In this document: positions 1-64,000 of the stretch, piece after piece | How positions within the stretch are numbered: position 1 is the first letter of the stretch | Layout of the letters: each line of letters opens with the position of its first letter | Assembly: GCA_035310145.1 (NCBI GenBank) | Contig: DATGEL010000048.1 | Span: 1-64,000 of the forward strand | DNA length: 64,000 bases | From: Dehalococcoidia bacterium | GTDB taxonomy: Bacteria > Chloroflexota > Dehalococcoidia > CAUJGQ01 | Reading direction: 5' to 3' | The notes under the pieces: model-generated | What the model was told of the DNA's origin: nothing | The model's database searches: none | The model's input: the letters and a program-made list of their open reading frames with translations, nothing else | Translations under genes and position numbers: made by a program

Positions 1-1
1 C

Positions 2-2881
<2,880 letters not shown>

Positions 2882-2919
2882 GGGCAATGCCCAGGCGCTG
2901 ACTCCCCGCGGTGAGATCA

Positions 2920-3942
2920 ATGCAGGCAGACGAGCTGCTGGCGCATCTGCCGGCCTTCCTGCGCGAGCAGACCGGCGCCGCCGAGGTGACGCTCGCCGAC
3001 GTGCGGCTGATGACCGGCGGCGCCGTGCGCGAGACCTGGCGGCTGGACGCGGCGCTGCGCTTCTCCGACGGGCGCGAGCAGGCACAGCAGCTCGTGCTGA
3101 TGAGCTACCGGCCCAGCGAGTCGCGCGCCTTCGGCGCCGCGGAAGAGTTCCGCCTGCTGCGGGCGGCGCGGGCGGCGGGCGTGCCCGTGCCCGAAGCCCT
3201 GTACGTGGGCGAGCACGCGCTCAGCCAGCCGTTCTATGTCATGCAACGGCTGCAGGGCGAATCGATCGGACGACGCATCGTCAAGGAGGCGTCGTTGGCC
3301 GGGGCGCGCGAAGCTCTGCCGCGGCAACTCGGTCGAACCCTGGCGGCGATTCACCGGGTCGAGTGGGACGTGCCGGAGCTGGCCTTCTTACGCCGTCCGC
3401 CCGCCGGCGCGTCGCCAGCGCTGTTCGAGCTGGACGCGATAGAGCAGACCTTCCGCGAGGCGGCGATCGAGCCGCACCCGGCCTTCGAACTGGCGATCCG
3501 CTGGCTGCGCCTCAACGCGCCGGCCGCGCCGGAGATCAGCTTCGTGCACGGGGACTTCCGCAACGGCAACGTGCTGGTGGGCGAGGAGGGCCTGCGCGCC
3601 GTGTTCGACTGGGAGCTGGCGCACGTGGGCGACCCGCTGGAAGATCTGGGCTGGATCTGCGTGCGCTCCTGGCGCTTCGGCGTGGACGCGCTGCCCGTGG
3701 GCGGCATCGGCCCGCGCGAGCCGTTCTACGACGCCTACGCCGAGGCCGCCGGCCGCGCCGTGGGCCGGGAGGCGGTGCGCTGGTGGGAGGTGTACGGCAA
3801 CCTGCGCTGGGGCGTGTTCACCCTGCTGATGACGCGCCCCTTTCTGGACGGCCAGACGGCGAGCATCGAGCTGGCCAGCATCGGCCGCCGCACCGCCGAG
3901 ACGGAGATCGAGCTGCTGGCGCTGATCGAAGAGCAGAGCTGA
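2920..3942 (+). CDS. APH-family phosphotransferase
   Basis: Protein of 340 residues with the aminoglycoside phosphotransferase/choline kinase fold. The Brenner motif HGDFRNGNVLV carries the catalytic Asp, and FDWELAHVGDPLEDLGW carries the metal-binding Asp. Many family members in environmental bacteria are not resistance enzymes; this one resembles the APH-like kinases found near acyl-CoA metabolism genes, and its substrate cannot be told from sequence. A GTG at 2911 is in frame, but the ATG at 2920 is the better start. It lies 38 bases after uvrA on the same strand and may be cotranscribed. No signal peptide or membrane segment is visible. Confidence 0.85.
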   Translation: MQADELLAHLPAFLREQTGAAEVTLADVRLMTGGAVRETWRLDAALRFSDGREQAQQLVLMSYRPSESRAFGAAEEFRLLRAARAAGVPVPEALYVGEHALSQPFYVMQRLQGESIGRRIVKEASLAGAREALPRQLGRTLAAIHRVEWDVPELAFLRRPPAGASPALFELDAIEQTFREAAIEPHPAFELAIRWLRLNAPAAPEISFVHGDFRNGNVLVGEEGLRAVFDWELAHVGDPLEDLGWICVRSWRFGVDALPVGGIGPREPFYDAYAEAAGRAVGREAVRWWEVYGNLRWGVFTLLMTRPFLDGQTASIELASIGRRTAETEIELLALIEEQS

Positions 3943-4031
3943 GCCCGATTCACGGCCCGGCACGGTGACGGTCACGACGGCCGGCGCTGCCGGCGCAGGC
4001 GGGCTGACCCGGTTCAGAATTGAGGGCGAGG

Positions 4032-5240
4032 ATGGACACGGGACCGTGGATCGAGCGGCTGGCCGGCGCACTGAAGCAGGCCGGCGCCATCCGCACGCCG
4101 GCGGTGGAAGCGGCGTTCCGAAACGTGCCGCGGCATCGGTTTATTGAGACCTTTTACATGCGCGAGTCCCAGGGCGAAAACATCATTCCCGACGCAAACA
4201 CGGACTGGACGGCCGTGCGCGTGGATCCGGCGAACCCCGAGGCGGAGCAACTGGACCGCATCTACTCCTCCGCGGCGCTGCCCACGCGCCTGACCGACGG
4301 CCGGCCAACCAGCGCGACCTCGGAGCCGGCCCTGATGGCCTACATGCTGGAGGAGCTGCAGGTCGCGCCAGGCATGCGTGTGCTGGAGATCGGCGCGGGC
4401 ACCGGCTACAACGCGGCCCTGCTGGCAGAGCTTGTGGGAGAAGGCGGCCGCGTGACCTCCATCGACGTTCAGCCGGACGTGGCGGAGCAGGCACGGCGGC
4501 TGCTCGCTGGCTGGCGCCCGGGCGCTGCGACGGTGCTGGCGCAAGACGGCTTCGCAGGCGCGCCGGAGGCCGCGCCCTTCGATCGCGTGGTTGCCACGGT
4601 CGGATGCCCGGACCTTTCGCCGCGCTGGGTCGAGCAGCTGCGGCCCGCGGGCTTCATGCTGCTGCCGTTAACGCACGGCGGTTTCTGTCCGCTGACGCGC
4701 GTCTGGCGCGACGGTGAACGGCTGCTCGGCCGCGTGATCGGCTTCTCCGGCTTCATGCTGATGCAGGGCGCCCTTGCCATCGACGGCATGTCACACTTCG
4801 GACGGTTCCGTCCGCCGGCGGCGGGGGACGCCTCCGCACAGGGCCGTATGCTGCCGGCGCTGGCCGGGGTGGTGCCGCTGCCCGATGAGCGCAGCAATGC
4901 CGCCTCCAGCTCATCACGCGGTTTCTGGTACTTTCTCGCGCTGCGCGATGCACGGCCGTTCAACGCGGTCGGCCCCTGCACGACCGGCTACGGCCTGCAC
5001 GACGATGCCCTGGGCGACGTATTCGTGGACACGCAGGGCGGGCGGGTTGTGCTGGACGGCGACGACGCCCTGTATCAGCAATTGCTCGCGCTGCACGCCG
5101 AGTGGCAGGCCGCCGGCTCACCTGGATTGGACGACTACCGGCTGGAGTTCACGCCCCGCGCACAGCGTGAGCACGGCCCACGTCCGGCGGGCTGGCAGGT
5201 GGAGCGCCGATTCTTCGACCAGTGGGTCACCGTCGCCTGA
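4032..5240 (+). CDS. PIMT-like SAM-dependent methyltransferase with long C-terminal extension
   Basis: Protein of 402 residues, about twice the usual length of protein-L-isoaspartate O-methyltransferase (roughly 210-230). The first half shows the PIMT fold: N-terminal AAFRNVPRHRFI, the TSATSEPALMAYML substrate-loop region and the SAM motif VLEIGAGTGYNAAL. The remaining 170 or so residues (after about 230) are an extension with no motif I recognise. The ATG at 4032 is chosen over an upstream TTG (4020) because GAGGG lies six bases before it. Long PIMT homologues occur in actinobacteria and relatives, some linked to peptide modification; nothing here shows such a partner. The 3' end faces the convergent ABC permease gene. 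Confidence 0.8.
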   Translation: MDTGPWIERLAGALKQAGAIRTPAVEAAFRNVPRHRFIETFYMRESQGENIIPDANTDWTAVRVDPANPEAEQLDRIYSSAALPTRLTDGRPTSATSEPALMAYMLEELQVAPGMRVLEIGAGTGYNAALLAELVGEGGRVTSIDVQPDVAEQARRLLAGWRPGAATVLAQDGFAGAPEAAPFDRVVATVGCPDLSPRWVEQLRPAGFMLLPLTHGGFCPLTRVWRDGERLLGRVIGFSGFMLMQGALAIDGMSHFGRFRPPAAGDASAQGRMLPALAGVVPLPDERSNAASSSSRGFWYFLALRDARPFNAVGPCTTGYGLHDDALGDVFVDTQGGRVVLDGDDALYQQLLALHAEWQAAGSPGLDDYRLEFTPRAQREHGPRPAGWQVERRFFDQWVTVA

Positions 5241-5265
5241 GTCTGCGGCCCCGCCTGCACGCCGC

Positions 5266-6261
5266 TCAGCGCGTGCGCGGGTTGAGGATGTCGTTCAGCG
5301 CGTCGCCGAACAGCGCGAACGAGATGAAGAAGAGAATCGCGATCGTACCCGGCACAAACAGCAGATGCGGGTGCGCCAGCACCTGTCTCGGCCCCGATCC
5401 GTCGTAGATCATGTCGCCGAAGCTCGGCGTGGGTGCGCGCACGCCGAGGCCGAAGAAGGTCAACGAGATCTCCGAGAGGGCGATGGCGCCGATGCTGGTG
5501 GTGATGCCGAGCACCACGAGAAAGCGAATGTTGGGGAAGATATGGTGCCAGAGAATGCGGGCGGTTGAGGCGCCCATCGACCGCGCCGCCAGCACGTACT
5601 CCTGCTGACGGACAGCGAGCACCTGTGAGCGGATCAACCGCTCATCGTCTACCCAGCCGATCAGCGTCAGGGCGAAGAAGACGAAGGTAATGTCGGCGAT
5701 ACCCGTACGCAATGGGCTCCCGATCAGCGGCCAGCCGTAGGCGTGCCGTATCCAGGCGTCGATGCGCGGCCGGACCGTCGCCGCGAGGAGCAGCAGTAAT
5801 AACAATGCGGGAATGCTGCCCAGCGCTTCACCCAGGCGGTTGATCAACGAATCCACGATGCCGCGCCGGTAGCCGGCGAGCAACCCCAGGCCAACACCCA
5901 GAAATAGGCCACCGGTAATTGCCGTGGCCACCGTGATCAACATCGTCGTGCGCGTGGCGTAGACGACGCGGCTGAACAGGTCGCGGCCAAGCCGATCGGT
6001 GCCGAAGAGATGCTTCCAGCTCGGGCCTTGCAACACGTTCTCTTTGCGCAGATCGTGGCTGCTGCCCTCGTAGCTGTACGGGGCGATCGCCGGCGCGAAG
6101 ATCGCGGTGCCGTAGAAGAGGACGATGTAACAGAGTGCAGCACAGGCCAGCTTGCGCTTCAACAGGCTGCGAGCGAACGCCCGCCACGCTGGAACGGGCG
6201 GTCGTTCCAGTGCGTACGTATCCGCTGCGGTGGGCAGCAGTGCGGCGGTATTGGCGGTCAT
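5266..6261 (-). CDS. ABC transporter permease, DppC/OppC type
   Basis: Inner-membrane permease of 331 residues for a peptide/nickel-type importer. It has an N-terminal membrane segment (LACAALCYIVLFYGTAIFA), the OppC-type N-terminal region with LFGTDRLGRDLFSRV, and the EAA loop that contacts the ATPase (EYVLAARSMGASTARILWHH). About six hydrophobic segments are visible. It is the last gene of a minus-strand trio with the DppB-type permease (23 bases upstream) and the binding protein. The start ATG at 6261 has only a weak ribosome site, consistent with translation following the upstream gene. No ATPase genes follow; the next gene is convergent. Confidence 0.93.
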   Translation of the reverse strand: MTANTAALLPTAADTYALERPPVPAWRAFARSLLKRKLACAALCYIVLFYGTAIFAPAIAPYSYEGSSHDLRKENVLQGPSWKHLFGTDRLGRDLFSRVVYATRTTMLITVATAITGGLFLGVGLGLLAGYRRGIVDSLINRLGEALGSIPALLLLLLLAATVRPRIDAWIRHAYGWPLIGSPLRTGIADITFVFFALTLIGWVDDERLIRSQVLAVRQQEYVLAARSMGASTARILWHHIFPNIRFLVVLGITTSIGAIALSEISLTFFGLGVRAPTPSFGDMIYDGSGPRQVLAHPHLLFVPGTIAILFFISFALFGDALNDILNPRTR

Positions 6262-6284
6262 GCTCTATCCGTGTTCGTGCAGCG

Positions 6285-7229
6285 CTACTGGGTAATCAGA
6301 CGAATTCTTGGATCAATGAAGGTGTAGGCGATGTCCACCGCCATGTTCGCGATTACGAACGCGACGGTGCTCACGATCGTGATCGCCATGATCTCGTCAT
6401 AGTCGCGTGCGCCAATCGTCGCGATCGACTCTGCACCAATTCCCGGAATGCCGAACAGCGTCTCGACGAAGAACGAGCCAGCGAACAGAAAGAACAGCGA
6501 ACCCACGATCGCTGTTGTCATCGGCAGCAATGCGTTCCTGACGATGTGGCGCATGATGACGATTCGGTCCTGCAGACCCTTCGCCCTCGCGGTTCGCACA
6601 AAGTCGTCATCCATCACCTGTACCATGCTGATGCGCATCAGTCGAGCGATACCTGCCAACCCGGGCACCGTCAGGACCACGGTCGGCAGAACAATATTTC
6701 GGCTGAAGATACCATGCCAGCCGGAGACGGGCAGCAGCTTCCACTTCGCCGCGAACAGCACCTGGAGCGTCGGAATTAGAATCACGACCGGAATCGCGGT
6801 CAGCACCAGCAGTACCGTCGTGACCGCCGGATCTTGCCAATGACCACGGCGTAAGGCGAGATAGATGCCGATCGGCATTCCGATGAGAAAGGTGAGAAAG
6901 AACGGATAGAGGTTCTCCTGCAGCGAGATCCACATCTTGGGGAAGATGATGCTGGAGACGCTCTGATTTACGTGGCGCTGGCTGGTGCCGAAGTCGCCGC
7001 GCAGTACCTCGCCCATGTAGCGCACATACTGCACCGCCACGTTGTCGTCCAGGTGTAGCTGGTGCTTCAGCCGCGCGACGGTCTCTGGCGAGGCCTTGCC
7101 CTGCGTACGCGCGGTGATAGGGTCGCCGGGGGCGTAGCGGCCGAGATAGAACGTCGCGACCGTGACGAGGAAGATCACCGGAATCGCGGCCAGCAGGCGA
7201 CGCACGATAAAGGGGAAGACACCGGTCAC
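6285..7229 (-). CDS. ABC transporter permease, DppB/OppB type
   Basis: Inner-membrane permease of 314 residues. It begins with the standard OppB N-terminal helix (FIVRRLLAAIPVIFLVT) and continues with the TFYLGRYAPGDP region, and it carries the EAA loop DFVRTARAKGLQDRIVIMRH that docks with the ATPase. It pairs with the DppC-type permease downstream as a heterodimer. The start is GTG at 7229 with GAGG about six bases upstream. It lies 78 bases after the binding-protein gene and should be in the same transcript. Substrate is unknown; the family carries peptides, nickel or sugars. Confidence 0.94.
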   Translation of the reverse strand: MTGVFPFIVRRLLAAIPVIFLVTVATFYLGRYAPGDPITARTQGKASPETVARLKHQLHLDDNVAVQYVRYMGEVLRGDFGTSQRHVNQSVSSIIFPKMWISLQENLYPFFLTFLIGMPIGIYLALRRGHWQDPAVTTVLLVLTAIPVVILIPTLQVLFAAKWKLLPVSGWHGIFSRNIVLPTVVLTVPGLAGIARLMRISMVQVMDDDFVRTARAKGLQDRIVIMRHIVRNALLPMTTAIVGSLFFLFAGSFFVETLFGIPGIGAESIATIGARDYDEIMAITIVSTVAFVIANMAVDIAYTFIDPRIRLITQ

Positions 7230-7307
7230 GGCAGCCTCGCGACGCGCAGCCGCGCGAGCGCGGCGCCGGCCCGACCGCAGGTGGCCGGCCGGCGCCCGGC
7301 GATCGCG

Positions 7308-9017
7308 TTACTTCTGGATCGAGACGTAGCGGTAGATCGGGATGATCATGCCCACGATGTCGAAGCCCTTCACATAGGGCTTCACCAGCAGGTTGTCCTG
7401 CTCATAGAAGAGCGGGATCCAGGGGGCGTCGTCGAGGATCATCTGCTCGGCCTGCTGGTAGTCCTGGTAGCGCTTGGTCGCGTCCTGCTCGGTGCGCGCC
7501 TGCCCCAGCAGGGTATCGACCTGTGGGTTGCTGTACTTGGCGTCATTGCCGTTGCTCTGACTGTAGAAATTGAGGTCCAGGAAGTTCTCGGGGTCGGGAT
7601 AGTCGGCGGCCCAGCCCGCGTCCCAGAACTGGTAGGCGCCCTTCTTCACGTCGCTGAAGAAGGTCGCCGTCTCCACCTGCTGCACCTCGACCGTGACCCC
7701 GAGGTTGTCCTTCCACATCTGCAGGATCGCCTCGTCTACCGGGCCGACGTTGGCGCCCTGTCCCGAGGTCGTGAAGGTGATCGGCGGCAGCTTGCCCGCG
7801 TACTTCGACTGCTGCAGCAACTGCTTGGCGTCGTTGGCATCGAAGGGGATGCCCTTCACGTCTTTGTTGTAGCCGGGCATGCCCGGCGGTAAGATGCCGT
7901 TCGCCGCCGGCACCACATCCTTGAGAATCACGTCGACAAGCTGCTGTTTGTCGATCGCCTCGCCGAAGGCGCGACGCACCTTCGGATCGTCGAACGGCGC
8001 CTGCTTGGTGTTGAAGCCGATGTAGAAGGTCGAGAGTCCCGGCTTGGAGACGTACTCCTTGTTGAGCGGCTCGTTCTTGTCACGGATGCGCTCAATGTCG
8101 TTGATGCCGACGCCGGAGATATCGATCTCGCCGTTCTCGTACTGCGTCAGCGCTGAGCCGCCGGCGATATCGAACGTAATCTGGCCGAGCGGCGGCGCGC
8201 CGAGGTGGTAACGGTCGTTCGGAACGAGCGTCAGGCTCTCGCCGATCTTCCACTCTTTCAGCTTGAACGGCCCCGTGCCGTTAGGATGGCGTGTCCAGTT
8301 ACGCTTGTCCTGGTCGATCTGCGTCTTATCCACGACGAAGGCCGTGGGGTAGGTCATCTTCGAGAGGAAGTAGGACTTGGGCGCGTCGATATCGATCTCC
8401 AGCGTCTGGTCGTCGATCACCTTGATGCCCGAGATCGAGCTGGCCTTGCCGCGGATCATGTCCTTCGCGCCGACGATGTCGCCCAGGTACTGGTCGGCCG
8501 TTGATGAGCCAGTGTCCTGGCTCGCCGCGCGCTCCATCGAGTACTTGAAGTCCTGCGCCGTGACCTTGCGGTTGCTGTTCTGGAAGACCACATCGTCGCG
8601 CAGCTTGAAGGTGTAGGCCTTGCCGTCCGGGCTGACCGTCGGCAGATCCTTGGCGATGTCGGGGATGATTTTCAGGTTCTTGTCGAGCTGCACCAGCCCG
8701 CCGAAGATCTCGACGATGTACTCGGCCGAGGTCGTGTCGAAGGCGAGCGCCGGGTCGAGCGTGAGCGGGTCATCGCCGGGCACACGCAGCTCGCCGCCCT
8801 TGATGTTACTGCTCGGCGCCCTGCCGCTATTGGTGTTGGTGTTGGCGCTGCCCTTGGCGCCAGGAGTGCTGTTGCCAGCGGCGCTCAGCTTCGCCGTGTT
8901 CTTCGAGCCGCTCGAGCTGCCGCCCGAACTGGCGACGATCGCCACGGCCAGCACGATAATGCCGATCACCAGCACACCAACGGCGCCGGCCAGTCCCGCG
9001 AGCAGTTTATTGCTCAT
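7308..9017 (-). CDS. ABC transporter substrate-binding protein, family 5 (DppA/OppA type)
   Basis: Extracytoplasmic solute-binding protein of 569 residues. The family-5 signature is clear: GGELRVPGDDPLTLDPALAF near the start, KLRDDVVFQNSN in the middle and RRAFGEAIDKQQLV. Residues about 5-30 form one strong hydrophobic helix followed by a Ser/Gly/Asn-rich linker of about 40 residues. There is no lipobox cysteine, so it is probably tethered by an uncleaved helix rather than lipid. GAGGAGG precedes the ATG. First gene of the minus-strand importer operon, 71 bases downstream of the end of aspS on the same strand. Confidence 0.93.
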   Translation of the reverse strand: MSNKLLAGLAGAVGVLVIGIIVLAVAIVASSGGSSSGSKNTAKLSAAGNSTPGAKGSANTNTNSGRAPSSNIKGGELRVPGDDPLTLDPALAFDTTSAEYIVEIFGGLVQLDKNLKIIPDIAKDLPTVSPDGKAYTFKLRDDVVFQNSNRKVTAQDFKYSMERAASQDTGSSTADQYLGDIVGAKDMIRGKASSISGIKVIDDQTLEIDIDAPKSYFLSKMTYPTAFVVDKTQIDQDKRNWTRHPNGTGPFKLKEWKIGESLTLVPNDRYHLGAPPLGQITFDIAGGSALTQYENGEIDISGVGINDIERIRDKNEPLNKEYVSKPGLSTFYIGFNTKQAPFDDPKVRRAFGEAIDKQQLVDVILKDVVPAANGILPPGMPGYNKDVKGIPFDANDAKQLLQQSKYAGKLPPITFTTSGQGANVGPVDEAILQMWKDNLGVTVEVQQVETATFFSDVKKGAYQFWDAGWAADYPDPENFLDLNFYSQSNGNDAKYSNPQVDTLLGQARTEQDATKRYQDYQQAEQMILDDAPWIPLFYEQDNLLVKPYVKGFDIVGMIIPIYRYVSIQK

Positions 9018-9088
9018 CCCGCAACCTCCTCACCACCGCACCAGAACAGACCGGTCGACGGCAGCCATGCACCGTCAAAGCGGGGCGA

Positions 9089-10879
9089 TCATACCAGATC
9101 GACCTTGATATGCAGATCGCGCAGCTGTTTCTCCTCGACGGGCGATGGGGCGCCGGTCATCGGATCGGCGGCGCTCTTCGTCTTGGGGAAGGCGATCACC
9201 TCGCGGATGTCCGTCTCGCCCTGCAGCAGCGCCACCATGCGGTCGATGCCGGGCGCGATGCCCCCGTGCGGCGGCGCGCCGTACTCGAACGCTTCCAGCA
9301 TGTGGCCGAAGCGTTCTTGTTGCGCCTCCGGCGAAATGTTGAGCAAGTCGAAGACGCGCCGCTGCATGGCGCGGTCGTGGATGCGGATGCTGCCGCTGGC
9401 CAGCTCCCAGCCGTTGCAGACGAAGTCGTAGGCGCGGCTGCGCGCGGCGCCGGGGTCCGAGTCGAGCAGCGCCAGGTCTTCGTCCAGCGGCGCCGTGAAG
9501 GGATGATGCAGGGCGTCCCAGCGGCCTTCGTCCTCGTTCCACTCGAACATGGGAAACTCGGTGATGAAGGCGCCGGCCAGCACGTTCGCGTCTTCGAGGC
9601 CAAGCTGCTTCGCCAGCGTGCGCCGCAGCAGATCGAGCGCGGCGTTAACCGTGGCCGGCTTGTCGGCGGCGAGCAGGATCAGGTCGCCGCGGCCCGCGCC
9701 GCCGCGCCGCGCCAGCGCCTGCACTGCATCGACGCGCAGATAGCGGGCGGCGGACGAACGCACGTCGTCCATCGTCAGAGAGTCGAGGTGCCCATCGCCC
9801 TGCAGGGCGATGGGCACCAGCCCTTTGGCGCCGCGCGTCTTCACCAGCTCGATCAACTCGTCCGTCTGCCGGCGCGTGTAGCCCGCGCAGCCCGGCGCCA
9901 CGATGCCGCGCACCTGGCCGCCGCTCTCGATGGCGGATCGGAAGACGCCGAACTCGCTCCCGCGCAGCAGGTCGGAGGCGTCGAACAGCTCAAGACCGTA
10001 GCGCAGGTCTGGCTTATCGGAGCCGAAGCGACGCATCGCCTCGGCGTAGGTGAGGCGTGGGAAGGGCGCCGGCACGGCCAGCCGCGGCGTCAGCTCGCGC
10101 GTGAGGCGCAGGAAGAGCGACTCGATCAGCTCGAAGATATCTTCCTCTTCCACGAAGCTCACTTCGAGGTCAAGCTGGGTGAACTCGGGCTGGCGGTCGC
10201 CGCGCAGGTCTTCGTCGCGGAAGCAGCGGGCGATCTGGAAGTAACGCTCCATGCCGGCGACCATCAGCAACTGCTTGAGCTGCTGCGGCGACTGCGGCAG
10301 CGCGTAGAAGTCGCCGGGATGCACGCGGCTGGGCACCAAATAGTCGCGGGCGCCCTCCGGCGTGCTCTTCAAGAGGATCGGCGTCTCGATCTCGATGAAG
10401 CCGCGCTCGGTCATGAAGTCGCGGATCAGCTTCACGGCGCGGTGGCGCATGACGATGTTCTCATGCATGCGCGGCCGGCGCAGGTCGAGGTAGCGGTACT
10501 GCAGGCGCAGCAGCTCGGAGACGTCGCTCTCCTCGTTGATGTAGAAGGGCGGCGTCTTCGAAACGTTGAGGATCTTCGCCGCGCTCACCGCGACCTCGAC
10601 CTCGCCGGTGGCCAGCCTCGGATTGACCCAGCGGGCCTCACGCAGCGCCACGGCGCCCTGTACCTGCAGCACGTACTCCGGCCGCGCCTCGGCGGCAACG
10701 CTGTGCGCTTCGGGATGGGTGGAACGGTCGAATTTCACCTGCACAATGCCGCCGGCGTCGCGCAGGTCGATGAAGATCAGCCCGCCCTGATCGCGGCGAT
10801 TGTGCACCCAGCCGGCCAGCGTGACCTCGGCGCCGTCGTCCTGCGGGCGCAGCTCGCCCGCGCTGCGCGTCTTGAGCAC
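9089..10879 (-). CDS. aspS: Aspartyl-tRNA synthetase
   Basis: Class II aminoacyl-tRNA synthetase of 596 residues, the normal length for the bacterial type. It has an N-terminal OB-fold anticodon-binding domain ([15 protein letters not shown]), motif 2 ([19 protein letters not shown]), the bacterial-specific GAD insertion in the middle, and motif 3 near the C-terminus ([14 protein letters not shown]). It charges tRNA-Asp; whether it also charges tRNA-Asn depends on whether GatCAB and AsnRS are present elsewhere, which the window does not show. The start is GTG at 10879 with GGAGG five bases before it. It is divergent from hemW across an 85-base gap. Confidence 0.97.
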
Positions 10880-10937
10880 CGTCGCCTCCAGCGCCGCCGC
10901 GCATGCCGGCCGCAGCCGGGGCGCGACGCTGCAAAAA

Positions 10938-10946
10938 TGCTAGCAT
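10938..10946 (+). promoter_or_regulatory. Extended -10 promoter for hemW
   Basis: TGC-TAGCAT fits an extended -10 element (TGn plus a TATAAT-like hexamer) placed 18 bases before the hemW ATG. No convincing -35 is seen, which is normal for extended -10 promoters. GGAAGG at 10955-10960 serves as ribosome site, so the leader would be very short. Confidence 0.5.
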
Positions 10947-10964
10947 GGGCGTACGGAAGGCTCC

Positions 10965-12203
10965 ATGCGCGATCCGGCTTCTGCCTCGTCCTTGCGGCCG
11001 CTCGGCCTCTACCTGCACCTGCCTTTCTGCGACCACAAGTGCGCTTACTGCGACTTCAACTCGTACGCCGGGCTGGATCATCTGATTCCCGCGTACACCG
11101 AGGCGCTCGTGCGCGACATTGCCCTCTGGCGCGAGCTTGCGGCCGGCTACGAAGTCGTCACGGTCTTCTTCGGCGGCGGCACGCCCAGCCTCACGCCGCT
11201 GCCGCAGCTTGAGCGCATCTTCGCCGCGATCCACGGCTCGTTCGCGCTGGCCGCGGACGCCGAAATCACGCTGGAAGCGAACCCGGGCACGGTGGACCAG
11301 GCGTATCTGCGCGGCCTGCGCGGACTTGGCGTGAACCGCTTGAGCCTCGGCGTGCAGAGCTTCGACGACGGCGAGCTGCAGCGGCTCGACCGCATCCACA
11401 GTGCCGAGCAGGCGGTGGCGGCGTACGGCGCCGCGCGCACTTCAGGCTTCGAGAACATCAATCTTGACCTGATCTTCGGGCTGGAGGGCCAGGAGCTGGC
11501 AGGCTGGCAGGCAAATCTGCGCCGCGCCGTGGCGCTTGCGCCCGAGCACCTCTCCCTGTACGGCCTTACGGTCGAACCGGGCACGAAGCTCGCCTGGCAG
11601 GTGGAGCAGGGCGCAGCGCCGGCGCCCGACCCCGACCTGCAGGCGGATATGTACGAAGCGACGACCGAGCAGACGGCCGCCGCGGGCTACGCCCAGTACG
11701 AGATCTCGAACTGGAGCCGGCCGGGCCGCACCTGCGCCCACAACCTGATCTACTGGCGCAACCAGCCGTACCTGGGCCTCGGCGCGGGCGCCCACTCCTG
11801 CTTCGCCGGCCGTCGCTTCGCCATGATCCGGCCGCCCGCCGGCTACATCGCCCGTCTACGCACGGCTCCTGGCGGCATGCCGGTTCTGGGCGACAACCTG
11901 CAGACGATTTTCCCGCAGATTACGGAGGAGACGGCGATCGAGCCGCTGACCGACGCCTCCGACACGGCGGTCCTGGGACTGCGCCTGAACGAGGGACTCG
12001 ACCTGGACGCCTTCGCCGCGCGGCACGGCATACGACTGGCAGCGTTCGCCGGCCCGGCGCTGGAGGAACTGGAAGGATGGGGGCTGCTGGAACACGCCGG
12101 TGGCCGCCTGCGCCTGACACCACGCGGCCGGCTGCTCTCCAATGAAGTGTTCCTGCGGCTCTTGCCCTCGGAGCTTGAGGCGCCGGGATTGCCGGGCGGC
12201 TGA
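10965..12203 (+). CDS. hemW: HemW-like radical SAM protein (heme chaperone; formerly annotated coproporphyrinogen III oxidase-like)
   Basis: Protein of 412 residues in the HemN/HemW radical SAM family. The 4Fe-4S/SAM cysteines are C22, C26 and C29 (CDHKCAYC), followed by the SAM-binding FGGGTPSLTP. The length and the CxxxCxxC spacing with a following Asp-Phe (CDF) rather than an extra Cys point to HemW, the heme chaperone, rather than true HemN oxidase, which is longer and has an extra N-terminal region. GGAAGG lies just upstream of the ATG. It stands alone between the divergent aspS and a separate promoter downstream. Confidence 0.9.
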   Translation: MRDPASASSLRPLGLYLHLPFCDHKCAYCDFNSYAGLDHLIPAYTEALVRDIALWRELAAGYEVVTVFFGGGTPSLTPLPQLERIFAAIHGSFALAADAEITLEANPGTVDQAYLRGLRGLGVNRLSLGVQSFDDGELQRLDRIHSAEQAVAAYGAARTSGFENINLDLIFGLEGQELAGWQANLRRAVALAPEHLSLYGLTVEPGTKLAWQVEQGAAPAPDPDLQADMYEATTEQTAAAGYAQYEISNWSRPGRTCAHNLIYWRNQPYLGLGAGAHSCFAGRRFAMIRPPAGYIARLRTAPGGMPVLGDNLQTIFPQITEETAIEPLTDASDTAVLGLRLNEGLDLDAFAARHGIRLAAFAGPALEELEGWGLLEHAGGRLRLTPRGRLLSNEVFLRLLPSELEAPGLPGG

Positions 12204-12244
12204 AGCCGACCCTACGGCCTTTGCCCTACGCCCTGTGCTCTTCG

Positions 12245-12274
12245 TTGACACTGCTTTCGACGCGAACCTACCAT
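12245..12274 (+). promoter_or_regulatory. Sigma-70-type promoter for the acyl-CoA synthetase operon
   Basis: TTGACA at 12245-12250 and TACCAT at 12269-12274 with an 18-base spacer, inside the 184-base gap after hemW. The -35 is consensus and the -10 matches four of six. The leader to the next ATG would be about 105 bases. Confidence 0.6.
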
Positions 12275-12353
12275 AGCCACGCCCGCGGCGGGGTGACTCA
12301 GCCCGGCTGCCACCGCCGCGAAGCAAGCGCAATTGCACCTCCTATGCGACCGA

Positions 12354-12371
12354 TACGACCTGTACGACCTG
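12354..12371 (+). repeat. Two tandem copies of a 9-base unit in the 5' leader
   Basis: TACGACCTG occurs twice head to tail, directly before the ribosome-site region of the ATP-grasp gene. It may be a small slippage product or a protein site; there is no further evidence. Confidence 0.7.
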
Positions 12372-12387
12372 GACGGCGGAGCGAAGC

Positions 12388-13083
12388 ATGACCAACGCGA
12401 TCATCGACGCGGCGCGCGGCGAGGGCCGCACGCTGCTCAACGAAGTCGAGTCCAAGCAACTGCTGGAAGCGGCCGGGATCAGCACTACCCGCGCCCGGCT
12501 CGCCACCAGCCGCGAAGAGGCTGTGAGCGCGGCGCAGCAGATCGGCTTTCCCGTGGTGCTCAAGGTCGTCTCGCCGGAGATCGCCCACAAGAGCGACGTC
12601 GGCGGCGTGGCGCTGAACCTGCCCGACGCGGGCGCCGTGGGCGCCGCCTACGAGCGGATCATGGCCGCGGTGAAGGCGGCGCAGCCGCACGCACGCGTGC
12701 AGGGCGTGGCCGTGCAGACGATGGCGAAGCCGGGCACGGAAGTGATCGTCGGCATGACCAGGGACCCGCAGTTCGGGCCGGTGCTGATGTTCGGCCTGGG
12801 CGGCATCCTGGTCGAAGTGCTCAAGGACGTCTCCTTCCGCATCGTGCCCGTGAGCGAGCGCGACGCCGGCCAGATGATCCACGAAATCAAGGGCTTTCCC
12901 GTGCTGGAAGGCGTGCGCGGCCAGCAGGCGGCGGACCTGCCCGCGCTCCAGCACCTGATTGCGCGGGTCTCCGGCTTCGTCGAGCAGCACCCCGAGATCG
13001 AAGAGCTGGACCTGAACCCCGTCTTCGCCTATGCCGACGGCGTCCTGGCCGTTGATGCGCGCATCGTGCTCGGTGCGGCGTAG
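12388..13083 (+). CDS. NDP-forming acyl-CoA synthetase, beta (ATP-grasp) subunit
   Basis: Protein of 231 residues matching the ATP-grasp_5 domain of ADP-forming acetate/acyl-CoA ligases. Visible: the N-terminal helix ESKQLLEAAGI, FPVVLKVVSPEIAHKSDVGG (nucleotide-binding lysine and family motif), and the C-terminal EIEELDLNPVFAY metal-binding motif. It should interconvert acyl-CoA, ADP and phosphate with acid, ATP and CoA together with the alpha subunit encoded 62 bases downstream. In many bacteria the two parts are fused into one chain of about 700 residues; here they are separate, beta first. The acyl group cannot be told from sequence. Confidence 0.92.
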   Translation: MTNAIIDAARGEGRTLLNEVESKQLLEAAGISTTRARLATSREEAVSAAQQIGFPVVLKVVSPEIAHKSDVGGVALNLPDAGAVGAAYERIMAAVKAAQPHARVQGVAVQTMAKPGTEVIVGMTRDPQFGPVLMFGLGGILVEVLKDVSFRIVPVSERDAGQMIHEIKGFPVLEGVRGQQAADLPALQHLIARVSGFVEQHPEIEELDLNPVFAYADGVLAVDARIVLGAA

Positions 13084-13145
13084 CGCCGGCCGGTGGCGGG
13101 GATCGCGGCCCGTCCTTCCTTCAGCGCTCTGCAAGGTTCGAATTC

Positions 13146-14576
13146 ATGAAGAACGTCGTCGCGCGGCTCGAACGCGTGCTCAATCCGAAGGTTATGGCCG
13201 TGGTCGGCGACAAGCGGGCCGGCGGCGGCTACATGTGGCTCAACAACATGAAGCCGTTCACCGGCAAGCTCTACTCGGTGCAGGTCGATCCCAAGGAGAT
13301 CCCCGGCATCGAGGCGCTGGGCGTCAAGAACTACACCAGCCTGCTGGACATTCCCGAGCCGGTCGACCTGGTCGTCTGCGCCGTGCCGCGCCAGGTCTCG
13401 CCGCGCGTGATCGCCGACTGCATCAAGAAGCAGGTCGGGGGCGTCGAGATGTTCACCAGCGGCTTCGCCGAGACCGGCGAAGAGCTGGGCATCCGCCTCC
13501 AGGACGAGCTAACGCGCACCGCGCGCGACAACGATCTGCTGATCGTCGGTCCCAACTGCATGGGTATCTACAATCCCAAAGTCGGCGTGCGCTTCAACGC
13601 CGAGCAGCCGGCCGGCGTCTCCGGGCAGATCGGCTTCATCTCGCAGAGCGGCACGCACGGCATGAACTTCTCGCTGCTGGCCGCGGCGAACGGCATGCTG
13701 ATGAGCAAGGCGATCAGCATCGGCAACTCGATCGTGCTCGACGCCTCGGACTACCTCGAATACTTCGCGCAGGACGCGGAGACCGAGGCGATCGCGATGT
13801 ACGTCGAGGGCGTGAAGGACGGCCCCCGCTTCGTGCGCGTCCTGCGCGAGACGGCGGCGAAGAAGCCGGTGATCGTCTGGAAGGGCGGACGCACCGTCGC
13901 CGGCGGCCGCGCCACGATGTCGCACACCGGCTCGCTGGCATCGTCGCAGCGGGTGTGGGACGCGCTGGTGAAGCAGGCCAATGCCATCCCCTCGCGCAGC
14001 CTGGATGAAACGGCCGATCTCTGCCAGGTGCTGCTGCGGGCGAAGCCGAGCGCCGGCACTCGCGTCGGCCTGATGGCGATGACCGGCGGCCAGTCCGTCG
14101 TCTTCACCGACGCCTTCGAGAGCGAGGGCATGGAGGTGCCGCTGCTGACGGAGAAGTCGTACACGGAGCTGGCGAGCTTCTTCAACATCGTCGGCGGCAG
14201 CTATCGCAACCCGTTCGATATGGCCGGCACGATCGGCGGCGATCAGAAGAACCTCGACCGTCTCTTTCGCATCCTCGACGCCGAGCCAAACATCGACGCG
14301 ATCGCCATGGAGATCTCGGCCACGTTCATGTCGCGGCGCTGGGCCAACCACCCGGAGCAGCTCGACGAATTCATCGACCGGCTGGCGGCGCACAAGGAGC
14401 GCTCGGCCAAACCGTATGTCACGATCATGCACCCCGGCCACTCGGAGCTGGAGGTGGCGCAGCAGCGGCCGCGCTTCCAGCAGGCCGGCCTGCCGGTGTT
14501 GCCCAGCTTCGAGCGCGCCGCGCGCGCCATGAGCCTCTGTGCGGAATATCACCGCACGCGCGCCGCGATCGGCTAG
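13146..14576 (+). CDS. NDP-forming acyl-CoA synthetase, alpha (CoA-binding/ligase) subunit
   Basis: Protein of 476 residues: N-terminal Rossmann CoA-binding domain (MAVVGDKRAGGGYMW), a succinyl-CoA-ligase-like flavodoxin domain (GQIGFISQSGTHGMNF), and the loop MSHTGSLA containing H260, which aligns with the histidine phosphorylated in the family mechanism. The C-terminal part is a second ligase-like domain (LMAMTGGQSVVFTDA). Works with the ATP-grasp subunit immediately upstream. The start ATG at 13146 has AAGG nine bases before it. Short-chain acids are the usual substrates; the real one is unknown. Confidence 0.92.
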   Translation: MKNVVARLERVLNPKVMAVVGDKRAGGGYMWLNNMKPFTGKLYSVQVDPKEIPGIEALGVKNYTSLLDIPEPVDLVVCAVPRQVSPRVIADCIKKQVGGVEMFTSGFAETGEELGIRLQDELTRTARDNDLLIVGPNCMGIYNPKVGVRFNAEQPAGVSGQIGFISQSGTHGMNFSLLAAANGMLMSKAISIGNSIVLDASDYLEYFAQDAETEAIAMYVEGVKDGPRFVRVLRETAAKKPVIVWKGGRTVAGGRATMSHTGSLASSQRVWDALVKQANAIPSRSLDETADLCQVLLRAKPSAGTRVGLMAMTGGQSVVFTDAFESEGMEVPLLTEKSYTELASFFNIVGGSYRNPFDMAGTIGGDQKNLDRLFRILDAEPNIDAIAMEISATFMSRRWANHPEQLDEFIDRLAAHKERSAKPYVTIMHPGHSELEVAQQRPRFQQAGLPVLPSFERAARAMSLCAEYHRTRAAIG

Positions 14577-14656
14577 CATAGAAGGACGCGCCGGGTTCGG
14601 CTCCGATCCGTACGGCGTGTCAGCCTGCCGATCCGCTGCGGAGCCCTACCAGCCGT

Positions 14657-15835
14657 ATGCCAGAGTTCATCTATCTCGACCACGCCGCCCTTTCGCCCAT
14701 CGATGCGCGCGTCGCCGCGGCGATGACGCCCTGGCAGACCGCGCGCTTTGGCAATCCGTCGGCGCTCTACCGCGCCGGCCGCGAGGCCGCCGAGGCGGTG
14801 GAAACGGCGCGCGAGGCCGTGGCAAGCGCGCTGAACTGCCGGCCGGCCGAGATCGTCTTCACCAGCGGCGGCTCCGAGTCGGTGAACGCGGCGCTGAAGG
14901 GGATCGCCTTCGCGCAGCAGTTCGCGCGGCTGGGCAACCACCTCGTGGTCAGCGCCGTCGAGCACCACGCCGCGCTGCACACCTGCCAATACCTCGATCG
15001 CTTCGGCTTCGAGACGGAGTACGTCGGCGTCGATCGCGCCGGGCGGGTCGATCCGCAGGCCGTTGCCGCCGCGGTGCGCGACGACACGGTGCTGGTCAGC
15101 GTGATGCTGGCGAACAACGAAACCGGGACGATCCAGCCGATCGCGGAGATCGCCGCGGCCCTGCGCGAACGCGGCAGAGCGATCGGCCGCCACATTCCCC
15201 TGCACAGCGACGCCGTGCAGGCGCCGCGCTGGCTCTCCGTCGATGTCGAGGCGCTGGGTGTGGACGCGCTCAGCCTCTCGGCGCACAAGTTCGGCGGGCC
15301 GACGGGCGCCGGCGCCCTGTACCTGCGCCGGGGCGTGCCCTTTCTTGCCCAGCAAACCGGCGGCGGGCAGGAGCGCCAGCGCCGCGCCGGCACGGAACAC
15401 GTGGCGGGCATCGTCGGCCTCGGCGCGGCGATCGGGCTGGCCGAAGTCGAGCGGGCGCAGAATGTGCGCCACGCGCGGGCGCTGAGCGAGCAGCTGATCG
15501 CCGGCGTGCAGGCGCGCTTTCCCGGCGCCGTCTTCAACGGCGACCCCGAGGCGCGCCTGCCGAACATCGTCAACTTCGCCTTTCCAAGCGCCGACGGCGA
15601 ACAGCTCGTGCTCGAGTTGGACGCGCGCGGCGTGGCGGCATCGAGCGGCGCGGCCTGTGCCTCGGTCTCCTGGGAGCCGTCGCACGTGCTGCTGGCGATG
15701 GGCCTGCCGATCGAGCAGGCGACGGCGGCGGTGCGCTTCTCGCTCGGGCCGGAGACGAGCGCGGCGGAGATCGAGCGCTTACTCGCCGTCCTGCCCGAAG
15801 CGGTCGCGGCGGCCAGCGGCATCGCGGTAAGCTGA
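14657..15835 (+). CDS. Cysteine desulfurase (NifS/IscS-type aminotransferase class V)
   Basis: PLP enzyme of 392 residues that takes sulfur from cysteine for Fe-S cluster and thio-cofactor assembly. The PLP lysine is K211 in LSAHKFGGPTGAG and the persulfide cysteine is C334 in SSGAACASVSW. The short active-site loop after the Cys and the HKFGGPxG motif place it in the NifS/IscS group rather than SufS. No IscU or regulator is adjacent. The start at ATG 14657 is weakly preceded by GGAGCC. It is followed 48 bases later by pth. Confidence 0.92.
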   Translation: MPEFIYLDHAALSPIDARVAAAMTPWQTARFGNPSALYRAGREAAEAVETAREAVASALNCRPAEIVFTSGGSESVNAALKGIAFAQQFARLGNHLVVSAVEHHAALHTCQYLDRFGFETEYVGVDRAGRVDPQAVAAAVRDDTVLVSVMLANNETGTIQPIAEIAAALRERGRAIGRHIPLHSDAVQAPRWLSVDVEALGVDALSLSAHKFGGPTGAGALYLRRGVPFLAQQTGGGQERQRRAGTEHVAGIVGLGAAIGLAEVERAQNVRHARALSEQLIAGVQARFPGAVFNGDPEARLPNIVNFAFPSADGEQLVLELDARGVAASSGAACASVSWEPSHVLLAMGLPIEQATAAVRFSLGPETSAAEIERLLAVLPEAVAAASGIAVS

Positions 15836-15883
15836 TCGTACGATGAATGCTCGAATGGCGGCGCGCCGCCGGGGAGCGCGCTG

Positions 15884-16564
15884 ATGCCGTTCGGCCTGCG
15901 CCGCGGCGGAAAAACCGAAGAGACGTTGCTCAACGGCCTGCCCGAACCCGCGGGCGAGGCCGCGTCCGCGCGCCCGCCGATCGAGCTGATCGTCGGCCTC
16001 GGCAATCCCGGCGCGGCCTACGCGGGCAATCGCCACAACGTCGGCTTCTGGGTAATCAACCGCCTCTCGAAGCGGCTGGGCATCCCAGTAGAGAAGCACA
16101 ACCGCACCGCCAGTGTGGGCGAAGGCGCGTTCGAGGGGCGCCGGCTGGTGCTGGCCAAACCACGCACCTTCATGAACGACAGCGGCAACGCTATCCGCGA
16201 GCTGCTGCGCAAGTACAAGCTGCCCGCGGGCCGCATGTTGCTCATCTACGACGAGCTGGATCTGCCCGTGGCGCGCGTGCGCGTGCGCGAGACGGGCGGC
16301 AGCGGCGGGCAGAAGGGGATGAAATCGATTCTCGCCGCCGCCGGCACGCAAGACTTTCCGCGCATCCGCATCGGCATCGGCCGTCCGGTTGTGGGCGACA
16401 AGCCGTCGTGGGATCCCGAGCACGTCGCCGGCTGGGTGTTGGGCAACGCGCCGGCCGAGCAGCGCCGCCTGCTCGAGGCCGCCGCCGACACCGCCGCCGA
16501 TGCCGCCATTTGCTGCCTGAAAGAGGGCGTGCAGGCGGCGATGAACCGTTTCAACCGCGACTGA
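15884..16564 (+). CDS. pth: Peptidyl-tRNA hydrolase
   Basis: Recycles peptidyl-tRNA dropped from ribosomes. The protein has 226 residues, of which about the first 33 are a non-conserved extension; the Pth fold begins at IELIVGLGNPG. The catalytic His lies in NRHNVGFWVI and the Asn/Asp motifs in KPRTFMNDSG and YDELDLPVARVRVR. GGGGAG precedes the ATG. The order desulfurase-pth-mfd is compact, and pth-mfd adjacency is common in bacteria, which supports the assignment. Confidence 0.96.
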   Translation: MPFGLRRGGKTEETLLNGLPEPAGEAASARPPIELIVGLGNPGAAYAGNRHNVGFWVINRLSKRLGIPVEKHNRTASVGEGAFEGRRLVLAKPRTFMNDSGNAIRELLRKYKLPAGRMLLIYDELDLPVARVRVRETGGSGGQKGMKSILAAAGTQDFPRIRIGIGRPVVGDKPSWDPEHVAGWVLGNAPAEQRRLLEAAADTAADAAICCLKEGVQAAMNRFNRD

Positions 16565-16578
16565 AGGCGGGAAGACGC

Positions 16579-19500
16579 GTGCGGCTCAACGGCCTGCTTT
16601 CGCTGATCCGCTCGGAGCCCGCCGTCGCGCTGCTGGGGCAGCGCCTCGCGGCGCCGGCCGCGCGCCTGACCGCCGGCCTGCCCGATGCGGCCAAGCCTGC
16701 CTTGCTGGCGGCGCTGCTCGACGGCGCCGAAGACCCGGTCCTCATCGTCACGCCGCGGCCGGACCGCGCCGCGCAGATGCACGAGGAGCTGCTGCTCTAT
16801 CTCGGCGATCCCGGCCGCGCCCTGCTCTTCCCCGAGCTGGACACGATCCCCTACGAGCGCGTCACGCCAGACGTGGAAGCGGCGGAGGCACGGCTGCGCG
16901 TACTCGAACGGCTGGCGCAGCCGTTTGAGACGGCGCCGATCATCGTCACCTCCGGCATGGCCCTGGCGCAGCGCACGCTGGCGCCACGGGCCGAGCGCGA
17001 AGGGCGGATCGTACTGGAACCCGGCTCGCGCCTCTCGCTGGCCGGCATGCTGGAGCAGTTGCAGGCGCTCGGCTACGAGACGGTGAGCCTGGTCGAGGCG
17101 CCGGGCCAGGTCAGCCGGCGCGGCGGCATCATCGACGTCTTCCCACCCGCCGCCGAGCTGCCCGTGCGCATCGAGCTGCTGGGCAGCACGGTTGAGAGCC
17201 TGCGCAGCTTCAGCCCGGCCACGCAGCGCACGGTCGCCGTGATGGCGCGCGCCGAGTTCGGTCCCGCCCGCGAGGCCAGCGCCGACCTCGCCGCCGTGCA
17301 GGCGCTGCTCGACGGCCTCGATCCGTCGAACCTGGGCGAGGATGCGCTCGCCCGCTTCGAGGACGAGGCCGATCGGCTGCGCGGCGGCGATCTCGCCGCG
17401 GCCGGCGGCTTCTATCTGCCCTTCCTCACACGGGCGTCGCTGTTGGAGCATCTGCCGGCCGGCGCACTCGTGGTCGTGGACGAACTGGCGGAGACCTTGC
17501 ACGCGATCGACGAGCTGGACACGCAGGCGGCCGAGGCCCGCGCCGATCTCGAAGGCCGCGGCCAGATTCCGCTGGGCCTGCCGCTGCCGCAGGCGCCGCG
17601 GGCGCGGGTCGTGGCGGAGCTGAGCGCCCGCCCGCGCCTGCTGGACCTGCACCGCTGGGCCACGCCGGAGCTGACAGAACAGGCGGCGGAGAGCGGCGCG
17701 ACCGAGGTGATCGCGCCGCCGTTCGCGCCGCCCGGCGGCTACGGCGGCCGCCTGCGCGTGGCGATGCACGACGTGCTCGACATCGCCCGGCGCGGCGAGC
17801 GGGCCGTCGTCACCTCGCAGCAGAGCGCCCGCCTGGGCGAGATCTTTGCCGGCGAGGGCCAGGACGGCATCGCCGCAGAGGAGCTGGCCGAGCCGCCCGC
17901 GCCGGGTTCGTTCCAATTGCTGCACGGCTCGGTGGGCAACGGCTGGGTGCTCGATCTGCCGGACGGGGCCTTGCACCTGCTCACCGACGCCGAGCTGTTC
18001 GGTTTCACTAAGCAGCGCCGGCCGCAGCGCACGCGCCCGATCGACCACGAGGCGTTCCTCGCCGATCTGGCGCCCGGCGATTACGTCGTGCACGTCGAGC
18101 ACGGCATCGCCGTCTTCCAGGGGCTGGTACGCCGCTTCGTGGACGGCGTCGAGCGCGAGTATCTAGAGCTGCGCTACGCCGAGGGCGACCGGCTCTATGT
18201 GCCCACCGACCAGGTCGATCGCGTCAGCCGCTACGTGGGGCCGAGCGAGCGCACGCCCTCACTCAGCCGCCTGGGCACGCTGGAGTGGGCGCGGACCAAG
18301 GACCGCGTGCGCCGCGCCGTCACCGACCTGGCCAACGAGCTGCTGCAGCTCTACGCCCAGCGCGAGGTGAGCGAGGGCCACGCCTTCAGCCCCGACCAGC
18401 CCTGGCAGCAGGAGCTGGAAGCATCGTTTCCCTACGTGGAGACGCCCGACCAGCTCCACGCGATTCAAGACGTGAAGACCGACATGGAGAACGTGCGGCC
18501 GATGGACCGCGTGATCATCGGCGATGTGGGCTACGGCAAGACCGAGGTCGCGCTGCGCGCCGCCTTCAAGGCGGTGCTGGACGGCTTCCAGGTCGGCGTG
18601 CTGGTGCCGACCACGGTGCTGGCGCAGCAGCACGGCCAGACCTTTCGCGAGCGGCTCTCCGGCTTCCCGACGAAGGTCGAGGTGCTCTCACGCTTCCGCA
18701 GCGACAAGGAGCAGAAGGAGGTGCTGGCCGCGGCCGCCGAGGGCGAGGTCGACATCCTGATCGGCACGCACCGCATCTTGCAGAAGGATGTGGGCTTCAA
18801 GAACCTCGGCCTGGTGATCATCGACGAGGAGCAGCGCTTCGGCGTGGCGCACAAGGAGCGTCTGAAGCAGATGCGCCAGCAGGTGGACGTACTCACGCTC
18901 TCCGCCACGCCGATCCCGCGCACGCTGCAGATGTCGCTTTCCGGCATCCGCGACATGTCCACGATGGCGAACGCACCGCAGGACCGGCTGCCGATCAAGA
19001 CCTACGTGGCCGAGTTCGACGAGCGGCTGGTGCGCGAGGCGATCCTGCGCGAGCTGGACCGCGGCGGCCAGATCTACTTCGTCCACGACCGCGTGCACAG
19101 CATCGAGCGCGTGGCCGCCGATCTGCGCCGCATCGTGCCGGAGGCCGAGATCGCGATCGGCCACGGCCAGATGCCCGAGGAGCAGCTTGAACAGGTGATG
19201 ATCGACTTCCAGCGCGGCCAGTACGACGTGCTGGTCTGCACCACGATCATCGAGTCGGGTCTGGACATTCCCAGCGTGAACACGATCATCATCAACCACG
19301 CCGATCGTTTCGGCCTCTCGCAGCTCTACCAGTTGCGCGGGCGCGTGGGCCGCGGCGCCAACCGCGCCTACGCCTACCTGCTCTACGAGCGCAACCGGGC
19401 GCTGAGCGAGACGGCGCAGAAGCGGCTGCAGACGATCTTCGAGGCGACGGAGCTGGGCGCCGGCTTCCAGATCGCGCTGCGCGACCTGGAGATCCGCGGC

Positions 19501-20304
19501 GCCGGCAACCTGCTGGGCGCCGAGCAGAGCGGCCACGTCGGCGCCGTGGGCTTCGACCTCTACAGCCGCATGCTGGCCGACGCGGTGACGCGGCTGCGCG
19601 CCGTGGCCCGCGGCGAGCCGCCGCCCGTGCCCAGCACCTCGCAGACCGCCGTGCAGCTCGACCTGCCGCTCACGGCCTACATCCCCGAGAGCTACGTCGC
19701 CGACCTGAACGTGCGGCTGGCGCTCTATCAGCGGCTCGGCCAGGTGACGACGCCTGAAGAAGCGCAGGCGGCGTATGAAGAGTGCGTCGATCGCTTCGGT
19801 CCGCCGCCGCCGGCGCTGCGCGGCCTGCTCTACGCGCTCGCGCTCAAGGGGCTGGCGCGCGAAGGCGGCCTCGTCTCGATCACGCTGGAGGAGGGCGAGT
19901 TCGTGCTGCGCTCCGGCGGACCGCTCAACCGGCGCGACGATCTGCTGCGCGCGCGGCTGGTGGGCGTGAGCGTTGGCACGGCGCAGGCGCGAGTCACCTC
20001 GGCGCCAGGCTGGCCGGCGCGGCTCTACGCCGTCGTCGCGATCGCCGCGGGCCGCGACGAGCGCGAGCTGCCGGCCTACGCGCGGGAGATCGAGGGCACG
20101 GCCCTGCGCAGCGCGGCGCGCGATGCTGGTGCGGCGCCGACCTCACCCGCCGCGGACGCCGGCGTCTGGCAGCGCGCCACGCCCTTCCCGCGGCCGGCAA
20201 GCGGGAACGGCCGAGAGCAGGCGGGCGGCGCGGGAGGGCAGGACCGGCGCGGCTTCGGCCGTGGTGTGGGCCGCGGCCGTCGGCGGCGCGGGCGCGGCAC
20301 ATAA
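16579..20304 (+). CDS. mfd: Transcription-repair coupling factor
   Basis: Superfamily 2 translocase of 1241 residues that removes RNA polymerase stalled at lesions and recruits UvrA. N-terminal UvrB-like module (ELDTIPYERVTPDVEAAEAR), then the RNA polymerase-interacting CarD-like domain (DYVVHVEHGIAVFQGL), Walker A GDVGYGKTEVA at about 648-658, DEEQ at 749-752, SATPIPRTLQM, and TRG-type motif ESGLDIPSVNTI. The C-terminal TRCF domain ends in a disordered Gly/Arg tail. The reading frame is open far upstream to 15847, but homology begins only at GTG 16579, preceded by GGCGGGAAG and just after pth. UvrA is encoded earlier in the same window. Confidence 0.97.
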   Translation: MRLNGLLSLIRSEPAVALLGQRLAAPAARLTAGLPDAAKPALLAALLDGAEDPVLIVTPRPDRAAQMHEELLLYLGDPGRALLFPELDTIPYERVTPDVEAAEARLRVLERLAQPFETAPIIVTSGMALAQRTLAPRAEREGRIVLEPGSRLSLAGMLEQLQALGYETVSLVEAPGQVSRRGGIIDVFPPAAELPVRIELLGSTVESLRSFSPATQRTVAVMARAEFGPAREASADLAAVQALLDGLDPSNLGEDALARFEDEADRLRGGDLAAAGGFYLPFLTRASLLEHLPAGALVVVDELAETLHAIDELDTQAAEARADLEGRGQIPLGLPLPQAPRARVVAELSARPRLLDLHRWATPELTEQAAESGATEVIAPPFAPPGGYGGRLRVAMHDVLDIARRGERAVVTSQQSARLGEIFAGEGQDGIAAEELAEPPAPGSFQLLHGSVGNGWVLDLPDGALHLLTDAELFGFTKQRRPQRTRPIDHEAFLADLAPGDYVVHVEHGIAVFQGLVRRFVDGVEREYLELRYAEGDRLYVPTDQVDRVSRYVGPSERTPSLSRLGTLEWARTKDRVRRAVTDLANELLQLYAQREVSEGHAFSPDQPWQQELEASFPYVETPDQLHAIQDVKTDMENVRPMDRVIIGDVGYGKTEVALRAAFKAVLDGFQVGVLVPTTVLAQQHGQTFRERLSGFPTKVEVLSRFRSDKEQKEVLAAAAEGEVDILIGTHRILQKDVGFKNLGLVIIDEEQRFGVAHKERLKQMRQQVDVLTLSATPIPRTLQMSLSGIRDMSTMANAPQDRLPIKTYVAEFDERLVREAILRELDRGGQIYFVHDRVHSIERVAADLRRIVPEAEIAIGHGQMPEEQLEQVMIDFQRGQYDVLVCTTIIESGLDIPSVNTIIINHADRFGLSQLYQLRGRVGRGANRAYAYLLYERNRALSETAQKRLQTIFEATELGAGFQIALRDLEIRGAGNLLGAEQSGHVGAVGFDLYSRMLADAVTRLRAVARGEPPPVPSTSQTAVQLDLPLTAYIPESYVADLNVRLALYQRLGQVTTPEEAQAAYEECVDRFGPPPPALRGLLYALALKGLAREGGLVSITLEEGEFVLRSGGPLNRRDDLLRARLVGVSVGTAQARVTSAPGWPARLYAVVAIAAGRDERELPAYAREIEGTALRSAARDAGAAPTSPAADAGVWQRATPFPRPASGNGREQAGGAGGQDRRGFGRGVGRGRRRRGRGT

Positions 20305-20328
20305 GACGCGCGGCCATTCGGGCCAATT

Positions 20329-20337
20329 TGCTACAGT
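20329..20337 (+). promoter_or_regulatory. Extended -10 promoter, possibly giving a leaderless mRNA
   Basis: TGC-TACAGT is an extended -10 element ending five bases before the ATG at 20343. Transcription from it would start at or next to the A of the ATG, giving a leaderless or nearly leaderless message. No -35 is visible. Confidence 0.45.
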
Positions 20338-20342
20338 GAAGG

Positions 20343-21287
20343 ATGAGGGCCGCCGCCACGGAAGCAGAGGGCGGCGTGCGCCCGGTGAGTGATCGCTTGG
20401 AACCACGCATTTTCGATACGCACGTGCATTTTCCCGCGAACTGGGAAGACCCCGCGGCAGACCCCACGCCCCTGGTTGAGAAGCTGTTCGAACGGCTGCA
20501 CGAAGCCGGCATCGTCAAGGCGGCGCTGCTCAGCGGCGGCCGCTGGGGCATGGACCACGCCCGCGCCCTGCGCCATCTGCGTCCGTTTGCAGACGTGGCG
20601 ATCCCGGTCGCCGTGGTCGACCCCGAGGAAACCGACCGGGCGCGCGTCTGGCAGCTGTACGAGCTGGGCTACCGCGGGCTGAAGATGATCGGCGTGCGCC
20701 GCGCCTACGACACGCCGGACTACTTCCCCATGTACGCGGCGGCGGAGGCCCTGGAGCTGCCGATCGTGCTGCACCTGGGGGTGATCGGCGGCGGCATCGA
20801 TTACTCACGCACGCACCCGCGCCGCGACCCGGAGGCCGCCCGCCGCCTGCAGATGATGCAGACGATGCGCAGGCGTTTCCGTGGCCCGCGCGACGTCTCC
20901 GCCACGCGCATGCACCCCTTTCACCTGGACACGATCGCCAACAACTTCCCGGCGCTGAAGCTGATCGGCGCCCATCTCGGCGGCACGGGCAACTACGACG
21001 CCGCCGCCTCGGTCGCTCGCTGGCGCACCAACGTCTTCTTCGACCTCTCCGGCGGCGAGACGATCGAGCGCCACGCGGTGGAGCGGCGCATGATCGGCTA
21101 CGAGATCGGCGTCGAAAAGCTGACCTTCGGCTCCGACTGCGGCGCAGACGAGATCCGCGAGCACGTCGATCGCTTCGCGCGGATCTTCGAGGAGATCGGC
21201 CTGAGCGAGGACGAGCAGGAGCGGATCTGGTACCACAACGCCGCGGAGATCTTCGGCCTGGAGCCGCCGGCGCTGGCCGCCGAGTAG
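20343..21287 (+). CDS. Amidohydrolase family 2 (ACMSD-like metal-dependent hydrolase)
   Basis: TIM-barrel hydrolase/decarboxylase of 314 residues. Metal ligands are visible as FDTHVHF (HxH), VLHLGV, LIGAHLGG and FGSDCGADE. The family includes amidohydrolases and decarboxylases such as ACMSD and gamma-resorcylate decarboxylase; the substrate is not evident. An alternative start is GTG 20385, which removes the non-conserved first 14 residues and begins close to homology; the ATG at 20343 is kept because of the promoter directly before it. It lies 38 bases after mfd and 13 bases before a membrane protein gene. Confidence 0.85.
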   Translation: MRAAATEAEGGVRPVSDRLEPRIFDTHVHFPANWEDPAADPTPLVEKLFERLHEAGIVKAALLSGGRWGMDHARALRHLRPFADVAIPVAVVDPEETDRARVWQLYELGYRGLKMIGVRRAYDTPDYFPMYAAAEALELPIVLHLGVIGGGIDYSRTHPRRDPEAARRLQMMQTMRRRFRGPRDVSATRMHPFHLDTIANNFPALKLIGAHLGGTGNYDAAASVARWRTNVFFDLSGGETIERHAVERRMIGYEIGVEKLTFGSDCGADEIREHVDRFARIFEEIGLSEDEQERIWYHNAAEIFGLEPPALAAE

Positions 21288-21300
21288 ACAGGACGCCGCC

Positions 21301-22095
21301 ATGGCCGTTCGCGACCTGACCCTCCTGCACTTACGCCGGCTGCGCCCGCTCGACCTCGTCAACCTGCTGGCGATCGCCGTGACCGTGCTGGCGGGGCTGT
21401 TTATCCTTACGGGCACGGCGCCGATCCTCTTCGTGCTGCCGGTGGTGGCGGCGCTGGGGCTGGACGGCATTCTGCGCAGCCACCCGCTCGGACGCCTGCG
21501 CGGCGGCGCGGGCACGGCGACGGCCTTGCTGCTGCCCGCGGCCTTCGTCGTGGCGGCGGCGCTCTTCTTCCGCTACGCCTCGGTCGGCTACTGGGGCGTG
21601 CTCGCCTCGCTGGCCACGGGCGTGATGTTCGCCGGCGTCTGCTACGCCGAGTACGCCGTGCTCGACCACGAAGATGCCAACGCCCTGCCGCGCACCATCT
21701 TGCTGATCGCGGCCTTCATCGGGCTCTACGGCCTGCTGGCGGCGCTCTACGCGTACAACCTGAGCGCGCCGGCGGCGGCGCTGCTCTGCGGCCTTGCCGC
21801 GGCCATCTTCGCCGTGGAGCTGTTCCGTGATGCTGAGCTGAGCGCCGGCGACCAGGCGCTCTACGGCCTGGTCAGCGGCATCGTCGTGGCGCAGGCGCGC
21901 TGGGCGTTGCAGTTCGTGCGCCTCGACGGCCTGCTCGCGGCGATGCTGCTGCTGCTCGTCTTCTACACCGTCACCGGCGTGGCGCTGGCGGCGATCGTGC
22001 GGCGGCTGGACCAGCGCACGGCGGCGGAGTACGCGCTCGTCGCGGTGGCCGGCGCGGTCGTGATCGTCGCGGCCCGGCTGATCGTGGCCGGCTGA
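21301..22095 (+). CDS. Multi-pass membrane protein of unknown function (possibly DUF5656-like)
   Basis: Protein of 264 residues that is mostly hydrophobic, with about eight predicted membrane segments (for example LLAIAVTVLAGLFILTG, ILLIAAFIGLYGLLAALYAY and YALVAVAGAVVIVAARLI). The N-terminus LLHLRRLRPLDLVN is cytoplasmic and positively charged. No catalytic motif is visible. It recalls the small multi-TM DUF5656 family, from memory and unverified. It starts 13 bases after the amidohydrolase gene and is probably cotranscribed. The 3' end is convergent with the haloperoxidase gene, with only 17 bases between. Confidence 0.7.
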   Translation: MAVRDLTLLHLRRLRPLDLVNLLAIAVTVLAGLFILTGTAPILFVLPVVAALGLDGILRSHPLGRLRGGAGTATALLLPAAFVVAAALFFRYASVGYWGVLASLATGVMFAGVCYAEYAVLDHEDANALPRTILLIAAFIGLYGLLAALYAYNLSAPAAALLCGLAAAIFAVELFRDAELSAGDQALYGLVSGIVVAQARWALQFVRLDGLLAAMLLLLVFYTVTGVALAAIVRRLDQRTAAEYALVAVAGAVVIVAARLIVAG

Positions 22096-22112
22096 GGCTG
22101 GATAGGCCGGCG

Positions 22113-23663
22113 CTACACCGATCCGGTGATGTATGCCTGTGCCCGATCCCAGACCTGCGCGCCGACCAGCCGGCCGGTGCTCCTGCCCACCAGGTCGCCC
22201 TGCTCGAAGTGAATGCCGCCGTAGCGGCGGGAGAGTCCGGCCTCGTCGGCCGCCTCGGAGAAGGTGTCCCACGAAAGCGTGACATCCTCGGCCGGCACGG
22301 CGCCCGCCTCGAACTTCGAGCTGCCCGCCGGGGCCGTCACCGAAGCGCCCAGGGCATCGCTGCCCGTGAAGCGGCGCAGGATCTCGGCCCCGGCGGCGCT
22401 GAAGGTGCTGTGCCCGGAGATGAACTCCGGGAAGGGCGGCGTCACGACGTTCGCCGCCTGGTAGGGTTGCCAGTCCTCGCCGCGGATCGTGCGTGTCCCT
22501 TGATACGGTCCGCCCCAGGCCTGGATTTGCTGCCCGCGGTAGAGATAGTGGACGGCCGTTACGGGGCGCACGGAATCATAGGCGCGCTTGGCGTCCCAGG
22601 CGGCGATGCCCGCGTCCATCACCGCGTTGGCCAGCGCGAAGAAGAGCTTGACGTCCGTGTCCAGGTCGTGGCCATCGCGGCGCGAGACAAACCCGCCGAA
22701 CAGGCACCAGTGACCCGGCGGCAGCTCCGAGGCGGGCCCATCGGCCCAGTACTCGGCGATGATTTTCTGCCGGTCGCTGAGGTTGGCGCTGTAGCCGAGG
22801 ATCTGCGCCGCCTGCGCCTGGTAGCGCTCACTGTCGTGGGTCGCCGGCCCCTCGGCGGGCCGGAACTGCGCCCCCGAGGTCAGGGCGAACGGCGTCACCA
22901 GCCCCCACTGCGCGCCGACGTAGGGCTGGACGCTCGAACCGCCCGTGCCGTTGGGCACACGCAGCGGCTGCCAGCGGTCGGGGTCGACGATGCTGTCCGG
23001 GGTGTTGACCGATTGGTAGCCCGTGTAGTCGGAGTAGGCGCCCTGGTGCAGATCGCCCTGCTGGTTGGCGCCGTCCGCGTGGCGGAAGTCGATCACCGCC
23101 TGGGCGCAGCGGTTGCCGACGCCGGCCGGCGATCCGGGATCGATCGAGGTGTCGGCCGGACTGTAGCCGAGGCTGGTCATGAGCCGGACGAACGAGGGAA
23201 TCTCCGTGGGAAAGAGATCCGCGAGCGCGCGGTAGGCGGCGAAGCTGATCGCCTGACGTACGTTCTCCGGCGTGCGCGCCGCGGCGGGCTGGCGCAGCTC
23301 GCCTCCAGTCGCCGTCGCCTGCGCCACGGGGTCATACATCGCCCAGGCGTCGTAGATGCAGGTGTGCACAAACGCCAGTGCGCGGGCCACCATCGGCGGC
23401 CCGGGCTTGGTGTCGCGGATCGCCTGGAGGGCAGCTTCGTCCCACTGCAGCACGAGGCTGTCGCCGGCGCCGGCGGTCCGCTTTGGACGGCGCGGCGCGG
23501 AGAACGCCGTGGCGCCGGCGCGAACGGCGATCGCCCGCCGCGACCCGAGGGCGGCGGCCGTGGCGCCCAGCGTCCCGCGCAGGAGAGCTCGCCGGCTGAG
23601 GCGGCCGCTCTCAGAAGGCGGCGTGATCGCCGCTCGACCGAGCACGATTCGACGGGGTTTCAT
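22113..23663 (-). CDS. Secreted vanadium-dependent haloperoxidase/PAP2-family protein (Tat signal)
   Basis: Protein of 516 residues. The N-terminus has a twin-arginine-like motif (LSRRALLRG) and a hydrophobic Ala-rich stretch, so export in folded form is likely. The vanadate/phosphate site of the haloperoxidase-PAP2 superfamily is complete: KRAYDSVRPVT (KxxxxxxRP), PEFISGHSTFS (SGH) and SRRYGGIHFEQGD (SRxxxGxHxxxxD). It could oxidise halides with peroxide or act as an acid phosphatase; bacterial proteins of this length with a Tat signal are usually annotated as haloperoxidases, and activity is not proven. It lies 125 bases downstream of the interrupted Tat-protein gene on the same strand and may share its transcript. 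Confidence 0.85.
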   Translation of the reverse strand: MKPRRIVLGRAAITPPSESGRLSRRALLRGTLGATAAALGSRRAIAVRAGATAFSAPRRPKRTAGAGDSLVLQWDEAALQAIRDTKPGPPMVARALAFVHTCIYDAWAMYDPVAQATATGGELRQPAAARTPENVRQAISFAAYRALADLFPTEIPSFVRLMTSLGYSPADTSIDPGSPAGVGNRCAQAVIDFRHADGANQQGDLHQGAYSDYTGYQSVNTPDSIVDPDRWQPLRVPNGTGGSSVQPYVGAQWGLVTPFALTSGAQFRPAEGPATHDSERYQAQAAQILGYSANLSDRQKIIAEYWADGPASELPPGHWCLFGGFVSRRDGHDLDTDVKLFFALANAVMDAGIAAWDAKRAYDSVRPVTAVHYLYRGQQIQAWGGPYQGTRTIRGEDWQPYQAANVVTPPFPEFISGHSTFSAAGAEILRRFTGSDALGASVTAPAGSSKFEAGAVPAEDVTLSWDTFSEAADEAGLSRRYGGIHFEQGDLVGRSTGRLVGAQVWDRAQAYITGSV

Positions 23664-23788
23664 GGCTCGCTTCCGTCCTGTGACCGAACGCGGGGCGTGT
23701 CGACCACCGGTGGACGGCCCGGCCGGTCGCAGCTGCGCTGTCTGGCGGCGGTCGACGTCAAGACATCATGGCTGGCGAAGCGCGGCAG

Positions 23789-24640
23789 CTACATCTGCCC
23801 ATCCCCGCCCGCGCCCGGCAGGAACGAGCCGTTGCGCTCGCTGCCGACGACGGCGTACTCGGTCATGGTCGTGGAGACGTCATTGCTGAAGCTGAAGCCC
23901 GTGCTCGGCGTGCTGGCCGAAGCCGTGACGCTGACGGTCGTCTTGCGCAGCCGCGCCTCGAAGTTGTCGGTTTCGGAATGGAAGACCTGCTCCTCCAGCG
24001 CGTTGCCGCTCCACTCGATGCGCAGGTTGAGCGTCGAGGGGATGCTCGGCTTGCCCATGAAGAAGTTGGCGACGGTGCCGTAGTCCGCGAGGGCGACGTT
24101 GCTCAGGTCCAGGACCACGGAGCCGTCCTCCGGGTAGGCGCGCAGGTTTTCCCGCGCGATGGGAATCGTCCAGAACAGGCCGAGGGCGTCGTTGCCGGGG
24201 TTGAAGTCGTGCACCTGGTTCGCGGGCTCAACTGAGCCCTTGTAGAGGTCCACTCAGATGAAAGCGAAGGCGCCACGCTTGCGCGAGCCGTCGCTGGCGA
24301 TGTACTCGCCCGCCATCGCCCGGCAGTCGCTTTCCAAGATCAGCGTGTTGCCGGCGTTGTCGGTCGCGGGCGACTGGTAGTGTGCGAGGGCGATCAGGCC
24401 ATTGAAGTTGTAGATCAGGCTAGGCTCGTCGCCGGGGTTGGGCAGGAAGAAGTGTGTACCGGGCGGCGGGCCGACGCCGGTGTTGGGAATGGGCACCGGC
24501 CCGGCGGCGGTCTGGGCGAACGCTGGCCGTGCGATATGCCAGCGGTGGGCGCAGAGCGCCACACCGCCGATGGCGGCGCCGGTGATCAGCCGCCGCCGAG
24601 AGATGGGTCCGCCTGCGTAGGATCTGGTCCCGCCGTCCAT
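23789..24640 (-). pseudogene. Tat-exported protein of unknown function, interrupted by an in-frame TGA
   Basis: Two open segments lie in one frame with only a TGA between them (24256 down to 24254). The first has 128 codons, begins with a twin-arginine signal (SRRRLITGAAIGG) and ends ...RGAFAFI. The second continues directly as VDLYKGSVEPANQVHDF for 154 residues, and has no signal or good ribosome site of its own. The simplest reading is a single secreted protein of about 283 residues with a nonsense codon. Alternatives are readthrough, a base error, or coupled translation at TGA-GTG. The family is not recognised; the C-terminal half looks like a beta-rich extracellular domain. GGGGG precedes the ATG at 24640. 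The upstream gap holds a TTGACA. Confidence 0.7.
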
Positions 24641-24708
24641 GCGACCCCCTTATGCTCTACCGACCTCCCTGCTGCCGGGGGTACGATACCTATGCAGTAT
24701 ACAGCGCA

Positions 24709-24714
24709 TGTCAA
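24709..24714 (-). promoter_or_regulatory. Possible -35 element for the Tat-protein/haloperoxidase operon
   Basis: A consensus TTGACA read on the minus strand, about 70 bases before the ATG at 24640. No hexamer at 16-18 bases spacing matches the -10 well, so the promoter is tentative. It lies outside the insertion sequence and would be intact. Confidence 0.3.
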
Positions 24715-24751
24715 GGCTTGTGTCATGAGTCTCGGACTCCGTCACCACGAA

Positions 24752-24771
24752 CTGTCCAGTGAAAATGTCAG
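24752..24771 (+). repeat. Left terminal inverted repeat of the insertion sequence
   Basis: Imperfect 20-base repeat with core CAGTGAAAATGTCAG at 24757-24771; matches the right end in inverted orientation. Confidence 0.75.
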
Positions 24772-24790
24772 TCATGAAGGACCTGACATT
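24764..24790 (+). repeat. Hairpin overlapping the transposase start codon
   Basis: AATGTCAG (24764-24771) and CTGACATT (24783-24790) are perfect 8-base inverted arms around an 11-base loop that holds the likely ATG start (24774). It could hide the start in transcripts entering from outside, as other insertion sequences do, or be a transposase site. Confidence 0.6.
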
Positions 24791-26042
24791 GACTGCCCAG
24801 GACCAAGCGCGACTGCAGATTCTGAACCATGTCGTCGCCGGCGAGTGCACTGCCGTGGAGGCAGCCGGCCTCCTCGGGCGCAGCGTGCGCCAGGTGTGGC
24901 GCTTGCTGGCCGCCTACCGGGTGGAGGGGGCTGCGGCCCTCGTGCATGGCAACCGCGGGCGGGCACCGGCACACACCCTCAGCGAGCCGGTTCGCCAGCG
25001 GGTACGCGAGCTCGCCGCCACCACCTATGCCGGCCTCAACTACAGTCACCTCACCGACCTGCTGGCAGAGCGTGAGGACCTCCGCCTGTCCCGATCCACC
25101 GTCCGTCGGCTGCTCGTGGCGGATCAGCGACCGAGCCCGCGGACACGCCGCCCACCCCTGCATCGGCTGCGCCGCGAACGCATGGGCCAGGAAGGCATGC
25201 TGCTGCAGCTCGATGGCAGTCAGCACGCCTGGCTGCAAGACCGCGGCCCGCGCTTCACCCTGCTGGCCGCCATCGATGACGCCACCGGCACGGTGCCCGC
25301 CGTGTGCGTGCGCGAGCAGGAGGATGCCCACGGCTACTTCCTGCTGCTCCAGACGATTCTCGCGAGCAAGGGGATTCCCCTGGCGCTCTACAGCGACCGC
25401 CACGGCATCTTCCAGCGCTCGCCCCGCGAGCCCGAGACGCTGGACGAACAACTCGACGGGGTGCGGCAGCCGACCCAGTTCGGCCGCGCCCTGCGGGATC
25501 TGGCGATTCAGCCCATCCTCGCCCAGTCACCGGAGGCCAAAGGACGCATCGAACGCCTCTGGGGCACGCTGCAGGACCGGCTCGTCGGCGAACTGCGCCT
25601 TGCGGGCGCGAGCACCGCTGCCGAGGCCACCGCGCTGCTCACCGCGTTCCTGCCCCGCTTCAATGCCCGCTTCGGCGTGCCGCCTGCCCTGCCGGGTTCT
25701 GCCTATCGACCGGTCGCCCCCGGACTCTGCGTGGAAGGCATCCTGTGCTTCACCTATCTCGCCACCGTTGCCCGCGACAACACTGTCCGCTTCGCCGGGC
25801 AGACGCTGCAGCTGCTGCCGAGTCGCACCCGGCGGACGTACGCGCACCGCCGGGTCGAGGTGCAGGAGCGGCTGGATGGCAGCATCATTGTCGTGGCGGA
25901 TGGCGAAACGCTGGCCAGCCGTGCCGCACCCGCCGAGCCTGCTGCGCTGCGTGCCCGCGATGCGCCACGCGGCACCGGCCTCGGTCCGATCAAGCAACCC
26001 AAGCCCCCAAGCGCTCACCCGTGGCGTACCTACCGCTCGTGA
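24774..26042 (+). CDS. ISNCY-family DDE transposase
   Basis: Protein of 422 residues (in-frame GTG 24759 and ATG 24765 lie upstream). The N-terminal helix-turn-helix is typical: AVEAAGLLGRSVRQVWRLL, followed by a second winged-helix region. The catalytic triad is visible as LQLDGSQHAW (Asp), LYSDRHGIF (Asp) and SPEAKGRIERLWGT (Glu). The gene fills the insertion sequence and appears complete, without frameshift. The element is probably active or recently active, since the triad and both ends are intact. Confidence 0.92.
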   Translation: MKDLTLTAQDQARLQILNHVVAGECTAVEAAGLLGRSVRQVWRLLAAYRVEGAAALVHGNRGRAPAHTLSEPVRQRVRELAATTYAGLNYSHLTDLLAEREDLRLSRSTVRRLLVADQRPSPRTRRPPLHRLRRERMGQEGMLLQLDGSQHAWLQDRGPRFTLLAAIDDATGTVPAVCVREQEDAHGYFLLLQTILASKGIPLALYSDRHGIFQRSPREPETLDEQLDGVRQPTQFGRALRDLAIQPILAQSPEAKGRIERLWGTLQDRLVGELRLAGASTAAEATALLTAFLPRFNARFGVPPALPGSAYRPVAPGLCVEGILCFTYLATVARDNTVRFAGQTLQLLPSRTRRTYAHRRVEVQERLDGSIIVVADGETLASRAAPAEPAALRARDAPRGTGLGPIKQPKPPSAHPWRTYRS

Positions 26043-26063
26043 CAAACTCACGGGACGATTACC

Positions 26064-26083
26064 CTGACCTTTTCACTGAACCG
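26064..26083 (-). repeat. Right terminal inverted repeat of the insertion sequence
   Basis: Inverted counterpart of the left end with core CTGACCTTTTCACTG at 26064-26078; begins 21 bases after the transposase stop. Confidence 0.75.
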
Positions 26084-26382
26084 CGACATCTTGCCGCGGC
26101 GCCGCGATTCGCGCATCGGCACGCGAGGCGCGCCGAAAGCCGCGGCTCGGCGATGCGGCGCCGGGTGCACGAGGCGGCACGGCAAGATCAACGAGACGCC
26201 CGAGCGAATTCGCGGAATCGGAGTGGGCGTTGCTGGTGGAAATCCCCGGCCCACGCAGTCCCGAACGCCTGCAGCGATCGGGCGGGCAAGAAGGCGAGAA
26301 GACACCAGCGCGAGCCCCACGGTTGTGGCCCTGGCGGAACGCCGGTTTGAAGCATGCGGCGCTGCGCGAGCGCGATCGCCGG
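26084..26382. other. Gap between insertion sequence and beta-propeller gene
   Basis: About 300 bases of GC-rich sequence. Open frames run through it, but none has a start with ribosome site, a recognisable protein pattern or a clear end. It may hold the decayed end of a gene; nothing can be named. Confidence 0.5.
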
Positions 26383-27480
26383 CTAATGCCCGCCGCTCAC
26401 GAAGACCGCGATGCCCGTGCCGAAACCGGGGTCGAAGATGTGGTTGTTGCCCGCGTAGGCGGCGACGGAGTGGCTGCCCCTGCCGCTCAGGATCTGCACG
26501 AGCTTGTCGTTGTCGGCGTTCACCACGCCCAGCCTGGCGCCGGCAAAGATCGCGAGATAAAAGTTGTCGTCGCCGGGGTTGAACCAGATCTCGTCGGCGC
26601 CGCCCACCTCGGGGATGAAGGCGTGGATGCGCCCGCTGCGCAGCTCGACCGCGACCGCGCCGTTGCCGCAGGCGCCAAGGAAGCGCTCGTTCTCACCGAG
26701 GGCAAGCCCCGTCGGCCCCCCGTCGCAGCCCGGCACCGGATAGCTCGCGACAAGCCTCTCGCTGACCGGATCGAACACGTCGATGAAGCCGGTTGTGCCT
26801 CCGGCGGGCACCGCCTGGTAGAACAGCCCGGTCTGCGCGTCCCACACCGACTGTTCGAGGCCGCCGCCGGCCGTCGCGTGGCCGGCAACGCTCTCTGGCT
26901 GGCCGAGCGTGTTATCGGCATAATAGAAGTGGCCCGCGACCGAGCGTGTGCTCACATCAATGAAGGTGAGAAACCCTTCGGCATCGTTGGCGATCAGAAT
27001 CAACTGGTCGCGCGGATCGAACGAAAGCTCATCGGCTCGGCACTTGCCGCCGGTGCCGATCGAAGTTACGACGTTCGTGCCGGCCACGGGGTTCAGCACC
27101 TTGATCGTGCTGTTGCCGTCCCCCGCCCAGACCAGGCCGCTGCTGTCGGTCACCACGCCGTCGGGTCCAGCCCCGGCGAAGGGATCGCCGTTGCAGGCGC
27201 CGTTGCCGGTGAACTGCCCCTGGCCGATGAAGCCGGTGAAGGTGTCGGTCCTGGCGTCAAACAGGTCGATCGCCTTGTTCGAGCGGTCGGCCAGGAAGTA
27301 GCGCCCGCTGGAATTCTCGACCCAGCTGATGTCCACGCTCGCCGGCGACGGCGGCGCGATCGTCGTGCTGAAGCGGACCAGATGGTCCTTCGGGGCGGCC
27401 AGCGCGGTGGTGGCGGCGAGTAGCAGGGCGAGAGCGAAGACCACTGAACCCGGTAGGGCGCGGCGCGGCAGCCGTGACAT
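26383..27480 (-). CDS. Secreted NHL/YncE-like beta-propeller protein
   Basis: Protein of 365 residues with a classical signal peptide (residues 1 to about 28, ending TTALA before APKDH). The rest shows repeated blades with the pattern of NHL/YVTN-type propellers, for example YFLADRSNKAIDLFDART, LILIANDAEGFLTFIDVST and FIDVFDPVSERLVASYPVPG. Five to seven blades fit the length. Such proteins usually bind ligands or other proteins outside the cytoplasm; no catalytic motif is seen. AGGAAGG precedes the ATG. It is divergent from the molybdenum hydroxylase gene. Confidence 0.8.
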   Translation of the reverse strand: MSRLPRRALPGSVVFALALLLAATTALAAPKDHLVRFSTTIAPPSPASVDISWVENSSGRYFLADRSNKAIDLFDARTDTFTGFIGQGQFTGNGACNGDPFAGAGPDGVVTDSSGLVWAGDGNSTIKVLNPVAGTNVVTSIGTGGKCRADELSFDPRDQLILIANDAEGFLTFIDVSTRSVAGHFYYADNTLGQPESVAGHATAGGGLEQSVWDAQTGLFYQAVPAGGTTGFIDVFDPVSERLVASYPVPGCDGGPTGLALGENERFLGACGNGAVAVELRSGRIHAFIPEVGGADEIWFNPGDDNFYLAIFAGARLGVVNADNDKLVQILSGRGSHSVAAYAGNNHIFDPGFGTGIAVFVSGGH

Positions 27481-27835
27481 GGGCGACCAACCTTCCTGCA
27501 GTCCGAGCCTATCTGCCGAAGCAGCCCGCGGCGGCAGGCGCCGCGCGGCGCCTGCACTTTCCTGCTGCCGGCGGCAAAAGGCAAGATCCCACGGCGGTAC
27601 TTGTCGGCTTCAACCGGATTCTCCAGGCCGACCGCAGCCGGGTGGGAGTCTGAGCACTTCTGCCCCGCCGCCCCCGTAGAACTGCGCCGGCTATGAAGTA
27701 AGCACTAGCGTTGGTGGTAGATGGACGCCCACGCCGGCACAAACGCGCTAAGATAGCCGCGGCGGCCGCGCAGGGCCGCGCACGCGCACATCGACTTCGC
27801 CCGCAGCGAAGCAGAATGCCACGGAGACGATCACG
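27481..27835. other. Divergent intergenic region between beta-propeller and molybdenum hydroxylase genes
   Basis: 355 bases. Contains a 22-base perfect palindrome near the beta-propeller side and a TAAGAT hexamer followed by AGCC around 27760, which could be a -10 for the rightward gene. GGAGA lies about ten bases before the ATG at 27836. No gene is visible. Confidence 0.6.
27534..27555. repeat. 22-base perfect palindrome
   Basis: GCAGGCGCCG-CG-CGGCGCCTGC reads the same on both strands. It lies 54 bases before the beta-propeller ATG, in the leader or promoter, so it may be an operator or a strong hairpin. Confidence 0.75.
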
Positions 27836-30154
27836 ATGACGACGACCGCCGACCGCGAGACTGCAACCGGGACCGGGAACGGCCGCGCCTACCGGGTGCT
27901 GGGCACGCGCCCGATCCGCCACGACGGGCTGGACAAGGTCACCGGCCGCGCCAGGTACGGCGCCGACATTCACCTGCCCGGCATGCTCCACGGCAAAGTG
28001 CTGCGCAGCCCCTACGCCCACGCCCGCATCAAGCAGATCGACGCGAGCAAGGCGCTGGCGCTGCCCGGCGTGCGCGCGGTGATCAGCGGCGTCGACTTCC
28101 CCATCCTGCACGATCGGCAGATCGACTTCGGCGAGACACTGGGCAACGTGCGCGTCGTCGCCGAGAACGCGATGGCGAAGGGCAAGGCGCTGTACAAGGG
28201 CCACGCCGTTGCCGCCGTTGCCGCCACCAGCCCCAGCATCGCGGAAGAGGCGCTGAAGCTGATCGAGGTTGAGTACGAGCCGCTGCCCGTGGTGCTCACC
28301 TGGCGCGAGGCGATGGCCGAGGGCGCGGCGCTGTTGCACGACGATCTCACCACGCGCACCACGGCCGAGCGCTTTGGCCGTGGCACCGACACCGGGGTGC
28401 AAAGCAACATCGCCAGCCACCTGATCTTTCAGGGCGGTGACCTGGAGCAGGGCTTCAAGGATGCCGACGTCGTGCTCGATCGCGAGTACAGTACCAGCAC
28501 CGTGCACCAGGGCTACATCGAGCCGCACACCAGCACGGCGCGCTGGGGTGAGGACGGCCGCGTCACCGTCTGGACCAGCTCGCAGGGCCACTTCGGCATG
28601 CGCGACCAGACCGCCGCGATCCTCGGCCTGCCGAACGGGCAGGTCAAGGTGATCCCCATGGAGATCGGCGGCGGCTTCGGCGGCAAGACCGTCACCTATC
28701 TCGATCCGCTGACGGCGCTGCTTTCGAAGAAGACCGGCGCGCCGGTCAAGATCACGATGAGCCGCACAGAGGTCTTCGAGGCGAGCGGCCCCACCTCCGC
28801 CACCTTCATCCGCGTCAAGCTCGGCGCCAGGCGCGACGGCCGGCTCACCGCGGCGCAGCTCTACCTGGTCTATGAGGCGGGCGCCTTCCCCGGCTCGCCG
28901 ATGGGCGCCGGCGCGGGCTACGGCCTGGCGCCGTACCGCATCGAGAACTTCCTTGTCGATGGCTACGACGTGGTGGTCAATAAGCCGAAGGTCGCGGCAT
29001 ACCGGGCGCCGGGCGTGCCGCAGGCCGCCTTCGCGATCGAGAGCGCCATGGACGAGCTGGCGCAGCAGCTCGCTCTCGACCCGCTGGCGCTGCGCCGCCT
29101 GAACGCCAACGGCGAGGGCGACCGCCTGCCCAGCGGCGTCAAGCTCGGCCCCGTGGGCAACGTCGAGATCATCGAGCGTATGCAGAAGCACCCGCATTAC
29201 AACGCGCCGCTCGAGGGGCCGAACAAGGGCCGCGGCATTGCGCTCGGCTTCTGGGGCAACGGCGGCAACCAATCATCGTGCACGATTAACGTCAACGCCG
29301 ACGGCACGATCGCGGTGATCAGTGGCTCGGTGGATATCGGCGGCACGCGCCCGGCGGTGGCGATGCAGGCGGCCGAAGTGTTGGGCCTGAGCGCCCAGGA
29401 CGCGATTCCGAGCGTGGGCGATACGGATTCCGTGGGCTGGACGGGCGTCACCGGCGGCAGCCGCACCGCCTTCTCTACCGGCATCGCCGCGATCACCGCG
29501 GCCGAAGAGGTCAAGCGGCAGATGATCGGCCGCGCCGCCCTGCTCTGGGAAGGCGAGCCAGCCGACGTGGAGTTCAACGACGGCGTCTTCATCTCCAAGA
29601 AGAACCCGGAAGTCAAGATGACGTTCAAGGAGCTGGCAGGCAGGCTGGCGCGCACCGGCGGCCCGGTCAGCGCCTCCGCCGTCTCGAACCCGCGTCAGGT
29701 CGGCCCCGCGTATGCGGGCCACATCGTGGACGTGGAGGTTGACCCCGAGACGGGCAAAGTGCAGATCCTGCGCTACACCGCCTTCCAAGACGCGGGGCTG
29801 GCGGCGCACCCGAGCTACGTGGAAGGGCAGGTGCAGGGCGGCGCGGCGCAGGGCATCGGCTGGGCGCTGAACGAGGAGTACGTCTGGTCGAAGGACGGCG
29901 CCATGCTCAACGCCAGCTTCCTCGACTACCGCATGCCCACCGCGCTCGACCTGCCGATGATCGACACCGTGATCGTGGAGGTGCCGAACCCCGGCCACCC
30001 GTTCGGCCTGCGGGGCGTGGGCGAAGTCGCGATCGTGCCGCCGCAGGCCGCCGTGGCCAACGCGATCCAGCGTGCCACCGGCGCCCGTCTCTACCACACC
30101 CCCATGTCGCCCGGCGCGATCGTGGAGGCGATGGAGGCGCAGGCGAAGCGATAG
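27836..30154 (+). CDS. Xanthine dehydrogenase/CO dehydrogenase-family molybdopterin-binding large subunit
   Basis: Protein of 772 residues. Seen: N-terminal aldehyde-oxidase a/b hammerhead domain (GRARYGADIHLPGMLHGKVL), the molybdopterin loop IGGGFGGKT, YRAPGVPQAAFAIE, and the C-terminal GLRGVGEVAIVPP, whose Glu is the catalytic base of the family. Hydroxylases of this type oxidise purines, aldehydes, aromatic or nicotinate-type compounds, or CO; the CoxL VAYRCSFR-type loop is absent, so CO dehydrogenase activity is unlikely. The partner 2Fe-2S and FAD subunits are not next to it, which is unusual. Two hairpins follow the stop. Confidence 0.9.
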   Translation: MTTTADRETATGTGNGRAYRVLGTRPIRHDGLDKVTGRARYGADIHLPGMLHGKVLRSPYAHARIKQIDASKALALPGVRAVISGVDFPILHDRQIDFGETLGNVRVVAENAMAKGKALYKGHAVAAVAATSPSIAEEALKLIEVEYEPLPVVLTWREAMAEGAALLHDDLTTRTTAERFGRGTDTGVQSNIASHLIFQGGDLEQGFKDADVVLDREYSTSTVHQGYIEPHTSTARWGEDGRVTVWTSSQGHFGMRDQTAAILGLPNGQVKVIPMEIGGGFGGKTVTYLDPLTALLSKKTGAPVKITMSRTEVFEASGPTSATFIRVKLGARRDGRLTAAQLYLVYEAGAFPGSPMGAGAGYGLAPYRIENFLVDGYDVVVNKPKVAAYRAPGVPQAAFAIESAMDELAQQLALDPLALRRLNANGEGDRLPSGVKLGPVGNVEIIERMQKHPHYNAPLEGPNKGRGIALGFWGNGGNQSSCTINVNADGTIAVISGSVDIGGTRPAVAMQAAEVLGLSAQDAIPSVGDTDSVGWTGVTGGSRTAFSTGIAAITAAEEVKRQMIGRAALLWEGEPADVEFNDGVFISKKNPEVKMTFKELAGRLARTGGPVSASAVSNPRQVGPAYAGHIVDVEVDPETGKVQILRYTAFQDAGLAAHPSYVEGQVQGGAAQGIGWALNEEYVWSKDGAMLNASFLDYRMPTALDLPMIDTVIVEVPNPGHPFGLRGVGEVAIVPPQAAVANAIQRATGARLYHTPMSPGAIVEAMEAQAKR

Positions 30155-30178
30155 CCCACGGCGCGGCCTCACCCCCAT

Positions 30179-30203
30179 CCCCTCTCCATGGAATGGAGAG
30201 GGG
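30179..30203. terminator. Perfect hairpin after the molybdenum hydroxylase gene
   Basis: Arms of 11 bases (CCCCTCTCCAT / ATGGAGAGGGG) with a 3-base loop, 25 bases after the stop. No T-run follows. Such CCCTCTCC/GGAGAGGG elements are often dispersed repeats in GC-rich genomes, so it could be one. Confidence 0.55.
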
Positions 30204-30250
30204 TGCCTGAGGAGTCTCGGCTTCAGCCGCAAGCCTTCGCCTATCGAACT

Positions 30251-30278
30251 CCCCTTCCCCTGCTATCGGGGGAAGGGG
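30251..30278. terminator. Hairpin overlapping the end of the CtaG-like gene
   Basis: Arms CCCCTTCCCC / GGGGAAGGGG around an 8-base loop that contains the stop codon of the minus-strand gene. It can serve convergent transcripts from both sides. It resembles the hairpin 50 bases away in base composition. Confidence 0.55.
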
Positions 30279-31207
30279 GCCGCGCCCGCCTCGCGGCGCC
30301 GGTCCTCCGCCTCGACCGCGCTCAGCCAGGCGAGGAACAGCCCGCAGGCCGCCAGCAGATAGCCCGCGCCGGCCGGAATCCACATGATGAGTCCGGCGAG
30401 CTGCTGGTCGTCGAGCGGACTGAGGCCGTAGGCCGCCGTGTTCGCGGCGTAGGCCGGATACCAGGGCGCGGCCGAGAAGGTCAGCAGCGCGCCGAGAGCG
30501 CCGCCCTGCAGCGCCATCGCAAACACGGCAACGATGCCGGCGCCCATGCGGCCGTGTGTGCCGCGCCGAAGCAACGTCCACCAGAACAGGCAGCTCGTCA
30601 GCAGGAAGCTGGCATGTTCCAGCACGTGCAGCGGCTCGCTCTTCAGCGCCGCCTGATAGAGCGCCGGCGCGTGCCAGGCCCACAGCGCAGCCGCGGCGAT
30701 CGCCCAGGCCGCGCCGAGGCGGGTGCAGGCGTGCCACAGCGCCCGTGCCCAACGGCTCTGCTTCCACCAACGACCAACGCCGCGCCGGCCCACAAGCGGC
30801 AACGCCCAGAGCAGCGCCGTGCCCGGCGCGCCGAGCATGAGCAGTGGCGCCGCGACGAGGATCAGCAGCATGTGCTGTGCCATGTGCGCAGAGAAGAGCG
30901 CCGCGCTGAGGCCATCCAGCGGCGAGATCAGCGCGATGACCAGCGCCAGCATGCCCGCCGCGAAGCAAGCGACGCGCCAGCGTTCGATGCCGCCGCCTGC
31001 GCCCGCCCGGCTCCAGAGCACGCGCACGCCGACGGCGTACGACCAGCCGGCCAACACCAGCACCGCGAGCAGCAAAGGCTCGAAGCTCCAGCTCGACCAG
31101 ACGCTGTTCGGCGTGGGCGCTGGTCCCGTGTGTGCCAGGGCGGCCGGTGCGTAGACGGCGAAGACGAGCGCGGCAAGCGTGGCAGCGCGGCGAAAGCTTC
31201 GCGTCAT
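30263..31207 (-). CDS. CtaG-like (caa3-type) cytochrome c oxidase assembly membrane protein
   Basis: Membrane protein of 314 residues with an N-terminal signal-like helix ending ALAHTGPAP and about seven further membrane segments. It matches the caa3_CtaG family of Gram-positive and Chloroflexota bacteria by the motifs SAHMAQHMLLILVAAPLLM, WAWHAPALYQAAL and HVLEHASFLLTSCLFWW. Paired histidines may bind copper, and the known Bacillus CtaG is needed for caa3 oxidase assembly. No cytochrome oxidase genes are in the window. GAGAGGGC precedes the ATG. Confidence 0.88.
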   Translation of the reverse strand: MTRSFRRAATLAALVFAVYAPAALAHTGPAPTPNSVWSSWSFEPLLLAVLVLAGWSYAVGVRVLWSRAGAGGGIERWRVACFAAGMLALVIALISPLDGLSAALFSAHMAQHMLLILVAAPLLMLGAPGTALLWALPLVGRRGVGRWWKQSRWARALWHACTRLGAAWAIAAAALWAWHAPALYQAALKSEPLHVLEHASFLLTSCLFWWTLLRRGTHGRMGAGIVAVFAMALQGGALGALLTFSAAPWYPAYAANTAAYGLSPLDDQQLAGLIMWIPAGAGYLLAACGLFLAWLSAVEAEDRRREAGAAPFPR

Positions 31208-31549
31208 GCCCTCTCACCCACGTCCGGCAGGGCGGCTGTACTCCGGGGCCGATGTCCGCGCAGCGGATCATCGCGATGCGCCACGCGATCGGCAGACTGT
31301 CGCCGGTGTGGCAGACCGGCCCGATGCTACCTTCGCCACGCGCGCAACCACACTACCGGCGGTGGTAGAAAGATGCGGAAACGTCTGCATTTCTCGGGCT
31401 TGACAGGAAATCTTCGCACCAGGGCTGCAACGTGAGCGGCTGCCCATCGTTTTACAACTGTGCGCACTCCTCGCCGGCGCAACGACGTGGGGTGGTGTGG
31501 ATGGCGGATGGGCTGTCTGCGGCCGCGCCTCGTGGAGGGGCATGTGCAT
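31208..31549. other. Divergent intergenic region, CtaG-like gene / tandem-domain gene
   Basis: 342 bases without a gene. It contains an inverted repeat CTACC-GGCGGT-GGTAG near 31355 and a TTGACA at 31400-31405 read rightward with no good -10 behind it. GGAGGGG about nine bases before the ATG at 31550 is the ribosome site of the next gene. Confidence 0.55.
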
Positions 31550-32182
31550 ATGGCGCTGGAACGCTTCCTGGCACACCTGCCGGAGGAAGAAGCGAAGGTC
31601 TGGCTCACGCTGAGAGAGATTGAGGCGATCGAGGGCGTCCCCCTGCCTGCGTCCGCCGGGCGATCGGCGTACTGGTCGAGGCGGCGCACCCGCGGCTACG
31701 CGGCCTGGCTGCGACAGGGTTTCGTGGCCCGTCTCGATCGCCAGGCCGCGGCCGTCTGCTTTTCGCGCCGGGCGTGTGCGAATCCCAGTGCTGATCAAAC
31801 AGCTGAGCCGCTGATGCCGGCGGCCGAGCAAACTCCCGTCGAGGGGCCGGGCGCGGCGCTTGACCGGGGCAAGTACGCGCCGCTGATCCGCCTGCTGCAG
31901 TCCACGCCAGGCGAGCAGGCGATCGTACGCGTGACGATCGCCGAGCTGGAGGCGATCCTGGGCGAACCGCTGCCGGCGAGCGCCCTGCGCCCCGGCTTCT
32001 GGAGCAGCCGCGGCCTGAACGCCAGCCGTGCCTGGAAACGGCTCGGTTTCGTCGTGCGCCTCGATCGGGAGTGCCGGCTCGTGCTGTTCATCCGCAGGCC
32101 GGCGAATCCGGCCGCGGCGTGTCCGCCGCGGGGCGCCGTCGGACTGTTCGCGGGCGCGCCGGGGCGAAAGACCGGCGGATGA
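31550..32182 (+). CDS. Protein with two copies of a small DUF7662-like domain
   Basis: Protein of 210 residues built from an internal duplication. Copy one (about 1-75) and copy two (about 107-182) share the pattern: a start F/L-L, TLREIEAIEGVPLPASAG / TIAELEAILGEPLPASAL, then an aromatic-Trp-Ser region (AYWSRR / GFWSSR), AWLRQGF / AWKRLGF, and a final V.F.RR strand. The pattern resembles the DUF7662 family, named from memory and unverified. The function is unknown; similar small domains are often thought to bind nucleic acid. The frame extends upstream to 31460, but GGAGGGG supports the ATG at 31550. Confidence 0.7.
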   Translation: MALERFLAHLPEEEAKVWLTLREIEAIEGVPLPASAGRSAYWSRRRTRGYAAWLRQGFVARLDRQAAAVCFSRRACANPSADQTAEPLMPAAEQTPVEGPGAALDRGKYAPLIRLLQSTPGEQAIVRVTIAELEAILGEPLPASALRPGFWSSRGLNASRAWKRLGFVVRLDRECRLVLFIRRPANPAAACPPRGAVGLFAGAPGRKTGG

Positions 32183-32259
32183 ATCCTCGACCCGCCCGCG
32201 CTCCGGTTTCCTGCCGGTCTGTGGCCGTGTCAACGGGGCCTGTGGGAACTCTTGCTATC

Positions 32260-32289
32260 TTGCGACAGGGGCGTATCCATATGTATCGT
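32260..32289 (+). promoter_or_regulatory. Candidate promoter and operator of the MarR gene
   Basis: TTGCGA (32260-32265) and TATCGT (32284-32289) with an 18-base spacer, each four of six to consensus. The spacer contains ATCCATATGTAT, which is nearly palindromic about CATATG and could be a MarR binding site for self-control. Confidence 0.35.
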
Positions 32290-32417
32290 GTAAGCATCCA
32301 ACCCGGACCGGCGGTCAAGACCCGACCGGCACGGCCGAGTCGTGCTCGCGCCGACTGCCAGCGGCGAACCTTGACTCCGTTTGTGTCCATCGGTTGCACG
32401 AAGGCCGCGGAGCACGT

Positions 32418-32957
32418 ATGCGTCGCCCGCCCGCTGATCTGGAGAACGGCGCCACGGCCGGCGAGGGCGAAGACCCGCCTGCCGAAGAGTTCTGGTGGCT
32501 GCTGATGGAGGTGGCGAACCTCAGCCGGCGGCTCAGCGAACGGCGGCTGGCGCGCATTCACACGACGCCGGATCAGATCCACGCGCTGCACATCATCACG
32601 CTGCGCGAACAGATGACGGTCGGCGAGCTGGCGGCAGCGCTGGGACTGGAACAGAACAGCGGCTCGCAGTTGGTGGAACGGTTGGTCCAGCGCGGACTCG
32701 TGAAGCGCGACCGTGCGCCGGAGGATCGTCGCCAGTCGCTGATTACCGTCAGCGACGAGGGGCGCGCCTTGTTGCTGGCGGGCGAGCCGGATGCCGAGCT
32801 GCTGATGGAAGAGCTATGCTCGGAACTGCCGCCGGAGCAGATCCGGCAGTCCGCGGGCCTGCTGCGCCGCATGCGCGCCAACGCGAATCGCACCGCCGCA
32901 AGCCGTCCGCCCCGCTCCGATCGACGCGCCGTCCCGGGCCGCCGCCGGCGCGCCTAA
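32418..32957 (+). CDS. MarR-family transcriptional regulator
   Basis: Protein of 179 residues with the MarR winged helix-turn-helix: MTVGELAAALGLEQNSGSQL (HTH), LVERLVQRGLVKR, then the wing DRAPEDRRQSLITVSDEGR with the conserved D-R-R. The C-terminal 30 residues are Arg/Pro-rich and not conserved. It acts as a dimeric DNA-binding regulator, often sensing small phenolic compounds. GGAG is five bases before the ATG at 32418; the longer upstream open frame lacks homology. The likely targets are its own promoter and neighbours, which is inference. Confidence 0.9.
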   Translation: MRRPPADLENGATAGEGEDPPAEEFWWLLMEVANLSRRLSERRLARIHTTPDQIHALHIITLREQMTVGELAAALGLEQNSGSQLVERLVQRGLVKRDRAPEDRRQSLITVSDEGRALLLAGEPDAELLMEELCSELPPEQIRQSAGLLRRMRANANRTAASRPPRSDRRAVPGRRRRA

Positions 32958-33026
32958 CCCCGTCCGCCTTCGTCCCCCGTCCCCGCGTTCCCGCAGCAAT
33001 CAAGACAGGCGAGACAGGGTACGCAG

Positions 33027-33620
33027 ATGAGCAGCGATACGTTCGCGGGCGGAAGCGAACGCGCGCGATTGCGCACACATCGGCGGGCCACGCGACGAGC
33101 GCCTGCCGCGGAGCATGTGCGTGCTCGGCGCCGCATTTCCCCCCGGCGGACACCGGCGGCGCAGCAGCTCCACGACGGTTACGAGGTGACATGCAGGTCA
33201 GGCGGCGCTGCGGCACGACGTGGCCAGACGCGTAAACAGGCGTGGCCCCGTGGCGCACTCGCGCGCTTGCGCTGCGCCGTGATCGCGGCAGCCGTGGATG
33301 GCACACTGCTGGCAGCCAGTGCGGCGGCGGCGCGGCTGCTTGGCTACCGCTCGCCCGCGGCCTTGATCGCCACGGCCGGGCATGTCGGCGCGGTTTTCGT
33401 CCCGCCCCGGGCGCGCGAGACGGTGCGGCTGTTCGGCGATGAGTGGGGAATCAGCGACTTCCGCTTCGATGCCGCCCTGCGCCATCGCGCAGGCAGACAG
33501 ATTGCGGCGACCGTCACCGTGCGCCTGTTGCCTGATGCGCGGTCCCCGGTCGGCGGCGCCGAGATCGTGCTCGTGCCGAAGCGAGGACGGCGTGCGCGGC
33601 GGCGGCGCCGGCCGGGCTAG
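33027..33620 (+). CDS. Hypothetical protein with a PAS-like C-terminal half
   Basis: Protein of 197 residues. The first 80 are Arg/Ala-rich and look disordered. The second half has the PAS rhythm: AVDGTLLAASAAAARLLGYR, a central helix-loop, and HRAGRQIAATVTVRLLPD, as in sensory PAS domains. No output domain follows, so it could be a free-standing sensor or partner protein, or a decayed fragment. The start is uncertain; other in-frame starts lie closer to the domain. It is convergent with the methyltransferase gene 29 bases later. Confidence 0.45.
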   Translation: MSSDTFAGGSERARLRTHRRATRRAPAAEHVRARRRISPRRTPAAQQLHDGYEVTCRSGGAAARRGQTRKQAWPRGALARLRCAVIAAAVDGTLLAASAAAARLLGYRSPAALIATAGHVGAVFVPPRARETVRLFGDEWGISDFRFDAALRHRAGRQIAATVTVRLLPDARSPVGGAEIVLVPKRGRRARRRRRPG

Positions 33621-33649
33621 TTCCGGCGCCGGTGTGCAGCTGGCCCGTC

Positions 33650-34417
33650 TCAGGCGACGAAGCCGCTCGCCAGATAGCGGCGGTAGTCGCGGGTCCAACG
33701 TTGCGAGAGCGGCATTGCCCGGCGCAGCGTGGCATCGAGGCGGCATAGCTCCAGCGCGCGAACGCGCCGCAGGCCGGCCTCGGCGAACGCCGCCTGCACC
33801 GGCGCCGGCTCCAGGGGTCCGTTAAGCGGAAAGCCCGCGGCCGGCGCGGTGACGCTCCGCCGCGCGCCCGCGCCCGAAGGGGTCCGGCGCAGCAGGCGCG
33901 CGGCGATCGTGGCGATCGGCGCCAGGGCGCGGCCTCGCGGCGCCAGGCTGTCGATGGCGATCACGCGGCCGCCCGGGCGGATGACGCGTATCCACTCACG
34001 CAGCGCCGGCGCCGGCTGGGGCAGGGTCCAGATCAGGTAGCGGCTCACGACCGCGTCGAAGGCGCCGTCCGCGTACGGAAGGCGACGGGCGTCGCCAAGA
34101 TCGTAACGGATGGGCAGCCGCCCGCGTCGCGCCTTGCTGCTTGCCTGTTCGAGCATGCGCGGCGACAGATCGATGCCGGTCAGCTCGTGGCCCGCCGCGG
34201 CAAGCAACAGCGCGACTACGCCCGTGCCGGTGCCGAGATCGAGGATGCGCAGCGGCGGCTGCGCGGGCAGCAGACGCAGCAGCAGGCCGCTCCAGGCTGC
34301 CCGCTCGGCCTCGCTCGACGGTGCGTGCCCGTACTGAGCGTCGTAGGTGTCTGCCGCCGCGTCCCAGGCCGCGCCGATGCGCTCCAGGATCGGCGCATCC
34401 GCTCGCGCTGCGGTCAT
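33650..34417 (-). CDS. Class I SAM-dependent methyltransferase
   Basis: Protein of 255 residues with the Rossmann methyltransferase core: motif I ILDLGTGTGVVALLLAAAG, acidic loop TGIDLSPRMLEQA, motif II region LPYADGAFDAVVSRYLIW and motif III RVIRPGGRVIAID. It belongs to the UbiE/Methyltransf_11 group; substrate unknown. AAGGAG is placed seven bases before the ATG. It lies downstream of nothing on its strand except the interrupted GH26 gene's terminator region, which is placed after the GH26 stop. Confidence 0.88.
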   Translation of the reverse strand: MTAARADAPILERIGAAWDAAADTYDAQYGHAPSSEAERAAWSGLLLRLLPAQPPLRILDLGTGTGVVALLLAAAGHELTGIDLSPRMLEQASSKARRGRLPIRYDLGDARRLPYADGAFDAVVSRYLIWTLPQPAPALREWIRVIRPGGRVIAIDSLAPRGRALAPIATIAARLLRRTPSGAGARRSVTAPAAGFPLNGPLEPAPVQAAFAEAGLRRVRALELCRLDATLRRAMPLSQRWTRDYRRYLASGFVA

Positions 34418-34442
34418 TCTGCACTCCTTCTGGACGCCCCGA

Positions 34443-34468
34443 TAGGTCCGTCGGGCGAGAGGGACCTA
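34443..34468 (-). terminator. Hairpin at the end of the interrupted GH26 gene
   Basis: TAGGTCC and GGACCTA arms of seven bases around a 12-base loop, overlapping the stop codon of the minus-strand GH26 gene. A weak terminator candidate; no T-run. Confidence 0.4.
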
Positions 34469-35632
34469 CGGCCAGTGCGAGAGGTAGTAGCTCGATGCGA
34501 CCGCGGCCGCGAAGGCCCGCTGCGCCGACGCCGATGAGGCGATGCGCCAGTCGTTGCCGTTGGCTTCAAGGTTGGTTTTGTCCTCGTTGAACCAGACGAC
34601 GGCGCGGATGCGCGGATAGACGTGGGGGATCTCGTCGGTGAAGGCATCCGCGATCCACTTCGCCTTGGTGTCGCCCTCGGCGGCCTGATTCGGCTGCTCG
34701 TTGGCGCTTGCCATCTCCGCGATCATCAACGGCCTGGCGGAGAGGGCCGTGATGCGGTCGTACGACGCGCCGAACAGTTGCTTGAACCAGAGCCAGCCGC
34801 TGGGGGCGAAGTTGTAGCCGTCCAGCGCCAGCCAGTCGACGTAGGCGTCGCCGGGAAAGTAGGGCTCGAAGGGAACGGTGGCGGCGCCGACATCGCTGTC
34901 CAGCACGTTCGGAGACCACACCCACTGCACGTTGGTGGCGCCGGCCGCGCTGAACAGGTCGTGCAGGCGCTGCCAGGCCGCGACGTACTTCTCCGGCGTG
35001 TTGGCGCCGTTCCGCCCCCAGGGATACCAGGAACCGTTCATCTCGTGCGCTCAGCGCAGCAGCACCGGCCGGCCGTATGTCGCGAGTTGCTGCGCCCAGC
35101 CCTGGATGTAGCTGTCGAACCTGCCGGCAATGATGTTGTCGAGGCCGTACGGCGTCTGGTCGGCGCCCGTGCGGAAGTCCGCCGGCGACCAACTGATGAG
35201 CGGCACCGAGCCGTGCTCTGCGATATTGCAGAGCCAGCTCGAATCAAGGGCGCCAGCGTCGGCGGCAAAGTCGCGCCAGAGCATGACGATGGCGACGTGC
35301 TTGCCGGCCTGCCGCTCGAAGTCCGCCAGCCGGCTCATATCCTCCGGAGCGCCGGGCTGCCAGACACCGAGATAGGCGCCTGGCGCCTGCGCTGTGGCGT
35401 CGGCCGAAGGATGTTTGTAGGCCTCGTTCAGTGGGCTGTGCGCCTCCGCACCGGGCGAGCACGGATCACCGGTGTCCTGCGCGACGTGCGCAGGGCTTTC
35501 CTCGTCGCCCAGTGAACTGCTCGGTCGCCGCCAGGCGAACGTCAGCAGCAACAGGCCGACAGCCACGATCGCGGCCAGGGCCAGCAGCGCGGCGGAGACG
35601 GATCGCGGCAGGCGCACGGCGCGCGGCAGCAT
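34466..35632 (-). pseudogene. Membrane-anchored GH26-like glycoside hydrolase interrupted by TGA in the catalytic motif
   Basis: Two segments in one frame, 193 codons then 191 residues, separated by TGA at 35053 down to 35051. Reading through gives RPVLLR-(stop)[11 protein letters not shown]. GH26 enzymes have R-x-x-H-E-M-N-G here, often with Trp at the interrupted position, so TGG to TGA is a likely change. Both catalytic glutamates remain in the sequence (HEMNG and LMIAEMASAN). The first segment has a membrane helix at about 10-35 and no lipobox. It is a single-domain relative of each half of the divergent 36197-38329 protein. The apparent start MNGSW of the second segment is only the catalytic Met. 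It is either a recent nonsense pseudogene, a sequence error or a recoded codon. Confidence 0.8.
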
Positions 35633-35764
35633 GAGCTCACGCTCTCACAGACGGCTTCGACAGCGGCGATCCGGGGTCCGCAAACGCTCAGGCGAGAAGA
35701 GCGAGCCACAGGCGAAGCCATCTCCCCGGATGCGGCGTGCGAGGCCGCGGACAACCCGGATCAG

Positions 35765-35790
35765 GCATCTATGTAGAGATATCACGAGAC
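35765..35790. promoter_or_regulatory. 26-base element with palindromic core, copy 1
   Basis: Begins GCATCTATGTAGAGAT and matches 43923-43948 at 21 of 26 bases. The core TCTAY-GTAGA is palindromic. Placed in a gap flanked by GH26 genes; the second copy is upstream of the glycan operon. Likely a shared binding site for one regulator. Confidence 0.55.
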
Positions 35791-36004
35791 GGCGCGAGCG
35801 ACAATATCCCCTCTGCCGTCAGCAGCGAATTGGAACGCGGCCCGCCGGCGGCGTCGCGCCCTCGCCGGCGTCGCCCCGTTGCTAATGCGACTCCTGCAGA
35901 GACGAAACCGTTACTGCGCCGCGATCATGGCATTTTTCGTACACATACATGTCAACTCTGCGTAGATTGCACCGATGCTGAATTCGGCGGCCGGCGGGAG
36001 GGCG

Positions 36005-36115
36005 GTTGCAAGGACGAAAAGGCAAACCCATCGCGAGGTGGGGACGCAAAGCCACGGGTCCACCGCGCGGGCGCCTGTCCGCCGGGGGATCGCCGGGCTG
36101 CCGAAACGCTGCGAC
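36005..36115 (+). promoter_or_regulatory. Cyclic-di-GMP-I (GEMM) riboswitch aptamer
   Basis: The conserved core is unmistakable: GGCAAACC at 36021-36028, a P2 stem CCATC/GGTGG closed by the GNRA tetraloop GCGA, then GGGACGCAAAGCC at 36041-36053. The P3 3' strand follows in the CGCCGGGCTGCCG region (36091-36103). GTTGCA (36005-36010) pairs with TGCGAC (36110-36115) as P1. GEMM-I aptamers bind the second messenger c-di-GMP and control motility, adhesion and surface genes. The following 81 bases to the ATG contain a GCGCC-ACC-GGCGC stem and AGAAGGTGAT as ribosome site; no T-rich terminator is seen, so control may be at translation. Whether it turns the gene on or off is not clear. Confidence 0.93.
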
Positions 36116-36196
36116 AGGCCGAAGCGGCGCCACCGGCGCACGATTCCGCCTGCACCCGCACACCAGCAACGTTTTCCAGATCACAGAAGGTGATGC

Positions 36197-38329
36197 ATGG
36201 CGCAATCTGTGCGCGCCGCGCCCAATGCGCGGCGGCTTCAGGCATTCATGGCTCTTGCAGCAGCGCTGGTGGCGCTGCTGCTGGCGAGCGGCGTCGGGCG
36301 CCAGACTCCATCCGCCCAGGCGGGCGCGGGCGTCTTTCTCGGCGTCTGGCAGCCCGATCCCACCAAGGGATTGACGACGCTGCAGCAGTACGAAACGGAT
36401 GCGGGCAAGCATGCGGCGATCGTGATGTTCTGGCGCGACTGGGCGGCGGACGCCGGTTCGCTGGATCCGGCATGGTTGACGGCGATCGCCGCGCACGGCT
36501 CGCTGCCGCTGATCACGTGGGACCCGGCGAACTGGAGCGGTGGCGACCAGACGCCGTACTCGCTCGGCGCGATCGTTGCCGGCGGACAAGACGGCTACAT
36601 CAGCGGCTGGGCGCAGCAGCTCGCGGCCTACGGCCAGCCGGTGCTGCTGCGCATGATGGAGCAGATGAACGGCGCCTGGAACGCCAACTGGAGCGGCAAT
36701 CCCTCGGCGTTCATCGCAGCCTGGCGGCACATCCACGACCTCTTTGTGCAGGCAGGCGCCGGCAACGTGCGCTGGGTGTGGAGTCCGAACGTGTGGTACC
36801 AGTCTTCGCTGGCCACGGACGGCCGCGCCTATTACCCCGGTGGTGCCTACGTGGACTGGATCGGGCTGGATGGCATGAACATCTCCAGCCAGAGCTGGCA
36901 GACGTTCACGCAGCTCTTCCAGTACGCCTATTCCGCGTTGACGGCGTCGTATCCCGACAAGCCCCTCATCGTCTCGGCGACGGCAAGCGCTGAGGCGACG
37001 GCGGCGCAGGCCGCGCAGCGCCTGAGCAAGTCGAGCTGGATCAGCAGCGCCCTCTCCACGGAGATTCCCCGCAGCTTCCCGAAGCTTCAGGCGCTGATCT
37101 GGTTCAACGAGAAGACGATGAGCTCGCCGGCAGCCGCGTGCTGCGACTTCCGCATCGAGTCCTCGGCCGCGGCGCAGAGCGCCTACCGGAAGGCGGTCGC
37201 GAAGAGTTACTACATCGGGACGGCGCCCACCTTCCCGGCGGTGGTGTCCAACCCGACGCCATCTCCGACCGCCTCGCCCACGGCGAGCCCGACGCCCAGC
37301 CCCACGCCGAGCCCGACGCCTTCACCAACGCCTCCGCCAAGCGCAAGCCCCATGCCCAGCCCCACGCCGAGCCCAACGCCTTCACCTGGCCCCTCGCCTA
37401 CCCCAAGTCCCACGCCGCAGCCGCAGCAGGGTGTCTACATGGGCGTGTGGCAGCCGGATCCGACCACGGGCTCGCTGTCGACGCTGCAGCAGTTCGAGGC
37501 CGACGCGGGTAAGCATGCGGCGATCGTGATGTTCTGGATGGACTGGAATCCGCTGGACAAAGGCACGCTCGATCCGAACTGGTTGACGCTGATCGACCAG
37601 CACGGCTCAGTGCCGCTGATTACCTGGAACCCGGCCGACTGGAGCGGCGCGGACCAGACCAACTACACAACCGCAGCGATCGTGGCCGGCGTGCAGGACG
37701 CCTACATCACGAAGTTCGCCCAGCAGCTCAAAGCCTTTGGCAAGCCGGTGTTGCTGCGCACCATGCACGAGATGAACGGTAGCTGGTACACCAACTGGTC
37801 GGGCAATCCCAGCGCCTACATCGCGGCCTGGCGGCACATCCACGACCTCTTTGCCGGGGTCGGCGCCAGCAACGTGCAATGGGTCTGGTGCCCGAACTAC
37901 TGGTTCCCCGGCGAGCCGGATGCCACCCTCTATTATCCGGGCGACGCCTACACGGACTGGGTCGGCGTCGACGTCTACCAGGACGCCAACGCGGGCTATG
38001 CCAACCTCGACGGCGAGCTGGATTACAGCTATCAGCAGTTGACGGCGAAGTTCCCTTCGAAGCCGCTGATTATCCCCGAGATCGGCGCGGCCGAGCCGAC
38101 GGCCCAGCAGGCTGCGGCGGGCTACAGCAAGGCCGCCTGGATCAGCAACGCCTTCGCGACGGAGATCCCGCAGCGCTATCCGAAGATCCGGGCGTTGCTC
38201 TGGTTCAACGAAAACACGCTGGTCACGCAGGGGAACGGCGCTGACTGGCGCATCGAATCCAGCCCGGCGGCGCAGCAAGCCTACAAGCAGGCGGTGGCCT
38301 CGGGTTACTACCTGCCGCAGATGCCGTAA
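36197..38329 (+). CDS. Exported protein with two GH26-like domains, first one catalytically degenerate
   Basis: Protein of 710 residues. An N-terminal hydrophobic segment (about 17-34) serves as signal or anchor. Domain 1 is about 46-345, then a Pro/Thr/Ser linker at about 350-412, and domain 2 about 413-710. Both have the GH26 pattern from LGVWQPDP / MGVWQPDP to the final IWFNE / LWFNE. Domain 2 keeps the acid/base E525 (TMHEMNGSW) and nucleophile E628 (IIPEIGAAE). In domain 1 these are Q156 (MMEQMNGAW) and A261 (IVSATASAE), so it is probably a binding module. GH26 enzymes cut beta-mannans, mixed-linkage glucans or xylans; the target here is unknown. Controlled by the c-di-GMP riboswitch in its leader; AAGGTGAT precedes the ATG. 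A strong terminator follows. Confidence 0.85.
37294..37386 (+). repeat. 33-base direct repeat, 60-base period, encoding the Pro/Thr/Ser linker
   Basis: Copies at 37294-37326 and 37354-37386 differ at one base. They sit in the low-complexity linker coding region made of PSPTP-like units and look like expansion by slippage or unequal exchange. Confidence 0.8.
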
Positions 38330-38349
38330 CCCGCGGGAAGCCGAGCGTG

Positions 38350-38380
38350 GGGACCGCCGGAAACCGTTTCCGGCGGTCCC
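38350..38380 (+). terminator. Strong hairpin terminator after the two-domain GH26 gene
   Basis: Perfect 14-base arms (GGGACCGCCGGAAA / TTTCCGGCGGTCCC) with a 3-base loop, 20 bases after the stop, followed by TGTCTG. The best terminator in the window. Confidence 0.8.
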
Positions 38381-38540
38381 TGTCTGCGTGCCGCGGACGA
38401 CGCTGTCTCGCGGCGTAGGCGGTCAGAGACGGCGTGGATCACTGGCGTAGCTGCCCGCCGCGGTTATACCATTACTGTTACACCGGGATGGCCAGCCGGC
38501 GACGATCGTTCGCGCGCAGCCGGCGAAAGGACCGAGCACG

Positions 38541-38783
38541 ATGGCGGCTGCGCTGAAATTTAGCCGCGTGCGTCGTTTCGCCTGGCCGGTGTTTGCCGTG
38601 TCTCGCGGCGGTGAGACGGTCGGGTTCGTCGCGCAACTGCCCGACGGCTGCTGGATGGCGTACCGGCAGGCGGGCACGCTGGCGGATCGCTTTGCCTCGC
38701 GGGAGCTGGCCGCCGAGGCGCTGGCCGGCGCGCCGTCGTCGCAGCCGGAGGGCATCCCTCGGCAGGGTCCCGTGGTGCTGTAG
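38541..38783 (+). CDS. Small hypothetical protein
   Basis: Protein of 80 residues with AAAGGA about ten bases before its ATG. The pattern FAVSRGGETVGFVAQLPDGCWMAYRQ followed by a helical ASRELAAEALAG end looks like a compact small domain with a three-stranded sheet and one helix; similar small proteins occur in actinobacteria-like genomes. No named family is recognised. Codon use is like that of the neighbours. It stands alone between a terminator and the GT-C-like gene. Confidence 0.5.
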   Translation: MAAALKFSRVRRFAWPVFAVSRGGETVGFVAQLPDGCWMAYRQAGTLADRFASRELAAEALAGAPSSQPEGIPRQGPVVL

Positions 38784-39078
38784 GCGTCGCCGCGCCTCGA
38801 CGGGCGCAGGCGGGCCGGCCGCGAAGCTCGACCTTCACCGTGCGGCGGCCGTACCGCGTCCATCGCGTGATGGTGTATTTCCTTCGCCGCCGCCGTCTGG
38901 TAGGAACAGTGCAACTCCTGGCGGGCGTGATCCGGTCGGCTTCTCAGGGTGCGGGCGAGAAGCGTGTAGGCTGGATGCGAGGATTGCTCCCGCGCTCCCG
39001 CCCGGACCACCTCGCCCGCGACCGAGCACCCGCCGGTTCATTCAACCGCCCCGCTACCGTGCCCTGGAGGATCGGCGC
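38784..39078. other. Gap before the GT-C-like gene
   Basis: About 295 bases. No convincing promoter or gene; GGAGG at 39066-39070 is the ribosome site for the next gene. Confidence 0.5.
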
Positions 39079-40998
39079 ATGAGACGGCCCAGGCTGGTGC
39101 CTGAAGGACCGGCCGCAGGCGAGGCTCTCGCGGCAACGGCGGCCTTGACCCCGGCGCGCGCGAGGCCGGCGCTGGCCGTCGGCGAGCCGCACGACGCCTG
39201 GGGGCGGCTGCCGGAGCTGAGCCTGGTCGCGGCCTGCGGGCTGCTGCTGGTCGCGGCGGGGGACACCGCCGCCTGGCGCGGTGAACGTTTCGGCGCGGCG
39301 CTGTTCTGGGCGGGGCTCGTCGGCCTGCTGCTGCCGTTCTCCGCGCGCTTGCTCGCCTACGGCCCGTCCCGGCGCGAGCGGCTGGGCCTCGTCTTGGTGC
39401 TGGGACTCGGCCTGTACCTGGTCAAGGTGTTCCACAGCCCGCTGCACTTCACCGACATCGACGAGTTGAGCCACTACCGCACCATCAACGACATTCTGCG
39501 CTCGAACCACCTCTTCCACGAGAATCCGTTGCTCACCGTAAGCCCGTTCTATCCAGGGCTCGAGATCGCGGTCTCGGCGGTGGCCCGCATCTCCGGGCTC
39601 GGCCTCTATCCATCCGCGGTGGTCGTCGTCAGTTGCGGCAAGCTGCTGCTGCTGCTCTCGTTGTTCTTGTTCTTCGAGCGGGTCGGCGGCTCGTCGCGCG
39701 TCGCCGGCATCGCCTGCCTGATCTACACGCTCAATCCGAACTTCGTGTTCTTCGATTCGAACTTCTCGTACGAGTCGCTGGCGCTGCCCCTGGCCGCGCT
39801 AACGCTATACCTGGCGGCGCTCGTGGCCAGCGGTCAGCTCCGCCTGCGGGCGCCCGCTATCCTTGGCATCTTCGGCCTGGCCTGGGCCACGGCGGCGACG
39901 CACCACATGACGTCGTACATCCTCCTGCTCTTCCTCGCCCTCTGGACGCTGCTGGCCGTGCTCGGGCCGGAGCCGGACGCTGGCCGTGCTGAGGCGAAAC
40001 GTGTCGGCCTGGTCACGCTGCTGGTGCTGGTCGCCATCGCGATCTGGACCGACCTGATCTCCGGACTGGCGATCGCCTACCTGAAACCGGTGCTGGGGAA
40101 CGCGGCGCTCGGCCTGGTGCGGCTGGCGCTGCGCGAGCAGAGCGCAAGACAGCTCTTCCATACCGGATCGGGCTACGTCGCCGCGGCCTGGGAACGGGAT
40201 GTCGCGGTCGCGGCGGTGGCGCTCACGCTGCTCAGCCTGCCGTTCGGCCTCTGGCAAGTGTGGCGCCGCTACCGTGCCCGCGCACTGGTCGTCGCGCTCG
40301 CGCTCGTGGTGTGCATCTATCCGCTCACGCTGGGCCTGCGCCTTACCTCGGTGGGCGCGGAGACGTCGAACCGCGCCGCGGAGTTCCTCTTCGTCGCCAT
40401 CGGCTTCGTCGCGGCGCCGGGGCCGGCTGCACACCGGCTGCGCGGCCGGCTGGGCACGCTGATGCGGGTATCGGTGCTCGCGCCCTGCGCCACGGTGATG
40501 TTCGTCGGCGGGCTGATCATCGGCTCGGCGCCCTGGGCACGCCTGCCCGGTCCCTACATCGTCGGCGCCGACGATCGTTCCATAGACAGCGAGGGTATCG
40601 CCGCCGCCGAGTGGACGCTGGGCGCCCTGGGCCCGGACAACCGCATCACCTCGGACCGCTACGGCACCTTGCTGCTCGGCTCGATCGGCGAACAACGCTC
40701 CGTGACCGGACTGATCGACCGCATTCCCACCGGCCTGATCGCCCTGTTCACTTCGCCCACGATCGGGCTGGACGAGCTCAACACGATCGAGCACGGCGAT
40801 ATCTGGTACATCGAGATCGACCGGCGCATCAGCATGTCGCTGCCGCGCACCACGTACTTCGACAGCGACCCGCCGCGCAGCTCGCCCGTCAACCCCGCCG
40901 CGCTGGCCAAGTACGACAACCTGGACGGTGTCAGTCGCCTCTACGACAGCGGCAACATCATCCTGTACGACATCAACGGTCTGCGTTATGGCCCGTAA
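39079..40998 (+). CDS. GT-C-like polytopic membrane protein (probable glycosyltransferase)
   Basis: Protein of 639 residues with about ten to twelve membrane segments in the N-terminal two thirds and a soluble, extracytoplasmic C-terminal part. The first external loop has FTDIDELSHYRTINDILRS, reminiscent of the acidic D-x-D/E motif that binds metal and lipid-linked sugar in GT-C enzymes. Such proteins move sugars from polyprenyl phosphate to glycans or proteins on the outer face of the membrane. The ATG at 39079 is chosen for GGAGG eight bases upstream, although the frame is open to 38593. The next gene overlaps its end by 11 bases, so the two are translated together. Confidence 0.65.
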   Translation: MRRPRLVPEGPAAGEALAATAALTPARARPALAVGEPHDAWGRLPELSLVAACGLLLVAAGDTAAWRGERFGAALFWAGLVGLLLPFSARLLAYGPSRRERLGLVLVLGLGLYLVKVFHSPLHFTDIDELSHYRTINDILRSNHLFHENPLLTVSPFYPGLEIAVSAVARISGLGLYPSAVVVVSCGKLLLLLSLFLFFERVGGSSRVAGIACLIYTLNPNFVFFDSNFSYESLALPLAALTLYLAALVASGQLRLRAPAILGIFGLAWATAATHHMTSYILLLFLALWTLLAVLGPEPDAGRAEAKRVGLVTLLVLVAIAIWTDLISGLAIAYLKPVLGNAALGLVRLALREQSARQLFHTGSGYVAAAWERDVAVAAVALTLLSLPFGLWQVWRRYRARALVVALALVVCIYPLTLGLRLTSVGAETSNRAAEFLFVAIGFVAAPGPAAHRLRGRLGTLMRVSVLAPCATVMFVGGLIIGSAPWARLPGPYIVGADDRSIDSEGIAAAEWTLGALGPDNRITSDRYGTLLLGSIGEQRSVTGLIDRIPTGLIALFTSPTIGLDELNTIEHGDIWYIEIDRRISMSLPRTTYFDSDPPRSSPVNPAALAKYDNLDGVSRLYDSGNIILYDINGLRYGP

Positions 40999-41788
40999 GT
41001 CAGCGGTCCGGTCACTGCTGCTCGCGGCCACGATCGTGGCGGTGCTGTGTGCGGCGTTGCCGGCGCTGCCGGCGCCGCTGCGGGCGCTCGGCGCCGTACC
41101 GCTGGCGCTGTGGCTGCCGGGCTACTGGTTGAGCGAGGGCGCCCTGCCCGATCAGATCCGCGGCGCTGCGGAGCGGACGGCGCTGCGCCTCGGGCTGAGC
41201 CTGAGCGTGTGCATCCTGGCGGGGCTGGGGCTCAACCTGACGGCCGACGGATTGACGCTGAACGGCTGGGTGTTGACGCTCGGCGGCACCGCGCTGCTGG
41301 CCAGCGCGGCGGCCTTGCTGCGCGGGCGCGGCGCGCCCGCGGTGCCACAAGCGCGAGAGCCGGCGACCTCGGCGGCGTCGCCGGAGCGCAGGCTCTGGCC
41401 CGGCCAACGAGGTGCGCTGCTCTTCGCCGCGGCCGGATTGGTTGTCGCCGGCGCCTTCGTCCTGGTTCATGGGGAGGCCGCGCGGCAGAACGCGACGGAC
41501 TTCACCCAGTTGTGGATCCTGCCGGAGACGAGCGGCAGCACACATGCGGCGCAGCTCGGATTTCGCAATCTGGAGTCTGCCAGCCGCAGGTACACCCTGG
41601 AGTTGCGGCTGAACGGCGACCTGGTGAACCGCTGGGGGCCGATCACGCTCGCACCGCGGCAGAGCTGGCAAACGGAGGTATCCTCGCCTGGCGGGGGGCC
41701 GTTTGCCGGGCCGTTGGAAGCGGTGTTGTATCGAGCCGATGCGCCCGGCAGCGTCTATCGTCGGGTGTTGCTGCGGCCCGCCTCGTGA
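40988..41788 (+). CDS. DUF1616-like membrane protein
   Basis: Protein of 266 residues. Four membrane segments (for example SLLLAATIVAVLCAALPAL and ALLFAAAGLVVAGAFVLVHG) are followed by a beta-rich external domain (TDFTQLWILPE, AAQLGFRNLESASRRYTLEL, NGDLVNRWGPITL). This matches the layout of DUF1616, seen in archaeal and bacterial surface-glycan loci, from memory. The function is unknown. It starts at ATG 40988 inside the end of the GT-C-like gene and is likely its partner. Its 3' end faces the convergent methyltransferase. Confidence 0.65.
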   Translation: MARKSAVRSLLLAATIVAVLCAALPALPAPLRALGAVPLALWLPGYWLSEGALPDQIRGAAERTALRLGLSLSVCILAGLGLNLTADGLTLNGWVLTLGGTALLASAAALLRGRGAPAVPQAREPATSAASPERRLWPGQRGALLFAAAGLVVAGAFVLVHGEAARQNATDFTQLWILPETSGSTHAAQLGFRNLESASRRYTLELRLNGDLVNRWGPITLAPRQSWQTEVSSPGGGPFAGPLEAVLYRADAPGSVYRRVLLRPAS

Positions 41789-41808
41789 CAGGCGCGGCGC
41801 GGACACCA

Positions 41809-42519
41809 TCACGCTCGCCGGAAGGCAAACTGCCAGGCCCAGGGTATGGCGTTGATCAGGCCGGAAAAGCGGCGATAGCTGGGGCGCAGCCGCGCCGGAA
41901 TCACCGAGGACGGGTAATGGTAGCGACGGATCTCGACCGGGGCGAAGCCGGCTCGCCTGGCACGGCGCTTCAGGTCGGCGATTGTCACGACATAAAAGTC
42001 GTGCTCCCACTCGACCGGAGCCAGGCGCCAGTAGGGCCGTTGCCACGCGGCAGGGAGCCAACCCATGAACGGCAGGCGGCTATGCGACTCGATCGGGAAG
42101 TACGGATTGGGCAACTGGCCGACGAGCAGGCCGCCGGGCCGCAACACGCGCCGGATCTCCGTGAGCGAGGCAAGCCGCAACTCCGGCGCGATGTGCTCGT
42201 AGACATTCGCCAGCACCGCGCAATCGAACGCGCCGTCGCCAAAGGGCAGTTCGTGCGCCCAGCCGTGCAGCATGGGGAAGCCGTCGGGCGACGGCTTGCC
42301 GCTGGCGATCGCCGGATCGACGCCGCACCAGGAGAGGCCGGTCAAGGCCGACAGGCCGTCGACCAGCCGCCCATCCTGGCAGCCGATATCGATGCCGTTG
42401 CGGCTCGCGACCGGCGCGTGCGCCGCGATCAGGCGCCGCATCGAGCGTGCGAGCGCCTGATTTCGCGCCGCCCATTCCCCCGGCGTTTGCAACAGGTTCT
42501 TCAAGCCAGCTCCTGCCAC
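41809..42519 (-). CDS. Class I SAM-dependent methyltransferase
   Basis: Protein of 236 residues with motif I GIDIGCQDGRLVDGL, the acidic WCGVDPAIA loop, LPFGDGAFDCAVLANVYEHI and VLRPGGLLVGQLPNPYFP. This is the Methyltransf_11 type that is common in glycan loci. The frame is open to 42681, but GTG 42519 is preferred because AGGAGAGGGGAA lies just before it and the upstream part is not conserved. It is the only minus-strand gene in the glycan region. Confidence 0.82.
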   Translation of the reverse strand: MAGAGLKNLLQTPGEWAARNQALARSMRRLIAAHAPVASRNGIDIGCQDGRLVDGLSALTGLSWCGVDPAIASGKPSPDGFPMLHGWAHELPFGDGAFDCAVLANVYEHIAPELRLASLTEIRRVLRPGGLLVGQLPNPYFPIESHSRLPFMGWLPAAWQRPYWRLAPVEWEHDFYVVTIADLKRRARRAGFAPVEIRRYHYPSSVIPARLRPSYRRFSGLINAIPWAWQFAFRRA

Positions 42520-42774
42520 GGCTTCCCCTCTCCTGCCCCACGCCACGGCCGCACGGGTCCGTTCGGGACGGTTGATCGTGCAGAGCGGGGTAGGCTTGCG
42601 CGGGGGGACAAGCGCACCGTACCACGCGGTTCGGCCCCAGACGACGACCCGGCGATTGTACTGCTCTAGCGGACTTTCCATCGAAATGTGTATCTGTCAT
42701 GATGCAACGCGTTCACCGGTTGCGGTCGGGTGAATCGGACGGCCTGGCTGGTTCGGCGAGGGAGGCCGATACGG

Positions 42775-43752
42775 ATGCAGCGGTCGAAGCGGGTGGACCT
42801 GTTCTCGGCGATGGCGAGCAGCGCCCTGCTGGCGATCGGCGGTGTGGTGCGCCTGCCTCCGGCGGAGAGCCAGAGCGAGCGGGGCTCGCGCGGTGGGCCG
42901 TCCGTCCGCTGGCCGGCCCACGCGGTGGATACCCGACCCTTCCCACGGCCGGCCGCTGTGCGACGGACGGGCGCGGTGCTGGTGGCGGTGGCACATCCGG
43001 ACGACGAAACCTTGATGATGGGCGGCACGCTGGCGCGCCTCGCCCATGAAGGCCGCCGCGTGGTGGTCGTCTGCGCCACGCGCGGCGAAGCGGGCGCGAT
43101 CGCCGATGAGCACCTTGCCACGCGCGCGACCCTGGGCGAGGCGCGTGAGCAGGAGCTGATTCGAGCCTGCCAGAGCCTGGGTATCGCGCGCCCGATCGTG
43201 CTCTCGTTTCCGGACGGTGGCCTGCAGGACGTCGACCCGCGCGACCTCGCCGAGCGCTTCGGCGAGGCTATACGCGGGGTAGGACCGTGTGTGGTCGTGA
43301 CCTGGGGTGCGGACGGAGGGTACGGCCATCCCGATCACATAGCCGTGCACGCGGCAGCCACCACGGCCTTCTTTCGCACCACGACCGAGGTCGGTGGCCC
43401 GGGCGCGCTCTACTACGTCCTGGTGCGGCAGCCACGCCTGGTGCGGCTCGTACGGCGGGTGAAGCGCCTCGCCCTCGCGCGTGGCCGAAGCGTGCGCCCG
43501 AACGCGGCGTCGCTGCGGCCCACCACGTACGTGGATGTCGCCTGTTTCAGCAAGGCGCGTCTGGCAGCCATGCGCGAGTACCGCAGCCAGCTTCCGGCCG
43601 ACCTTTGGCTGCGCGGCGTCAGCGGGCTGCTGTCGCCGCGCAACAACTTCGCCTTCTCGCGCGTCGAGCGCTTCAGCCGCGCCTACCCCGCCTTGCGGCC
43701 CGATGAACCGGCGGAGCAGGCGCTCTGGACCGGCTCCGCGCCCCCGCGCTAG
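42775..43752 (+). CDS. PIG-L/LmbE-family deacetylase
   Basis: Zinc-dependent N-deacetylase of 325 residues. Zinc motif AHPDDET (about residue 73) and the second motif GYGHPDHIAVH are intact. Family members remove acetyl groups from N-acetylglucosaminyl lipids, mycothiol precursors and similar sugars, so it fits a glycan locus. The ATG at 42775 has GGAGG nine bases before it; a GTG at 42730 is in frame. About 60 residues before the first zinc motif are not conserved and may include a weak hydrophobic stretch (AMASSALLAIGGVV). No gene follows for 627 bases. Confidence 0.9.
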   Translation: MQRSKRVDLFSAMASSALLAIGGVVRLPPAESQSERGSRGGPSVRWPAHAVDTRPFPRPAAVRRTGAVLVAVAHPDDETLMMGGTLARLAHEGRRVVVVCATRGEAGAIADEHLATRATLGEAREQELIRACQSLGIARPIVLSFPDGGLQDVDPRDLAERFGEAIRGVGPCVVVTWGADGGYGHPDHIAVHAAATTAFFRTTTEVGGPGALYYVLVRQPRLVRLVRRVKRLALARGRSVRPNAASLRPTTYVDVACFSKARLAAMREYRSQLPADLWLRGVSGLLSPRNNFAFSRVERFSRAYPALRPDEPAEQALWTGSAPPR

Positions 43753-43922
43753 CGTGCCGACGGCCAAAATTCAACAGGCCAGAGCCGTGCAAACACGCCT
43801 GAGTCACCGCCCCCGCGTCGGAAGCATGTGCATGGCGGTCGGGATCGGCGCTCACACCCGCGCCGCCGCCGATCGCCCGATGGGCGTGGCGTCACGATCC
43901 GGCCTTCGATAGCAGTTCTTTA

Positions 43923-43948
43923 GCATCTACGTAGAGATGACACTAAAC
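43923..43948. promoter_or_regulatory. 26-base element with palindromic core, copy 2
   Basis: Begins GCATCTACGTAGAGAT, with TCTAC-GTAGA as a perfect 10-base palindrome. It matches 35765-35790 at 21 of 26 positions. About 290 bases upstream of the probable promoter of the glycan operon. Confidence 0.55.
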
Positions 43949-44127
43949 TGAAAGCACTTAACACGGTACGTCAGGCGCATCCCCGCTATCCTGCCCCTGT
44001 GCCGGTAACGCCGCGCAGCCGCGTCGTGTCGTGGAAGGGCCGCCGGTCTGCCGCCGATCCGGCCCCCCTGCCGACGCTGCCGTTAATATCTGCCGTTGGC
44101 GCATACAGCAGTAGCTAACGCACGAAT

Positions 44128-44145
44128 ATACCGCATATGGGGTAT
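44128..44145. promoter_or_regulatory. 18-base near-perfect palindrome, operator candidate
   Basis: ATACCGCATATGGGGTAT: ATACC/GGTAT arms around CATATG, 16 of 18 bases symmetric. It is placed about 70 bases before the TTGACA element. Confidence 0.5.
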
Positions 44146-44211
44146 CGCAAGCTCGCTTTCGTGTAGACAACACGGACTCGTTCGTGTTCCTGTGAACGGT
44201 CGCCGAAACTA

Positions 44212-44247
44212 TTGACAAATACTTCAGGTATCGTCGATTGATATAAA
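44212..44247 (+). promoter_or_regulatory. Probable promoter of the glycan operon
   Basis: Consensus TTGACA at 44212-44217 and TATAAA at 44242-44247. The spacing of 24 bases is too long for one promoter, so either hexamer may pair with a weaker partner: GATTGA-like at 18 bases after TTGACA, or ATACTT-like 17 bases before TATAAA. The leader would be about 130 bases. Confidence 0.45.
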
Positions 44248-44379
44248 AATCCCGCCACACAGTGTCCATTCCCCGTAATGGCCAGGTATCTCCCAGCGCG
44301 AGCCGTGCGTAGAGACCAAGCGAAGAGTTTAAGGTTGCGCCTCACATCTTGGTGCGACAAAGCGAGAGGAGGTTCCGCT

Positions 44380-45144
44380 GTGCAAGCCAGCCCTCCGCAC
44401 GTACATACTCGTGCCGGTGAAGAGACGTTGCCCAGCGTCAGCGTCGTGATTCCGGCGTTGAACGAGGCCGAGAACCTGCCGCACGTTCTGCCCCGCATCC
44501 CCGCCTGGGTGGACGAGGTGCTTGTGGTCGACGGCCACTCGACGGACGGCACCGCCGAGGTCGCTCGTGCGCTGCGGCCGGGTGTGACGATCGTGACGCA
44601 GGAGGGCAAGGGCAAGGGCGCGGCCCTGCGCAGCGGCTTTGCGGCGGCCAGCGGCGACATCGTGGTCATGCTGGATGCCGATGGCTCGATGGACCCGGCG
44701 CACATTCCCGCCTACGTCGGCCTGCTGCGCACGGGCGCCGACTTCGTCAAGGGATCGCGCTTCTTGCAGGGCGGTGGTACGTCCGACATGCCGCTCTACC
44801 GCCGCATGGGCAACTCGGGCTTCGTGCTGCTCGTGCGCCTCGCCTTCGGCGGGCGCTACTCCGATCTCTGCTACGGCTACAACGCCTTCTGGCGCTGCCA
44901 CCTGGACGTACTCGAACTCGACGGCGACGGCTTTGAGATCGAGACGATGATGAACGTCCGCGCCCTGCGCGCCGGGCTCCGAGTCGCAGAGGTGCCGAGC
45001 TTCGAGGCGAAGCGCGTCTACGGCAACAGCCGCCTGCGCACCATTCCGGACGGCTTCCGCGTGCTGCGCACCATCCTGCGCGAGCGCTTCCGCCGCCAGC
45101 AAGCCGCGTCGCAGCCGCTCGAGCCAAGGCGATCCGACGCGTAA
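44380..45144 (+). CDS. GT2 glycosyltransferase (polyprenyl/dolichyl-phosphate sugar synthase-like)
   Basis: Protein of 254 residues, GT-A fold. Visible: SVVIPALNEAENLPHVLPRI, VLVVDGHSTDGTAEVA and the DxD-type motif LDADGSMDPAHIPAY, then a DPM1-like pattern GSRFLQGGGTSDM and CYGYNAFWR. There are no clear membrane segments, so it is cytoplasmic or peripheral. It probably makes a polyprenyl-phosphate sugar or adds an early sugar. The GTG at 44380 is selected because GAGAGGAGG is seven bases upstream. First gene of the long plus-strand run. Confidence 0.88.
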   Translation: MQASPPHVHTRAGEETLPSVSVVIPALNEAENLPHVLPRIPAWVDEVLVVDGHSTDGTAEVARALRPGVTIVTQEGKGKGAALRSGFAAASGDIVVMLDADGSMDPAHIPAYVGLLRTGADFVKGSRFLQGGGTSDMPLYRRMGNSGFVLLVRLAFGGRYSDLCYGYNAFWRCHLDVLELDGDGFEIETMMNVRALRAGLRVAEVPSFEAKRVYGNSRLRTIPDGFRVLRTILRERFRRQQAASQPLEPRRSDA

Positions 45145-45217
45145 GCCGGCGCCCGATCGGCGCCGGATCCTCTTGCCAGCGCCCCGCCGTACCGGCCACC
45201 TCGCAAGGAGGCCCAGC

Positions 45218-46213
45218 TTGACGGAAACCTCGGTTGTGATCTGCACGTGGACCGAAGATCGCTGGAACCAGCTTGCCGCCGCCGTCGCCTCGGTGCAGGC
45301 GCAAACCGAGCCGGCCAGCGAGTTGATCGTCGTCGTGGATCACAACGCCCCCCTTTACGAACGGGTCCGCCGTGAACATCCCGGCGTCGTCGCGGTGCAG
45401 AGCAGCGAGCCGCGGGGCGCGGCCGGCAGCAAGAACAGCGGCATCGCCCATGCCCGCGGCGAGTTCGTCGCCTTCCTCGACGACGACGCCGCGGCCGAAC
45501 CCGACTGGTTGGCCAGGCTGCGCGAGCCGTTTGCCGATCCGCGCGTGCTCGGCGTAGGCGGCACGGCGGCGCCGGTCTGGGAGAGCACGGAGACCCGCTG
45601 GTTCCCGCCGGAGTTCAACTGGATCGTCGGTTGCAGCTACGCCGGCCTGCCGCGCGGCAGCGCCTCCGTGCGCAACGTCTTCGGCTGCAACATGGCGTTC
45701 CGCGCCGAGACGTTGCGGTCGCTCGGCGGCTTCCGGCACGAGCTTGGCCGGGTCTGCGCGGATCCACTCGGATGCGAGGAGACGGAGTTCTGTATTCGCC
45801 TGGTGCAGCGCTGGCCCGGCAGCCTGCTGATGCACGAGCCCCGCGCTCGTGTGCGGCACCAGGTGCCGGCGGCGCGCAGCACCTGGCGCTACTTCCGGCA
45901 GCGCTGCTACGCCGAGGGGATCTCCAAAGCGCACGTCATCCGGCTTGTCGGCGCCCGCTCCGGGCTGGAGAGCGAGCGCCGCTTCGCCGCCTCGGTGCTG
46001 CCTGCAGCGGCCCTGCGCGCCCTCGCTGAGGGCCTTCGCCGCCGCGATGGCGCCGCCCTGGCGCGCTCGGGCGCCATCGTCGCGGGCCTGACAATCACCA
46101 CTGCCGGCTTTCTCACCGGCGCGGCTACCGGGCGGCTGTCGCGCCGGTCAGGGCCGCGGCAAGCAACGGCGCCATCGCTGCCCGGCGGGCTGCAGCGCCC
46201 GGAGCGATCGTGA
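45218..46213 (+). CDS. GT2 glycosyltransferase
   Basis: Protein of 331 residues: TSVVICTWTEDRW at the start, LIVVVDHNAPLYER, GSKNSGIAHARGEFVAFLDDD (GT2 acceptor and metal motif) and CNMAFRAETLRSLGGF, with EETEFCIR as the later acidic motif. The C-terminal region has one hydrophobic stretch (GAIVAGLTITTAGFLTGAAT), possibly a membrane anchor. Start TTG at 45218 is preferred because AAGGAGG is six bases upstream. The stop overlaps the next start (TGATG). Confidence 0.88.
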   Translation: MTETSVVICTWTEDRWNQLAAAVASVQAQTEPASELIVVVDHNAPLYERVRREHPGVVAVQSSEPRGAAGSKNSGIAHARGEFVAFLDDDAAAEPDWLARLREPFADPRVLGVGGTAAPVWESTETRWFPPEFNWIVGCSYAGLPRGSASVRNVFGCNMAFRAETLRSLGGFRHELGRVCADPLGCEETEFCIRLVQRWPGSLLMHEPRARVRHQVPAARSTWRYFRQRCYAEGISKAHVIRLVGARSGLESERRFAASVLPAAALRALAEGLRRRDGAALARSGAIVAGLTITTAGFLTGAATGRLSRRSGPRQATAPSLPGGLQRPERS

Positions 46214-47370
46214 TGGCCACCGTGCTGGAGAGACCGCGTGCAGCCGAGATCGCGCGGCGCCCCTTGCGGCTGCTGGTGGTCACGGCCAACTGCTTCCCGC
46301 ACATGGGCGGCATCGAGACGCATGTCTACGAAGTGTCGCGCCGGCTCGTCCGCGACGGCGTCGACGTGACCGTGCTGACGACCGACGCCTCGCATACCCT
46401 GCCGGCCGCCGAAGCGATCGATGGGGTGCAGGTGCGGCGGGTGCCGGCCTGGCCGGCCCACCGCGACTACTACTTTGCGCCGGGTATCTATCGCACGCTC
46501 GGTGAGGGCAGCTGGGATCTCGTCCACGTGCAGGGTTGCCATACGCTGGTGCCGCCGCTGGCGATGCTGGCCGCGCGCCGCGCCGGCATCCCCTATATCG
46601 TCACCTTTCACACCGGCGGGCACTCATCGCGGCTGCGGCAGGCGCTGCGCGGGGCGCAGTGGGCGGCGCTTGGCCCGCTGCTGCGCCGCGCCGACCGGCT
46701 GATCGGCGTCTCGCGCTTCGAGGCGGAGCTGTTCCGCCGGCGCCTGCGCCTGCCGGCCAGCCGCTTCGCCGTGATCCAGAACGGCGCGGAGCTGCCCGAT
46801 CCCGGCCCGGCCGCGGCGCCGCCGCAGAACGACGCGCCGCTGATCGTCTCCTTCGGGCGGCTGGAGCGCTACAAAGGCCACCAGCGGGCGGTGCAGGCGT
46901 TGCCGCTGTTGCGCGAGCGTCTGCCCGGCGCCCGCCTGCTGATCCTCGGCTCCGGTCCCTACGAGTGCGAGCTGCGCCGGCTGGCCGCGCGGCTGGGCGT
47001 GGCCCGCGCGGTCGAAATCACGAGCATTCCCCCGGCTGAGCGCGGCCGCCTGGCAGCGACGCTGCGCCGCGCCAGCCTGGTCACGCTGCTCAGCGAGTAC
47101 GAGGCGCACCCGGTGGCGGTGATGGAGGCGGCCGCGCTGCAACGCCCCGTGCTCGTGGCCGACACGAGCGGTCTGCGCGAGCTGGCGGAGCGCGGCCTGG
47201 CGCGGGCCGTGCCGCTGCACAGCTCACCCGCGGCGCTGGCCGAGGCGATGGCGCAGCAGCTCGATCGGCCCGCGGCCGCGACGCCGGCGCTGCCGACCTG
47301 GGACGGCTGCTCCCGCCGCCTGCTGGCGCTCTACCGAGACGTGCTTGAGGAGCGGCCGTGCGCATCCTGA
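46213..47370 (+). CDS. GT4 glycosyltransferase
   Basis: Protein of 385 residues, GT-B fold. N-terminal Gly-rich region FPHMGGIETHVYEVSRRLV and C-terminal donor-binding Glu motif SEYEAHPVAVMEAAALQRP. The segment IVSFGRLERYKGHQRAVQAL is typical of Glycos_transf_1. It uses a nucleotide sugar to extend a lipid-linked glycan in the cytoplasm. It overlaps the previous gene by one base and the next by 13, so translation is coupled. Confidence 0.92.
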   Translation: MATVLERPRAAEIARRPLRLLVVTANCFPHMGGIETHVYEVSRRLVRDGVDVTVLTTDASHTLPAAEAIDGVQVRRVPAWPAHRDYYFAPGIYRTLGEGSWDLVHVQGCHTLVPPLAMLAARRAGIPYIVTFHTGGHSSRLRQALRGAQWAALGPLLRRADRLIGVSRFEAELFRRRLRLPASRFAVIQNGAELPDPGPAAAPPQNDAPLIVSFGRLERYKGHQRAVQALPLLRERLPGARLLILGSGPYECELRRLAARLGVARAVEITSIPPAERGRLAATLRRASLVTLLSEYEAHPVAVMEAAALQRPVLVADTSGLRELAERGLARAVPLHSSPAALAEAMAQQLDRPAAATPALPTWDGCSRRLLALYRDVLEERPCAS

Positions 47371-48623
47371 TGTTGGCGCAGTTTTACCCGCCGACGATCG
47401 GCGGCGAGGAGCAGCACGTGCGCGCCCTCAGCGCCGAGCTGGCCGCGAGGGGCCATCGCGTGGCCGTGGCGACGCTCTGGCACGAAGGGCTGCCCGATTT
47501 TGAACGCGACGGCGCGGTGCGCGTCTACCGCATCAAGGGCACCGTGCAGCGCCTGCACCGGCTGTTCACCGACCAGGGGCGCCGCCACGCGCCGCCGCTG
47601 CCGGACCCGGAGCTGACGCTGGCGCTGCGCCGCGTGGTTGCGGTGGAGCGGCCGCAGATCGTGCACGGGCACAACTGGCTGGTGCACTCCTTCCTGCCGA
47701 TCAAGCGACAGAGCGGCGCGAAGCTGGTGATGACGTTGCACGACTTCAGCATGGTCTGCGTGCAGAAGAACCTGCTCTACCGCGACACCGTGCTCTGCAG
47801 CGGGCCGGCGTTGCGCAAATGCCTGCGCTGTGCCGCCGACCACTACGGCGCGGCGAAGGGACTGGTTACCTTCGCCGCCAACCGGGCTGCGGCGCGCTTC
47901 GAGCGCGGCACGGTGGATAAGTTCCTGGTGGTCAGCCAGGCGACGGCGACGGGCAACAGCCTGCCCGCGTGTGGCGTGCCATACGAGGTCATCCCCAACT
48001 TCCTGACCGACTCGGATGCCGCGGCGGCCGGCGACTATGCCGAATATGAGCCGTATCTTGAGCGCCTGCCCGACGAGCCGTACCTGCTGTTCGTCGGCGA
48101 TCTGCGCCGCTTCAAGGGCATCGAAGTCCTGTACCGAGCCTATGCGCTGCTCGACGACGCCCCGCCGCTGGTGATCATCGGCCGTGAGGCGCCCGACACA
48201 CCGGCGTATCTGCCGCGCAACACGCGCTGGCTCGGCGGTTGGCCGCACGGCGCCGTGCTGCACGCCTGGGGCGGGGCGCTCTTCGGCCTCGCGCCCTCGA
48301 TTGGCATCGAGACCTTCGGCCTGGTCGCGCTGGAGGCGATGGCGCGCGGCCGGCCCGTGATCGCCTCGAAGATCGGCGGCCTGGCGGACATCGTGGTGGA
48401 CGGCGAGACCGGGCTGCTGCTACCGCCGGGCGACGTGCTTGCACTGCGAGACGGCATGCAGCGCCTGCTTGAAGACGCGCCGCTGCGCGAGCAGATGGGC
48501 GCGGCGGCGCGGCGCCGGGCGGCGTGCTTCCGCGCCGACCGGGTCGTGACGCGCTTTGAAGAGACTTACCGGGCACTGTTGAACGACGAGAGCGCGGCGC
48601 CGGCGCAGGTGCGCTCGGCCTGA
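47358..48623 (+). CDS. GT4 glycosyltransferase
   Basis: Protein of 421 residues, GT-B fold. The N-terminal PPTIGGEEQHVRALSAELA, the middle YLLFVGDLRRFKGIEVLYRAY and the E-x7-E-type motif IETFGLVALEAMARGRPVIA are clear. It has an unusual Cys-containing segment (SMVCVQKNLLYRDTVLCSG ... CLRCAADHYG), which could bind a metal or be a structural insertion seen in a subset of GT4 enzymes. GAGGAG precedes the GTG start. Coupled with the upstream GT4 gene. Confidence 0.92.
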   Translation: MRILMLAQFYPPTIGGEEQHVRALSAELAARGHRVAVATLWHEGLPDFERDGAVRVYRIKGTVQRLHRLFTDQGRRHAPPLPDPELTLALRRVVAVERPQIVHGHNWLVHSFLPIKRQSGAKLVMTLHDFSMVCVQKNLLYRDTVLCSGPALRKCLRCAADHYGAAKGLVTFAANRAAARFERGTVDKFLVVSQATATGNSLPACGVPYEVIPNFLTDSDAAAAGDYAEYEPYLERLPDEPYLLFVGDLRRFKGIEVLYRAYALLDDAPPLVIIGREAPDTPAYLPRNTRWLGGWPHGAVLHAWGGALFGLAPSIGIETFGLVALEAMARGRPVIASKIGGLADIVVDGETGLLLPPGDVLALRDGMQRLLEDAPLREQMGAAARRRAACFRADRVVTRFEETYRALLNDESAAPAQVRSA

Positions 48624-48672
48624 CGGCGTGGTTCGGCGCCCGTACGCACGCAACCGGGAGGAAAGGGAAGCG

Positions 48673-49524
48673 ATGAGACGAGACGGACGCCACGATCAGC
48701 CGCCGGAGGTCGTAATCCTCTGCGGCGGCCGCGGCACACGCCTGGCCCCCGACACGGACGTGATCCCGAAGCCGCTGGTGAAGGTCGGCGGCCGGCCGAT
48801 TCTCTGGCATATCATGGCGCACTACGCCGGCTACGGCCTCAACCGCTTCGTGCTCTGCCTCGGCTACAAGGGCGAGATGATCCGGGACTACTTCCTGAAC
48901 TACCGCACGCACAGCAACGACTTCACCTTGCGGATGAATCACGGCGAGCCGCGGCTGACCACGCATCTCCAGGACGCCGTCGATTGGGAAGTGACCTGCG
49001 CTGAGACGGGCATCGAGGCGCAGACCGGCGCACGCATCCGCCGGGTCGAGAAGTACGTGCGCAGCCCCTACTTCCTCTGCACCTACGGCGACGGCGTCTG
49101 CGACGTGGACCTCGACGCGCTGATCGCCTTCCACCGGTCGCACGGGCGCATCGCCACGGTCACGGGCGTGCACCCGCCGGCCCGCTTCGGCGAGTTCATC
49201 CTCGGCGAGGAGGCGCGCGTCGCCCGCTTCGCGGAGAAGCCGACGCTGAATCCGCGCACGGGCCAGGGCTATGTGAACGGCGGCTTCTTCGTCTTCAACC
49301 GCGCCATGTTCGAGTACCTCGACTGGGACGACGGTTGCGTGCTCGAGCGCGGCCCGCTGGAGCGGCTGGCGACCGACGACGAGCTGCGCATCTTTCAGCA
49401 CGAGGGCTTCTGGCAGTGCATGGACACGCCGAAGGACCGCGAAATGCTGGACGAGATGCTGACGATGCGGCAGCGCATGCACGCGGCAGGGATCGGCGGC
49501 GTGCGCGCGGCAAGCGGCGTGTAA
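48673..49524 (+). CDS. rfbF: Glucose-1-phosphate cytidylyltransferase (RfbF family)
   Basis: Protein of 283 residues. The nucleotidyltransferase signature ILCGGRGTRLAPDTDVIPKP and KVGGRPILWHIM, and later YGDGVCDVDLDALI and VNGGFFVFNRAMFEYL are typical for RfbF, which makes CDP-glucose from CTP and glucose-1-phosphate. CDP-glucose feeds 3,6-dideoxyhexoses and other unusual sugars. GGAGGAAAGGGAAG precedes the ATG at 48673. The expected CDP-glucose 4,6-dehydratase of standard pathways is not recognisable next to it; the SDR protein downstream may serve instead. Confidence 0.9.
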   Translation: MRRDGRHDQPPEVVILCGGRGTRLAPDTDVIPKPLVKVGGRPILWHIMAHYAGYGLNRFVLCLGYKGEMIRDYFLNYRTHSNDFTLRMNHGEPRLTTHLQDAVDWEVTCAETGIEAQTGARIRRVEKYVRSPYFLCTYGDGVCDVDLDALIAFHRSHGRIATVTGVHPPARFGEFILGEEARVARFAEKPTLNPRTGQGYVNGGFFVFNRAMFEYLDWDDGCVLERGPLERLATDDELRIFQHEGFWQCMDTPKDREMLDEMLTMRQRMHAAGIGGVRAASGV

Positions 49525-49622
49525 CAGCCGGCCGCGAAGCCGGCGAACGAGTGCCGTCGGGCGCTTCCCGGCCGGAGCGCCCGACGGCTCTGGCTGGTTG
49601 ATTCATCGTGAAGGACGGGCGC

Positions 49623-50654
49623 ATGCGAGTTCTGGTAACCGGCAACCTCGGCTATATCGGTCCGGCGATGGTCTCCGCGCTGCTGGCGGCGGGGCACGAC
49701 GTGCGCGGGCTGGACAGCGGCCTGTTCGTCGAGGGTCGCCTCGAAGAAGGGCCGGCGGCGCCCACGCTCGAGCGCGATCTGCGCGACGTGCAGCCGGGCG
49801 ATCTGGCCGGCATCGAGGCAATCGTGCACCTCGCCAACCTCTCCAACGACCCGCTCGGACAGCTCGACCCGAAGCTGACCCACGCGGTGAACGTGGATGC
49901 CACCGTGCGGCTGGCGCGGCTGGCGCGCGAGGCCGGCGTGCGGCGCTTCCTCAACTCCTCCTCGTGCAGCGTCTACGGCGCGGCCGAGGAGGACTGGGTA
50001 GACGAGACGTCCGAGCCGCGACCGGTGACGGACTACGGCATCTCCAAGATCCGGGCGGAGGCACAGCTCGCGGCCCTGGCCAACGACGCGTTCTGCGTCG
50101 CCTCCTTCCGCAACGCCACGGCCTTCGGCTATTCGCCAAGCCTGCGCACCGACCTGGTCGTCAACGACCTGGTCACCGGCGCGCTGCTCAACGGGCAGAT
50201 CCGGCTCAACAGCGACGGCTCGGCCTGGCGTCCGCTGGTGCACATCGGCGACATTGCGCAGGCGTTCACCCTGGCGCTGGCGGCGCCCGCCGCCCGCCTC
50301 AACCGGGCGATCGTCAACGTGGGCGCGGACGAGCAGAACTACCAGATCATCGATGTGGCGCGGGCGATCGCCGAGCTGACGCCGGGGGCGCGGCTGAGCA
50401 GGGCCGAAGGCGCCGGCCCGGACAAGCGCAGTTACCGCGTGCGCTTCGGTCGCATCCGCGAGCTGCTGCCCGGCTTCGCCTGCGCCTTCGACCTGCGGCG
50501 CGGCGTCCAGGACCTCGTCGCCAACCTGCAGCGGGTCGGTTTCCGCAGCGCCGACGGCTGCGTGCGCCTGGCGCAGCTGCAACGCCTGCGCGACGCGGGC
50601 AACGTCGACGAGAGCCTGCGTTTCGTCGCGGGGGTACGGCCCGCCCCGCACTGA
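49623..50654 (+). CDS. NAD-dependent sugar epimerase/dehydratase (extended SDR)
   Basis: Protein of 343 residues. N-terminal NAD-binding motif VLVTGNLGYIGPAM, catalytic Tyr/Lys in DYGISKIRAE (YxxxK), and a Ser/Thr-rich SSSCSVYG before it. It acts on a nucleotide-linked hexose, presumably the CDP-sugar made by the upstream enzyme; whether it is an epimerase, 4,6-dehydratase or reductase cannot be settled by eye. ATG 49623 is preferred over the upstream GTG 49608 because AAGGA is eight bases before it. Confidence 0.86.
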   Translation: MRVLVTGNLGYIGPAMVSALLAAGHDVRGLDSGLFVEGRLEEGPAAPTLERDLRDVQPGDLAGIEAIVHLANLSNDPLGQLDPKLTHAVNVDATVRLARLAREAGVRRFLNSSSCSVYGAAEEDWVDETSEPRPVTDYGISKIRAEAQLAALANDAFCVASFRNATAFGYSPSLRTDLVVNDLVTGALLNGQIRLNSDGSAWRPLVHIGDIAQAFTLALAAPAARLNRAIVNVGADEQNYQIIDVARAIAELTPGARLSRAEGAGPDKRSYRVRFGRIRELLPGFACAFDLRRGVQDLVANLQRVGFRSADGCVRLAQLQRLRDAGNVDESLRFVAGVRPAPH

Positions 50655-50707
50655 TCGGCCGCGGCGCAGCCCGCGTCTCTTACCAAACCGCGTATACGGA
50701 GTAAAGC

Positions 50708-51256
50708 GTGCAGTTTACAGAGACGGCCCTGGTGGGCGCCTTCATCGTCGGGCTGGAGGAGCACGGCGATGAACGTGGCTTCTTCGCCCGCAGCTTTTGC
50801 GCGGAGGAGTTCCGCGAGCACGGCCTGCAGTCAGCGGTGGTTCAGTGCAACACGTCGTTCAATTACCAGCGCGGCACCCTGCGCGGCATGCACTATCAGT
50901 TGCCGCCCTCGGCCGAGGTGAAGCTGGTGCGCTGCACGCGCGGCGCGATCTACGACGTGATCGTCGATCTGCGTCCCGGTTCGCCCAGCTACATGCAGCA
51001 CATCGGCGTCGAGCTTTCGGCGGAGAACCGGCTGGCACTCTACGTGCCCGAGCTGTTCGCGCACGGCTACGAGACGCTGGCGGACGGCAGCGAAGTCGCC
51101 TACCAGGTGAGCGAGTTCTACGCGCCGGGCCGAGAGCGTGGCCTGCGCTTCGACGACCCGCGGCTCGCCATCGCCTGGCCGCTGCCGGTGCAGGTGATTT
51201 CGGAGAAGGATGCCGGCTGGCCGCTGCTGCCACAGCCGGCGGGAGCGCGATCGTGA
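50708..51256 (+). CDS. rfbC: RmlC-type 3,5-epimerase of a nucleotide keto-sugar
   Basis: Cupin of 182 residues, the usual length of dTDP-4-dehydrorhamnose 3,5-epimerase. Conserved features: FFARSFCAEEFREHGL, LRGMHYQ with the catalytic His, KLVRCTRGAIYDVIVDLR, and PELFAHGYETL. The C-terminal VSEFYAPGRERGLRFDDPRL is standard. In this cluster the substrate may be CDP- rather than dTDP-linked, since no RmlA/B/D is present. The next gene begins inside its stop codon (GTGA). Confidence 0.9.
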   Translation: MQFTETALVGAFIVGLEEHGDERGFFARSFCAEEFREHGLQSAVVQCNTSFNYQRGTLRGMHYQLPPSAEVKLVRCTRGAIYDVIVDLRPGSPSYMQHIGVELSAENRLALYVPELFAHGYETLADGSEVAYQVSEFYAPGRERGLRFDDPRLAIAWPLPVQVISEKDAGWPLLPQPAGARS

Positions 51257-52572
51257 TCATCGTGGACAGCGCTCTGCGCGCCCGCGAAGAGGCGCACGAC
51301 CCGATCAAGGTGGGCATGATCGGCGCCGGCTTCATGGCCCGCGGCCTGGCTAACCAGATCGTCAACTCCGTACCGGGCATGACGCTGGCCGCGATCGCCA
51401 ACCGCACCGTGGCCAAGGCGCGCCGCGCCTACGTTGAGGCCGGCTTGGATGAAGTCGTGGAAGTCTCCAGCGTCGCCGCCCTCAACCGCGCGATCGAAAC
51501 CGGCATTCCGGCGGTAACGCAGGATCCGCTGCTGCTCTGTGAGGCGGGCCGGATCGACGCGCTGCTTGAGGTGACGGGCACGGTCGAATACGCGGCGCAG
51601 ATCGTGCTGAAGGCGATCGAGCACCGCAAGCACGTCGTGCTGATGAACGCTGAGCTGGACGGCACGGTCGGCCCGATCCTCAAGACCTACGCCGACCGCG
51701 CCGGCGTCGTGCTCAGCGCCTGCGACGGCGACCAGCCCGGCGTGGAGATGAACCTCGTCCGCTTCGTGCGAAGCATCGGCCTGCGGCCGCTGGTCTGCGG
51801 CAACATTAAGGGCCTGCAAGACCCCTACCGCAATCCGACCACGCAGGAGGGCTTCGCCAAACGCTGGGGGCAGACGCCGTCGATGGTCACCAGCTTCGCC
51901 GACGGCAGCAAGATCTCCTTCGAACAGGCGATCGTGGCAAACGGCACGGGGATGTGCGTCTCGCAGCGCGGCATGATCGGCCGCGACTTCGCCGGCCACA
52001 TCGACGAGCTGACCCAGACCTACGACGTGGCCGAGCTCGAAGCGCTGGGCGGCATCGTCGATTACGTCGTCGGAGCGAAGCCGAGCCCCGGCGTGTACGT
52101 GCTCGCCGCGCACGACGACGCGAAGCAGCGGCACTATCTGAACCTCTACAAGCTGGGCGAAGGGCCGCTGTACAGCTTCTACACGCCCTACCACCTCTGC
52201 CACTTCGAGGCGCCGCTCTCGCTGGCGCGTGCCGTGCTCTTCCACGACGCGGTGCTCACGCCGCTCGCCGGGCCGCGCGTGGAAGTCGTGGCCACGGCGA
52301 AGATCGGCCTCAAGGCCGGCGAGACGCTGGACGGCATCGGCCAGTACATGACCTACGGCCAGTGCGAAAACGCCGACGTTACCGCGCGGGAGCGATTGCT
52401 ACCTATGGGCGTGGCCGAGGGCTGCCACCTGCTGCGCGATATCCCACGCGATCAGGTACTCACCTACGCCGATGTGACGCTGCCGCAGGGCCGGCTCTGC
52501 GACTGGCTGCGGCATGAGCAGCATCGCCGTTTCGGCGCCGGGACGCGGGCAGCGGCCGGGAGCGTCGCCTGA
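51253..52572 (+). CDS. NAD(P)-binding homoserine dehydrogenase-like protein with SAF domain
   Basis: Protein of 439 residues. Rossmann N-terminus IKVGMIGAGFMARGLANQI, a middle domain with LLEVTGTVEYAAQIVLKA and GDQPGVEMNLVRFV, and a C-terminal SAF domain (about 355-430, LLPMGVAEGCHLLRDIPRD). This family is repeatedly found in nucleotide-sugar clusters but its reaction is not settled to my knowledge; it may oxidise or reduce a sugar intermediate. It starts at GTG 51253 overlapping the RmlC-type stop. The open frame extends upstream to 50797 but that part is a shadow of the epimerase gene. Confidence 0.85.
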   Translation: MIIVDSALRAREEAHDPIKVGMIGAGFMARGLANQIVNSVPGMTLAAIANRTVAKARRAYVEAGLDEVVEVSSVAALNRAIETGIPAVTQDPLLLCEAGRIDALLEVTGTVEYAAQIVLKAIEHRKHVVLMNAELDGTVGPILKTYADRAGVVLSACDGDQPGVEMNLVRFVRSIGLRPLVCGNIKGLQDPYRNPTTQEGFAKRWGQTPSMVTSFADGSKISFEQAIVANGTGMCVSQRGMIGRDFAGHIDELTQTYDVAELEALGGIVDYVVGAKPSPGVYVLAAHDDAKQRHYLNLYKLGEGPLYSFYTPYHLCHFEAPLSLARAVLFHDAVLTPLAGPRVEVVATAKIGLKAGETLDGIGQYMTYGQCENADVTARERLLPMGVAEGCHLLRDIPRDQVLTYADVTLPQGRLCDWLRHEQHRRFGAGTRAAAGSVA

Positions 52573-52636
52573 GCGCGCCGACCGCGTGATCACGGTTCAC
52601 TCCGGGTGGAGGCTGGTGAGGAGGTGGCCCCAACAC

Positions 52637-54406
52637 ATGCTTGTCTTAGGGATTAACTGCTACTCTCACGACTCGTCGGCCGCGCTGCTGGACGGCGAGC
52701 GTATCGTCTTCGCCGCCGCTGAGGAGCGCTTTTCACGCATCAAGAAGGACCGCGGCTTTCCCGTCCAGGCCATCCGCGCCGCACTTGACCATGCCGGTGT
52801 CGAGCTTCGCGACCTGGACGCGGTCGCCTTCGGCTGGAACCGGCCGGGGGCGACGCCGCTGCACAGCTTCCGCCAGGCGCTGCGCGGCGAGATCGCACGC
52901 AGCGCCTACTGGACCTGGTTTCAACTGCTGGAGGCGGCGCGTGAGCAGGTGCATGGCTGCGGCAGGCGCCGGCTGCGCCGCGAGTTCGGGCGCGAAGCGG
53001 CACCGCTGCTCTACATCGATCATCATGAGGCGCACGCCTGGAGCGCGTTCGCACTCTCCGGCTTCGACGATGCGCTGGTGCTGGTGCTCGATGGGCGCGG
53101 CGGCTGGCAGGCCACGACCATCTACCACGGCCGCGAGGGGCGGCTGCTGCCGCGGCGCGTTTACCCCTATCCGCAATCGCTGGGCCTGTTCTACGAGGCG
53201 TTCACCGATCTGCTCGGCTTCGAACGGCTGGCGGACGAGTGGAAGGTGATGGGACTCGCCGCCTACGGCCGGCCCACGGTCGATCTGCGCGCCTACTGCC
53301 GCCGCACCCGCCATGGCTACCGCGTGAACGGCAAGGAGCTGGTTGGGCGGCACTGGAGCGACCTTTCCTACCTGCTCGAACGCTTCGGGCCGCGGCGCAA
53401 CCCGGAGGAGCACATTTCCCAACAGGACAAGAATCTGGCCGCCGCCGTGCAGCAGGCGACCGAGGAAGCCCTGTTCAGCGTCGTGCATGAAGGCGTGCGG
53501 CGCACGGGCAGCCGCAACCTCTGCCTGGCGGGCGGCGTGGCGATGAACTCCAAGGCCAACGGCAAGCTGCTCACCTCCGGCCTGATCGACCGCATCTTCG
53601 TTCAGCCGGCGGCCACCGATGACGGCACCGCGCTTGGCGCGGCCCTGGGCGCCTACGCGGCGCTGGGCCAGGCGGTGCCGCGCGCGGTCATGGAGGATGC
53701 CTACTTCGGACCGGAGTACGGCGAGCAGGAGATCGAGGCAGCGCTGCGGGCCTACAAGCTGCCTTGGCGCCGGGTGTGTGACGTAACGCGCGTGACCGCC
53801 CGGTTGCTCTGCCAGGGGCAGATCGTGGGTTGGTTCCAGGGCCGTGTGGAGTTCGGGCCGCGGGCGCTCGGCAACCGCTCGATCCTGGCGGACCCGCGTA
53901 GAGCGGAGATGAAGGATCGCGTCAACGAGAGCGTGAAGTTCCGCGAAGGCTGGCGGCCGTTTGCGCCCTCGTGTCTCGAAGAGCGGATGGCCGAGTACTT
54001 CACGCCGGCGCATCCCTCGCCCTTCATGATCCTCACCTTCGACGTGCGCCCCGACAAGCGCGACGTCATCCCCGCGGTGACGCACGCCGATGGCAGCGCC
54101 CGTGTGCAAACGGTGGGACGTGAAGTGAACCCGCGCTACTGGGAGCTGATCGCGGAGTTCGACCGGCTGTCCGGCGTGCCGGTGCTGCTCAATACCTCGT
54201 TCAACCTGCGCGGCGAGCCGATCGTCTGCTCGCCGAAGGACGCCATCCGCACCTTCTACTCGTCTGGGCTGGACTTTCTCGTCCTCGGCGACTTCGTCGT
54301 GACGAAGGGCGGCCGCGGCCACGATCTGCTTGATCAGGCGCTGACCGCGGAGCCAGCGGTCGGGCCAAGACCCCGCAAGAAGGCCGTCGCGGCGGCCCGA
54401 CCATAA
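52637..54406 (+). CDS. Carbamoyltransferase (NodU/CmcH family)
   Basis: Protein of 589 residues. N-terminal Kae1-like domain with LGINCYSHDSSAALLDGE, the metal site HHEAHAWSAFALSG, GGVAMNSKANGKLL, and the C-terminal YrdC-like part FQGRVEFGPRALGNRSIL. It transfers a carbamoyl group from carbamoyl-adenylate, made from carbamoyl phosphate and ATP, to a hydroxyl of a sugar or antibiotic. Here the acceptor is probably a glycan sugar. The ATG at 52637 follows GAGGAGG by about 12 bases; the upstream open frame is not conserved. Confidence 0.92.
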   Translation: MLVLGINCYSHDSSAALLDGERIVFAAAEERFSRIKKDRGFPVQAIRAALDHAGVELRDLDAVAFGWNRPGATPLHSFRQALRGEIARSAYWTWFQLLEAAREQVHGCGRRRLRREFGREAAPLLYIDHHEAHAWSAFALSGFDDALVLVLDGRGGWQATTIYHGREGRLLPRRVYPYPQSLGLFYEAFTDLLGFERLADEWKVMGLAAYGRPTVDLRAYCRRTRHGYRVNGKELVGRHWSDLSYLLERFGPRRNPEEHISQQDKNLAAAVQQATEEALFSVVHEGVRRTGSRNLCLAGGVAMNSKANGKLLTSGLIDRIFVQPAATDDGTALGAALGAYAALGQAVPRAVMEDAYFGPEYGEQEIEAALRAYKLPWRRVCDVTRVTARLLCQGQIVGWFQGRVEFGPRALGNRSILADPRRAEMKDRVNESVKFREGWRPFAPSCLEERMAEYFTPAHPSPFMILTFDVRPDKRDVIPAVTHADGSARVQTVGREVNPRYWELIAEFDRLSGVPVLLNTSFNLRGEPIVCSPKDAIRTFYSSGLDFLVLGDFVVTKGGRGHDLLDQALTAEPAVGPRPRKKAVAAARP

Positions 54407-54458
54407 CACGGCCGGCGCGCCGCGCCCCCGCCCTGGGCGTGCCGTGTGGAGACGGATT

Positions 54459-55619
54459 GTGACCCCTGCGTTCTCGGTCTTTATCCCGGTGTGGAACGAC
54501 GCCGAGTGGCTGGGCGGCGCGATCGAAAGCGTGCGCGCCCAGACGTACCCACACTGGGAGCTGGTGATCGGCGACAACGACTCGAACGACGACCTGCGCG
54601 CCCTGGTCGCGGCCTATCCCGACCCGCGCATTCGTTATAAACACTGGCGCACCCACGTCGACACCTACAGCAACTTCAACCGTACAGCGCTGCTTTGCGA
54701 CTACGACTGGCTGCAACTGCTCTCCGCCGACGACCGGCTGCATCCTGCCTGCCTGGAGCGGATGGCGTCGCGCATCACCGCGCCGGCGGTAAGCGGACGA
54801 CGGCTGGCCCTGGTGGTCACGGCCTGCCGGCGGGTGACGCCGGAGGGCACGCCGGCCGAGCGCCGGTACTACGGCTCGCAGCGCGTCAAACGCGGCTGCG
54901 ACGGGCGCTACACCGCCCGCTCCTGGCTGAAGCTGCTGGCCGAGCCGGGCATGCCGGAGTGGAACATCGGCTCGATCGCCGTGGCGCGCGACGTGCTGGC
55001 CGAGATGGGCGGCTTCTTTCGCCCCGAGGTCGGCCTCTGCTCGGACCACGACTTCACGCTGCGCGCCGCCGCCTACGGCGACGTGGCCTACATCAGCGCG
55101 CCGCTGCTGGAGTACACCGTGCGCGGCCGCTCGGACGGCAACCAGCGCTTCATGCAGAACCGCACCAGCGGCGAAGCGTCCACGCCGATGGGAGCGGCGC
55201 TGCTCTCCGGTCTGGCAACGCACCGTTCGCGCCGCCCGGTCGCGCCGGCCGAGCAGCGCATGGTGCGTGCCGCCGTCGCCCGATCACACCTGCAGCGCGC
55301 CGGCCAGCATCGCATCCTGCCGGGCGGCCGCGGCCGTCGGGGCGCCGTGGCTGACGTGGCGCGTGCCGTCGTTTGCAGCCCGCGCACCCTGCTCTCGCCG
55401 GAGCTGTTGCTGACCGCGGCGGCCTCCGTCGTTGCGCCGCGCGTCGCCGTCCGTTGGGGCAGCGCCGCCCTTGCCTGGCGCCGGGGCAGAGAGCACGAGC
55501 GCGCCGCTCAGGCGGGGCCGATCCCAGGGGCAACGGCAGCGGCGCAGAAGCAGCCGGCACTCAACGGCGCATGTTCGGCGCCGGCCGGCGCGCCCTCGGC
55601 GCGAGCCGCGCGATGCTGA
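54459..55619 (+). CDS. GT2 glycosyltransferase
   Basis: Protein of 386 residues. GT2 features: FSVFIPVWNDAEWLGGAIES, WELVIGDNDSNDDLRALV and the metal motif LLSADDRLHPACL. Later EVGLCSDHDFTLRAAAYGD supplies the acidic acceptor motif. The last 120 residues are Ala/Arg-rich with one hydrophobic stretch (LLLTAAASVVAPRVAV), perhaps a peripheral membrane part. GTG 54459 has GGAG seven bases upstream; GTG 54444 is also possible. It overlaps the GMC gene by seven bases. Confidence 0.86.
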   Translation: MTPAFSVFIPVWNDAEWLGGAIESVRAQTYPHWELVIGDNDSNDDLRALVAAYPDPRIRYKHWRTHVDTYSNFNRTALLCDYDWLQLLSADDRLHPACLERMASRITAPAVSGRRLALVVTACRRVTPEGTPAERRYYGSQRVKRGCDGRYTARSWLKLLAEPGMPEWNIGSIAVARDVLAEMGGFFRPEVGLCSDHDFTLRAAAYGDVAYISAPLLEYTVRGRSDGNQRFMQNRTSGEASTPMGAALLSGLATHRSRRPVAPAEQRMVRAAVARSHLQRAGQHRILPGGRGRRGAVADVARAVVCSPRTLLSPELLLTAAASVVAPRVAVRWGSAALAWRRGREHERAAQAGPIPGATAAAQKQPALNGACSAPAGAPSARAARC

Positions 55620-57304
55620 TCGATGCTAATGCGCTGCCGGACGGCGCGACGCTATCGGCCGATGTCTGCATCATCGGCGCCGGCCCGGCCGGCATCACCG
55701 TGGCGCGCGAACTGGCGGGCGCCCGGCTGCGCGTCTGCCTGCTGGAAAGCGGCGGACTCGACGCCGATGACGGAGCGCAGGATCTGGCCGGCGGTGAGAT
55801 CGACGGCGACTGGCAGCAGCCGCTACGCGACACCCGCCGGCGCCGGGTGGGCGGCACGGCGCACGGCTGGGCGGAACGGATCGGCTTTCGCAAGCCCGGC
55901 GGGCGCTTCCTGCCGCTCAGCCCGCTCGACTTTGAGCGGCGCGACTGGCTGCCGCACAGCGGCTGGCCTTTCGGCGTCGAGACGCTGCTGCCGTACTACC
56001 GGCGGGCGCAGCGTGTCTGCCGGATCGGCCCCTTCGCCTACGACGGGCGGGCCTGGCAGACGCCGAAGACACCGGCATCGCCGCTGCCTGAGGCAACTAT
56101 CGAAACGCGCGTCTTCCAGATCGGGCGGCGCTCGGTGTTCACCTCGTCATACCGCGACGAGCTCGTCGCTCACCAGTTCGCCACGCTGTACCAGCACGCC
56201 ACCGTACTGGAGCTGCAGACCAACGACGCCGGAACCGCGGTAGAGCGGGCAAGCGTCGCCGCAGGCAACGGGCGCCGCTTCACGGTGGCGGCGCGGACGT
56301 TCGTGCTGGCGCTGGGCGGCATCGAAAACGCCCGCCTGCTGCTGCTCTCGCGCCGGCGCCACGCGGCCGGGCTGGGCAACGGGCACGACCTCGTCGGCCG
56401 CTTCCTGATGGAGCATCCGCAGGTGCGCAGCGGCCTGCTCGTGCCCTTCGCCGCGCAGACGTTGCGCCACGCGGGGCTGTACGACGTGCACCATGCCTTC
56501 GGCACGCCGGTGATGGGCCACCTCGCGCCTTCCGAGGCAGCCCGGCAGCGCGACGCATTGCCAAACCTCGGTATGATGCTCTTCCCCGTGCCTCGGCCGG
56601 CGGCGATCGCGGCGACGGCGGCTGCCTGGCGAGTGCTCCGGCGCCCGCGCCTGCTGCTGCGCGGAGATGCGCGGGCCTGCCTCTGGACCGCGAGGCAGGC
56701 CGGAGCAGACCTGGCGCCGCCGCTGCTGCGCCTGCTGACCCGGCCGCAGCCGTTGTTGCCGGCGTTGGGCTGGGGCGGCTGGTCGGCGGGGCCGTTCGGT
56801 GGGCGCGGCTTCGTCGCCTACGACACGCTCTGCCTGACGGAGCAGGCGCCATGTCCCGAAAGCCGCGTTACGCTGGCGGCCACGCGCGATTCACTGGGGC
56901 AGCCGCGGGCGCGGGTCGAGTGGCGCTGGCGCGAGGCCGACAGGGAGCGTGTGCGGCGCGTCCTCGATCTGTTCGCCGGCGAATGCGCGAGCGCCGGCAT
57001 CGGCTACTTTCGCCCCTCGCCGGACCAGGTGCCGCCCACCCTCTCGCACCACCACCTGGGCGCCACGCGCATGCACGCCAGCCCGCGCTGCGGCGTGGTA
57101 GACGCCGATTGCCGCGTGCATGACCTCGCCAATCTCTACGTGGCCGGCAGCTCGGTCTTCCCGACCGGAGGATATGCAAGCCCCACGCTGTCCGTGATCG
57201 CGCTGGCCCTGCGCCTGGCCGATCGAGTCAGAGCAGGGCACAGGGGCACGGTCACGATGCCCATCGCTGCCGCGGCCAGTCGCCAGGGGGTGCTCGTGCC
57301 ATGA
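55613..57304 (+). CDS. GMC-family FAD-dependent oxidoreductase
   Basis: Protein of 563 residues. N-terminal FAD motif VCIIGAGPAGITVARELA with LLESGG, and the GMC C-terminal domain with HHHLGATRMHASPRCGVVD and NLYVAGSSVFPTGGYASPT, holding the active-site His. Members oxidise alcohols or sugars such as choline, glucose and fructose. No signal peptide is present, so it acts in the cytoplasm, probably on a carrier-linked sugar before flipping. Start ATG 55613 overlaps the GT2 stop; its stop overlaps the flippase start (ATGA). This tight coupling places it firmly in the pathway. Confidence 0.88.
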   Translation: MLIDANALPDGATLSADVCIIGAGPAGITVARELAGARLRVCLLESGGLDADDGAQDLAGGEIDGDWQQPLRDTRRRRVGGTAHGWAERIGFRKPGGRFLPLSPLDFERRDWLPHSGWPFGVETLLPYYRRAQRVCRIGPFAYDGRAWQTPKTPASPLPEATIETRVFQIGRRSVFTSSYRDELVAHQFATLYQHATVLELQTNDAGTAVERASVAAGNGRRFTVAARTFVLALGGIENARLLLLSRRRHAAGLGNGHDLVGRFLMEHPQVRSGLLVPFAAQTLRHAGLYDVHHAFGTPVMGHLAPSEAARQRDALPNLGMMLFPVPRPAAIAATAAAWRVLRRPRLLLRGDARACLWTARQAGADLAPPLLRLLTRPQPLLPALGWGGWSAGPFGGRGFVAYDTLCLTEQAPCPESRVTLAATRDSLGQPRARVEWRWREADRERVRRVLDLFAGECASAGIGYFRPSPDQVPPTLSHHHLGATRMHASPRCGVVDADCRVHDLANLYVAGSSVFPTGGYASPTLSVIALALRLADRVRAGHRGTVTMPIAAAASRQGVLVP

Positions 57305-58623
57305 GGGCGCAGCGCCTGCTCGACGGGCCGGTGGTGCGTCTGCCATGGCTTACCAGCCGCCTCACGCATCTGCGCGCCCCGCTGTTCCGCAACGGCTACA
57401 TCCTGCTGGTCAACGCCGGCGTCACCTCTGTGCTCGGGTTGCTTTACTGGGCGCTGGCGGCCCGCCGCTACCCGGCGGACGTAGTCGGCGCCAACTCGGC
57501 CGCGATCGCGGCGATCAGCCTGCTGGCCGCGCTCTCCCGCTTCGAGTTGAACGCCACGCTGATCCGCTTCGTGCCCCGCGCAGGGCGGCACACGGCGCGG
57601 CTGGTGCTCGGCTGCTATGCGGCGATCGTGCTGCTGGCCCTGGGCATCGGCACCCTCTTCATCGCCGGGGCGCGCGGCGGGCTGATCCCGGCGGCGTTCC
57701 TCGACCGGGCGCAGATCACGCCGCTGTGGTTCATCCCCGCGCTTGCCTTCTGGTGTCTCTTCAACGTGCAGGACAGCGTCCTGATCGGCTTGCGGCGGGT
57801 CGCCTGGGTGCCGCTGGAGAACGCCCTGTTCTCCGTCGCCAAGATCGGCCTGCTGCTTGTGCTGGCGGCGGCGCTGCCGCCCTCGGGCATCTTCGTCTCC
57901 TACACGGCGCCGGCGGCGCTGGCGGTGCTGCCGATCAGTGCGCTGATCTTCGGCCGGCTGCTGCGGCGCCCGCGGGCAGCAGAGGCGGAAGGCGAGCCGT
58001 TCTCGCTGTCGCGCTTCGTGTGCTACAGCGCCGGCGAGTATGCCGGCTCGCTGTTTGGGCTGACCCTGGTCGCGCTGCCGCCGCTGATCGTCGCCGCCGA
58101 GCTGGGCGTGCGGGCGAACGCGTACTTCTACCTGCCCTGGGTGATCGCCTCGGCGTTCGCACAGTTCTCCTCAAACATGGCGACCTCGCTGACGGTCGAG
58201 GGCGCGCTCGATGAAGAGCGCCTCTCGGCCTATGCGCGTCAGATGATCGTCCACGTGATGCGCCTGGTGGTGCTGGCCTCGGCCGGCGTGCTGCTGTTCG
58301 GTCCCTGGCTGCTGGGCCTGCTGGGGCACGATTACGCGGCGCACGGCGGCACGTTGATGCGGCTGCTCGCCCTCAACGAGATCCCCAACAGCCTGGTATC
58401 GCTGTACTTCAGCATCGCGCGCGTGCAGCGGCGCACGCGCGATATCGCGCTCGTGCAGGGCGGCATCAGCCTCGTCTTCCTCACGCTGCTGTTCGCCCTA
58501 CTGCCGGTCTACGGCATCACCGGGGCGGGCGTCGCCGCGGTGGTCAGCCAGGGAGCGGCGGCAACCGTCCTGCTCTGCACCCGACTGCGCCCGTTGCTGC
58601 GGCCCGTCCAAGCGGAGCGGTAA
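57301..58623 (+). CDS. Polysaccharide flippase (Wzx/MATE-like)
   Basis: Membrane protein of 440 residues with about twelve membrane segments, for example YILLVNAGVTSVLGLLYWAL, LVLGCYAAIVLLALGIGTLF and LVFLTLLFALLPVYGITGAG. The repeated six-helix layout and the ANSAAIAAISLLAALSRFEL region fit the polysaccharide-biosynthesis exporter superfamily. It should move the finished lipid-linked glycan across the membrane. Translationally coupled to the GMC gene by ATGA. No Wzy polymerase or Wzz is recognised here, so the product may be a short oligosaccharide. Confidence 0.88.
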   Translation: MRAQRLLDGPVVRLPWLTSRLTHLRAPLFRNGYILLVNAGVTSVLGLLYWALAARRYPADVVGANSAAIAAISLLAALSRFELNATLIRFVPRAGRHTARLVLGCYAAIVLLALGIGTLFIAGARGGLIPAAFLDRAQITPLWFIPALAFWCLFNVQDSVLIGLRRVAWVPLENALFSVAKIGLLLVLAAALPPSGIFVSYTAPAALAVLPISALIFGRLLRRPRAAEAEGEPFSLSRFVCYSAGEYAGSLFGLTLVALPPLIVAAELGVRANAYFYLPWVIASAFAQFSSNMATSLTVEGALDEERLSAYARQMIVHVMRLVVLASAGVLLFGPWLLGLLGHDYAAHGGTLMRLLALNEIPNSLVSLYFSIARVQRRTRDIALVQGGISLVFLTLLFALLPVYGITGAGVAAVVSQGAAATVLLCTRLRPLLRPVQAER

Positions 58624-58713
58624 GCGGCCGGCCTGCATCGGAGACGAACGAGACAGGGGAGACGGGAGGAGGGGAGGACTGGAGACACTGGAGACAAAGG
58701 AGATGAATCTACC
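58624..58713 (+). other. Purine-rich leader with repeated GGAGAC units
   Basis: Between the flippase and the next gene GGAGA(C) occurs four times in about 60 bases, ending in AAAGGAGAT before GTG 58714. The last one is the likely ribosome site; the others are decoys or the remains of slippage. Confidence 0.6.
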
Positions 58714-59640
58714 GTGTTGACGACGATCGTGCGAACCCTTGCCCAGCCGGCCAGCGGGCTGGCCTACCTGCTGTGCCGCCTGCCCGGCATCTCGTTGAAG
58801 ACCCGCGTTGCCCTCGACCTCTTCGACCGGCCGGCCTACGCCTACGGCATCCTGCAGGCGGCGCGGCAGGCCAGGGCGCTCGGCATCCCCGTGCTCTCGC
58901 TGATCGAGTTCGGCGTGGCAAAGGGCGCCGGGCTGCTGGCGATGGAGCGCATCGCCGCCGATGTGCAGCGCGCGACCGGTGTGCGTTTCCGCATTTTCGG
59001 CTTCGACATGTCCGAGGGATTGCCGCGGCCGCGCGACTATCGCGATCTGCCCTACGTCTACCGCGGCGGCTTCTACCGCATGGACCAGGCCGCGCTGCGC
59101 CCGCGCCTGCGCCGGGCGGAGCTGGTGCTCGGCGATGTGCGCGAGACCGTGCCGCCGTTCGTCCGGACCGGGGCGTTCCCGCCGGTCGGCTTCGTCTCCT
59201 TCGACGTGGACTACTACAGCTCGACCGTCGATGCGCTGGCGATCTTCGCCGGGGCGAGCACGCGCTACCTGCCGCGGGTGTTCTGCTACTTCGACGACAC
59301 CGTGCACGAGTCGGGGCTGTATAACGAGTACACGGGGGAGCTGCTGGCGATCCGCGAGTTCAATGAGCGGGACAGCCCGCGCAAGCTCTGCCAGCCGAAC
59401 GGCTTCTGGCTCACGCGCGTCCGGCCGTCCGCATGGAACCAGCAGCTCTACGTCTGCCACCTGTTCGAGCACCCGCTCTACAACGCCTTCGTCACACCGG
59501 AGGCGGAGCACCGGGTGGATTCGGTTGCCGCGCGGAGAGGGCGGACGCCGCCGCCCACGCTCGCTCCGGTTAGTGGGTCGCCCGACCATGCCCCCATTGC
59601 GCGGCACGCCGTGGGCGAGCCGGCCGGCGCCGGGCGATGA
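58714..59640 (+). CDS. SAM-dependent methyltransferase-like protein (TylF-related pattern)
   Basis: Protein of 308 residues. The segment SLIEFGVAKGAGLLAMERIA and later FRIFGFDMSEGLPRPRDY look like the SAM loop region of TylF/MycF-type sugar O-methyltransferases; FVSFDVDYYSSTVDAL and FCYFDDTV give the metal-binding acidic positions. It could methylate a hydroxyl on the glycan. The match is by pattern only. The C-terminal 50 residues are Pro/Ala-rich and not conserved. It ends the plus-strand glycan run and converges toward the CoA-ligase gene. Confidence 0.6.
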   Translation: MLTTIVRTLAQPASGLAYLLCRLPGISLKTRVALDLFDRPAYAYGILQAARQARALGIPVLSLIEFGVAKGAGLLAMERIAADVQRATGVRFRIFGFDMSEGLPRPRDYRDLPYVYRGGFYRMDQAALRPRLRRAELVLGDVRETVPPFVRTGAFPPVGFVSFDVDYYSSTVDALAIFAGASTRYLPRVFCYFDDTVHESGLYNEYTGELLAIREFNERDSPRKLCQPNGFWLTRVRPSAWNQQLYVCHLFEHPLYNAFVTPEAEHRVDSVAARRGRTPPPTLAPVSGSPDHAPIARHAVGEPAGAGR

Positions 59641-59704
59641 ACATCTGCTCATCGTGCCGCGCGATCATCACGCCGGATAAGGCTGCATCGGTGATCGCTC
59701 AGAA

Positions 59705-61285
<1,581 letters not shown>

Positions 61286-61377
61286 CGTCTGCCTCCTCGT
61301 GCTGTCGCCGTGGCTACACGGCCTCTGAACTGATGGACGGCGCCGTGAATCGCTTGCCGGCAGATCTGCCGAGCACT

Positions 61378-62139
61378 CTACTGCAACGGCCGCACCGGAT
61401 CGCGCGCCGAGCGGCCCAGCAGGTCCAGCCCGCGGCGAAAAGCGGCGCAGTGCCGGCGCGACCAGGCCGCCGCGGCCGCGGCATCGTGCGCGGCGACGGC
61501 GCGAATCACTTCGTCGTGGGCGCGCCGTGTGCCGGTCAAGGCCGGCGTGCCCATCAGCGGCGCGACCTCTGCGTTGGCGATCGCCAGCGCGTCGAGGATC
61601 GGCTTCCAGGCCGCCACGAACAGGCGGTTGCCGCTGGCCTGCGCCAGCCGCAGGTGGAACGCGACCTCGACCTCGACCAGGTTGGCGAGGGTGAGCCGCG
61701 CCGGCTCGTTCAAGGCTCGCAGCGCGTCGAGCGTGGCGCCGTCGCCGCGCTCGGCCGCCAGCGCCGAGGCGACCGGGTCGAGCAGCTCCAGGCTTTCAAA
61801 CAGCTCGGCGAACGTGACCTGGCCCAGCTCCATATAAATGTGCACGGCGCGGCTGACGGTATCGAGCGACGCCGGCTGCACGATCAGGGCGCGGCCGTTC
61901 TCCGCGCGCACGACCAGGCCGCGTTGCTCCACGTCGCGCAACGCCTCGCGCACGACGCTGCGGCTGCAGTGGAAGGTCTCACCGAGCTGGGCCTCGGAGG
62001 GCAGGGCGGCGCCGGCGGCGATGGCGCCGCCCACGATCAGCCGCTGCAACTCGTCGGCCACCTGCTCGCGCAGCGAAACGCGCTGGGCGGGACGGACGGC
62101 CTCGCTGGCGATCTCCTGCTGCGGCACGTCCGTAGTCAT
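61378..62139 (-). CDS. FadR-type (GntR family, FCD domain) regulator
   Basis: Protein of 253 residues from ATG 62139, which has GAGGGG eight bases before it; an ATG at 62157 adds six residues. Winged helix: LPSEAQLGETFHCSRSVVREALRDV. The helical FCD domain follows (LFESLELLDPVASALAAERG ... AHDEVIRAVAAHDAAAAAAW), with histidines at the positions that bind a metal in many members. FCD regulators respond to organic acids. A CTGTC-A-GACAG palindrome over its own promoter is the likely operator. It probably controls the CoA-ligase gene behind it. Confidence 0.9.
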   Translation of the reverse strand: MTTDVPQQEIASEAVRPAQRVSLREQVADELQRLIVGGAIAAGAALPSEAQLGETFHCSRSVVREALRDVEQRGLVVRAENGRALIVQPASLDTVSRAVHIYMELGQVTFAELFESLELLDPVASALAAERGDGATLDALRALNEPARLTLANLVEVEVAFHLRLAQASGNRLFVAAWKPILDALAIANAEVAPLMGTPALTGTRRAHDEVIRAVAAHDAAAAAAWSRRHCAAFRRGLDLLGRSARDPVRPLQ

Positions 62140-62220
62140 CGGGAAGGCCCCTCGCATCGCCCCGGGCTGATTCGGCAGGCCGCGGCCCGGGGCGCTCGCA
62201 CCGCACCCGCCGCCGAATCT

Positions 62221-62231
62221 CTGTCAGACAG
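62221..62231. promoter_or_regulatory. GntR/FCD operator candidate
   Basis: CTGTCAGACAG is a perfect odd palindrome that fits the general GTnnnAC-centred pattern of FCD regulators. It overlaps the candidate -10 hexamer of the regulator gene. Confidence 0.5.
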
Positions 62232-62256
62232 TATGACATGCAGACAGCGATTGCAA
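62228..62256 (-). promoter_or_regulatory. Candidate promoter of the FadR-type regulator gene
   Basis: On the minus strand, TTGCAA (62256-62251), a 17-base spacer and TACTGT (62233-62228). Both are moderate matches. The overlap with the operator supports self-repression. Confidence 0.4.
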
Positions 62257-62285
62257 CGATCGACGTGTTGCAAAGATGAGACAGG

Positions 62286-63593
62286 CTAGGAGCCGCCGCC
62301 CGCGGCTACCGCGCCCCCCGCCGACGCCGGCCGGCGGTTGAACTCCTCGCCGGGCGGCACAAGGCGATCGCGCGTGCGGCGCAGGTACAGCAGCGACGCG
62401 AGCACGCCGAGGATGCAGAGGCCGCCCATCAGCGCGACCGTCGGTTGCACGCCGGCGCGCTCGGCCAGGCCGCCGACGATCAGGCTGCCGAGCGGCGTCG
62501 AGCCCTGGAACAGCAGCGTATTGATGCTCATCACCCGCCCGCGCAGGTGGGGCGGCGCGATCAACTGCAACCGCGCGTTGTTGGTCGCGGTGAAGACGGT
62601 GCTGCTCAGCCCCAGCGCCACAAGCATCGGCACCACCAGCAGCCACATGCCCGCAAAGCCCACGCTCAGGAGCACCACGCTGAAGCAGGCCGCGCCGGCC
62701 AGCAGACTGCGCCGCGAGCCGCGCCCCAGCCAGGCTACGCCGAATGCCGCGGTCAGCGAGCCGACCGCCAGCGACGAGGTGAGCAGGCCGAAGCCGACCG
62801 AGTTGGTGTGCAGCACGAACTGCGCGATCAGCGGGATGATCACCTGGAAGTTATAGCCGAAGGTGCCGAGCACGGCCATCGTGATCATCGCCAGCATGAT
62901 GTCCGGCGTAGTCACGGCGTAGTGCAGCCCCTCGCCGAGCTGGCGCAGGATGGCGGCGCGGCGTGGGCGCTCGGCGGCGTAGAAGCGGCTCGGGTCCATC
63001 ATCAGCAGGCCGATCAGCACCGCCGCGAAGCTGACCGCGTTGATGTAGAAGCAAAGCGCAGTGCCCAGCGTGGCGATCGTGATGCCGCCCAGCGCCGGCC
63101 CCACGAGCCGCGTCATCTGGATGAGCGAGGAGTTGAGCGCCACGGCGTTCGGAACGTCCCGCGGACCGACCATCTCCATGACGAACGACTGGCGCGCGGG
63201 ATTGTCGAGCGCGTTGCAGACGCCCTGCGCGACGGCAAGCGCATAGATCAGCGGCAAGGTGATCAGGCCGCTGCCCGTGAGCACGGCGAGGATCGTCGCC
63301 TGGAGCGCCAGGCCGCTTTGCGTGCCGATCAGCAGGCGCTGCTTGGGCAGGCGGTCGGCAATCACGCCGCCGACGAGGGCGAAGAGCAGCACCGGCAGCG
63401 TGCGGAACATGGAGACGGCGCCAAGGGCGAAGGCGGAGTGCGTGCGGCTGAGCACGAACCACGACAGCGCCGTGGACTGCATCCAGGTGCCGATCTGGGA
63501 GACGAGCTGGCCGAAGAAGTACAGGCGGTAGTTGTGGACGCGCAGCGAAGCGAAGGCGGCACGGAGCGGCGGCCGCTCGCCGCCGGCCCTCAT
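62286..63593 (-). CDS. MFS transporter (MFS_3/EntS-like exporter)
   Basis: Membrane protein of 435 residues with twelve predicted helices. The N-terminus YRLYFFGQLVSQIGTWMQST and the loop GGVIADRLPKQRLLIGTQSG are typical of the MFS_3 group, which exports siderophores, macrolides or other small molecules; PSRFYAAERPRR forms the central cytoplasmic loop. GGAGCAGGAGCA lies before the ATG. It may export something connected with the adjacent aromatic-acid genes, but it has its own promoter. Confidence 0.9.
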   Translation of the reverse strand: MRAGGERPPLRAAFASLRVHNYRLYFFGQLVSQIGTWMQSTALSWFVLSRTHSAFALGAVSMFRTLPVLLFALVGGVIADRLPKQRLLIGTQSGLALQATILAVLTGSGLITLPLIYALAVAQGVCNALDNPARQSFVMEMVGPRDVPNAVALNSSLIQMTRLVGPALGGITIATLGTALCFYINAVSFAAVLIGLLMMDPSRFYAAERPRRAAILRQLGEGLHYAVTTPDIMLAMITMAVLGTFGYNFQVIIPLIAQFVLHTNSVGFGLLTSSLAVGSLTAAFGVAWLGRGSRRSLLAGAACFSVVLLSVGFAGMWLLVVPMLVALGLSSTVFTATNNARLQLIAPPHLRGRVMSINTLLFQGSTPLGSLIVGGLAERAGVQPTVALMGGLCILGVLASLLYLRRTRDRLVPPGEEFNRRPASAGGAVAAGGGS

Positions 63594-63727
63594 TGCTCCT
63601 GCTCCTGCTCCGGTCGGAGATCCCGCCGAAATGGAAGACGATCGAGGGGGATCGGCGCGACGCGGCGCGACGGGCCGCTTTGCGTGTACAGCGGTGCGCG
63701 TGCAGGCGGCTGTGCGTTCACCGCACT

Positions 63728-63757
63728 ATTGTACGGAGTTGCAGGACAGTTGGTCAA
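63728..63757 (-). promoter_or_regulatory. Sigma-70-type promoter of the MFS gene
   Basis: Read leftward: TTGACC (63757-63752), an 18-base spacer, TACAAT (63733-63728). Each hexamer is five of six to consensus, which makes this one of the best promoters in the window. GTTGACCAAC around the -35 is close to palindromic and could be an operator. The leader would be about 130 bases. Confidence 0.65.
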
Positions 63758-63824
63758 CGCGGATCTGTACCGCACCGGCGATCAATGCTGCAGGCGCCGC
63801 GCACAAGCGCGACCCGCCGCGGCG

Positions 63825-63846
63825 TTGACAGCATTCTGTTTGTCAA
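63825..63846. promoter_or_regulatory. Inverted repeat TTGACA-N10-TGTCAA
   Basis: A symmetric 22-base site about 90 bases before the last ATG. The left arm can also serve as a -35, but the hexamer 17 bases on (TTAGCG) is poor. It is an operator candidate for the oxidoreductase gene. Confidence 0.4.
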
Positions 63847-63932
63847 GTTAGCGTACTATTTGCAGCAACTGCCGGCCCCGTGCTGTCCCTCGGCCGGGGT
63901 AGGACCGCGCCCTGCCGCTGGGAGGCCGCCAG

Positions 63933-64000
63933 ATGAAACTCGGCACCTCGCTTCGCTTCCTCTTTCCCACCGGGCCGCAGACCGACCGCCAGTTCAAGCA
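63933..64000 (+). CDS. Luciferase-like (LLM class) flavin/F420-dependent oxidoreductase, N-terminus only
   Basis: The first 22 residues are visible: MKLGTSLRFLFPTGPQTDRQ and on to the window end. This N-terminus is characteristic of LLM-class monooxygenases, which use FMN or F420. GGGAGG lies before the ATG. The gene continues beyond the window, so substrate and integrity cannot be judged. Confidence 0.6.
   Translation, partial: MKLGTSLRFLFPTGPQTDRQFK

Follow-up and report, generated by a model that had tools for sequence, protein, structure and literature searches.

The gene for a secreted two-domain GH26 protein, found in the 64 kb stretch of Dehalococcoidia DNA analysed here (the window), very probably carries in its leader a type II c-di-GMP-I riboswitch that sets how much of the protein is made. 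c-di-GMP is the bacterial 'settle down' messenger, and it is sensed by this well-known riboswitch type. The aptamer itself is confirmed; that the leader binds ligand and regulates the gene, we infer from its sequence. The locus is small and lends itself to testing: a single transcript brings together a second messenger, its RNA sensor and one secreted glycosidase, in a group whose members are mostly uncultured.

Table 1 Features of the riboswitch, its GH26 target and related elements (window positions unless a genome locus is given)
Feature	Position	Strand	Basis
c-di-GMP-I aptamer with its weak outer P1 helix	36008-36112	+	Rfam RF03167/RF01051, model R1, fold
GGCAAACC core element	36021-36028	+	
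G20-equivalent, ligand-contacting guanosine by homology	36021	+	invariant in 34/34 class aptamers
P2 stem with GCGA tetraloop	36022-36047	+	fold; P2 pairs covary, 34 sequences
GCGA tetraloop capping P2	36033-36036	+	
GGGACGCAAAGCC core element	36041-36053	+	
A47-equivalent, canonical A	36048	+	CGCAAA here, CGCGAA in RF03167 consensus; alignment A2
P3 stem, extended, without 11-nt GAAA tetraloop receptor	36051-36098	+	fold, covariation, loop/receptor table
C92-equivalent, ligand-contacting cytidine by homology	36101	+	invariant C91/C92 columns, alignment A2
Putative expression-platform region	36107-36196	+	alternative pairing competes with P1; weak, tentative mechanism
Shine-Dalgarno-like AGAAGG	36185-36190	+	
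Secreted two-domain GH26 protein, 710 aa	36197-38329	+	PF02156 E 1.4e-24, two stretches
Signal peptide, residues ~1-43 of the GH26 protein		+	read from sequence
GH26 domain 1, catalytically degenerate	36335-37222	+	alignment; AlphaFold; Foldseek
Domain 1 acid/base Glu to Gln (Q110)	36662-36664	+	
Domain 1 nucleophile Glu to Ala (A215)	36977-36979	+	
Pro/Ser/Thr-rich inter-domain linker	37223-37435	+	translation
GH26 domain 2, both catalytic glutamates kept	37436-38326	+	alignment, PDB profile match
Domain 2 catalytic glutamates	37769-37771 and 38078-38080	+	HEMN and PEIG motifs
Divergent GH26 paralog, one in-frame TGA (35051-35053) just before HEMN	34466-35632	-	
Host riboswitch L001, before secreted GH18 (chitinase-like) protein	G000:C110:18985-19073		

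Aptamer, subtype and leader

Covariance-model searches, which a preliminary description of this DNA had proposed as a check, identify a c-di-GMP-I aptamer at 36012-36106 (+). Rfam model RF03167 matches at 63.1 bits against a gathering threshold of 59 (E 1.5e-12) and is the only match above gathering in the 64 kb window; RF01051 finds the same element in a whole-genome search at 61.6 bits against a threshold of 35 (E 2.4e-11). A class-specific model, R1, scores the element at 67.5 bits, with the same sequence included in its training set. The core elements and GNRA-capped P2 singled out in that description lie where it had placed them. At the positions equivalent to G20, A47 and C92, the ligand contacts of Vc2 (PMC11218506), the aptamer carries G, A and C, and all three are invariant across the 34 class aptamers of alignment A2, in which both P2 and P3 show covariation. 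Significance comes from the covariance models, as folding energy alone gives none: the aptamer folds no better than its shuffles (z -0.18), and the whole leader no better than shuffled sequences. Since thermodynamics alone would have missed the element, what carries the case is its conserved pattern of sequence and structure.

The P1 pairing claimed earlier is borne out only in part. Two of its three pairs in the Rfam model are non-canonical, but an alternative register with J1/2 one base shorter provides the inner pairs C36015-G36103 and G36016-C36102 and, beyond an internal loop, a 3-bp outer helix (G36008-A36010 with U36110-C36112). Even so, P1 is a weak helix that internal loops interrupt. 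Two more aptamers of the class have the shorter J1/2, one in the same genome (L001) and one in the same family (L011).

Type II c-di-GMP-I aptamers are defined by a GYRA tetraloop and the lack of a tetraloop receptor (PMC11218506). Here the loop is GCGA and P3 holds no CCUAAG/UAUGG-like receptor, and its sequence makes it a standard c-di-GMP-I aptamer of this GYRA-loop, receptor-less form. It shares with type II members the core, P2 and P3, the GCGA loop, the G20/A47/C92 set and a place in the 5' leader of a secreted-protein gene, and differs in its weak P1, one-base-shorter J1/2 and long, GC-rich P3. Across the 34 class aptamers, the loop type of P2 goes hand in hand with the receptor in P3, with L061 as the exception: nearly all GAAA loops accompany a receptor-like P3 sequence, and GCGA, GCAA, GUAA and GAGA loops mostly accompany a plain P3 helix without one.

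The GH26 start codon lies 90 bases past the aptamer on the same strand, with no gene between, a spacing comparable to the +88 of two other class members (L001 and L016). Scanning the leader revealed neither an intrinsic terminator nor a match to the sigma-70 promoter consensus. A terminator switch is not favoured because no terminator was seen, and we infer control at the level of translation. The lowest-energy unliganded fold of the leader opens P1 (-100.9 kcal/mol, against -97.3 for aptamer plus P1), a gap of 3.6 kcal/mol that ligand binding could bridge. In this model, bound c-di-GMP would stabilise the three-helix aptamer with P1 closed; closing P1 would alter pairing along the following 90 bases, as far as the Shine-Dalgarno region, and the altered pairing would set the amount of GH26 protein made. 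Constrained folding predicts that, of three folded lengths, two have a less accessible Shine-Dalgarno sequence when P1 is closed, and the third shows about the same accessibility either way. The predicted change is slight and varies with the stretch chosen for folding. From these ensembles comes a weak lean, at best slightly better than even, towards a translational OFF switch; we claim no direction, because the accessibility effect is uneven over lengths and shuffles fold with energies just as good.

Two other readings of the leader deserve weighing. RF03167, the best-scoring Rfam model, is labelled c-di-GMP-I-GGC, and its slight lead over RF01051 would fit a true GGC variant that differs from a plain c-di-GMP sensor in which ligand it prefers or how tightly it binds. 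The GGC of the name may be read as G20-G47-C92, and this is where the aptamer departs from the model: position 47 is a G in the RF03167 consensus, whereas A36048 stands here and A47 accompanies G20 and C92 in all 34 class aptamers. We rejected the GGC identity on this ground, and for the same reason the best-scoring label is not the best description. A G20A change goes with cGAMP binding (PMC6274999); G36021 is kept, so this mark of a cGAMP-sensing GEMM-I variant is absent, and the chance of a GGC-type aptamer with altered ligand choice seems very slim. It is improbable, too, that the aptamer is a relic, decayed or without function, or belongs to a transcript without control over the GH26 gene. 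The weak P1, the leader's lack of a terminator or promoter match and the neutral folding z-scores speak for decay, but the conserved core is intact, the aptamer shares the gene's strand and lies 90 bases before the ATG with no gene between, the spacing resembles that of other class members and the short J1/2 recurs in L001 and L011.

The secreted GH26 protein

The preliminary description's secreted, two-domain GH26-like target is borne out by PF02156, which matches the protein in two stretches. The two domains it had named are both present but are not equivalent, as domain 1 lacks both catalytic glutamates and domain 2 retains them. Both are kept in all 37 other aligned rows, most of which were found with a HEMN-containing pattern, which biases the count for the acid/base residue and leaves that for the nucleophile unbiased. 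A HEMN-free genome search recovered 22 relatives, every one of which keeps the pair.

A family profile built from both domains finds endoglucanase H/CtLic26A, a GH26 lichenase (PDB 2bv9, 2cip), as its closest PDB match (E 1.3e-69). Modelled by AlphaFold (pLDDT 93.3), domain 1 aligns with CtLic26A in Foldseek at E 8e-26 and TM 0.80; the full-length structure, predicted without an alignment, was unusable (pLDDT 40.7). The protein thus resembles CtLic26A in fold, full-length sequence match and the glutamate pair of domain 2, and is set apart by its tandem duplication, by an identity of only ~31-32% in domain 1 and by Gln and Ala at the catalytic sites of that domain.

Domains 1 and 2 are sisters in the GH26 tree (support 100/96) and therefore arose by tandem duplication. 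Domain 1 sits on a branch (0.29) no longer than the one for domain 2 (0.44), which hints at continuing constraint on domain 1. On the simplest reading, the secreted product would combine a dead module that probably binds glycan with an intact one that probably cuts a beta-glucan-like polysaccharide, and such a pseudoenzyme-enzyme tandem yields clear predictions on binding and cutting. A divergent paralog on the opposite strand has no aptamer of its own within the window; its in-frame TGA comes from recent pseudogenisation or from a fault in the assembly.

The riboswitch-GH26 pairing across the class

The host genome (5.3 Mb, 148 contigs) holds 13 GGDEF domains and five c-di-GMP-I riboswitches, one of them before the GH26 gene. 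The other four precede genes for a secreted GH18 protein, Flp pilins, a CAP-domain protein and a further secreted protein. In a survey of 393 genomes of the class, 83 contain an RF03167 match and 10 a GH26 relative. Scanning contigs with a single sequence returned no relatives of the two-domain protein; an alignment query found them.

One further pairing emerged, on contig WHTO01000010.1 of Dehalococcoidia bacterium Dino_bin39 (G031), where 88 bases separate a riboswitch from the start of the GH26 gene that follows it. Comparing the leaders of homologous genes, as suggested earlier, turned up an aptamer at a GH26 gene of another clade, but at only 2 of ~100 GH26-like loci in all; among 80 more GH26 loci from named genomes, it occurred only on that same contig. 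Because the Dino_bin39 gene groups in the tree with its own paralog, in a clade apart from the window's GH26 genes, the link probably arose twice. For the six other genomes with both elements, a rough estimate puts the adjacencies expected by chance at ~0.01, and 1 was seen, the expectation being riboswitches times GH26 genes at ~1 gene per kb, a figure that leaves out the enrichment of secreted proteins among targets.

The two GH26-linked aptamers share a rare GCGA loop. Searching for this loop uncovered two more real aptamers, one preceding a GH5 gene (G271), the other a subtilase gene (G226). Descent of both GH26-linked aptamers from one ancestral unit is unproven, because the GH26 clades differ and GCGA loops also precede the GH5 and subtilase genes. 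The GH5 case (L154, G271:C191:8029-8059) sits before a cellulase-like gene.

Targets elsewhere in the class are broad, and include Tad/type IV pilins, subtilases, CAP proteins, a phosphodiester glycosidase, sigma factors, histidine kinases and GGDEF and HD-GYP proteins. Four riboswitches (L042, L044, L059 and L061; the first two and the last Pfam-tested) precede genes for sigma-70-family factors, and such targets would relay the c-di-GMP signal to an entire sigma regulon. Two others lie before an HD-GYP gene (L012) and a GGDEF/HD-GYP gene (L064), an arrangement that suggests feedback on the turnover of c-di-GMP itself. Together, the survey raises the possibility of RNA-level c-di-GMP control over pili, subtilases, CAP proteins, glycosidases, sigma factors and the messenger's own turnover enzymes.

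Window positions 42730-58620 contain genes for a PIG-L deacetylase, two family-4 glycosyltransferases, a carbamoyltransferase and a GMC oxidoreductase, along with a weak polysaccharide-biosynthesis match. This region is likely a glycan or glycosylated-product cluster.

Glycan turnover and known systems

The RNA link between c-di-GMP and glycan turnover proposed in the preliminary description is plausible at this locus, given the 13 GGDEF domains, the four additional riboswitches and the Dino_bin39 pairing. It is not new in kind, because c-di-GMP riboswitches upstream of chitinase genes had already been noted (PMC6366702).

What the link would serve is a matter of competing readings. The GH26 gene might belong to a general secreted-protein regulon, with its connection to glycan turnover a coincidence. 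The breadth of targets in the class, from pilins and subtilases to kinases and GGDEF/HD-GYP proteins, and the presence of an aptamer at so few GH26 loci, fit that view; it is weakened by the recurrence of the GH26 pairing in a second family, above the chance expectation (itself blind to secreted-target enrichment), and by the recurrence of other glycosidases (GH18, GH5 and the phosphodiester glycosidase) as targets. We give coincidence a substantial minority share. Close to an even prospect is that the protein serves as a messenger-controlled, nutrient-scavenging glucanase acting on plant or microbial material rather than remodelling the cell's own matrix: its closest solved relative, CtLic26A, is a mixed-linkage beta-glucanase, and the protein is secreted with no anchor seen. 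Glycosyltransferase and polysaccharide genes ~8-20 kb downstream of the GH26 gene and the pilus and surface character of co-regulated genes point the other way, neither decisively. The boldest reading, in which Dehalococcoidia use repeatedly acquired riboswitches to let c-di-GMP tune secreted GH26, GH18, GH5 and subtilase proteins that remodel their own matrix, the dead duplicate GH26 domain targeting the active one to the matrix glycan, is one that we consider doubtful.

In the papers searched, a scope that leaves most subscription journals outside, we found neither a GH26 target of a c-di-GMP riboswitch nor the dead-live domain tandem. The nearest known systems are the c-di-GMP riboswitches described or predicted before gbpA in Vibrio and before chitinase genes in Aeromonas hydrophila (PMC6366702). 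The pairing of riboswitch and GH26 gene is real and unusual, and it adds to this known theme without starting another: like the gbpA and chitinase leaders, it places a riboswitch upstream of a secreted glycan-active protein, and it differs from them in the GH26 family, the dead duplicate domain and the setting in Chloroflexota.
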